A DNA stretch of 33,410 nucleotides from positions 1 to 33,410 of the forward strand of contig NZ_RCWC01000014.1 in the NCBI RefSeq assembly GCF_018448935.1. The letters run 5' to 3'. The notes below the pieces were generated by a model. That model was not told the DNA's origin, did not search any database, and saw nothing but the letters and a program-made list of their open reading frames with translations. Position numbers and translations under genes: made by a program. Origin of the DNA: Photorhabdus noenieputensis. GTDB taxonomy: Bacteria > Pseudomonadota > Gammaproteobacteria > Enterobacterales > Enterobacteriaceae. Every line of letters starts with the position of its first letter. The stretch's first letter is position 1. This document shows positions 1-33,410 of this stretch, piece by piece.

Positions 1-114
1 TTTTTGAAAGGTAATCGACGTATTGCAACACGCTATGAAAAAACAGCACGAAACTATCTGTCGATGGTGAAATTAGGCTGTATTCGACTCTTTTGCCGGA
101 GATTATATAATTAA
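1..114 (+). mobile_element. IS transposase, C-terminal end (IS5-like), cut by window edge
   Basis: Frame 1 is open from the first base to a TAA at 112-114 and encodes 37 residues. The segment RRIATRYEKTARNYLSMVKL is typical of the C-terminus of IS5-superfamily DDE transposases, and the remainder is basic and aromatic (GCIRLFCRRLYN). Only this tail is in the window, so the DDE residues, full length and integrity cannot be judged. I could not identify a terminal inverted repeat after the stop. It marks the left edge as insertion-prone. The family is recognised from memory of the motif; the exact IS group is uncertain. Confidence 0.7.
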
Positions 115-149
115 GGGACACTACCTAGTACAACTCCGGTGACTGCCCC

Positions 150-180
150 CCGCAGTTAAAGAGGGTTTACTGCGGTTTTT
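150..180 (+). terminator. Rho-independent terminator
   Basis: CCGCAGT (150-156) pairs with ACTGCGG (169-175), and five T residues (176-180) follow. It can stop plus-strand transcripts leaving the upstream transposase and insulates the toxin-antitoxin pair downstream. Confidence 0.75.
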
Positions 181-447
181 GCTAACAACTCTGCATACTC
201 GGATTCACTTGCGCTCGAATCTTGATGATTTTTGTTCTATCTCTGACTATGGTTTGTTTAGTCTCACAATATGGCGTCATTTTGGCACGCATGTTGAATT
301 TTGTTAAAAAAAAATCTTAAACTAGCCGATGAAGCAAATTTAGCATTTCACCAAACCAATATGTTCCGCTAGCTCCAAATAAATAATGCAAACGATAGTG
401 GATATCTATAGTGAACTAATAACCGCAATGCGGTAGGAGTAAGGTTT
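181..447 (+). promoter_or_regulatory. Leader and likely operator of the TacA/TacT-type pair
   Basis: This gene-free stretch is AT-rich. Near its end ATAGTG occurs twice around GATATCT (about 389-408). A palindrome, ACCGCA-A-TGCGGT (422-434), abuts the Shine-Dalgarno AGGAG at 435-439, ahead of the ATG at 448. Ribbon-helix-helix antitoxins usually bind such palindromes to autoregulate; that this one is the operator is inferred. I see nothing else between 181 and 385. Confidence 0.45.
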
Positions 448-744
448 ATGGCCACATTAGCAAATGAAAGAATCACCACAAGGGTGAGTTCAGAGACCAA
501 AGAGCTACTTGAAAGAGCGTTATCACTATCAGGGTATGCAAGTTTGAATAGCTTTATTGCAAATGCTGCTGTAGCAGAGGCAAAAAGACTCATTGAACAA
601 AATATGCGTATTCAATTGTGTCAAGAAGATGCATTGGCGTTTGTTCATGCATTGGAAAAACCAACCAAGTTAAACGAACGTTTCCTTCGTGCTGCTCGTA
701 GACATAAAGAAACAATAAAAAATGAAGATAGAACGTCTAGATAA
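448..744 (+). CDS. DUF1778/TacA-type ribbon-helix-helix antitoxin
   Basis: A 98-residue protein. Its N-terminus (ERITTRVSSETKELLERAL, then GYASLNSFIANAA) matches the DUF1778 ribbon-helix-helix antitoxins that pair with GNAT acetyltransferase toxins. In that family the N-terminal beta strand and two helices dimerise and bind operator DNA, and the C-terminal tail neutralises the toxin. The start is supported by AGGAG eight bases upstream. The gene overlaps the downstream acetyltransferase by 23 bases in another frame, the usual antitoxin-first arrangement with coupled translation. The last 30 residues are basic and presumably wrap the toxin; that is inferred from the family. Confidence 0.88.
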   Translation: MATLANERITTRVSSETKELLERALSLSGYASLNSFIANAAVAEAKRLIEQNMRIQLCQEDALAFVHALEKPTKLNERFLRAARRHKETIKNEDRTSR

Positions 745-1234
745 AAACAAACACGATAGAAATAATTTTAACTGTGGTGAACCCGCGCTAAACAACTACT
801 TGAAGGCAGTATCGGGACAACATGATAAAAAGGATTTATCAAGAACATGCGTCCTTACAAGTAGTCAAAATGGATCTCAAATAAAGGGATACTATTCCCT
901 AGCACTATGCACGGTAGAGCTAGACGAACTACCCGAGAAAATATCGAAAAAGTATCCTTCAACACTACATTGCGCACTCATTGGTCGCCTAGCTATAAGT
1001 AAGTCATTTCAACGCCAAGGGTTTGGTGAAATCTTACTTATAGATGCAATTCGAAAAGCTATAGAGTCGTCAAAATCTATTCCTACCCCGATGATTATCG
1101 TCGATGCGAAGAACGACATAGCCAAAAAACTGTATATGAACGTAGGATTTGAGGAGTTTCTTCAGACAAAGAACAAACTGTTCATGTCCACGACTGTTGC
1201 AATAGAAATGATAAAAAAAGTAGATGCGATGTAA
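722..1234 (+). CDS. GNAT-family acetyltransferase toxin (TacT/AtaT type)
   Basis: A 170-residue GNAT acetyltransferase of toxin length. The N-terminal FNCGEPALNNYL is the signature of TacT/AtaT-type toxins, which acetylate the amino group of charged tRNA and block translation. The acetyl-CoA loop is QRQGFGE (about residues 98-104), and a Tyr in the C-terminal KLYMNVGFEEF segment sits where these toxins carry their catalytic Tyr. The start lies inside the antitoxin gene, consistent with coupled expression from one promoter. All hallmark segments are present, so it looks intact. Which aminoacyl-tRNA is targeted cannot be read from the sequence. Confidence 0.88.
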   Translation: MKIERLDKNKHDRNNFNCGEPALNNYLKAVSGQHDKKDLSRTCVLTSSQNGSQIKGYYSLALCTVELDELPEKISKKYPSTLHCALIGRLAISKSFQRQGFGEILLIDAIRKAIESSKSIPTPMIIVDAKNDIAKKLYMNVGFEEFLQTKNKLFMSTTVAIEMIKKVDAM

Positions 1235-1259
1235 CATATCATTTACTGAATGCGGCTAA

Positions 1260-1291
1260 CGTTCCCTCTGAATGAAAACTCAGAGGGAACG
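1260..1291. terminator. Bidirectional terminator between tacT-like gene and fbaA
   Basis: A perfect 12-bp stem, CGTTCCCTCTGA (1260-1271) with TCAGAGGGAACG (1280-1291), has an 8-base loop. It lies between converging genes ending at 1234 (plus) and 1302 (minus). The T-tracts are short on both sides, so efficiency is uncertain. Confidence 0.65.
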
Positions 1292-1301
1292 CTTTCACTA
1301 A

Positions 1302-2378
1302 TTACAACACATCAATTGCGTTCAATTCTTTGAAAGCCTGTTCCAGACGAGCGGCCATAGAAACCTGACCGGCACGCAGCCATACCCGTGGATCGTAGAA
1401 TTTTTTATTAGGTTTATCCGCGCCTTCTGGATTGCCTAACTGACCTTGCAGATAGCCTTCGTTCTTTTTGTAGTAGTTGAGAATACCTTCCCAAGTCGCC
1501 CATTGGGTGTCAGTATCGATATTCATTTTAACGACGCCGTAGCTGACCGCTTCTTTGATCTCTTCCGCAGTAGAACCAGAACCACCGTGGAAAACAAAAT
1601 CCAGGCTGTTATGTGGCAGATTGAATTTCTCAGAAACATAGTCTTGAGAGTTACGCAAAATTTTTGGCGTCAGTTTAACGTTACCCGGCTTATAAACACC
1701 GTGAACGTTACCGAAAGAAGCCGCAATCGTGAAACGTGGGCTGATAGCGTTCAGTTTCTCATAAGCATAAGCCACATCTTCCGGTTGAGTGTACAACGCA
1801 GAGCTATCCATATGGCTGTTATCAACGCCATCTTCTTCCCCACCAGTACAGCCTAACTCGATTTCCAGCGTCATATCGATTTTTGCCATACGAGCCAAAT
1901 ATTGGCTGCAAATCTCAATATTCTCTTCCAGAGACTCTTCTGACAGATCGATCATGTGAGAAGAGAATAAAGGTTTACCCGTCGCTGCGTAATGCTTTTC
2001 TCCCGCCTCTAACAGGCCATCAATCCACGGCAGCAATTTACGCGCGCAGTGGTCAGTATGCAGGATCACAGGAACACCATAATGTTCAGCCATCTGATGA
2101 ACATGGTGAGCACCAGAAATTGAACCCAGAATAGCCGCTTGTTGACCTTCAACTTTCAAACCTTTACCGGCAATAAAAGCAGCACCACCGTTAGAGAACT
2201 GAATGATCACGGGAGAACGAACTTTAGCAGCGGCTTCCAGTACGGCATTGATTGAATCAGTACCTACACAGTTGACCGCCGGCAAAGCAAAGTTGTTTTC
2301 TTTGGCTATGGCGAACACTTTTTGAACATCATCACCAGTGATGACACCCGGTTTTACGAAATCAAAAATTTTAGACAT
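1302..2378 (-). CDS. fbaA: Class II fructose-bisphosphate aldolase
   Basis: A 358-residue class II (zinc) aldolase that cleaves fructose 1,6-bisphosphate to dihydroxyacetone phosphate and glyceraldehyde 3-phosphate in cytosolic glycolysis, and runs in reverse in gluconeogenesis. The protein is close to E. coli FbaA throughout: MSKIFDFVKPGVITGDD at the start, the metal/catalytic segment LHTDHC near residues 107-111, the metal-binding FGNVHGVY and FVFHGGSGST, and NIDTDTQWATWEG. The ATG at 2378 was chosen because homologues begin with MSKIF; an in-frame ATG 11 codons upstream adds residues with no family counterpart. It is last in the epd-pgk-fbaA operon, 62 bases after pgk, and ends at a strong hairpin. 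Confidence 0.97.
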   Translation of the reverse strand: MSKIFDFVKPGVITGDDVQKVFAIAKENNFALPAVNCVGTDSINAVLEAAAKVRSPVIIQFSNGGAAFIAGKGLKVEGQQAAILGSISGAHHVHQMAEHYGVPVILHTDHCARKLLPWIDGLLEAGEKHYAATGKPLFSSHMIDLSEESLEENIEICSQYLARMAKIDMTLEIELGCTGGEEDGVDNSHMDSSALYTQPEDVAYAYEKLNAISPRFTIAASFGNVHGVYKPGNVKLTPKILRNSQDYVSEKFNLPHNSLDFVFHGGSGSTAEEIKEAVSYGVVKMNIDTDTQWATWEGILNYYKKNEGYLQGQLGNPEGADKPNKKFYDPRVWLRAGQVSMAARLEQAFKELNAIDVL

Positions 2379-2440
2379 GTTACGTGGGTCCTGTTTAGAG
2401 CAGGTAGCCAACCAATCAGCCGCTACCCGTCATGACTTAA

Positions 2441-3604
2441 TTACTGTTTTGCACGTTCTTCCAACATTACAACCGCAGGCAGTTTCTTCCCTTCCACGAA
2501 TTCGAGGAAAGCGCCACCACCCGTAGAGATATAAGAAATTTTGTCAGCAATACCGAACAGGTCGATCGCTGCCAGCGTATCGCCACCACCGGCGATAGAG
2601 AAAGCATCACTCTCTGCAATGGCACGCGCGACAATTTCAGTTCCTTGACGGAAATTAGGGAATTCAAATACGCCAACCGGGCCATTCCATAGAATCGTTT
2701 TGGCGTTTTTCAGGATATCTGCCAGCCGTTGAGCGGATTCATCCCCCAGATCGAGGATCTGCTCATCATCTTTAATATCGCTGGTAGATTTCAAGGTTGC
2801 TTCGGCCGTTTCAGAGAATTCTGTCGCTACGCGAACATCGGTTGGTACCGGAATATCACAGCTTATCAGCAATTTTTTCGCTTCCGGGATCAAGTCATCT
2901 TCATAGAGAGAACGACCGACATTGTGGCCTTCCGCAGCAACAAAGGTATTTGCGATACCACCACCAACAATCAGTTGGTCGGCAATTTTAGACAGCGTAT
3001 CCAGAACGGTCAGCTTGGTTGAAACTTTAGAACCACCGACGATAGCCACCATTGGACGAGCCGGATTATCCAATGCCTTACCTAATGCCTCTAATTCCGC
3101 AGACAGCAAAGGACCGGCGCAAGCAACAGGAGCAAACTTAGCCACGCCGTGAGTAGAAGCCTGAGCACGATGAGCCGTACCGAATGCATCCATGACATAA
3201 ATATCACACAGGGAAGCATATTTTTTAGCCAAGGTTTCGTCGTCTTTCTTCTCACCTTTATTAAAGCGAACGTTCTCCAGCACAACCAACTCACCTTCCG
3301 CGACATCTACCCCTTCCAAATACTCTTTTTCCAGTCGAACCGGGGAAGAGAATTTCTCTTTTAGATAGTCTACTACTGGTTTCAGCGAGAATTCTTCGTT
3401 GTATTCGCCTTCAGTCGGGCGGCCAAGGTGAGAAGTAATCATGACCTTAGCACCCTGTTTCAATGCTGCTTCGATGGTTGGCAAGGAAGCACGGATACGC
3501 GCATCAGAGGTGACTTTGCCATCTTTTACCGGAACGTTCAGGTCAGAGCGGATCAAAACACGCTTACCCGCCAGATCTAAATCGGTCATCTTAATTACAG
3601 ACAT
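2441..3604 (-). CDS. pgk: Phosphoglycerate kinase
   Basis: A 387-residue protein, the same length as E. coli Pgk. It makes ATP from 1,3-bisphosphoglycerate and ADP in glycolysis. The N-domain substrate motif RSDLNVPV is near residue 21, SHLGRP follows, and the nucleotide-binding C-domain shows [17 protein letters not shown] and the terminal GGGDTLAAI and [10 protein letters not shown]. The start [10 protein letters not shown] at 3604 is the conserved one; an in-frame ATG five codons upstream is an unlikely start. It lies 82 bases after epd and 62 before fbaA on the same strand, the order also found in E. coli and other Enterobacterales. Confidence 0.97.
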
Positions 3605-3686
3605 GGTGAATCCTCTCATTGATTCTCTAAATTATTTAATCTTGCGCTGTGTGCGGATCTATTATGGACCGTCTATCAACAACAGA

Positions 3687-4706
3687 TCATTCGAAACCCG
3701 TAGCAGCCATTGCTAACGTTGTATCTAACATTCGGTTAGCAAATCCCCATTCATTATCGCACCAAACTAATGTCTTAATCAGGTGCTGCCCACTTACCCG
3801 AGTTTGTGTGCCATCAACAATCGCACTATGGGGATCGTGGTTAAAATCCGTTGAGACTAACGGCAATTCAGTGTAATCAACTATACCACGAAATGAAGTA
3901 GCTGCTGATTTTTGCATTAATTCGTTGATTTTTTTAACAGTTACTGAAGATTTTACCGTAACGCTCAAATCGATAGCGGTAACGTTAATCGTTGGTACGC
4001 GCACCGAGATAGCTTCAAAACGGTCACAGAACTTTGGAAAAATCCGGGTTATCCCTGCGGCCAACTTGGTATCCACCGGAATGATAGATTGACTGGCTGC
4101 CCGAGTACGCCGTAAATCTTTGTGATAAGCATCAATGACCGGTTGGTCATTCATTGAGGCGTGAATGGTTGTTACTGTGCCAGATTCAATCTCAAATTCA
4201 TCATCCAATAATTTAATAATGGGAATAATGCAATTAGTGGTGCAGGAAGCATTGGATACAATGCGATCTTCTGCCGTCAGTAAATGTTGATTTACACCAT
4301 AAACTACCGTCGCATCTAAATCATTGCCCCCCGGATGAGAAAACAGTACTTTTTTGGCACCACTGGCAAGATGTGCCTGACCATCAGCTCTGCTGCCATA
4401 AATCCCACTGCAATCAAGAACAATATCAATTCCCAGTTCTTGCCAAGGCAACGTCGATATATCAGGTTGATGAAACAAGCGAATATTATCATCACCAACT
4501 TGCAACAAATCATTATTCAGACGCACATCCCAGGCAAAGCGGCCGTGACTAGAGTCATATTTCAGCAAGTGAGCAATTCCTTCGGCATCTGCCAGCTCAT
4601 TAACAGCAATAATCGAAATTTCAGCCCGGCGTCCAGATTCATAAAGAGCACGTAAAATACTACGCCCTATTCTGCCAAAACCGTTTATTGCTACCTTGAT
4701 TGTCAT
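3687..4706 (-). CDS. epd: Erythrose-4-phosphate dehydrogenase
   Basis: A 339-residue GapA-like dehydrogenase that oxidises D-erythrose 4-phosphate to 4-phosphoerythronate, the first step of the DXP-dependent pyridoxal phosphate route. The NAD-binding motif is [10 protein letters not shown] (residues 7-16), and the catalytic cysteine is Cys155 in SNASCTTNC. The C-terminal [12 protein letters not shown] is family-typical. Length and position at the head of the pgk-fbaA operon distinguish it from GapA (about 331 residues, usually elsewhere). Erythrose 4-phosphate is a transketolase product, so the nearby tktA is functionally related. Confidence 0.95.
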
Positions 4707-5185
4707 GTTACTCCCTGAATATAGTTATTACCACCCAACCGCTTAGAATAACTGACTAAATCACTGATGTACTGATTGCTTATCACAAAATTATCAAAAC
4801 CGTGCATAGAAAACCGCTTCAGATAACAGAATGAAACGATTCAGCTATAAATAACCAGATTACGGGAAAAGGAGATTGATAGCAATAGTCATTAATCGCA
4901 ATGGCAAAAAGTGATCAAGCCGCGCAGTAAAGGTACCAAAATTAATTATTAGCGGAAAAATACCTCTTTATTTTCTCCCTGTTCAAAGGCAAGGCTTCCT
5001 ACTTCATTTAAAGACTGTTGCTCATATTCGTCGAACATAAGCAAACAGAAAGAAACAATCCCACCGTTATTTACTCACAACTGCGACATTGCTCATCAAT
5101 ATCATTTATTGAAATATTGACATTTCATCTCAAAAAATGGAAACTGGTTGTCGTTTTTTGCGGTACTAAGGGAAGGAAGTAAATC
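4707..5185. other. Divergent intergenic region between epd and the MarR gene
   Basis: This 479-base AT-rich spacer must carry the epd-operon promoter (minus) and the marR promoter (plus). I see no RNA gene, long inverted repeat or coding remnant. The MarR start at 5186 is a GTG preceded by the purine-rich GGGAAGGAAG. No promoter boxes could be assigned with confidence. Confidence 0.4.
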
Positions 5186-5698
5186 GTGTCAACCGAGAAA
5201 ACTTCGGCGTTTGAAGTATTCACTGAGATCACACTAGCGGTATTTAGGCTCAATGCCCTACTGCTCTCTAAAGGGGATCAGCTCGTCGCCCCGTTGGGAA
5301 TCACAAGTGCAAGATGGCAAGTACTCGGTGCGATTGCGCATGCACCACATCCACTTACCGCGCCTCAGATTGCCGCCGCAATGGGTATCACGCGCCAGGG
5401 AGTGCAAAAGCAATTGAATCTCGGGCTGAACTCAGGGATGGTGAAAGCCATCGCTAATCCTCGGCATGAACGCTCGCCACTCTATCAACTGACCGAGCTT
5501 GGTTGGCGTACTTTTGATGCGGCGATATCACTGGAAGCTGAATGGGTCGAATCACTGATGCAATCCTCTGATCTTAACGAGCTAAAAGTGACATTAAACA
5601 CCTTAATAAGCCTAGAGACGGAGCTGGCAGAATCACCAGTGCCAAATAGCGCTACGGATTCGTTCGTTAATAACGACAAAGAATTACCAAACAGTTAA
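5186..5698 (+). CDS. MarR-family transcriptional regulator
   Basis: A 170-residue winged-helix regulator. A dimerisation helix (FEVFTEITLAVFRLNALLL) is followed by GITSARWQVLGAIAHAP and the helix-turn-helix LTAPQIAAAMGITRQGVQKQL (about residues 66-86). The wing carries the DERSP-like turn as NPRHERSPLYQLTELG, typical of MarR. The start is GTG with a purine-rich ribosome site; no upstream ATG fits the family alignment. The C-terminal 25 residues are polar and look like a tail. The ABM-type monooxygenase 157 bases downstream on the same strand is its probable target or operon partner. The ligand is unknown. Confidence 0.88.
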   Translation: MSTEKTSAFEVFTEITLAVFRLNALLLSKGDQLVAPLGITSARWQVLGAIAHAPHPLTAPQIAAAMGITRQGVQKQLNLGLNSGMVKAIANPRHERSPLYQLTELGWRTFDAAISLEAEWVESLMQSSDLNELKVTLNTLISLETELAESPVPNSATDSFVNNDKELPNS

Positions 5699-5855
5699 AT
5701 GAAATACAACGTGGAAACAGCATGTAATTGGTGGAATACATTTGTCTCTACGTTGACACATTGTTGCCGTCAAAAGCCACGTAAATCACGCGACTCACCT
5801 CGGCAGGATAGCAATACAAGCATAAATATAAACAAATAATTTTCAGGAGATAAAA

Positions 5856-6227
5856 ATGGTCAAGCTAGAAGAAATGGATACCCACGTAACCCTACGGGAA
5901 CAGTTATTTTCGAACACCGATGGCTCTATAGTGCTGGTGAACATATTTCATGTTGATCCCTCAATGGCTGACGCCCTAATAGAAACGTGGAAGGAAGATG
6001 CAGAATATTTCCGGTCTAAAGTCGGCCTAATTTCCGCACAATTACATCGCGGAATCGCTGGCAGTGGCACATTCATGAATTATGCCATTTGGGAGAGTCT
6101 GGAGCGTTTCCGCGCCGCGTTCATGGACCCTGAATTCAAAGAGAAACTCGCCAAGTATCCTGATGGGATTGTCGGCTCGCCTCACGTATTCCAAAAAGTA
6201 GCCGTCCCTGGAATTTGCGTGGCATAA
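5856..6227 (+). CDS. Antibiotic-biosynthesis-monooxygenase (ABM) fold protein
   Basis: A 123-residue protein with the dimeric alpha/beta-barrel ABM pattern. SIVLVNIFHVDPSMADALIETWKED forms strand and helix 1, GLISAQLHRGIAGSGTFMNYAIWESLERFRAAF the central strands and helix, and a proline-rich end follows. Family members oxidise quinones, polyketides or haem, or act as small dehalogenases; no residue here decides between them. The Shine-Dalgarno AGGAG (5845-5849) supports the ATG. It follows the MarR gene, suggesting a MarR-controlled stress or detoxification function (inferred). The two genes split the tktA/epd neighbourhood, so they may be a later insertion. Confidence 0.8.
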   Translation: MVKLEEMDTHVTLREQLFSNTDGSIVLVNIFHVDPSMADALIETWKEDAEYFRSKVGLISAQLHRGIAGSGTFMNYAIWESLERFRAAFMDPEFKEKLAKYPDGIVGSPHVFQKVAVPGICVA

Positions 6228-6279
6228 GCCGAGGAAAACTGTCACGATCCCTCTTCGATAACGATATCGTGCAGAACAA

Positions 6280-6315
6280 GAGCGCACCCGCTCAACGTTT
6301 ACCTCGGGTGCGCTC
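6280..6315. terminator. Bidirectional terminator between ABM gene and tktA
   Basis: GAGCGCACCCG (6280-6290) pairs perfectly with CGGGTGCGCTC (6305-6315) around a 14-base loop. It lies between convergent genes ending at 6227 (plus) and 6333 (minus). T-rich tracts are modest on both sides. Confidence 0.7.
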
Positions 6316-6332
6316 ATTTATGAAGCGACTAA

Positions 6333-8327
6333 TTATTTCAGCAGAGCTTTAGCCTTAGCGACCACATTCTCTACCGTGAAACCAAACGCTTTAAACAGTT
6401 GATCAGCAGGCGCTGACTCACCAAATGTATCCATACCAACAATAGCGCCATTCATACCGACATATTTAAACCAGTAATCGGCAATACTCGCTTCGATTGC
6501 AACACGTGCCGAAACCGCCGCAGGCAGAACCGCTTCTCGGTATGCAGCATCTTGCTTATCAAAAGCATCAGTAGACGGCATGGAGACTACGCGCACCTGA
6601 TGACCTTCCTCAGTCAATTGGTGGTAAGCACTTACTGCCAATTCAATTTCTGAACCGGTTGCAATCAGAATCAGTTCTGGCTGCCCCTGACAATCTTTCA
6701 GGATGTAAGCCCCTTTCTCAATATTAGCCAACTGCTCAGCGGTACGTTCTTGCTGTGCCAAATTCTGGCGAGAGAAAATAAGCGCTGATGGGCCTGCTTT
6801 ACGATCAATAGCGCATTTCCACGCCACCGCAGATTCAACCTGGTCGCATGGACGCCATGTGCTCAGATTTGGCGTCACACGCAAACTGGCAAGCTGTTCT
6901 ACCGGCTGATGAGTCGGACCATCTTCACCCAAACCGATTGAGTCATGGGTATAAACAAAGATGCTGCGAATCTTCATCAATGCCGCCATACGCACTGCGT
7001 TACGGGCATATTCAACGAACATCAGGAAAGTTGCACCATAAGGCACAAAACCACCATGCAGAGCGATACCGTTCATAATGGCTGACATGCCAAACTCACG
7101 AACGCCGTAATGGATGTAGTTACCTGCCTGATCTTCGTTCAATGGTTTAGAACCTGACCACATCGTGAGGTTACTTGGTGCCAAATCAGCGGAGCCCCCC
7201 ATAAATTCAGGCAGCACCTTACCAAAAGCTTCCAAGGCATTTTGGGATGCTTTACGGCTGGCAATATTGGCCGGATTTTTTTGCAACTGTTCGATAAACG
7301 CTTTGGATTCAGTTTCCCAGTTTGCCGGTAACTCGCCACTGGTACGACGTTTGAATTCAGCCGCTAATTCAGGATACGCTTTTTCATAGGCAGAGAATTT
7401 TTCATTCCAAACGGCTTGTTTCGCATTGCCAGCTTCTTTTGCATCCCATTCAGAATAGATGTCCGCTGGAATCTCAAATGCCGGATAATTCCAATCCAGT
7501 GCTTCACGAGTCGCGGCAATTTCCGCATCACCCAATGGCGCGCCATGAGAATCATGGGTACCCGCTTTGGTTGGCGCACCAAAACCGATAACTGTTTTGC
7601 ACATTAACAGAGAAGGTTTACCAGCAACTTTACGTGCTTCTTCAATAGCAGCTTTGACTGAATCTGCATTATGACCATCAATACCGCGAATCACATGCCA
7701 GCCATAAGCCTCAAAACGGCTTGCCGTATCATCCGTAAACCAGCCTTCAACATGACCATCAATGGAAATGCCATTGTCATCATAGAAAGCGATCAACTTG
7801 CCTAGCTTTAAAGTACCGGCCAAAGAGCACACTTCATGAGAAATGCCCTCCATCATGCAGCCATCACCCATAAAGACATAAGTATTATGGTCAACGATCT
7901 CATGGCCAGGACGGTTAAATTGCGCGGCCAAAGTGCGTTCCGCAATCGCAAAACCTACTGCGTTGGCAATCCCCTGCCCTAAAGGACCTGTCGTAGTTTC
8001 TACGCCTGGAGTATAACCATACTCAGGATGGCCTGGGGTTTTAGAGTGTAACTGACGGAAATTTTTCAGATCATCAACTGAAACATCATAACCGGTGAGA
8101 TGCAACAGGCTATAAATCAGCATAGAACCATGACCGTTAGACAATACAAAACGGTCACGATCGACCCAATGTGGATCAGTTGGGTTATGATTCAAATAAT
8201 CACGCCATAAAACTTCAGCGATATCAGCCATTCCCATAGGCGCACCAGGGTGCCCTGATTTTGCTTTCTGCACAGCATCCATGCTCAGGAAGCGAATAGC
8301 ATTAGCAAGGGTTTTACGAATGGTCAT
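6333..8327 (-). CDS. tktA: Transketolase
   Basis: A 664-residue protein, one longer than E. coli TktA. It moves two-carbon ketol units between sugar phosphates in the pentose phosphate pathway, using thiamine diphosphate. Family landmarks are [10 protein letters not shown] (His near residue 26), SNGHGSML, the ThDP/Mg motif [12 protein letters not shown] (about residues 154-165), the catalytic glutamate in [14 protein letters not shown], and [17 protein letters not shown]. It makes erythrose 4-phosphate, the Epd substrate, and is encoded on the same strand just upstream of the epd operon with a MarR/ABM pair in between. It looks intact. Confidence 0.97.
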
Positions 8328-8958
8328 TTTCTACTCCAAGTGGGATAAAATGTTTAGGGGGATAATTTTCTCAGCACAGCGTACAAACCGCAATCTTTAA
8401 AGCCAAATACCCGAAAACTATCTTAATTTTATCTGAACGGCAATTCTTTGATTTGCCTTACTGTTCTATAACGAATTTCAGCGTTATCAGAGTAACAAAC
8501 AAACTCATTGCGCATATAAAGGGGTAAATGAATTAAACACAGCTATTAGTGGCAAATCAAGCGATAAAATAACCAATTAAACAGAGACATACTCTTAATT
8601 TATGGCAATTTTCAGCAAATAAATTAATCGTTTATATTGTTCCTAATTGTCTCTTAATAATTTATTCATCAGTAGTGAATACATAGAAAAAACACCAATC
8701 AAAAACCAATGTTATTTGGACATCAATAAACCAATAAACAATTCAAAACAAAATAATACTTATAGTTATATTTTCATACACGATAATATTTTTACCCAAA
8801 ACAATAAGTAATTTGATTAACAAACATAGATAAAATAAAAAAATATTATTTTTTGGCGAATTAATTATTGCAATCCATTATATAATCAGGTTATTTTAAA
8901 TAGAACATATAAATATAGACACGCAGATGACTACTTAATTAACAACTAGGACATTTTC
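8328..8958. other. Long AT-rich intergenic region between tktA and the first PAS4-LuxR array
   Basis: About 630 bases separate divergent genes. It must hold the tktA promoter and that of the LuxR array. From about 8560 it is very AT-rich with many A and T tracts, as expected of silenced or horizontally acquired DNA. I see no RNA gene, repeat family or coding remnant. ACTAGGACATTTTC just before 8959 supplies a Shine-Dalgarno site for the first LuxR gene. Confidence 0.4.
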
Positions 8959-9648
8959 ATGTCAAATATCAAAAACAAACCAAATAATATCACTCCACAA
9001 TTAACTTACATGTGGGAAAAAAGTAATGAACCTTGGGGTGCAAAAGATCGCCAATCAAGATTTATATATGCAAATCCTGCTTTTTACCAACTGCTCAATC
9101 TGCCAGAAGATTTCGAGATTACAGGGCTTTCAACCGGGGAACTACCCTCACCTATCGCAGAGTATACAGAAGAATATTGTCGTCAAGATCAAAAAGTGAT
9201 GCAAACCATGAATACAGTTACTTCACTTGAGACTCACCTATTTGGTAAAAATAAAGTCAAGCAAACCTATCGCTGTAGTAAATACCCACTTTGTGATGAA
9301 AATGGGAACTGCATCGGCATTATTTTTAATATGTCCAAAGTTCAAAACTTTTCCATTGCTTACTATCATGAAAAAGTATCGCCAACAGCGCTGGAATTTA
9401 CCCCTCCTAATGACATACTGACTCAAATTGAATGGGAAGTTCTTTTTTTGGCTCTTCGCTCACTGGACGAAGAGAGTATCAGCGAAGAATTAATGATAAG
9501 TACCGAAGAGGCCATTAACCATATTCAGTCAATTTACCAAAAATTTAATCTACCGCTGCATATAGAATTAGACGATTTCTGCAAAGCAAATAAGTTTGAT
9601 CTATATATTCCAGAAAGATTCGTCGCTACTGGCAGCCAAGAGTTGTAA
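8959..9648 (+). CDS. PAS4-LuxR solo regulator 1 with diverged helix-turn-helix
   Basis: A 229-residue member of the short Photorhabdus PAS4-LuxR family. The N-terminal PAS_4 sensor includes NEPWGAKDRQSRFIYANPAF (about residues 20-40), CSKYPLCDENGNCIGIIFNM and the domain hinge. The C-terminal LuxR-type region begins TQIEWEVLFLALRSLDEESISEELMISTEEAINHIQSIYQKF. The family usually reads S-K-[DQ]-I with a T-V-[EQ] recognition helix; here it reads EESISEEL...STEEAINHI, so DNA contacts have changed or been lost. PAS4-LuxR proteins are thought to sense host-derived or other small molecules instead of acyl-homoserine lactones, but no ligand is evident. There is no synthase nearby. It leads a three-gene tandem array. 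Confidence 0.88.
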   Translation: MSNIKNKPNNITPQLTYMWEKSNEPWGAKDRQSRFIYANPAFYQLLNLPEDFEITGLSTGELPSPIAEYTEEYCRQDQKVMQTMNTVTSLETHLFGKNKVKQTYRCSKYPLCDENGNCIGIIFNMSKVQNFSIAYYHEKVSPTALEFTPPNDILTQIEWEVLFLALRSLDEESISEELMISTEEAINHIQSIYQKFNLPLHIELDDFCKANKFDLYIPERFVATGSQEL

Positions 9649-9708
9649 ATTCCCATTAATTCAAATCTAAAATCCAGATATTTATCCAATAACAATAGGA
9701 ATTATGTT

Positions 9709-10392
9709 GTGAGCTATAAAAAATTAACCGTATCGCCTCAAATTATTAATCTAATGGAAACCAGTCATGAACCCTGGGGCATAAAAGATCAAAACTCCCG
9801 TTTTGTCTATGAAAACAAGGCGATGGCTATGCTGCGCGATCTTCCCCGTGGTTTTAATGTAGAAGGACGTCTAGACAATGACCTGCCTTGGGAAGGTGCC
9901 GCTTTTGCAGAACAATTTCAGATCCATGACAGAGCAGTAATGCAAGCAGAACAAAGAATATGCTCATTAGAAACCCATTTATATGGTAAAGAAAAATTAC
10001 TTTCCTCCTATTTCTTCGAAAAGTTTCCATTTTATAATGAAGATAATCAATGTGTCGGCGTTATTTTCCATGCCTGGAAAGCCGAAGCCTATTCTCTGAC
10101 ACGCTTTTTTTATGGTAAGCTCCCCGCTTCTATTATGTTCCAGCCTCCTTCTGAGCTATTTACTCAACGGGAATGGGATGTCATTTTTCTATTTCTACAG
10201 AAACATACCAGTAAACAGATCGGGCGAATACTGAATATTTCTTATCGCACGGTAGAAACGCATATGTTACGGATATACAAGAAAATTGGTATTAATTCAG
10301 GTCAACAATTGGATGAATACTGCCGCCTTAACGATTTTGATCTCTATGTTCCTGAGAGATTTTTAAAACCTGGTAGTAAAATGTTTATATAA
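9709..10392 (+). CDS. PAS4-LuxR solo regulator 2
   Basis: A 227-residue PAS4-LuxR protein. The PAS_4 part shows EPWGIKDQNSRFVYENKAM, GFNVEGRLDNDLPW, ICSLETHLYGKEK and CVGVIFHAWKAE. The LuxR C-terminus is canonical for the group: TQREWDVIFLFLQKHTSKQ, then IGRILNISYRTVETHM and IYKKIGINS. The start is GTG at 9709 with AGGA (9697-9700) upstream; the ATG at 9704 meets a stop after one more codon. It lies 60 bases after regulator 1 and 17 before regulator 3, so one transcript is likely. Among the three array members this one best keeps the DNA-binding consensus. Confidence 0.9.
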   Translation: MSYKKLTVSPQIINLMETSHEPWGIKDQNSRFVYENKAMAMLRDLPRGFNVEGRLDNDLPWEGAAFAEQFQIHDRAVMQAEQRICSLETHLYGKEKLLSSYFFEKFPFYNEDNQCVGVIFHAWKAEAYSLTRFFYGKLPASIMFQPPSELFTQREWDVIFLFLQKHTSKQIGRILNISYRTVETHMLRIYKKIGINSGQQLDEYCRLNDFDLYVPERFLKPGSKMFI

Positions 10393-10409
10393 TATGGTAA
10401 ATAAAACAG

Positions 10410-11078
10410 ATGAAAACAACGAACAATATATCAGCACAGGTAATAAATACCATAAAACATAGCCATGATCCTTGGGGCATTAAAGATAAAAGCACTTGCT
10501 TTATTTATGAAAATAAAGCAATGGCTATGCTACAAGATATTCCGCTTAATTTGAACGTCGAAGGGCGTTTTGATTGTGAATTACCTTGGGCAGGAGCAAT
10601 ATTTGAAGAGCAATTTCAACGACATGACAGAACCGTCATGCGCTTGGAAAAAAGTATATGCTCATTAGAAACACATAGATTTGGCAAAGAAAAACATCTT
10701 TGTTCCTATTTCTTCGAGAAATTTCCATTTTATAATGAAAATAATGAATGTATTGGCATTATTTTTCATGGCCGGAAAGCGGAAGCGCTTTCTTTAAAGG
10801 AGTTTTTCAATGGAAAATTGCCACCTTCCATTATGTTTTGCTCTCCCTCAGATAAATTTTCTCAACAAGAGTGGGAAATTATTTTCCTATTTCTGGCAAA
10901 ACATAGCAGAAAGGAAATCAGCGAGAGACTAAATCTTCCTTATCAATCAGTAAAAGACCAGATAGAAAAAACATACCAGAAACTAAAAGTGAACTCTGAT
11001 TCTCAATTTGAGGAGTATTGTCGTATAAATAACTTTAACCTTTATATACCAGAGAGATTTTTATTTCCTTATTTATAA
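10410..11078 (+). CDS. PAS4-LuxR solo regulator 3 with altered recognition helix
   Basis: A 222-residue protein closest to regulator 2, sharing the DPWGIKDKS and IYENKAMAML segments, the SICSLETHRFGKEKH segment and an almost identical FFEKFPFYNENNECIGIIFHG. It is clearly a tandem duplicate. The LuxR half keeps the frame (SQQEWEIIFLFLAKHSRKEISERL), but the recognition helix reads LPYQSVKDQIEKTYQKLKVNS where regulator 2 has ISYRTVETHMLRIYKKIGINS, losing the conserved R-T-V. The start lacks a good Shine-Dalgarno and lies 17 bases after regulator 2, consistent with coupled translation. Confidence 0.88.
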   Translation: MKTTNNISAQVINTIKHSHDPWGIKDKSTCFIYENKAMAMLQDIPLNLNVEGRFDCELPWAGAIFEEQFQRHDRTVMRLEKSICSLETHRFGKEKHLCSYFFEKFPFYNENNECIGIIFHGRKAEALSLKEFFNGKLPPSIMFCSPSDKFSQQEWEIIFLFLAKHSRKEISERLNLPYQSVKDQIEKTYQKLKVNSDSQFEEYCRINNFNLYIPERFLFPYL

Positions 11079-11120
11079 ATCTCATTTTTATATTCAAGTT
11101 ATTATAAAGGCAACAATATT

Positions 11121-11405
11121 ATGAAAACCAAATATGAATTCATTAACTATACCCTATGGATTTCAAGGTGCATCGCGGCGGCAAGGGAGCGAATCCCCGA
11201 GAGCATAGAAAACTATGTGACCGGGGTGAGTGAGTGCAGCCAACAAAGAGGCAACTTGAAAGATAACGGGTATAATTATACCGCGACTCAACTAGATAAT
11301 ATATGAAATAAAATCCCAGAATCGTGGTTTGTAAAAGATAAGGGATTTATCTGCATTTATGTAAATGTAATATTTACTACCGTTAATAAATTGTCTGAAA
11401 AATAG
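11121..11405 (+). pseudogene. PAS4-LuxR remnant interrupted by an ERIC element
   Basis: The reading frame opens with ATG (MKTKYEFINY), enters a 127-bp ERIC repeat at 11148, leaves it with TATQLDNI, hits TGA at 11304-11306, and continues in the same frame as NKIPESWFVKDKGFICIYVN before a TAG at 11403-11405. The post-stop part aligns with the PAS_4 core of the neighbours (S-H-D-P-W-G-I-K-D-K-S-T-C-F-I-Y-E-N). This is a fourth array member destroyed by an ERIC insertion, a nonsense codon and loss of everything after about residue 50. GAATTC-rich spacing and position match the other three genes. The call rests on a short but well-placed match. Confidence 0.75.
11148..11274. repeat. ERIC (IRU) element, 127 bp
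   Basis: It begins TATACCC and ends GGGTATA, and contains the ERIC core pieces CGAATCCCC...GAG, TGTGACCGGGGTGAGTGAG, GCAGCCAAC and GCAACTTGAAAGATAACGGG. Length and palindromic layout match enterobacterial ERIC/IRU sequences, non-autonomous imperfect palindromes that are common in Photorhabdus and Yersinia. Here it sits within a degraded PAS4-LuxR gene. Confidence 0.92.
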
Positions 11406-11623
11406 CTCAGAAATATTCATAAGAAACTATTAGTTACTCAATCTATTAAGTTAAGAATATTTTTCACAGATAATAATAATGCTCTTTACATTCAGAAAAA
11501 ACACCTCCAATATATAGGGAATATTCAGTTATAAAACAATCGATAATATTATTCAGTATTCTCTCCGATAGCCAATTCAATTAACCTTGATCGATAATCT
11601 GCACCTAATTACTACCAGACAGC

Positions 11624-11657
11624 AAAACATTGATAATTTATCTATTATCAATGTTTT
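11624..11657. promoter_or_regulatory. Long AT-rich inverted repeat before the Ner-like gene
   Basis: The 14-base arm AAAACATTGATAAT (11624-11637) is followed by six loop bases and its exact complement (11644-11657). It ends 28 bases before the ATG of the Ner-like regulator. It could be an autoregulatory operator or, with its T-rich end, a weak terminator or leader hairpin. The 11406-11623 stretch upstream is AT-rich and otherwise featureless. Confidence 0.55.
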
Positions 11658-11685
11658 TCTCACAATTAAAACTTGGAGATTATTG

Positions 11686-11952
11686 ATGGGTATTCAAGAC
11701 TGGCATCCAGCAGATATTATTGCAGCACTGAGAAAACAAGGAACAAATCTTTCAGCCGTTTCTCGCAAAGCTGGCTTAGCATCATCGACGCTGAGTAATG
11801 CATTACATCGCCCGTGGCCAAAGGGAGAAGCATTAATCGCTACTGAATTAGGTTTACATCCATCGGACATTTGGCCATCACGCTATAGACCGGGTAAAGA
11901 AAATAAATTTCTAATAAAAATTGCAGAAACAAGCTGTATAGAAAGCTGGTAG
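11686..11952 (+). CDS. Ner/Nlp (SfsB)-like DNA-binding regulator
   Basis: An 88-residue helix-turn-helix protein of the phage Ner / E. coli Nlp (SfsB) family. DWHPADIIAALRKQGTNLSAVSRKAGLASSTLSNALHRPWPKGE and ELGLHPSDIWPSRY match the family from end to end. The ATG at 11686 has GGAG 9 bases upstream and gives the family start; a frame extending 33 codons further upstream has no homology and crosses the inverted repeat. Nlp proteins are Ner-like relics adopted by enterobacteria; the targets here are unknown. The family length is about 75-95 residues, so it is complete. It stands alone between the LuxR array and tRNA-Asp. Confidence 0.88.
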   Translation: MGIQDWHPADIIAALRKQGTNLSAVSRKAGLASSTLSNALHRPWPKGEALIATELGLHPSDIWPSRYRPGKENKFLIKIAETSCIESW

Positions 11953-12032
11953 CAGCGATGTCTTATTTCAATGCAATTTCATTATCACTTATATTGTCTA
12001 TCGAGAGATTACTACATGACATAAGTACAAAC

Positions 12033-12062
12033 AAAAAAGCCCCGGGCAACTACCCAGGGCTT
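12033..12062 (-). terminator. Terminator of tRNA-Asp
   Basis: Read on the minus strand, AAGCCCTGGG (12062-12053) pairs with CCCGGGGCTT (12046-12037) with one mismatch around TAGTTG, followed by a T-run (12038-12033). It directly follows the tRNA gene. Confidence 0.85.
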
Positions 12063-12071
12063 CGGAATCTT

Positions 12072-12148
12072 TGGCGGTGCGGACGGGACTCGAACCCGCG
12101 ACCCCCGGCGTGACAGGCCGGTATTCTAACCGACTGAACTACCGCACC
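12072..12148 (-). tRNA. aspV: tRNA-Asp (GTC anticodon)
   Basis: A 77-base cloverleaf with encoded CCA. The acceptor GGTGCGG pairs with CCGCACC, the D-arm has AGTTCAGTCGGTTAGA, the anticodon loop CCTGTCACG carries GTC, and the T-arm is GCGGGTTCGAGTCCCGT. It is almost identical to E. coli tRNA-Asp. Its place immediately downstream of dnaQ is the same as aspV in E. coli, which supports the symbol. tRNA 3' ends are common integration sites, but the window shows no integrase here. Confidence 0.97.
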
Positions 12149-12277
12149 GCGCAGCGTTCTGGTTGAGAACGAGGTGAATATTACGAATCCAAGATCATTC
12201 CGTCAATATCTTTTATAACAAAGTGGCGAGTTTGATCAACTTTTCACCCCGAAAGGTGATTTATCCGCAATTTTATG

Positions 12278-13024
12278 TTAACTCTGCCCAGAACTTATAC
12301 GCCATAAACAGCTCCCGCCCTTCTTCTCAACTAAATCCAATCTGGATTCGTGAGCGGCAAGTTCTTCATCTGTTGCATAAATAACTTTTAATGCCGTTTG
12401 AGATCGGGTAACACGCTGTATTTCAGCAACATTCGCACCGCCAGCAATTTCCCCTTCCATTGAAAAAGCAAGAGAAGTCTGACCGCCTGTCATTATCAAA
12501 TAGACATCAGACAATATCTCGGCATCGAGTAACGCCCCATGTAAGGTTCGTTTAGAATTGTCTATATCATAACGATCACATAACGCATCAAGATTATTTC
12601 TTTTCCCCGGAAATAACCCTCTCGCAAGTTGTAAGCTATCGGTAATCTTACAGAAATCCGCAGTTGGCGGAATATCACGATCCAGCTTACCAAACTCATA
12701 ATCGATAAAGCCGATATCGAAGGGAGCATTATGGATGATCAATTCAGCGCCGCGAATAAATTCAATAAACTCATCTGCAATATCAGCAAACAACGGTTTA
12801 TCCTGCAAAAATTCATCACTGATCCCATGCACTTCAAATGCTTCAGGATCGACCAATCTATCCGGCTGAATATAGACATGAAAATGGCGTCCAGTTAAAC
12901 GACGGTTAATAACCTCTACAGCCCCAATTTCAATAATTTTGTGCCCTTCATAGTGAACACCTAATTTATTCATACCGGTAGTTTCGGTATCAAGAACAAC
13001 TTGTCGTGTAATTGCCGTGCTCAT
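12278..13024 (-). CDS. dnaQ: DNA polymerase III epsilon subunit (3'-5' proofreading exonuclease)
   Basis: A 248-residue proofreading subunit of the replicative polymerase. All catalytic residues fall at the E. coli positions: Asp12 and Glu14 (VLDTETTG), Asp103 (HNAPFDIGF), and His162 with Asp167 (LHGALLDAEIL), making it a DEDDh exonuclease. The C-terminal tail (AHESRLDLVEKKGGSCLWRI) is the segment that binds the alpha subunit. It is divergent from rnhA with only 57 bases between the two starts, so their promoters overlap as in E. coli. tRNA-Asp follows. Confidence 0.97.
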   Translation of the reverse strand: MSTAITRQVVLDTETTGMNKLGVHYEGHKIIEIGAVEVINRRLTGRHFHVYIQPDRLVDPEAFEVHGISDEFLQDKPLFADIADEFIEFIRGAELIIHNAPFDIGFIDYEFGKLDRDIPPTADFCKITDSLQLARGLFPGKRNNLDALCDRYDIDNSKRTLHGALLDAEILSDVYLIMTGGQTSLAFSMEGEIAGGANVAEIQRVTRSQTALKVIYATDEELAAHESRLDLVEKKGGSCLWRISSGQS

Positions 13025-13081
13025 AATGCCTTTTTATGTCAGACTTAGGGTTTTGCATTGAATAAGAAGAGTCTACCAGAT

Positions 13082-13552
13082 ATGAGCAAGAAGGTAGAAA
13101 TTTTCACCGATGGATCTTGTCTCGGCAATCCGGGGCCTGGAGGCTACGGTGTGTTATTACGTTATCAACAACACGAAAAAACCCTTAGCGAAGGTTTTTA
13201 TCATACAACCAACAACAGAATGGAGCTCATGGCGGCAATTATTGGCCTGGAAACACTGACTCGCCCTTGCAAAATTATCTTAACCACCGACAGCCAATAT
13301 GTGCGTCAAGGCATTACACAATGGATTCATAACTGGAAAAAACGCGGCTGGCGTAAAGCAGATAAATCTCCGGTCAGTAATATCGATTTATGGCAACGCC
13401 TTGATCAAGCCATTAGCCGCCATGACATTGATTGGCTATGGGTCAAAGGCCACGCCGGACATGATGAAAATGAACGTTGTGACGAATTAGCCCGTGCCGC
13501 AGCAAACTCACCAACAGAAACCGACACTGGATATCTCGAAAATAGGGATTAA
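13082..13552 (+). CDS. rnhA: Ribonuclease HI
   Basis: A 156-residue enzyme that degrades RNA in RNA-DNA hybrids. The four carboxylates are visible: Asp10 ([16 protein letters not shown]), Glu near 48 (NNRMELMAA), Asp near 70 ([11 protein letters not shown]) and Asp near 134 (DELARAAA), with the loop His in VKGHAGH. The start at the ATG 13082 matches E. coli (MLKQVEIFTDG) and has AAGAAGAG upstream; an in-frame TTG at 13058 would add eight residues without family support. It is divergent from dnaQ and overlaps yafS tail to tail by 4 bases. Confidence 0.96.
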
Positions 13553-14265
13553 CTACGCTTTCGGTAACATTTTGTTACGCCAACAGCACTGCCCAATTTA
13601 GGTTTTAATAATGTCACTTTCATCTGGTTTAGTGTTAATGGCAATGTACGTTTGCGGGCAATAATCAGACTGACACAACCTAATACAGACGAGCGCCGAT
13701 TAACAAAACCCGTTTCATTTCGCCAAGGCAAAACTTGAAAACTATCACGGTACACCACTTCATAATTAAGCAAGCTCAACCAATCAAGTTGGCGCATCAG
13801 GGAGAACATCCGACTGCAATAGGGCTGATGACGCCATAGTCCCGGTACTAATTTTCCCAAACCAAGCAAACTCAATGAATTAAAACCACTGATAATGAGC
13901 CAACCATCATCAATCATCACTCGGTCAACTTCCCGTAAAAGACGGTGGGGATCAGCGCTGTAAGCCAGCATATGGCTCAGCAAACAAGCATCAACGGACT
14001 TTTCTTCAAACGGTAGATGGTAAGGATCGGTAATTACATGCATATTCTTGCCTTCCTTACCCACATTAATCTGATTAAAAATCGGACACTCCTTGCTGTC
14101 AATTTCGGCACTCAAATTACCGACTTTCAGCAGGTGGAAACCAAATATTTTCGACCACCAGGGTTGTAATTGATGCTCCAAAGCGGCACGGTAATACTCC
14201 CCCCAAGGTAAATCAGCCCAAGAAGCCGGGGGATTTATGTTCTGTATTGTATGTGCAGATTTCAT
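13549..14265 (-). CDS. yafS: YafS-family SAM-dependent methyltransferase
   Basis: A 238-residue protein colinear with E. coli YafS. Shared segments are the [17 protein letters not shown]-terminus, [35 protein letters not shown] (motif II region of class I methyltransferases), [25 protein letters not shown] and [16 protein letters not shown]. The glycine-rich SAM loop is weak, reading KVGNLSAEI where E-x-G-x-G is usual, as it does in E. coli. The substrate is unknown. It is divergent from gloB (42 bases apart) and convergent with rnhA, the conserved enterobacterial arrangement. Confidence 0.92.
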
Positions 14266-14307
14266 GGCATCTTTTCCTTATAACCCGCTGTTAACAAGAG
14301 GTATACA

Positions 14308-15060
14308 ATGGAGCTTATCAGCATTTCTGCCCTTTCGGATAATTACATTTGGTTACTTTGTGATGAAAATAGACATGCTGTAATCGTTGATCCGGCAGAA
14401 TCACAACCTGTTCTTGATACCTTGAAATCCCGTGGCTGGATACCCGATGCAATTTTACTTACCCATCATCATCACGATCATGTTGGCGGCGTTCCTGGAA
14501 TTATTGATCGATTCCCTGAACTACCAGTATACGGTCCAAAAGAAACCCAGAGCAAAGGTGCCACGATAATAGTACATGGCGGCGATAGCATCCATTTAGG
14601 TCAATTTTCTTTCCAGATCATCGATGTTCCAGGCCATACTCTGGGGCATATTGCTTTTTATCAAGCGCCTTACCTCTTTTGTGGGGATACTTTGTTCTCT
14701 GGTGGTTGCGGCCGCCTCTTTGAAGGAACCGCTGAACAGATGTATGCATCTCTAAGCAAAATAGCTGAACTACCCGATGACACACTGATCTGTTGCGCCC
14801 ATGAATACACCGTTTCTAATATGAAATTTGCTCATGCTATTTTACCCAATCAGGCTATCAGCGAATATCAGCAAAAAGTAACCCAAATGAGGGAAAACAA
14901 TCAACCAACAGTACCAACCACATTACAAACCGAGAAAAAAATCAATATTTTCTTAAAATGTGATGATATTGATTTACAAAGAAATCTTAGAATTGTTCCC
15001 AACTCTCAATCGCTTTCCGCCGTTTTCCGTCAACTAAGAAGACAAAAAGATCAATTCTGA
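14308..15060 (+). CDS. gloB: Hydroxyacylglutathione hydrolase (glyoxalase II)
   Basis: A 250-residue metallo-beta-lactamase-fold hydrolase that releases D-lactate and glutathione from S-lactoylglutathione in methylglyoxal detoxification. The metal motif [10 protein letters not shown] (residues 52-61), the later GHTLGHIAF and [17 protein letters not shown], and the CAHEYT segment supply the binuclear metal ligands. The C-terminal glutathione-binding region ([13 protein letters not shown]) is complete. AAGAGG sits before the ATG. It is followed 71 bases later by mltD, as in E. coli. Confidence 0.96.
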
Positions 15061-15131
15061 TTTATAGAGTTGCTATATCAAGCCAAGATAAGTATTATTG
15101 GTCGTCTTTTAAGCAACCATAAAAATTAATT

Positions 15132-16496
15132 ATGAAGACAAAAGCGATTCTGTTCGCATCTGTCTTGCTGGTTGGCTGTCAATCCGGGCCTGATTGGTCG
15201 AAGACAGCCGGACAACGGGCACAGAATTCGTCTTCAACGAATCTAAAGACAGGCAAGATGGCAGCAACTGATGATACCGATCCGCTTGCTGCCTACTGGG
15301 GAGAGGGTGATTCTGGCGCTCAGCGTGAGCTGTGGGGATACATCCGTGATGAGTTGAAGATGAAGATCCCTGATAATTACAGGGTTCGTGAACAACGAAA
15401 TTATTACTTGAAAAACAAGAGCTATCTCCACGATGTAACTTTACGGGCTGAACCGTATATGTACTGGATAGTCAGGCAGATCAAGCAACGCGATATGCCG
15501 ATGGAACTGGTACTGGTACCCATAGTGGAGAGTGCTTTTAACCCGCATGCTACCTCACGCGCCAAGGCCGCTGGTCTATGGCAGATTATCCCGGATACGG
15601 GCCGCAATTACGGTCTTACTCAGGATAAATGGTACGATGCACGCCGAGACGTTGCCGCATCAACAACGGCTGCCCTGAATCTGTTACAGCGCCTGAATAA
15701 AATGTTCAATGGCGACTGGTTATTGACTATTGCTGCTTATAACAGTGGCGAAGGCCGTGTGATGCGCGCAATGAAAGAAAACCAGATAAAAGGTAAGCCG
15801 ACAGATTTCTGGTCATTATCACTACCACGGGAGACTACGCTCTATGTGCCTAAAGTTCTGGCACTCAGTGACGTCATCCGTAATAGCGATAAATATGGCA
15901 TTACGCTGCCAAAATCCAATAACCAGCGGGCACTTGATCAAGTTGATGTTGGTCAACAAATCACGCTATCTCAAGCCGCAGAACTGGCTGGCATGTCCCT
16001 GACATCGATTAAAGCCTATAACCCTGGGTATAAGCGAGGAGTCACATCGCCTAACGGTCCACATTACATCATGCTGCCAAAGGCAAAAGTTGATCAGTTC
16101 AAAAACTCGCTGGCAAATAAAACTGTTCTAAGCAATATTCGTCAAGAAGTTGCTAAAAACAACCGCCGATTGAGTAAACAAAGCCAATATAAAGTTCGTT
16201 CAGGTGATACATTATCCGCTATTGCAAAGCGGTTTAATGTTTCCACCCGCGAATTACAACGCATGAATAATCTGAAAACCGCCAAATTGTTAAAAATTGG
16301 ACAAGTATTAAGGGTAAATAATGACAATGCCATTGTTTACCGTGTACGCCAAGGCGATTCAATTGCCAGTATTGCTAAACGTCACGGCATCAACATTAAG
16401 GATTTAATGAACTGGAACAATGGCATAAAAACAACAGATATCAAACCAGGAATTGAATTAACGCTCTATATCAATGAATATTATGATGAAGCTTAA
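15132..16496 (+). CDS. mltD: Membrane-bound lytic murein transglycosylase D
   Basis: A 454-residue lipoprotein that cleaves peptidoglycan to 1,6-anhydromuropeptides. The signal peptide MKTKAILFASVLLVGC has a lipobox with Cys16 as the lipidated residue. The SLT domain follows, with catalytic Glu133 (VPIVESAFNPHATS), AAGLWQIIPDTGRNYGL and AAYNSGEGRV. Two LysM repeats lie at about 352-395 (YKVRSGDTLSAIAKRF) and 402-446 (VYRVRQGDSIASIAKRH). Length and order are normal for MltD. It ends at a hairpin and marks the last conserved core gene before the accessory region. Confidence 0.96.
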   Translation: MKTKAILFASVLLVGCQSGPDWSKTAGQRAQNSSSTNLKTGKMAATDDTDPLAAYWGEGDSGAQRELWGYIRDELKMKIPDNYRVREQRNYYLKNKSYLHDVTLRAEPYMYWIVRQIKQRDMPMELVLVPIVESAFNPHATSRAKAAGLWQIIPDTGRNYGLTQDKWYDARRDVAASTTAALNLLQRLNKMFNGDWLLTIAAYNSGEGRVMRAMKENQIKGKPTDFWSLSLPRETTLYVPKVLALSDVIRNSDKYGITLPKSNNQRALDQVDVGQQITLSQAAELAGMSLTSIKAYNPGYKRGVTSPNGPHYIMLPKAKVDQFKNSLANKTVLSNIRQEVAKNNRRLSKQSQYKVRSGDTLSAIAKRFNVSTRELQRMNNLKTAKLLKIGQVLRVNNDNAIVYRVRQGDSIASIAKRHGINIKDLMNWNNGIKTTDIKPGIELTLYINEYYDEA

Positions 16497-16535
16497 AATC
16501 TTTTCCAATAGGTGTTTTATTGTTGTAAGAAGATA

Positions 16536-16564
16536 ATAGATGGCCCTCTCTTAGGGCCATCTAT
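16536..16564 (+). terminator. Terminator after mltD
   Basis: ATAGATGGCCCT (16536-16547) and AGGGCCATCTAT (16553-16564) form a perfect 12-bp stem with a 5-base loop 40 bases after the mltD stop. Only a loose T-rich tract follows. Confidence 0.75.
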
Positions 16565-17209
16565 TCATATTTAGTGGAATAAACCTTTGCTTATTCTTTT
16601 CGAAACCAAACGAATTGATAAACAACGCAAAGAAATCATATGATCAATTGATAAATATAACACTCAATCATTAAAATCAGATTAATTATCAACACATTAA
16701 AGTGTCAAATATACTATTTTACAAATAGCACTTAAATAATATAACAATATTATCACGATAAAAAATTAATTACTAGATTTAATGATAATTATAAAAATAT
16801 CATTGATAAACTATCACGTTTAACAAAAAATAATAAAATCACTAAAACATAATCAAGTATTTTATAAAACCTTCATATTAACAACCGATTAAAAAAACAT
16901 GACTCTATTGTCACCATTCATATTTCCATTATTTTTCATATATAAACCATCAAATTCTTGTAATATTCAAAAAGTCAGCTAGGATAGTTAACAATCAATA
17001 CCATTTACCTTGCCGAATAGTTACTTAACGTTTTAACAAATAAACCTGTTAATATCGTTATCCAGACTTTAATATAAAAAAACAGATTAATACACTATAA
17101 GAAAACAACATAAGAATAAGTACCACATGTAATATTGGCAATATACATTTCCGAGATACAGAAGAATAAACAAAAGTTCTGCCTGCTACCACAACTAAGG
17201 ACTATCATT
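16565..17209. other. AT-rich intergenic region before the dioxygenase gene
   Basis: About 645 bases, strikingly AT-rich, with many ATAAT, TTATC and A-tract motifs. There is no coding remnant or recognisable RNA. It marks the transition from core genome (mltD) to accessory DNA and presumably holds the dioxygenase promoter. AAGGA at 17197-17201 is that gene's Shine-Dalgarno. Confidence 0.4.
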
Positions 17210-18145
17210 ATGACAACATCATCAACAATGCGAACTCCAGTCAAACTACCATCAATGCCATCGGAAAGCGAAGCCTCAAAAATATATAAATCAGCAGACA
17301 TGGCGCGCTCCTATTTAGAGGGAGACAATCTTGTTTTTACTGACAGCAACGGTTTTGATCGAGCTCTCCAAGACGGTTTTTTCCTTCTGAAAGCACCATC
17401 ATATATAGATTTTGAACACGGCGATCGATTTGCATACCACTTCTTTGAACCTGCCACAGAAGGTGACCTTCGCCCCTATACTGGATTCAAATCATATACT
17501 TTTTCCAACTATTACGAAGGTTATTTCAGCAGAGAACATGATCAGTGGGAACAGTTCCGCCTCGAACGGGAACACTGGAACCTTATGCCATCAGAGGTCG
17601 CAACACTAGGTCACCATATGGCACACATCGGTATATGCGTACTGCGCTCCGTGTTAACTTATGTTGGCATTCCCCGTCGTGACTGGGAACTCGTCACCGA
17701 TGGTATTTCAGAAGGGCGAGGAAATCTGATGTTATCGTTTAACCACTTCCGCTCAGAGAAAGCCGTCCGAGGTTCTAAATTTCATCGGGATTTAGGATGG
17801 GTAACAGTTCTAAGATCGACCGAACGTGGCCTATTGGCTTACATAAATGATGAGCTTTTGGCTATTGATCCTGTTCCAGGATACCTGATCATTAACTTTG
17901 GTAGTTCGATCGAAGTGCTGACAGAAAATTTAACCCCGAATGTTCGGGCCAATGTGCATGGCGTTGTTCGTACAGAACGTAATGGGCAACCCAATAGAAT
18001 GTCGTATGTCATGTATTTAGTCAGCAATCTGGCTGGAAATATCTACAAATATGGTCCCAACGGCCCAATCAAAGTTCAATCCGTCGAAGAGTTTGTTGCC
18101 CAAGAAGTGAATCGGACATACGATGATGATAATGACGCTTTGTAG
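17210..18145 (+). CDS. Fe(II)/2-oxoglutarate dioxygenase, isopenicillin-N-synthase type
   Basis: A 311-residue oxygenase of the IPNS/plant 2OG-dioxygenase superfamily. The iron facial triad is His192-x-Asp194 (KFHRDLGWVTVL) and His250 (ANVHGVV), followed by Arg263-x-Ser265 (NRMSYVMYL), which binds the 2-oxoglutarate carboxylate. PGYLIINFGSSIEVLTEN is the strand pair before the second His. The ATG at 17210 was chosen for its AAGGA site; the frame is open 25 codons further upstream without homology. The substrate is unknown; such enzymes often tailor natural products. No biosynthetic partner is on this strand, but a duplicate of its 3' end lies at 24942-24993, linking it historically to the MFS gene at 25992. 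Confidence 0.88.
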   Translation: MTTSSTMRTPVKLPSMPSESEASKIYKSADMARSYLEGDNLVFTDSNGFDRALQDGFFLLKAPSYIDFEHGDRFAYHFFEPATEGDLRPYTGFKSYTFSNYYEGYFSREHDQWEQFRLEREHWNLMPSEVATLGHHMAHIGICVLRSVLTYVGIPRRDWELVTDGISEGRGNLMLSFNHFRSEKAVRGSKFHRDLGWVTVLRSTERGLLAYINDELLAIDPVPGYLIINFGSSIEVLTENLTPNVRANVHGVVRTERNGQPNRMSYVMYLVSNLAGNIYKYGPNGPIKVQSVEEFVAQEVNRTYDDDNDAL

Positions 18146-18189
18146 ATATTTTCTGCACAATAAATCGGGGTTATAACGCAGACTTGAGC

Positions 18190-18219
18190 TGACAGATACT
18201 TTATTATCAGTATCTGTCA
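18190..18219. terminator. Hairpin after the dioxygenase gene
   Basis: TGACAGATACT (18190-18200) and AGTATCTGTCA (18209-18219) form a perfect 11-bp stem with an 8-base loop, 45 bases past the stop. There is no clear T-run, so it may be a weak terminator or an RNA-stabilising hairpin. Confidence 0.55.
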
Positions 18220-18335
18220 TATCGATTCAAAGCTAATTCAGATAAAATTTTTTGAAATAATTTAATAATAATTGCTATTGCCGGAATTAAACTTTCTAAA
18301 ATTGTGTTTTTTGTTCACTGGGTTCCTACAATAAT

Positions 18336-18363
18336 AAAAGGGTAAAAGGGTAAAAGGGTAAAA
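18336..18363. repeat. Short tandem repeat (AAAAGGGT)x3
   Basis: Three perfect copies of an 8-base unit (18336-18359) plus AAAA. They lie just beyond the 3' end of the minus-strand MFS gene, which stops at 18369, and outside any gene. Confidence 0.85.
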
Positions 18364-18368
18364 CTGTA

Positions 18369-19550
18369 TCATGACGTGGATTTACGATTTATTAAAATAA
18401 CCACAATTATAGTTGAAAAAACACCTATAAATGTTGTAAAAAAAACGATGCTTATGGAAAAAAGATAAGATATTGTGGAACCTATCAAAGGGCCAATAAA
18501 CATGGAAAAACCAACAGAAATTGACGTTAAGCCAAATATTTTAGCCGAGTTATCATTAGTTGCGAATTTCTGCATATAAATGGTAACAATAATATTATTC
18601 ATCGACGATCCTATTCCTATTATTGCCATTGCTAAAAATATAAAAAATAAATTGATTTTATCAGGAAATAAATCGTTAAATTGATTTGTTATTCCTATTA
18701 AAAGATACCCCATTCCCCACAAAAAGAATGAAAATAACATAATATTTAAAGATATGTTAATCCTATACTTTCCAAATACTAAACCAATTAAAACACCTGA
18801 AACACCAGAAAGACACATAGCAAAACTATAATGACTGCCATTTAATCCCTGCTCCATAAAGCTAAGAGCTATTAAGCTATCTGATAGATAACCAAAACAC
18901 GTTAAAGTGGAAATAACAATAAATGAAAACAATATTTTATTATCTTTCATTATATTAAAGTAATTAATTAATGATATCTTGTTTTTTTTGCGATTAACAT
19001 TGATCAACGGTTCTGAAACAAAAACATACAAGACTGCTGAAATAAAATAAAGGATTGATATTAAAATAAGAATCTGTTTTGTTGAGTAATAAATGAGAAT
19101 AAAACCTAAAAATAACGGGGCCGACATTTTATATATTTGAAATAAAACCTGCCAATAACTAAAGTTTTTTTCAAATTGATTGGTTGATATGTTTTTTAAT
19201 ATTTTAAAATTAGAAGGTCCTAAAAATAAACGAAGGATATTTTTAATAAAAGAATAAAGAATATATATATTAATGTCATCAATATTGTATTGAAAAGTGG
19301 TAATAACACCGCAAAGTACCGAAATGATAATAATGTACTTTTTTGGTTTTATATTTTCATCTACAAATGACGAAACATAGGGCGTTAGAAATAGTAATGA
19401 TGCAGCATATGAAATTGTATATAACGATGCGTATATCGCTCCGCCGTTCCAGTGATATGTGATTAACGTGAATGATATTATCATCTCCAAATACAAGGTG
19501 AAAGAATTTCCTGAGGAGGCTAATATTAATTTGCGAAATTCTTTATCCAT
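18369..19550 (-). CDS. MFS transporter, probable exporter of the peptide/nucleotide cluster
   Basis: A 393-residue integral membrane protein with about 12 hydrophobic helices (for example FIVISTLTCFGYLSDSLIAL and LFFIFLAMAIIGIGSSMNNI) and a polar central loop (EPLINVNRKKNKISLINYFN), an MFS layout similar to small-drug and natural-product exporters. The start has a strong GGAGGA site. It is the last gene of the minus-strand cluster, 45 bases after the kinase gene, so it probably exports the product and confers self-protection (inferred). The coding sequence is very AT-rich, with many Ile, Asn, Lys and Phe codons, unlike the core genes nearby. Substrate motifs are not recognisable. Confidence 0.8.
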   Translation of the reverse strand: MDKEFRKLILASSGNSFTLYLEMIISFTLITYHWNGGAIYASLYTISYAASLLFLTPYVSSFVDENIKPKKYIIIISVLCGVITTFQYNIDDINIYILYSFIKNILRLFLGPSNFKILKNISTNQFEKNFSYWQVLFQIYKMSAPLFLGFILIYYSTKQILILISILYFISAVLYVFVSEPLINVNRKKNKISLINYFNIMKDNKILFSFIVISTLTCFGYLSDSLIALSFMEQGLNGSHYSFAMCLSGVSGVLIGLVFGKYRINISLNIMLFSFFLWGMGYLLIGITNQFNDLFPDKINLFFIFLAMAIIGIGSSMNNIIVTIYMQKFATNDNSAKIFGLTSISVGFSMFIGPLIGSTISYLFSISIVFFTTFIGVFSTIIVVILINRKSTS

Positions 19551-19595
19551 TATTTTCCTCCAACTAAAATAGCCTCAGCAAATACATCATTTGTA

Positions 19596-20270
19596 TTAAT
19601 TACATTTTTTCAGTATTTCAACCCGAATAATATCCACTATTGATTTAATTACTGCATCTTTAGTTAAAGTGTCAGTATCAATAATTTTCCAAGTATCATC
19701 ATAAAACGTCTGGTATTGATTAAGAACGTGTTTTTGATATTCTATAAAATCATATTTTTCATTTGTCTCTAATTTTCCAGATTCACTAGGTTTTAATATT
19801 TTCTTCCTTTTTTCAGCAATATTTGGAGGAACATCAAGATATATCACCATGTCTGGTTTTGTATTTATTGATAGAACCGATTTACTTAATTTTGCTAATT
19901 CCGTGGATTTAAGTAAGAATCTTGCCAAATATTTATAATACCAACTATCACATATAATAATTTTACCTTGTAATAAACAAGGTTGAATAATTAAACTATC
20001 TAAAACAGCAAACCATGATGCTATCAATAGAATCCAATGCCGGTCACCAAGTTCACCCAATGGAGCTGAAATGTCATAATCCCAAAGGAGATCTCGTATT
20101 TTTCCCATGTGATACATACTATACCCAGATGGCAGTAAAGGATAATTCTTATCTAAAAAAACAATATTATTATAATCTAGAGATAAAATATCATAAACTT
20201 CGCGTGAAATTGTTGATTTACCGGCACCATCATTTCCTTCAAAAGCTATAAATAAACCGCGTCTAATCAT
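19596..20270 (-). CDS. Thymidylate-kinase-like P-loop kinase
   Basis: A 224-residue P-loop kinase. The Walker A is FEGNDGAGKST (residues 10-20), in the exact position and context of thymidylate kinase. IIICDSWYYKYLAR resembles the DR[YW] motif but has Ser in place of Arg, and RKKILKPSESGK may be the lid. The core tmk gene is normally elsewhere and about 210 residues long, so this is a specialised paralogue. It may phosphorylate a nucleotide or another intermediate. The start MIRRGLF overlaps the end of the radical SAM gene by 8 bases; an ATG five codons upstream is possible. A much longer frame running back into that gene is not the real start. Confidence 0.8.
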   Translation of the reverse strand: MIRRGLFIAFEGNDGAGKSTISREVYDILSLDYNNIVFLDKNYPLLPSGYSMYHMGKIRDLLWDYDISAPLGELGDRHWILLIASWFAVLDSLIIQPCLLQGKIIICDSWYYKYLARFLLKSTELAKLSKSVLSINTKPDMVIYLDVPPNIAEKRKKILKPSESGKLETNEKYDFIEYQKHVLNQYQTFYDDTWKIIDTDTLTKDAVIKSIVDIIRVEILKKCN

Positions 20271-21396
20271 TTCTTTTTTCCCCATAGTACGCTTCAGTAT
20301 CAAGTGAATTTCTACCACTACCGATAATAAATGGTTTAAATCCATATTTTTGATATAATTTGTGCATCTCAACATATGTTTTATAAATATCTTCAAAAAT
20401 AGGTCTAGAGTGATTTTGATATTCAGAACCATGATCGGGATGAAAGACTGCTATTGCTGGAACTATGCCATTTTTTGAAAAAAATTCCATTCCTTGTACT
20501 AAATCATTTAAAGGTTCTAATCCCGCTACAAACCCAACATAAACATTGCCTTCACCTAACTCTGAAACAGCAGCCAAGTATGCTTCTAATAGATTATTTC
20601 TCCCATAGTCCTGAGATTTACCAGGACATATCTGATCAAATAATTTAGGATTAAATATTTCTAAACTAATAGCCCAGCTATCAACAAACTCAGAAATTCC
20701 CTTTATTTTATTTAGATCTCTAGGGGGCATTGATATTAGATGACTGTTAAGGTTGTTTTTTTCACAAAAAGGCTTTAAAGAAACTAATAATTGTTTGTGC
20801 ATTTCAAAACCAATATCATAATTACGAGTTGTACCACCATTGATGAGTATTCTTTTATATCTACTAATGTTATTAGCTTCTATTACATTCATAACTTCAA
20901 TTACCTTTGACGGTCTAATAGACTTTTTATGATCTGATAAACTATTTCTAGCTTCACCTAATGAACAAAATTTACACTGACGGCCATCATTAAAATAATA
21001 ACAATGCCCTGGAGAGAAAAAACCCAAAGTTGTGTCACCGTACACCGTGACGTATTCTTCTACTCTACTGCCATCTAAAAGTTCTATACCATATATATCA
21101 GGTTTAATAGGAAATATAACTTTAAACAAAATGTTACCGGCTTTTATATAAAAATCCCCATTTTTATATATTAAATCATAATCAGAACTTTCATTATAAT
21201 TACAAGCAATAATTGTACCATCTTCTAAAATAACCTCTTGAGGTACAGAATATGTTGTTTCTAATTTAGAGCTATCACTTGTTCCATACGCCCTTCTTTT
21301 AGGGATAAAATTTCGTTTACTGTATTCACATATCACGTTTTTATCATATTTTAATCCAGAACATAATACTCTAATTTTTAATTCTATAGTGTTCAT
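20263..21396 (-). CDS. Radical SAM enzyme with CX8CX2C cluster motif
   Basis: A 377-residue protein. The candidate iron-sulphur ligands are Cys132, Cys141 and Cys144 in GHCYYFNDGRQCKFCSLGEAR. The CKFC plus aromatic pattern is radical SAM-like, but the spacing is CX8CX2C where the usual spacing is CX3CX2C. GGTTRNYD (about residues 197-204) fits the SAM-binding glycine stretch, and later NP.LFDQICPGKSQDYGR and FVAGLEPLND resemble the barrel of Elp3/MoaA-type enzymes. The first 120 residues are an unassigned N-terminal domain. It starts 2 bases after the phosphatase gene and overlaps the kinase gene, so it is tightly co-translated. Reaction unknown; it probably modifies a peptide or nucleotide. 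Confidence 0.82.
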   Translation of the reverse strand: MNTIELKIRVLCSGLKYDKNVICEYSKRNFIPKRRAYGTSDSSKLETTYSVPQEVILEDGTIIACNYNESSDYDLIYKNGDFYIKAGNILFKVIFPIKPDIYGIELLDGSRVEEYVTVYGDTTLGFFSPGHCYYFNDGRQCKFCSLGEARNSLSDHKKSIRPSKVIEVMNVIEANNISRYKRILINGGTTRNYDIGFEMHKQLLVSLKPFCEKNNLNSHLISMPPRDLNKIKGISEFVDSWAISLEIFNPKLFDQICPGKSQDYGRNNLLEAYLAAVSELGEGNVYVGFVAGLEPLNDLVQGMEFFSKNGIVPAIAVFHPDHGSEYQNHSRPIFEDIYKTYVEMHKLYQKYGFKPFIIGSGRNSLDTEAYYGEKRND

Positions 21397-21398
21397 TT

Positions 21399-22244
21399 TT
21401 ATACCCTCATTAATTCTAATATTGTATCCCCTGCACTTTTAGAAGAAACAGCTATGATTGCTTTTTTCTCAAAAAATAAAGAATTTGTAGGTGATAGGAT
21501 ATTATAACTATTTCCATCACGAGTCATTATGTATCCTCCTGATTCCTCAAGGATTAGTTTAGCTGCTGCTATATCTACACAACGCTCGTGACCCATAAGT
21601 GATAAATCTAAGAATGCATGTAGAACACCACTAGCGATCAGGCATATATCTAAACTTGAACAAGATGAGATTCTTACTTTATTTGCTTCATTAATAATTT
21701 TATTCTGAACCTCTGTATATTGATTATTTCTCGCCCTATGAAATGATACTCTCAAATCGTTTAGTTGAAATGAGGGGTTTGTATATATTCGCTTGCTGGC
21801 ATATATGCTTTGTATATAAGAACCTTCTCCCAATGATGCTTTATATATAATGTCTCTTGGAATATCATATACCCAGCCCATAATATATCTATCATTCTTG
21901 TAAACAGCTATTGATGTAGTATAGGCAGGATAACCCATAAGCAAGTTATGAGTACCATCAATAGGATCAATTAGTAAGGAAACCTTATCTTTAATATTTA
22001 CAGATTGTGATTCAGAATCGTCTTCTGAAATAATGGTGACCTTGAGTTCTGATTTATCCAAGTGCTCGTAAATTATATTATTTAAAATGAGATCTATTTC
22101 TACTGTTTCGCCATGATATTTGTTATCATATCCGATATGAATAGTGGAAAGCTTAGCAAGCCATATTCTACGAATCTCTTCTCTAAGTTTGTGAAGGTGT
22201 ATTTCTAAATAATTACTAACTTCATTACTGAATACATACCTCAT
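21399..22244 (-). CDS. Inositol-monophosphatase-family phosphatase
   Basis: A 281-residue member of the Mg-dependent IMPase/FBPase superfamily. The metal-site motifs are complete: Glu74 in ISEDD, Asp93 and Asp96 in LIDPIDGTHN, and Asp224 in CVDIAAAKLILEESGG. The family removes phosphate from inositol phosphates, 3'-phosphoadenosine phosphates (CysQ) or sugar and nucleotide phosphates, so a nucleotide or ribosyl phosphate substrate fits the context (inferred). Its start overlaps the preceding gene by ATGA, and the radical SAM gene follows after 2 bases. Confidence 0.88.
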   Translation of the reverse strand: MRYVFSNEVSNYLEIHLHKLREEIRRIWLAKLSTIHIGYDNKYHGETVEIDLILNNIIYEHLDKSELKVTIISEDDSESQSVNIKDKVSLLIDPIDGTHNLLMGYPAYTTSIAVYKNDRYIMGWVYDIPRDIIYKASLGEGSYIQSIYASKRIYTNPSFQLNDLRVSFHRARNNQYTEVQNKIINEANKVRISSCSSLDICLIASGVLHAFLDLSLMGHERCVDIAAAKLILEESGGYIMTRDGNSYNILSPTNSLFFEKKAIIAVSSKSAGDTILELMRV

Positions 22245-23263
22245 GTGACATTATCTCCCAAATAGATGAGTTTTTTATGCCAATCCTCGGCTGTTAAATA
22301 TGCTATTGTCTTTTTTACATCGAATAATCTACCTGCATAAATTGCATAATCTGACGATGAAAATGCCCCTAACGTTTTTGGGGAAAATGATACTTTATAT
22401 ATTTTCGATTTATACCCAACTAAATTTACAAGCATCTTGTAAGCTAACTGAATGCTGCCTCCTGTATAGGATTTATCAATTATCAGCCAACTTTCGTTTT
22501 CTTTTCCTTTAAATTTTGGGTATATTTCATTGAATAATTTTCTTTTATGCAGTAAACCACTATCATTTTCACGATGTATTTCGCAGAAGTATATATTTTT
22601 GTCCAGTGTTTTTGCATGATAAGATAACGCAAGAGGGATTCCCCCCGAAATAATAAATAATTTATTTTTAGCTATCGTAGAAATCTTATCCCATAGGTAA
22701 TGATCTTGGTAAATGTTTTCTATGTTTAATGTGGGGCAAGTTTCCAATGAAAATAAATTAATACTTTTACTGTATTCGTAACGAAACTCATCATATAAAT
22801 CAATTGTTTTTTGTGGAGCATCCTTTAATTTTACCGATTTATCAAGCCCTCTTGAATATATTAATTCTAATTTATTTGTTATTCCTTTGTTTATTATTTC
22901 GGATAGGATTTTTCCTTTATTCATTTTTAACTCGCATAGTTCAGTACCATATAAGGCTAATTCTGGATCTAAGCCATATCCATTTACTAAGTTACCTATA
23001 TCAGAGGTAAGTTTATTTATATTTAAATAATCGACTAGTTCATCCCAAATGTGTATTATTTCAGTACTTGATAATCTTGATATAGGTGATGATAAATTAC
23101 TTAAGTCCATTAACATTTCTTCTGCATCGCGGAGATAAAATATTGTTTCTTGTAATTGGCATCCATTATTTATTTGGTTCAAATATTCTTGAAAATTATT
23201 GGTTTTGGTTCCCTTTAATGTTCTCCAGCAGTGGTGCTTACTTATAATCTTTATTCTTTCCAT
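22241..23263 (-). CDS. Phosphoribosyltransferase-like protein with novel N-terminal region
   Basis: A 340-residue protein. The C-terminal half resembles type I phosphoribosyltransferases: a hydrophobic strand plus loop (LFIISGGIPLALSY, about residues 202-215, as the PPi loop) and WLIIDKSYTGGSIQLAY (259-275) in place of the PRPP signature, where Asp263 is kept but the second acidic residue is Lys264. The first 150 residues match nothing I recognise. If active it would attach ribose 5-phosphate to a base or other acceptor using PRPP. The Lys substitution leaves activity open. GGGGGGA lies ahead of the ATG. It is second of the enzyme genes, 23 bases after the nucleotidyltransferase and overlapping the phosphatase by ATGA. 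Confidence 0.7.
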   Translation of the reverse strand: MERIKIISKHHCWRTLKGTKTNNFQEYLNQINNGCQLQETIFYLRDAEEMLMDLSNLSSPISRLSSTEIIHIWDELVDYLNINKLTSDIGNLVNGYGLDPELALYGTELCELKMNKGKILSEIINKGITNKLELIYSRGLDKSVKLKDAPQKTIDLYDEFRYEYSKSINLFSLETCPTLNIENIYQDHYLWDKISTIAKNKLFIISGGIPLALSYHAKTLDKNIYFCEIHRENDSGLLHKRKLFNEIYPKFKGKENESWLIIDKSYTGGSIQLAYKMLVNLVGYKSKIYKVSFSPKTLGAFSSSDYAIYAGRLFDVKKTIAYLTAEDWHKKLIYLGDNVT

Positions 23264-23286
23264 TGCATTCCCCCCATATGCATTAT

Positions 23287-24327
23287 TTATGCTAATGCCC
23301 CTAGCCTTTCGAATTCCGATATGTAAAAATTAGCATTTGTATTAGTTATTCCAAGTTTTTTCAATTCTGAAACAACTTCAAATTCTGTTTTTTCATTATC
23401 TATTACTAACCAAACTTTATATGCATCTGAATTAATTTCACATAATGCTTTTTTTGCGAAAAGTATTAATTTCCCATCCTTACTCAAGACTCTATACCAT
23501 AAATTTTTTATTATTGGTTTATTATTTCCATCTGATAATGAAATGTCGGATGTATTAGCTATTCTTTTTTTTGCAAAAGATACATTGTAACCAAAAAGAT
23601 CTTTCCCTTGACAATAGTCTAAAGTTAATTGCCACATTTTAGCAACTGAGTTTATGTAATCAATTGTTGAAATATCATTAATTACATTAAACTTTGAACA
23701 AACCATCAAGTATATAGATGTTATTGGATGGTCTTTTCCAAACACTTTCATTGCATTTTGATAGCGCCACTTTATTAAAGTGGATGTGTTTTCACTTGAA
23801 GCCAAAATATAATCCATTGCTGAATTAGCTGTTCGTTCAAAGTTGAATGCTGCTGATATTAAGTCATTATTTAAAATATTTCCAATCCCATCGGAAAAAC
23901 ACTTTTCTCCAAAGCTTTTTGCTTTGGTCTTAAGTATTTCACATAATTTAGTCTTATTTATGTCCCCTTTCAATTTGTTAAAATTATTTGATTTTATAAT
24001 CGCTTCCCCTGTTAACATCCTATGAGATAAATGTAATTTATACCAATCGGAATTTGAACCTCCATTGTTGATTATCTTCATGATTTCTTTTATCTCTTTT
24101 AAAGAGATTATTGTCACTTCTAACATTCCTATATCGGATGGCATAAATATCTCTTCGCATTCTATTTCCAGTTCTCTTTCCAATATAACATAGACATCAT
24201 AATCAGATTTTGGTGTTGCAAACCCTTCAATGACTGAGCCTGACAAGTAGCAAGTATACAGATCAGTATCATTAAATCTTTTATTTATTATTACTGTTAT
24301 TTCCCTTTTTACGTTAATAATGTCCAT
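23287..24327 (-). CDS. Pol-beta-type nucleotidyltransferase fused to a PqqD-like (RRE) domain
   Basis: A 346-residue two-domain protein. Residues 25-50 carry the minimal nucleotidyltransferase signature: G30-S31, then Asp42 and Asp44 in GFATPKSDYDVYVIL, with a likely third carboxylate around EVTII. The middle is helical. Residues 277-346 follow the PqqD/RiPP-recognition-element pattern: a beta-strand start (YRVLSKDGKLILFA), EINSDAYKVWLVIDNEKTEFEVVSEL, then an amphipathic helix ending FERLGALA, as in PqqD (L-N-x-T-A...W..IDG..T..E....F...L...G.L). Such domains hold precursor-peptide leaders, so this enzyme may transfer a nucleotide to the peptide encoded at 24496-24404. It is the first enzyme gene of the operon. 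The RRE call is by pattern only. Confidence 0.75.
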   Translation of the reverse strand: MDIINVKREITVIINKRFNDTDLYTCYLSGSVIEGFATPKSDYDVYVILERELEIECEEIFMPSDIGMLEVTIISLKEIKEIMKIINNGGSNSDWYKLHLSHRMLTGEAIIKSNNFNKLKGDINKTKLCEILKTKAKSFGEKCFSDGIGNILNNDLISAAFNFERTANSAMDYILASSENTSTLIKWRYQNAMKVFGKDHPITSIYLMVCSKFNVINDISTIDYINSVAKMWQLTLDYCQGKDLFGYNVSFAKKRIANTSDISLSDGNNKPIIKNLWYRVLSKDGKLILFAKKALCEINSDAYKVWLVIDNEKTEFEVVSELKKLGITNTNANFYISEFERLGALA

Positions 24328-24362
24328 GTTTTACCTTTTATCTTATAAATGAAAGAACAAAT

Positions 24363-24398
24363 AAAGGAATAAAGGTCATGGTATACCTCTATTCCTTT
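24363..24398 (-). terminator. Hairpin between precursor-peptide gene and enzyme genes
   Basis: In the minus-strand RNA, AAAGGAATAGAGGT (24398-24385) pairs with ACCTTTATTCCTTT (24376-24363), 14 pairs with one G-U, around an 8-base loop. The corresponding plus-strand hairpin has an A-C mismatch. It starts 5 bases after the peptide stop codon. Placed like this, it would stabilise or partly terminate transcription, giving more peptide than enzymes. Confidence 0.75.
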
Positions 24399-24403
24399 TC
24401 CTA

Positions 24404-24496
24404 TTAATTAGGGGATGAATTCATTAAACCATTATCATAGTTCAATATTTCATCATCAGTCAGTGGTCTAAATGCTTGCGCTGTTATCACATTCAT
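24404..24496 (-). CDS. 30-residue peptide gene, candidate RiPP precursor
   Basis: A short gene encoding 30 residues beginning MNVITAQAF, with an acidic centre (TDDE then IL) and ending GLMNSSPN. AGGAG lies 6 bases before the ATG (24503-24507), an ideal ribosome site and better than those of most genes here. It precedes a six-gene same-strand operon whose first enzyme carries a peptide-recognition-like domain, and a strong hairpin follows the stop at once, the classic layout of a modified-peptide precursor. A C-terminal Asn recalls microcin C, where the last Asn carries the nucleotide, but there is no MccB-like enzyme and the resemblance may be chance. It matches no precursor I know. Confidence 0.7.
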   Translation of the reverse strand: MNVITAQAFRPLTDDEILNYDNGLMNSSPN

Positions 24497-24507
24497 TGTA
24501 TACTCCT

Positions 24508-24810
24508 ATGGGATTTTTATACTGGATTAAAAATTAATTCAGCATCCTAATAATAACAGTATTTTTTAATTCAGCTATGTGATAGTTAATGTATTTGTGG
24601 GTACCATCACAACTAAAAATATAACCCATTGAAAAAGCTGTAAATTATTTGTTGCTTTTTGTGATAAAGTTTGTATCAAGCTTGGTATGCTTTCCAAGAG
24701 GTTCATTTGACGTAATTATTTGAATTTATTGTTATTATTCTTTCGGTTATGTATTCAATGCCGTGTTCATCATGTAAAATTCTGTCATTTATTAAAAAAT
24801 TCTTGATGAC
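24508..24810 (-). promoter_or_regulatory. Upstream region of the peptide operon
   Basis: About 300 AT-rich bases upstream of the peptide gene on the minus strand must contain its promoter. Several AT-rich candidates for a -10 box exist but none stands out with a good -35, so no boxes are assigned. No coding remnant is visible before the MFS fragment begins at 24811. Confidence 0.35.
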
Positions 24811-24919
24811 CAAAATACACGTTTTTATTTATCTTTCTGTCACCGTATTCTTCGTTGGCGCAACCGAATTCATGTTGTCATCCATGCTTCCCTCTTGTAG
24901 TCGCTTTCGAGACAACGGC
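24811..24919 (+). pseudogene. Fragment of the MFS efflux gene (5' part)
   Basis: This stretch closely repeats 26035-26146 near the start of the intact MFS gene, sharing runs such as CGTTGGCGCAACCGAATTC and ATGTTGTCATCCATGCTT. It carries a 1-base deletion and later a 2-base deletion, so the frame is broken. The middle translates as SVTVFFVGATEFMLSSML, identical to the intact protein. Homology stops abruptly after GACAACGGC. It is a relic of a duplicated copy, lying beside a relic of the dioxygenase 3' end. Confidence 0.9.
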
Positions 24920-24941
24920 ATTTGCTACTCAGGAACTTGAG

Positions 24942-24993
24942 CGGATATACAATAATAATAATGCTTTGTAGATATTTTCTACGCAATAAATCG
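24942..24993 (+). pseudogene. Fragment of the dioxygenase gene 3' end
   Basis: It repeats 18113-18167, the last codons, stop and first downstream bases of the dioxygenase gene: GCTTTGTAGATATTTTCT is identical and the flanks match closely. Only about 50 bases survive. It follows the MFS fragment by 22 bases in the same orientation, so an MFS-then-dioxygenase gene pair appears to have collapsed here. Confidence 0.82.
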
Positions 24994-25031
24994 ACAGGTG
25001 AACCCCGATCTCTCTCAGGCTCACCAAATCG

Positions 25032-25376
25032 TCAGGCATATGAGAATGGATTTTTAATCACCAAGATGTCTTCCAACATCTGCCCGTGATTCATGTCTTC
25101 ACTATAGAGCGCCCGACAACCTGCGATAACCGCAGTCGCCACAATACAAGAATCGTAGAATGACAAGTGATAACGCTTTGCAATAAACCTAGCTCGGTCA
25201 TAAACTTCAACTGTAAGAGGTACGATTTTGCAAAAACTACGTACAATATCGAGGAACTCCGCTATCTCTTCCCAACTCATCTTAAGTTTACGCACACACA
25301 CGTGCGCCACATCTTGGGACAGCAGGTACAGCACCACATTGCTGTCGATGAAACCGCAAGACTTAGCCCCTGTCAT
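25032..25376 (-). CDS. PIN-domain ribonuclease toxin (VapC-like)
   Basis: A 114-residue PIN-domain protein. The first acidic residue is in GFIDSNVVLYLLS, the middle Glu lies in PLTVEVYDRARFIAKRYHLSFYDS, where Asp of FYDSCIVATA is the next ligand, and SEDMNHGQML supplies the last. VapC toxins cleave tRNA or rRNA using Mg. The ATG giving MTGAKSCGFIDS has GAG at a good distance; starting three codons earlier is also possible, but the longer upstream frame runs through the antitoxin gene. It overlaps the antitoxin by 14 bases, normal for such pairs. Confidence 0.87.
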   Translation of the reverse strand: MTGAKSCGFIDSNVVLYLLSQDVAHVCVRKLKMSWEEIAEFLDIVRSFCKIVPLTVEVYDRARFIAKRYHLSFYDSCIVATAVIAGCRALYSEDMNHGQMLEDILVIKNPFSYA

Positions 25377-25596
25377 TCGCTTCATCTCTACTGAACTTGA
25401 AATCTGCCAGCAACTTACCGCGGAATGTCCGAAGACGCTCCAACAACACCTCAGAGCCAGGCTTCTTGCATATTGAGAAGGTACGCGGATCATCCACTAC
25501 AATCTCAATATTATCACCTTCACTCAATTCCAGAATTTCAACTAAGCTAGCCGACAGACGTATAGCAAGACTATTACCCCATTTTGTTACTTGCAT
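25363..25596 (-). CDS. AbrB/MazE-type antitoxin
   Basis: A 77-residue protein whose N-terminus MQVTKWGNSLAIRLSASLVEILELSEGD is a textbook SpoVT/AbrB swapped-hairpin DNA-binding domain. The rest (RLRTFRGKLLADFKFSRDEAND) is the toxin-binding tail. The ribosome site is a perfect AGGAGG. It precedes and overlaps the PIN toxin. The pair probably represses its own promoter through the inverted repeat just upstream. Confidence 0.88.
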   Translation of the reverse strand: MQVTKWGNSLAIRLSASLVEILELSEGDNIEIVVDDPRTFSICKKPGSEVLLERLRTFRGKLLADFKFSRDEANDRG

Positions 25597-25615
25597 GACA
25601 TTACCTCCTCTAGAT

Positions 25616-25634
25616 ATACACTTTTATTGTGTAT
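25616..25634 (-). promoter_or_regulatory. Probable operator of the PIN/AbrB pair
   Basis: ATACAC (25616-25621) and GTGTAT (25629-25634) form an inverted repeat with a 7-base spacer, 20 bases upstream of the antitoxin start. Antitoxins of this type bind such repeats to autoregulate (family knowledge; binding here is inferred). Confidence 0.5.
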
Positions 25635-25991
25635 TCACTCTTGCAAAATACAAGCTTAACCAAAGCATCTAACCCGAATGTGGGGAAGACTTTTACCAGG
25701 TTTCCTGTAGCTAAAAGAATGTACATAAGGGATAAACTCCGTTCTTATATCAGGTATCCGGCATACCTAATCCGATAAATTAATTCTATGCTCGCTTTCT
25801 TTATTGCGGATATTACTAATGCGCTTCCCCTTTTTCCTTTGTAATATTTAATACTTTCACATCTGCCTAATCTGGCCTGCCCCCTTATATGTATTTCACA
25901 ATAGCTTTTCTACGTCACTGACTCATCACGCTTTACCGCAAAAAATATACGAACATCTATCTATATATGGAGATGGAGTTAAATCGATCTT
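25635..25991. other. Intergenic region before the MFS efflux gene
   Basis: About 357 bases between the antitoxin and the plus-strand MFS gene. I see no intact gene or RNA. GGAGATGGAG lies about 13 bases before the MFS ATG, a rather distant ribosome site. The promoter could not be placed. Confidence 0.35.
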
Positions 25992-27194
25992 ATGAACAAA
26001 AAAGCACAATATTCATCCACTCTGGAACAGAGTACAAAATACACGTTTTTATTTATCCTTTCAGTCACTGTATTCTTCGTTGGCGCAACCGAATTCATGT
26101 TGTCATCCATGCTTAACCCTCTTGCAATCGCCTTCGGGACAACGGCGGCCGGAGCATCCTGGCTGGTATCCAGCTATGCATTTTCCTACGCTCTGGCGGC
26201 ACCTATATTTGGGTATTTTTCAGATCGTATTAACAAAAGCAGATTACTTCTAATTTCTCTGCTGTTTTTCGCCGCAGATGGTCTCGCTATCATTCTTGCC
26301 CCCACTCTTAATATCGCAATCATACTGCGAATTTTTGGCGGTATAGCATCAGCGGTAATCATACCCACCGTATTTGCCTTGATCGCCGATATCATTCCTT
26401 ATAATCGCCAAGCCGGAGCGATGGGTATCGTTATGCTCGGTATGACTTTTGGCATTGCATTCGGTCCAGCTTTAGCCGGGATATTGACAGATTTAATAAA
26501 TTGGCAAGCGCCGTTTTTATTTAGCTCACTCGGCTGTGTCGTTACATTCATCATCGGGATCTACTGCCTGCCATCAAGAACTGCGCCTCTACAACCAACA
26601 AACCAGCGCTTAGTCTGGTTTCGGCAATGGTCGGTTGTCAGGCCGCTCATTGCGAAAGGGGCGTGGAATGGTACCGGCATCTCTGCTTTTCTTTTGTCTG
26701 GAGAAGTCTTACGTCAACGATACGGATTTGGCCCCACTGAAATCGGTTTGACCGTTGCAGCTTTTGGTGTTGGCTTAGGATTAGGCAATCTGTCTACCGG
26801 CTGGCTTTGTAAGCTTTGCAATCGAGAAGAAGTGATTTTGGTTTTGGTCAGTTTACTACTGACTGGTGTGATCTCCGTTTTTATGCTGGTTCCGCTTACG
26901 CTCCCCGGTTCTCTAGGGTGTTTAATATTCTGGGGTATCGCGCTAGGCGTCGGAGCGCCTACAAGTACCGTCGTTTTGGCAACACGAGCAGGCGCTAACA
27001 AAGGTATGGTTCTGGCCTTTGCTGAAACATTCAATAATCTGGGGATTTTGTGCTTAGTGCCATTAGCCACTATTGGGTTAGTCAGAGGAGGTTCAAGCAC
27101 AGCAATGGCCGTGCTATTCGTCGGATTGGTCATCGGCATCACATTGACAATATTAGATTGCTGGCTGACGCGCTCGGCAAATCTTTCTCTATGA
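25992..27194 (+). CDS. MFS drug-efflux transporter (DHA1 type)
   Basis: A 400-residue, 12-helix transporter of the drug:H+ antiporter-1 group. After a short cytosolic N-terminus comes LFILSVTVFFVGATEFMLSSML, whose TEFML segment is typical of AraJ/chloramphenicol-resistance-type MFS proteins. PIFGYFSDRINKSRLL is the loop 2-3 motif A, and GIVMLGMTFGIAFGPALAGILTD resembles the antiporter motif C. It probably exports a toxic or self-made small molecule; the substrate is unknown. A broken copy of its 5' end lies at 24811-24919 next to a relic of the dioxygenase gene, suggesting the two were once neighbours. Confidence 0.88.
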   Translation: MNKKAQYSSTLEQSTKYTFLFILSVTVFFVGATEFMLSSMLNPLAIAFGTTAAGASWLVSSYAFSYALAAPIFGYFSDRINKSRLLLISLLFFAADGLAIILAPTLNIAIILRIFGGIASAVIIPTVFALIADIIPYNRQAGAMGIVMLGMTFGIAFGPALAGILTDLINWQAPFLFSSLGCVVTFIIGIYCLPSRTAPLQPTNQRLVWFRQWSVVRPLIAKGAWNGTGISAFLLSGEVLRQRYGFGPTEIGLTVAAFGVGLGLGNLSTGWLCKLCNREEVILVLVSLLLTGVISVFMLVPLTLPGSLGCLIFWGIALGVGAPTSTVVLATRAGANKGMVLAFAETFNNLGILCLVPLATIGLVRGGSSTAMAVLFVGLVIGITLTILDCWLTRSANLSL

Positions 27195-27285
27195 ATCTTC
27201 GCCCTCTGGCTTTATTTCCCCACCGTACATTTGATGGGGATATTGAATAGTTATTGTGTCCAGAGGGACATGAGCAAATTTTCAG

Positions 27286-28671
27286 TTACAACCAAAATAA
27301 CCAAGCAAACAGAGAGATGATCGCGATACAGGCAATATTCAGTACCATACCCACTCTGACCATTTCAGTCTGTTTAATATGACCGGAGCTGAAAACAATC
27401 GCATTAGGTGGTGTGGCAACCGGCAACATAAAGGCACAGGATGCCCCAAAACCGATAATGAGTGTCAGCGTCATTATCGGCATCCCCAACGCTTCTGCAA
27501 CAGTTGCGAATATCGGTACTAGCAAAGCTGCGCTAGCTGTATTACTGGTAAATTCAGTCAGGAAGATAATAAATGCAGCTACCGCAACAATAATCACAAA
27601 CCAGTGGCTTGCGCCAAAAGTCGCAGCCATTCCATTCGCCATGATTTCACTAGCGCCTGAGTTTTTCAAAATAGCGCTTAAAGTCAGACCACCGCCAAAC
27701 AGTATCAACACACCCCACTCGGTGTTATTTTGAATCTGGGACCAACTCGCTACCCCCGTTATACCAATCAGAACAGCAGCACTGACAGCAATAATGGTAT
27801 CCAGATCTTTCACACCCCCTAAGGCAGAACTGATAACCGTACTAAAGATCCAGCAAAATACGGTTAATAGGAAGATCAGCATGGTCATCAGACGCTTACC
27901 AGTCCAATCCAGTTTTTCCAGTTTCATGTCGAATTTATGATTCAAATTCGGGCGCAGCATCAAATACATAATACCAACCATCATTGGCAGCAAAATAACC
28001 ACCAACGGAACCCCAAACTTCATCCAATTGAAGAAATCGATCCCCAGTTGAGCCGCAGCAATCGCGTTTGGCGGGCTACCGACTAGTGTACCTAAACCAC
28101 CGATACTTGCACTATAAGCCACCCCTAACAGCACAAATACAAACGTATGACGTTCAGAACGTGCATCCAGATTGGACAAAATACCTAATACTAATGGCAG
28201 CATCATCGCGGCAGTCGCTGTGTTACTGATCCACATGGAAAGGCCAGCCGTCACACCAAACAACAACATCACCGCTACAGACAAACGTCCACGGGCAATC
28301 ATCAGCAGACGATTAGCAATCAGTCTGTCTAATCCTTGAATGTGAAGTGCAGTTGCCAGAGCAAAGCCACCAAAAAACAGGAAGATAATGGGATTAGCAA
28401 AAGATTTCAGTGCATCTCCCGTATTCATCAATCCCATACCAACCGCCAGAATTGGAATACATAATGCAGTAATAGTGACGTGAATAGCTTCGGTAAGCCA
28501 CAACATACCAACAAATACCATCAGTGCTAAACCCGCATTAGCTTTTTCACCAAACGGTAATGTATTAAGTAGAATAAATAGTAATACAACATCAACAGCC
28601 AGAATAATTAAGCCTTTTTTATTAGAAAAATTTAGCTTCATGGCTGGTGTTAAAGATTCAGAAGCATCCAT
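27286..28671 (-). CDS. DASS/SLC13-family sodium:carboxylate symporter
   Basis: A 461-residue, roughly 12-helix transporter of the divalent anion:sodium symporter family. Both signature repeats are present: SNTATAAMMLPLVLGI in the first half and SNTASAALLVPI in the second, with SPPNAIAAAQLG and ATPPNAIVFSSG after them. Members import succinate, malate, fumarate or citrate. The ATG at 28671 has GGAG seven bases upstream and is preferred; an ATG four codons earlier (28683) lacks a site. It stands alone between the accessory region and the second LuxR array. Confidence 0.92.
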   Translation of the reverse strand: MDASESLTPAMKLNFSNKKGLIILAVDVVLLFILLNTLPFGEKANAGLALMVFVGMLWLTEAIHVTITALCIPILAVGMGLMNTGDALKSFANPIIFLFFGGFALATALHIQGLDRLIANRLLMIARGRLSVAVMLLFGVTAGLSMWISNTATAAMMLPLVLGILSNLDARSERHTFVFVLLGVAYSASIGGLGTLVGSPPNAIAAAQLGIDFFNWMKFGVPLVVILLPMMVGIMYLMLRPNLNHKFDMKLEKLDWTGKRLMTMLIFLLTVFCWIFSTVISSALGGVKDLDTIIAVSAAVLIGITGVASWSQIQNNTEWGVLILFGGGLTLSAILKNSGASEIMANGMAATFGASHWFVIIVAVAAFIIFLTEFTSNTASAALLVPIFATVAEALGMPIMTLTLIIGFGASCAFMLPVATPPNAIVFSSGHIKQTEMVRVGMVLNIACIAIISLFAWLFWL

Positions 28672-28683
28672 TGGTGACTCCAT

Positions 28684-29663
28684 TAGCGCCGGTGATATCT
28701 AATCCACCATTGCTACAATTGTTAAAAAAATACAAGGCGTGTGAATATAAGGAGTCTTCTCTAGGAAGCAAATGCCATTCTTTAAATTTTGAGATCTAAA
28801 GCGCAAGAACCAATCAATTAAATCATAAAAGACGGTATTTTATACAAATTTTCGTTGTTACATCACATTATTACATCTTTATAGGTATAGGAAATCATTA
28901 TGTTTTATGCAGTTTTTTTGGGCACAAAAGCAGGTGAGTTTTACTTTTCTTCAAGTTACTAACAAACCCATTTAAAAAACGAGAGAGTGTTTTAGCATCA
29001 ACGATGGTTAAAAATATGGCGAATTGATTTACCAGAAAGATTATAGGTTGACGGGTATTTAAACATTAACAAGACCACTTTTTTCATTTTTCACCGATAG
29101 CTTTATGATGGTAGGCTTTAAACTGTTATTAAAAGCCACTATTTAAATTTCTGGTTTTAATCGTACAAAGTTTTAATAATTTTTCATGTGATTAAATAAA
29201 CTCTTTTATTCCTTTTTTCGCGGCTAATCGGGTTAATCCTGTTATTAGATTAATTCTGTCTATTTTGGCACTCTATTAATCAAATTAAAACTTGTTTTTT
29301 TACAATACGCTTGTCTTTTTTCCAGATCTTAAAACCATTTTAACAGATAAAAAACGGCTTTTATTAACCCTATTTAATCACTTGCAGATAAAGCATAGCT
29401 AATCTTACTTAAATAAGTGAAAGTTTCTGTAATCCTTTGCTTTCAAATGGCACGAAAAACGATAATCCACATGATTTAACTTGAGTGAATAAGGCCATAA
29501 GCTATAAAATTATTTTTTTATTTGATTATAAACAAGAGCGAAAATCAATACACACGTCACATTTCCACACTTAATTAAATCGATTACATAAACAACTAAC
29601 TTTTTTCACATTCCATCCAGCACACTTCATATTGTGATTCTTCATTAAAAACATAATTACTCA
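28684..29663. other. Long intergenic region before the second PAS4-LuxR array
   Basis: About 980 bases, AT-rich. It begins with the promoter region of the transporter. A 20-codon frame (28900-28962, MFYAVFLGTKAGEF) with AGGA upstream resembles the first residues of viroplasmin/RNase H1 N-terminal domains but stops at once. From about 29500 the sequence repeats, with changes, in front of the second LuxR gene of the array (AACAAGAGCGAAAATCAAT, then CACATTCCATCCAG). The rest shows nothing recognisable. Confidence 0.45.
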
Positions 29664-29692
29664 TTGTGCCGTAAAAGTGATAGCCTTACATC
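29664..29692 (+). promoter_or_regulatory. Promoter-like block of PAS4-LuxR array gene A
   Basis: TTGTGC (29664-29669), a 17-base spacer and TACATC (29687-29692) recur at equal spacing before gene B (TTGCAT, TACATA) and gene D (TTGTGT, TACATG). The spacer core AAAAGTGATA is also conserved. Conservation and 17-base spacing fit a sigma-70 promoter, although the -10 boxes are weak. Confidence 0.55.
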
Positions 29693-29697
29693 GAAGT

Positions 29698-29761
29698 TTT
29701 TACTGTTTTACTGTTTTACTGTTTTACTGTTTTACTGTTTTACTGTTTTACTGTTTTACTG
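29698..29761 (+). repeat. Octanucleotide tandem repeat (TTTTACTG)x8 in the leader of gene A
   Basis: Eight perfect copies of TTTTACTG lie between the promoter-like block and the start codon of the first gene of the second LuxR array. The sister genes have only CAGTTTTAC remnants here (for example CAGTTTTACTGCC before gene C), so the tract grew from an ancestral single unit. Such tracts gain and lose units by slipped-strand mispairing. Confidence 0.95.
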
Positions 29762-29783
29762 TTTAATCATGATGGATAAAATT

Positions 29784-30506
29784 ATGAAAGATAAAACTAC
29801 GAATTTCTCTGTAAATAAAGATCTGGATGTTCATTCAGAAAGCTTTGATGCCTTCATATCATACATGGAAAACAGCAACGATTTTTGGGTTATAAAAGAT
29901 AGCGAATCTCGATTCGTCTATGCTAACGATGTTGCGTTTTATTACAGCGGTCTTCCTAAGGGCTTTAATATAGAAGGGAGGTTTGATAGTGAATGTCCAG
30001 CACCGTGGTCTGAGTTTGAAGATATTATACAAACTAATGAAAGAAACGTAAGGGTTAATCAAAAGACCATCCCAGTACTAGACACTTTCATTTATGGGGG
30101 GAGAGAAAAAATAATCCAGCAATTTCTAGTCGATGTTACACCGCTAATGAAGGATGGAAAATGCATTGGGATAGTAGCTCATGGTAAAAAACTTCAAATT
30201 TATTCCATGTATCATTTTGAAAACAACAAACATCCTGACACATTAATTTTTGGCACACCAACTGATTTATTTACTAATAGAGAGTTCGATATAATATTTT
30301 TTGCTTTGCAATCACTAAGCGCTAAAGATATAGCTAAAAAATTAGGTATTACCTATAGAACAGTACAAAGCAGGTTACAATTTATTTATCAAAAAATAGG
30401 GATAAATTCATTAAGCCAGTTAAAAGAATATTGCAGGAATAAAGGGTATGATCATTATGCGCCTACCCGATGTATTAACCCTAATCTCTATATACCTCTA
30501 GCATAA
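29784..30506 (+). CDS. PAS4-LuxR solo regulator A (second array)
   Basis: A 240-residue PAS4-LuxR protein. The start MKDKTTNFSVNKDLDVHS was chosen because all four array members share it and have an AGGT/GGAT site before it; a longer open frame through the tandem repeat is an artefact of repeat phase. The PAS_4 sensor (about residues 25-165) includes NDFWVIKDSESRFVYAND, GFNIEGRFDSECPAPW and MKDGKCIGIVAHGKKL. The LuxR-type C-terminus is TNREFDIIFFALQSLSAKD followed by IAKKLGITYRTVQSRLQFIY and QKIGINSLSQLKEYC. The DNA-binding half is almost invariant across the array while the sensor varies. A hairpin follows, so it is probably monocistronic. Ligand unknown. Confidence 0.92.
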   Translation: MKDKTTNFSVNKDLDVHSESFDAFISYMENSNDFWVIKDSESRFVYANDVAFYYSGLPKGFNIEGRFDSECPAPWSEFEDIIQTNERNVRVNQKTIPVLDTFIYGGREKIIQQFLVDVTPLMKDGKCIGIVAHGKKLQIYSMYHFENNKHPDTLIFGTPTDLFTNREFDIIFFALQSLSAKDIAKKLGITYRTVQSRLQFIYQKIGINSLSQLKEYCRNKGYDHYAPTRCINPNLYIPLA

Positions 30507-30534
30507 CAATGAATCACACCGCCGCTGTTCCATT

Positions 30535-30557
30535 AGGGTTCTGCCAAGCAGAGCCCT
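30535..30557 (+). terminator. Hairpin after gene A
   Basis: AGGGTTCTGC (30535-30544) pairs with GCAGAGCCCT (30548-30557), 10 pairs with one G-U, 28 bases past the stop. It is followed by ATTCTTC. A related hairpin follows gene C, but the copy after gene B is degraded. Confidence 0.6.
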
Positions 30558-31065
30558 ATTCTTCGTCCAAAACCCACTTAACAGCACTAAGGACAGCTTT
30601 ATAGACTATAGCAGTATGTTAGTCCCGACGCCTAAAAGCTCCTGTACACCTCTGTTAGCTATTTTCAACGTGCCTTTAATCACAATAACTTCCATGCAAC
30701 ATCAGTAAAATCGTAGCGAACTATGAAATTATTTTGCTACTCGGTTATAAACAAGAGCGAAAATCAATACACAAATCATATTCCTGCATTTCATGAAACC
30801 AATTATATGATCTCACATTCCATCCAGAATATTTTATATTGAAATTATTGATTTGTAATATAATTGATAATGGGAAATTTAAAACAAAATGAAATATTAG
30901 CATATTGAAGATGGTTACAGGAAACTTGCTCTTCTGTAAAATCGTCCACACCAAAGAGAACCCTCCTTTGAAATTCACAAACACGACTACTCATTGCATC
31001 ATAAAAATGATAACCTTACATAGAAGTTATTCCAGTTTTACAGTTCAATCATGATAGGTGAAATT
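30558..31065 (+). promoter_or_regulatory. Intergenic region and promoter-like block before gene B
   Basis: About 500 bases. The second half repeats the region upstream of genes A and D (AACAAGAGCGAAAATCAAT; CACATTCCATCCAGAATAT), and TTGCAT (30994-30999), a 17-base spacer and TACATA (31017-31022) is the gene B copy of the shared promoter-like block. The first half shows nothing recognisable. AGGTG before the ATG at 31066 is the ribosome site. Confidence 0.5.
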
Positions 31066-31788
31066 ATGAAAGATAACACGATGAGTTTCTCTGTAAACAA
31101 AGATCTGGATGTTCATTCAAAAAGCTTTGATGCTTTCATTTCATATATGGAAAATAGTAACGATTTTTGGATCATAAAAGATAGCGAATCTCGATTCGTT
31201 TATGCTAATGATATTACTCATTATTACTGCAACCTACCCAAGGGTTTTAATATGGAAGGTAGGCTTGATATTGAATGTCCAGGACCCTGGGTTGAGTTTG
31301 TAGATATTATACAAGCCAATGATAGAAACGTAATGACTAATCAAAAAACCATTCCAGTATTAAACACCTTCATTTATGGTGGGAAACAAAAAATAATCCA
31401 ACCACTTCTAGTCAATATTACCCCTCTAATGAAGGACGGAAAATGCATTGGGGTTGTTGGGCACGGTAAAAAACTCCAAATTTATTCTATGTACCATTTT
31501 GAAAATAACAGGCATCCTGACTCATTAACTTTTGGAACACCAACTGATTTATTTACTGATAGAGAGTTCGATATAGTATTTTTTGCTTTGCAATCGCTAA
31601 GCGCTAAAGATATAGCGAGAAAATTAGGTATCACCTATAGAACGGTACAAAGCAGGCTACATGTCATTTATCAGAAAATAGGGATAAATTCATTAAACCA
31701 GTTAAAAGAATATTGCAGGGGTAAGGGATATGATAACTATGCTCCTACCCGATTTATTAACCCTAATCCCTATATACCTCTAGTATAA
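31066..31788 (+). CDS. PAS4-LuxR solo regulator B (second array)
   Basis: A 240-residue paralogue of regulator A, with the start MKDNTMSFSVNKDLDVHS preceded by AGGTG. Sensor differences from A cluster in residues 50-90 (ITHYYCNLPKGFNMEGRLDIECPGPWVEFVDII) and 100-125 (NTFIYGGKQKIIQPLLVNITPL). The output domain is almost identical (FFALQSLSAKDIARKL, GITYRTVQSRLHVIYQKIG), with a LHVIY variant in the recognition helix. The downstream hairpin copy is degraded (AGGGTTCTTCC with no partner), and gene C follows with 158 bases between, so B and C are probably co-transcribed. Confidence 0.92.
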   Translation: MKDNTMSFSVNKDLDVHSKSFDAFISYMENSNDFWIIKDSESRFVYANDITHYYCNLPKGFNMEGRLDIECPGPWVEFVDIIQANDRNVMTNQKTIPVLNTFIYGGKQKIIQPLLVNITPLMKDGKCIGVVGHGKKLQIYSMYHFENNRHPDSLTFGTPTDLFTDREFDIVFFALQSLSAKDIARKLGITYRTVQSRLHVIYQKIGINSLNQLKEYCRGKGYDNYAPTRFINPNPYIPLV

Positions 31789-31946
31789 CAATGAACCACA
31801 CCGTTATCGTCATTACGCAATTAGGGTTCTTCCTAAAAAGCCATATTCCCCTCAAAAACCCTCTTAACAGCAAAAAAAGCAATTTTGTAAGCTACCCCAT
31901 ATGGAAATTATTACAGTTTTACTGCCTAATTATGATGGATAAGATT

Positions 31947-32669
31947 ATGAAAGATAAGACTATGAGTTTCTCTGTAAACAAAGATCTGGATGTTCATTCA
32001 AAAAGCTTCGACGCCTTTATTTCATACATGGAGAATTGTAATGAGTTCTGGTATATAAAAGATAAAGAGTCGAGATTTATCTATATGAATGATTATGGAC
32101 TTCATCATAGCGGACTACCCAAAGGGTTTAATGTTGAAGGTAAACTGGATAGTGAATGTCCGGTTTATTGGTCTGAGGTTGCTGACATTATTCAATCTAA
32201 TGATCGTAGAGTGATAGAAGAAAAAAAAGTCATTCCTACTTTGATTACATTTATGTATGGCGGTAGGGATAAAATTATTCAACCATTTATGGCGGATGTC
32301 ACGCCTTTGATAAAAGATGGAGAGTCGATTGGCGTAGTAGGCAGAGCTAGGAAGCTAGAGGTTTTTTCAATGTATCATATGGAAATTAATAAACCTCCTG
32401 AATCATTATCATTTGGCAACCCAACTGAAATTTTTACAGATAGAGAGTTCGATATAGTATTTTTTGCTTTGCAGTCACTAAGCGCTAAAGATATAGCGAG
32501 AAAATTAGGTATTTCATACAGAACGGTCCAAAGTAGGTTACAATTTATTTATCAAAAAATAGGGATAAATTCATTAAGCCAGTTAAAAGAATATTGCAGG
32601 GGTAAGGGATATGATAATTATGCTCCCACCCGATTTATTAACCCGAATCCCTATATACCTCTAGTATAA
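31947..32669 (+). CDS. PAS4-LuxR solo regulator C (second array)
   Basis: A 240-residue paralogue with the most diverged sensor of the array: NEFWYIKDKESRFIYMNDYGLHHSGLPKGFNVEGKLDSE is changed at many sites, and ADVTPLIKDGESIGVVGRARKLEVFSMYHMEINK replaces the usual KCIGVVGHGKK and HFENN. The cysteine in that strand is lost. The output domain is again nearly identical (DREFDIVFFALQSLSAKDIARKL, ISYRTVQSRLQFIYQKIGINS). The start is the family MKDKTMSF; an upstream frame in the B-C spacer is not supported. A hairpin follows. Confidence 0.92.
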   Translation: MKDKTMSFSVNKDLDVHSKSFDAFISYMENCNEFWYIKDKESRFIYMNDYGLHHSGLPKGFNVEGKLDSECPVYWSEVADIIQSNDRRVIEEKKVIPTLITFMYGGRDKIIQPFMADVTPLIKDGESIGVVGRARKLEVFSMYHMEINKPPESLSFGNPTEIFTDREFDIVFFALQSLSAKDIARKLGISYRTVQSRLQFIYQKIGINSLSQLKEYCRGKGYDNYAPTRFINPNPYIPLV

Positions 32670-32703
32670 CAATGAACCGCATCGTTATCGTCATTACGCA
32701 ATT

Positions 32704-32726
32704 AGGGTTCTGCCTGGCAGAACCTT
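32704..32726 (+). terminator. Hairpin after gene C
   Basis: GGTTCTGCC (32706-32714) and GGCAGAACC (32716-32724) form a perfect inverted repeat around a single T, which folds as a 7-bp stem with a 5-base loop. It sits 35 bases past the stop, in the same place as the gene A hairpin. Confidence 0.6.
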
Positions 32727-32982
32727 ACACCTTGTGTTTCTCTCACATTCCATCCAGAATATTTCATATTGAAATTATTAACTTACAATATAATTGATAA
32801 TGAAAAACTTAAAACAAAATGAAATATTAACACATTAAAGGTAATTACAGGAAACTGCTCCTCTGTAAAATCATCCGCACAAAATAGGCACCAAAAAACT
32901 CATAAATATAATTATCCATTGTGTCGCAAAAGTGATAATTTTACATGGGAGTTTTTACAGTTCAATCATGATAGGTAGAATT
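32727..32982 (+). promoter_or_regulatory. Upstream region and promoter-like block of gene D
   Basis: A third copy of the array's upstream repeat. CACATTCCATCCAGAATAT recurs, and TTGTGT (32919-32924), a 17-base spacer and TACATG (32942-32947) is the promoter-like block. AGGTAG before the ATG at 32983 is the ribosome site. Only one CAG-TTTTTAC unit remains in the leader. Confidence 0.5.
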
Positions 32983-33410
32983 ATGAAAGATAAAACTATG
33001 AGTTTCTCTGTAAATAAAGATCTGGATGTTCATTCAAAAAGCTTTGATGCTTTCATTTCATATATGGAAAACAGCAACGATCTTTGGATTATAAAAGACA
33101 GCGAATCTCGGTTCGTCTATGCTAATGATGTTGCACTCTATTACAGTGACCTTCCTAAGGGTTTTAACATAGAAGGTAGACTTGATAGTGAATGTCCAGC
33201 TCCGTGGTCTGAGGTTGCAGATATTATACAAGCTAACGATAAAAACGTAATGACGAGTCAAAAGACCATTCCGGTACTAAACACCTTCACTTATGGCAGG
33301 AAAGAAAAAATGATCCAGCCGTTTCTAGCTGATCTTACACCTCTAATGAAGGATGGAAAATGCATTGGAGTTGTTGGTCACGGTAAAAAACTTGAAATTT
33401 ATTCCATGTA
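32983..33410 (+). CDS. PAS4-LuxR solo regulator D, cut by the window end
   Basis: The first 142 codons of a fourth array member, open to the last base. It begins MKDKTMSFSVNKDLDVHSKS and continues through the PAS_4 sensor (NDLWIIKDSESRFVYANDVAL, GFNIEGRLDSECPAPW, MKDGKCIGVVGHGKKLEIYSM). The LuxR half lies outside the window. NDLW replaces the NDFW of its sisters. The array therefore continues beyond this window. Confidence 0.9.
   Translation, partial: MKDKTMSFSVNKDLDVHSKSFDAFISYMENSNDLWIIKDSESRFVYANDVALYYSDLPKGFNIEGRLDSECPAPWSEVADIIQANDKNVMTSQKTIPVLNTFTYGRKEKMIQPFLADLTPLMKDGKCIGVVGHGKKLEIYSM

Follow-up and report, generated by a model that had tools for sequence, protein, structure and literature searches.

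What does an operon make that joins a 30-codon, precursor-like peptide gene to five enzymes and an exporter? The question is raised by part of a Photorhabdus noenieputensis contig (33,410 nucleotides, here called the window), for which an earlier note proposed a ribosomal peptide carrying a nucleotide-derived group, encoded by seven genes on one strand. All seven open reading frames were confirmed on the minus strand, at or very near the positions first given; they are tightly packed, with gaps of at most 76 bases and two overlapping gene pairs. The features are as follows.

24952..24993, plus strand: second copy (88%) of a 42-nt direct repeat, from sequence
24503..24507, minus strand: Shine-Dalgarno AGGAG of the peptide gene, from sequence
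24404..24496, minus strand: 30-codon precursor-like peptide gene, MNVITAQAFRPLTDDEILNYDNGLMNSSPN (30 aa), from the ORF call, purifying selection and the G014 counterpart
24363..24398, minus strand: 14-bp hairpin directly 3ʹ of the peptide stop codon (attenuator or 3ʹ-end stabiliser), fold z -3.24
23287..24327, minus strand: putative nucleotidyltransferase of aminoglycoside-nucleotidyltransferase (ANT) type, possible PqqD-like C-terminus at 23287-23535, from sub-threshold Pfam/NCBIfam matches, Foldseek and a PqqD test
22241..23263, minus strand: phosphoribosyltransferase (PRTase)-like protein, loop DK(S/A)YTGGS, from an alignment of 12 and hhalign
21399..22244, minus strand: IMPase/FBPase-family phosphatase, from Inositol_P
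20263..21396, minus strand: radical SAM enzyme of variant family NF045502, from the family score and an alignment of 13
19596..20270, minus strand: dTMP-kinase-like nucleotide kinase, from Thymidylate_kin; start by comparison with G014 and Pseudomonas
18369..19550, minus strand: MFS exporter, from MFS_1
18126..18167, plus strand: 42-nt direct repeat at the 3ʹ end of the flanking 2OG-oxygenase gene, from sequence

By profile matching, the family calls are solid for the exporter (Pfam MFS_1, E 1.6e-23), the phosphatase (Inositol_P, E 2.4e-33), the kinase (Thymidylate_kin, E 1.5e-13) and the radical SAM enzyme (259.3 bits against NF045502, cut-off 125). Judged by its family match, the kinase works like a nucleotide kinase; against the dTMP kinase equivalog TIGR00041 it scores 56.7 bits, under the 83.25 cut-off. 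The long reading frame 19596-20432 is not the kinase gene: comparison with a second enterobacterial genus (genome G014) and with Pseudomonas puts the start at 20270, which gives a protein of 224 aa and an 8-nt overlap with the end of the radical SAM gene. The family profile matches of the seven products include no protease that could remove a leader.

The 30-codon peptide is encoded by a real gene, with a ribosome-binding site, purifying selection and a hairpin after the stop codon. Among 15 pairs of six Photorhabdus copies, synonymous divergence is 0.10-0.44 and nonsynonymous divergence 0.03-0.08. Each of the eight Photorhabdus copies inspected has the gene, six of them in complete form; where the window has AGGAG, five further Photorhabdus copies read GGAG or GGGG, and G014 reads GGAGG. 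The hairpin also follows the peptide gene in L028 (fold z -3.93), and an equally placed hairpin of different sequence does so in L004, the G014 locus (fold z -4.74). Conservation at the protein level reaches the C-terminus, where a conserved [YF][DN]NG is followed by a Ser/Asn-rich part, and there is no run of a regulated codon. G014 probably carries a recognisable peptide gene at the same position as well (L004:12092-12190, minus strand): in an alignment, its product has the FRxL..E...NG spacing of the Photorhabdus peptides, and a Photorhabdus-only model scores it at 3.8 bits (E 7.7), behind eight chance reading frames among 3765 small ORFs. The gene set thus has a constrained ribosomal precursor candidate heading the operon and linked to modifying enzymes, as in ribosomally synthesized and post-translationally modified peptide (RiPP) systems, the modification being predicted. 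A conserved short peptide upstream of the nucleotidyltransferase, for which the earlier note suggested a test, is found in Photorhabdus and probably in G014, but not at any of ten Pseudomonas loci, where none was detectable by eye in nine or by model in ten (L015, whose contig has little upstream sequence, lay outside the search by eye).

These ten loci (L010-L018, L020) hold the nucleotidyltransferase, PRTase-like protein, IMPase-family phosphatase, radical SAM enzyme and dTMP-kinase-like kinase in the same relative order as in Photorhabdus. The last four are 39-48% identical to their counterparts here; the nucleotidyltransferase is 21-23% identical in the eight aligned (L015 and L011, whose 5ʹ part is not in frame, were left out) and has no PqqD-like tail. 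Instead of the MFS protein, a MATE exporter is inserted in eight of the ten (shortened in L016; called by HMM scan in L014 and by position and likeness by eye in the others), and L010 and L011 have none. An unusual nucleotide is the probable product of this portable core. Since all ten loci are without a detectable peptide, the nucleotide part works without one, and the product may originally have been something other than a peptide. The earlier note had named just this, a consistent lack of the peptide gene in homologous operons, as a refutation. The idea of a ribosomal peptide with a nucleotide-derived group is partly supported: it keeps the peptide gene, the tail and G014 on its side, but has to accommodate a peptide-less core that includes the radical SAM enzyme.

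For the radical SAM enzyme, a nucleotide or sugar is a likelier substrate than the peptide, because the enzyme belongs to the conserved nucleotide core, also found in Pseudomonas without a detectable peptide, and not to the peptide-specific part. Its cysteines, C-x8-C-x2-C (C132, C141, C144), are invariant in 13 aligned enzymes. Membership of a peptide-independent core was the ground for rejecting the enzyme as RiPP-specific and weakens the earlier argument that a precursor plus a radical SAM enzyme is RiPP logic. A second NF045502 member in the same genome (G000:C1 near 50.1 kb, 25% identical) adjoins, by eye, a nitrilase-like gene; it was rejected as a paralogous cluster because its neighbourhood is not a like operon.

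In the PRTase-like protein, the loop DK(S/A)YTGGS is identical in all 12 aligned sequences, and an hhalign comparison with a PRTase profile gives 24.5, above every one of 60 shuffles (highest 18.3), but no curated cut-off was reached and no Pfam family, PDB family or structure matched. The PRPP-binding loop motif usually has a second acidic residue; at that position all 12 have Lys. Single-sequence searches give E 0.005-0.14 (0.14 for the window protein), the structural model is poor (pLDDT 44), and Foldseek on it was meaningless. The assignment, resting essentially on one loop, is weak.

The nucleotidyltransferase falls below the Pfam Polbeta threshold (24.2 against a cut-off of 26.9) and weakly matches ANT(9) and MntA profiles; its AlphaFold model is poor (pLDDT 43), and the top Foldseek matches of this low-confidence model, 3c18 and ANT enzymes, are suggestive at most. 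The PqqD-like C-terminus claimed for it is likewise a weak assignment. The seven enterobacterial C-termini rank as the top seven of 437 scored against a PqqD model built from 39 sequences (6.4-10.4 bits; best unrelated 5.5), and two of three scanned Pseudomonas nucleotidyltransferases score 2.0 and -0.7 bits, the third drawing no reported score. However, the tail matched no Pfam or PDB profile and reached no curated cut-off, and its hhalign score against three Pseudomonas PqqDs (13.9) does not exceed the best of 60 shuffles (14.0). The tail occurs in both enterobacterial lineages that carry the peptide, and tail and peptide are both missing from the Pseudomonas lineage, an association of two lineages against one. 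Peptide and domain thus probably go together, and the pattern is consistent with a tail that reads the peptide.

The operon is rare in wide sampling. At E 1e-20, the radical SAM enzyme has matches in 2 of 295 genomes of the family (the window's own included) and in 7 of 12 of the genus; its alignment matches 4 of 369 class genomes, again with its own, the other three being weak (E 3e-21 to 7e-16). The PRTase-like protein (1 of 299 genomes) and the nucleotidyltransferase (1 of 345) match only their own. On plasmids, neither of these two found a match, and the radical SAM enzyme matches 416 records, all below 60% identity, with 32 of the best 40 of the 416 annotated MSMEG_0568. The best of them, on an Agrobacterium plasmid (30%), neighbours a B12 radical SAM enzyme, NUDIX, GalE and MFS genes and was rejected as a relative operon for its different gene set; a Streptomyces plasmid match (21%) was rejected for its other neighbourhood. 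Alignment scans of viral contigs with the radical SAM enzyme or PRTase-like protein found no relative, and one phage record matched at 23.6%.

The seven-gene co-occurrence sought elsewhere holds within the enterobacteria, but the Pseudomonas loci share only the five-enzyme core. Five other Photorhabdus loci have the same gene order (L007, L008, L019, L028 and the partly deleted L009), L029 and L030 are deleted remnants, and in G014 all seven genes keep this order, one of them being broken. Of nine enterobacterial copies, seven are broken; damage affects the PRTase-like gene in six and the kinase in none. Deleted copies in G295 and G298 have lost the nucleotidyltransferase with the biosynthetic genes and kept the kinase and exporter, a pattern that points to one or the other as the producer's protection. 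The gene set looks like a rare, horizontally acquired, antibiotic-like operon. Of the flanking 42-nt repeats, the second is apparently a remnant of a second 2OG-oxygenase copy. In L028 a full-length oxygenase copy, recognised by eye, lies on either side of the operon (822-1754 and 9659-10594).

Taken together, genes, linkage, selection on the peptide, hairpin and peptide-tail co-occurrence were observed, and from here we infer every chemical step and the product. The reading we favour, tentatively and at somewhat less than an even chance, is that of a horizontally acquired antibiotic-like operon in which an ANT-type enzyme holds the peptide by its tail and transfers an unusual nucleotide to it, a logic like that of microcin C but with no MccB. 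The five-enzyme cassette would make and transfer this nucleotide: ribosyl transfer or exchange might come first, then modification of sugar or base by the radical SAM enzyme, phosphatase trimming, and phosphorylation steps shared between the kinase and a house-keeping NDP kinase. The PqqD-like tail of the enterobacterial nucleotidyltransferase would then bind the 30-residue peptide, probably at its conserved FRxL...E stretch, the enzyme would transfer the nucleotide to the C-terminal part ([YF][DN]NG and the Ser/Asn-rich residues), and the MFS protein would export the conjugate.

The same findings can be read without a conjugate. The product may be a nucleoside or nucleotide antibiotic lacking a peptide, the peptide gene and hairpin a translated leader that tunes transcription, and the nucleotidyltransferase an enzyme acting on a small molecule. 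The ten peptide-less Pseudomonas loci and the hairpin directly after the peptide gene fit this, and Photorhabdus is described as making 4ʹ-thiothymidine via a radical SAM enzyme and nucleoside kinase (PMC12691670). We consider it unlikely, if a serious candidate, given a peptide conserved as protein to its C-terminus without a regulated-codon run and a tail left without a role. A carrier peptide, on which a small molecule is built, cut off and exported free, would account for a short conserved peptide with a PqqD-like tail and no obvious bioactive core, and for Pseudomonas seemingly exporting the product of the same core without a peptide; TglA in 3-thiaglutamate synthesis is the precedent (PMC9016710). 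Yet neither an aminoacyl-adding enzyme nor a protease was recognised among the seven products, and this scheme seems improbable. The aminoacyl-adding enzyme expected for a TglA-like carrier is of the PEARL type.

Aminoglycoside nucleotidyltransferases inactivate drugs, and the nucleotidyltransferase might instead be a self-protection enzyme inactivating a toxic product that the other enzymes make. The likeness of its low-confidence model to ANT enzymes and 3c18 and its weak ANT(9) and MntA matches agree with this, but the enzyme disappears with the biosynthetic genes in G295 and G298, where kinase and exporter stay; we give the idea a small chance. That the operon is the 4ʹ-thiothymidine cluster thmA-C, or a close copy, is scarcely credible. 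Genus, radical SAM enzyme and nucleotide kinase agree, but in P. asymbiotica DSM 15149 a deoxynucleoside kinase gene (254 aa) adjoins a 300-aa CxxxCxxC radical SAM gene on another contig than the operon (G940:C1 near 1.198 Mb). By adjacency, this pair is very probably thmB-thmA (thmC is outside the assignment), and the window's genome has no dNK above the Pfam cut-off.

Extending the favoured conjugate reading, a more doubtful proposal is a second, MccB-independent route to peptide-nucleotide antibiotics, in which an ANT-type enzyme that gained a peptide-reading PqqD-like tail turned a stand-alone, Pseudomonas-like nucleotide-antimetabolite cassette into a pathway for a ribosomal peptide conjugate with a non-canonical nucleotide, with kinase and exporter protecting the producer and outlasting the biosynthetic genes. 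If true, one domain and one tiny gene can convert a free nucleotide-type antibiotic pathway into one for a ribosomal peptide conjugate, with the Pseudomonas operon as natural peptide-less control. Peptide nucleotidylation would then gain a new type of enzyme, and Photorhabdus would offer a new compound class to seek; with peptide and tail present or missing as a pair, a single gene deletion can test the idea.

The literature searched held no description of the seven-gene set, in keeping with the earlier statement that no characterised system has it. The 4ʹ-thiothymidine cluster, described as three genes, thmA-C, whose neighbours differ between species (PMC12691670), shares the nucleoside antibiotic logic of radical SAM enzyme and nucleotide kinase but lies at another locus and has a different radical SAM motif, a dNK as its kinase, immunity through an NTPase and no peptide. 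With the NF045502/MSMEG_0568 family the operon shares a match well above the cut-off, but not the neighbourhood. RiPP systems with PqqD or RRE domains also pair a precursor-like peptide with a modifying enzyme to which a PqqD-like domain is fused; here the candidate domain lies below all curated thresholds and the radical SAM enzyme is not peptide-specific. The lay-out is that of the microcin C operon (mccABCDE), described as a short peptide gene followed by a terminator hairpin, with a nucleotide-adding enzyme and a pump (PMC6495379). The genes here follow that order, nucleotide addition being predicted, and the 30-codon gene has its ribosome site before and hairpin after it, like mccA. No MccB/ThiF-type, MccE-like or MccF-like family was found among the profile matches of the seven products. 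Where microcin C uses an MccB/ThiF-type enzyme and a peptide of 7 residues, this operon has a putative ANT-type nucleotidyltransferase with a PqqD-like tail, a peptide of 30 residues and its own predicted enzymes for a non-standard nucleotide.

All seven genes that the earlier note had named, encoding a 30-codon peptide, a nucleotidyltransferase, a PRTase-like protein, an IMPase-family phosphatase, a radical SAM enzyme, a dTMP-kinase-like kinase and an MFS exporter, were found on the minus strand of the Photorhabdus contig, where adjacent genes overlap or lie at most 76 bases apart. The kinase is taken to start at 20270 rather than 20432 because the first 54 codons of the longer ORF have no counterpart in Pseudomonas or in G014, the genome of a second enterobacterial genus. 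The G+C content of the operon kilobases is 0.27-0.32; among the 11 other kilobases profiled, nine have 0.40-0.47 and two 0.30-0.31.

The 30-codon peptide gene is a real gene. Its six complete Photorhabdus frames diverge at 0.10-0.44 of synonymous and 0.03-0.08 of nonsynonymous sites (15 pairs, with about 19 synonymous sites per pair). Two of the six begin with GTG, and four belong to broken operons. The start is also kept in two remnants, one lacking the normal stop (G295) and one truncated (G298). Upstream lies an AGGAG-like ribosome site, and just 3ʹ of the stop codon is a 14-bp hairpin; fold z values for the hairpin region are -3.24 in the window, -3.93 in the Photorhabdus copy L028 and -4.74 in the G014 locus, where the hairpin has the same position and a different sequence.

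In G014, which belongs to the same family, the six large genes retain their order at 41-64% identity, and the operon has a G+C content of 0.32 against flanks of 0.54-0.60. Located as in Photorhabdus is a 32-residue peptide, MNKECLVPFRMLDKQESADFNNGRADSLSNGE, which has F-R-x-L, a Glu and [YF][DN]NG in common with the Photorhabdus peptides, at nearly equal spacing. As a sequence match alone this counterpart is weak: the Photorhabdus peptide model scores it at 3.8 bits (E 7.7 among 3765 small ORFs, or P of about 0.002 per single ORF). The rest of the case comes from its location, ribosome site and hairpin.

Scanning a single genome from each species for either of two exact radical SAM peptide patterns returned 14 loci, four from Photorhabdus and 10 from Pseudomonas. 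The Pseudomonas order is nucleotidyltransferase, (MATE exporter), PRTase-like protein, phosphatase, radical SAM enzyme and kinase; the exporter is present in eight of the 10 loci, shortened in L016 and missing from L010 and L011. The last four proteins are 39-48% identical to those of the window. The nucleotidyltransferase is only 21-23% identical (eight aligned) and has no C-terminal tail, and no peptide gene was found upstream of it, by eye in nine loci or by model in ten. In the six Pseudomonas operons measured, G+C is 0.41-0.44 against flanks of 0.59-0.65. Transfer of the cassette between lineages is probable.

The tail of the enterobacterial nucleotidyltransferase had been described as PqqD-like, a reading that is supported but not proven by sequence comparison. 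Pfam, NCBIfam and PDB profile searches gave the tail no family name, and hhalign against three Pseudomonas PqqDs did no better than shuffles. However, a model built from 39 PqqD domains, out of loci fetched with PF05402, ranked the operon's seven C-termini (G014 included) first to seventh at 6.4-10.4 bits among 437 distinct C-termini from the ORFs of 37 loci; the next best scored 5.5. Among 5000 shuffles of the tails, 4153 of which had a score reported, one reached 9.2 bits and six reached 6.4. Three whole Pseudomonas nucleotidyltransferases gave 2.0, -0.7 and no reported score. A low-confidence structural model of the window's whole enzyme best matched 3c18 and aminoglycoside nucleotidyltransferases.

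The radical SAM enzyme is a member of NF045502 (259.3 bits in the window, 319.4 in Pseudomonas L010), with weaker similarity to MSMEG_0568 and LipS2, and its C-x8-C-x2-C motif is kept in all 13 aligned sequences. The family is broad, with matches at E 1e-30 in 88 of the 398 genomes sampled from the phylum, the window's own among them, and membership therefore leaves the reaction unspecified. An Agrobacterium pusense plasmid (NZ_CP123353.1; L037, 6723-14383) groups another NF045502 enzyme with a B12-binding radical SAM protein, NUDIX, GalE and an MFS exporter, a possible further nucleotide-sugar natural-product cluster. For the PRTase-like protein, no family or structure match was found. Its loop, DK(S/A)YTGGS, scored 24.5 against the PRPP loop of real PRTases (60 shuffles, at most 18.3), while 12 sequences searched singly reached only E 0.005-0.14. 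PRPP loops usually have a second acidic residue, and here Lys occupies that position. The kinase scores under the dTMP-kinase cut-off and may therefore act on another substrate.

Decay was surveyed in nine enterobacterial copies, the one in G014 and eight from Photorhabdus. Every frame is open in two, the window and L028 (genome G300), and seven are broken. Three PRTase-like genes carry stops at three different sites, the other large genes of each operon being open.

PRTase-like genes with a single in-frame stop
7134-8156, P. heterorhabditis (L007), codon 36
7132-8154, P. asymbiotica (L008), codon 176
9967-10968, G014 (L004), codon 188

The radical SAM gene of P. thracensis (L019) is frameshifted, and P. 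bodei (L009), G295 (L029) and G298 (L030) have large deletions. Across the seven broken copies, the PRTase-like gene is hit in six, radical SAM in four, nucleotidyltransferase and phosphatase in three each, peptide in two, MFS in one and kinase in none. The kinase is open in all eight Photorhabdus copies and constrained (nonsynonymous/synonymous 0.06-0.22 among the pairs listed). A radical SAM match at E 1e-20 is missing from five of 12 genus genomes. Such a pattern, in which biosynthetic genes decay but the kinase and exporter persist, would fit a product toxic to its maker and protection that has been retained, although numbers are small and draft-genome errors possible. In the deleted G298 copy, the MFS gene (8779-9957) is 99.7% identical to that of the window and the kinase 96%, which suggests recent exchange.

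In Pseudomonas the shared core must produce a nucleotide-type molecule and use it with no peptide involved. Besides a different exporter, the enterobacterial operons add the peptide and the nucleotidyltransferase tail. In the simplest reading, the tail would present the peptide for nucleotidyl transfer, and the resulting peptide-nucleotide would be exported by the MFS protein. Alternatively, the peptide may be a regulatory leader or a carrier peptide, or the nucleotidyltransferase may serve in self-protection.

The surroundings include the following features, the first two named by inference from Pfam domains.

Features flanking the operon
12278-13024, window, dnaQ-like exonuclease
15132-16496, window, mltD-like gene
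17135-18145, window, 2OG-Fe(II) oxygenase gene (Pfam match)
24952-24993, window, apparent 42-nt tail of a second oxygenase copy
822-1754 and 9659-10594, L028, two oxygenase copies flanking the operon (by eye)

The oxygenase pair may mark a site of recombination or the way in which the operon entered; a tailoring role for the oxygenase is another possibility. By eye, none was seen among the listed ORFs of the G014 locus and Pseudomonas L010. The excerpted text of PMC2530875 describes a TT01 genomic island, plu0914-plu0938; if G300 is P. laumondii TT01, the operon would lie near the end of that island, close to dnaQ. PAS4-LuxR regulators occur in groups of three on both sides (8959-11078 and 29664-32669). 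The stretch 25032-25596, next to the operon, encodes a PIN-domain protein preceded by a small AbrB-like ORF (identified by eye), and the two may form a toxin-antitoxin pair; the PIN gene also adjoins the operon in L028 (15-699).

No description of this gene set appeared among the literature matches listed. The nearest described system, going by an excerpt of PMC12691670, is the 4ʹ-thiothymidine cluster of P. asymbiotica. Identity with that cluster was rejected: the genes that probably form it, for a dNK-type kinase and a neighbouring 300-aa CxxxCxxC radical SAM enzyme, are located elsewhere in the P. asymbiotica genome, so the operon is separate. With microcin C, as outlined in an excerpt of PMC6495379, the operon shares a layout in which a tiny gene and a hairpin are followed by a nucleotide-adding enzyme, with a pump as well, but that enzyme comes from another family. 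By analogy, the operon would work like the microcin C system, of which it is not a member.
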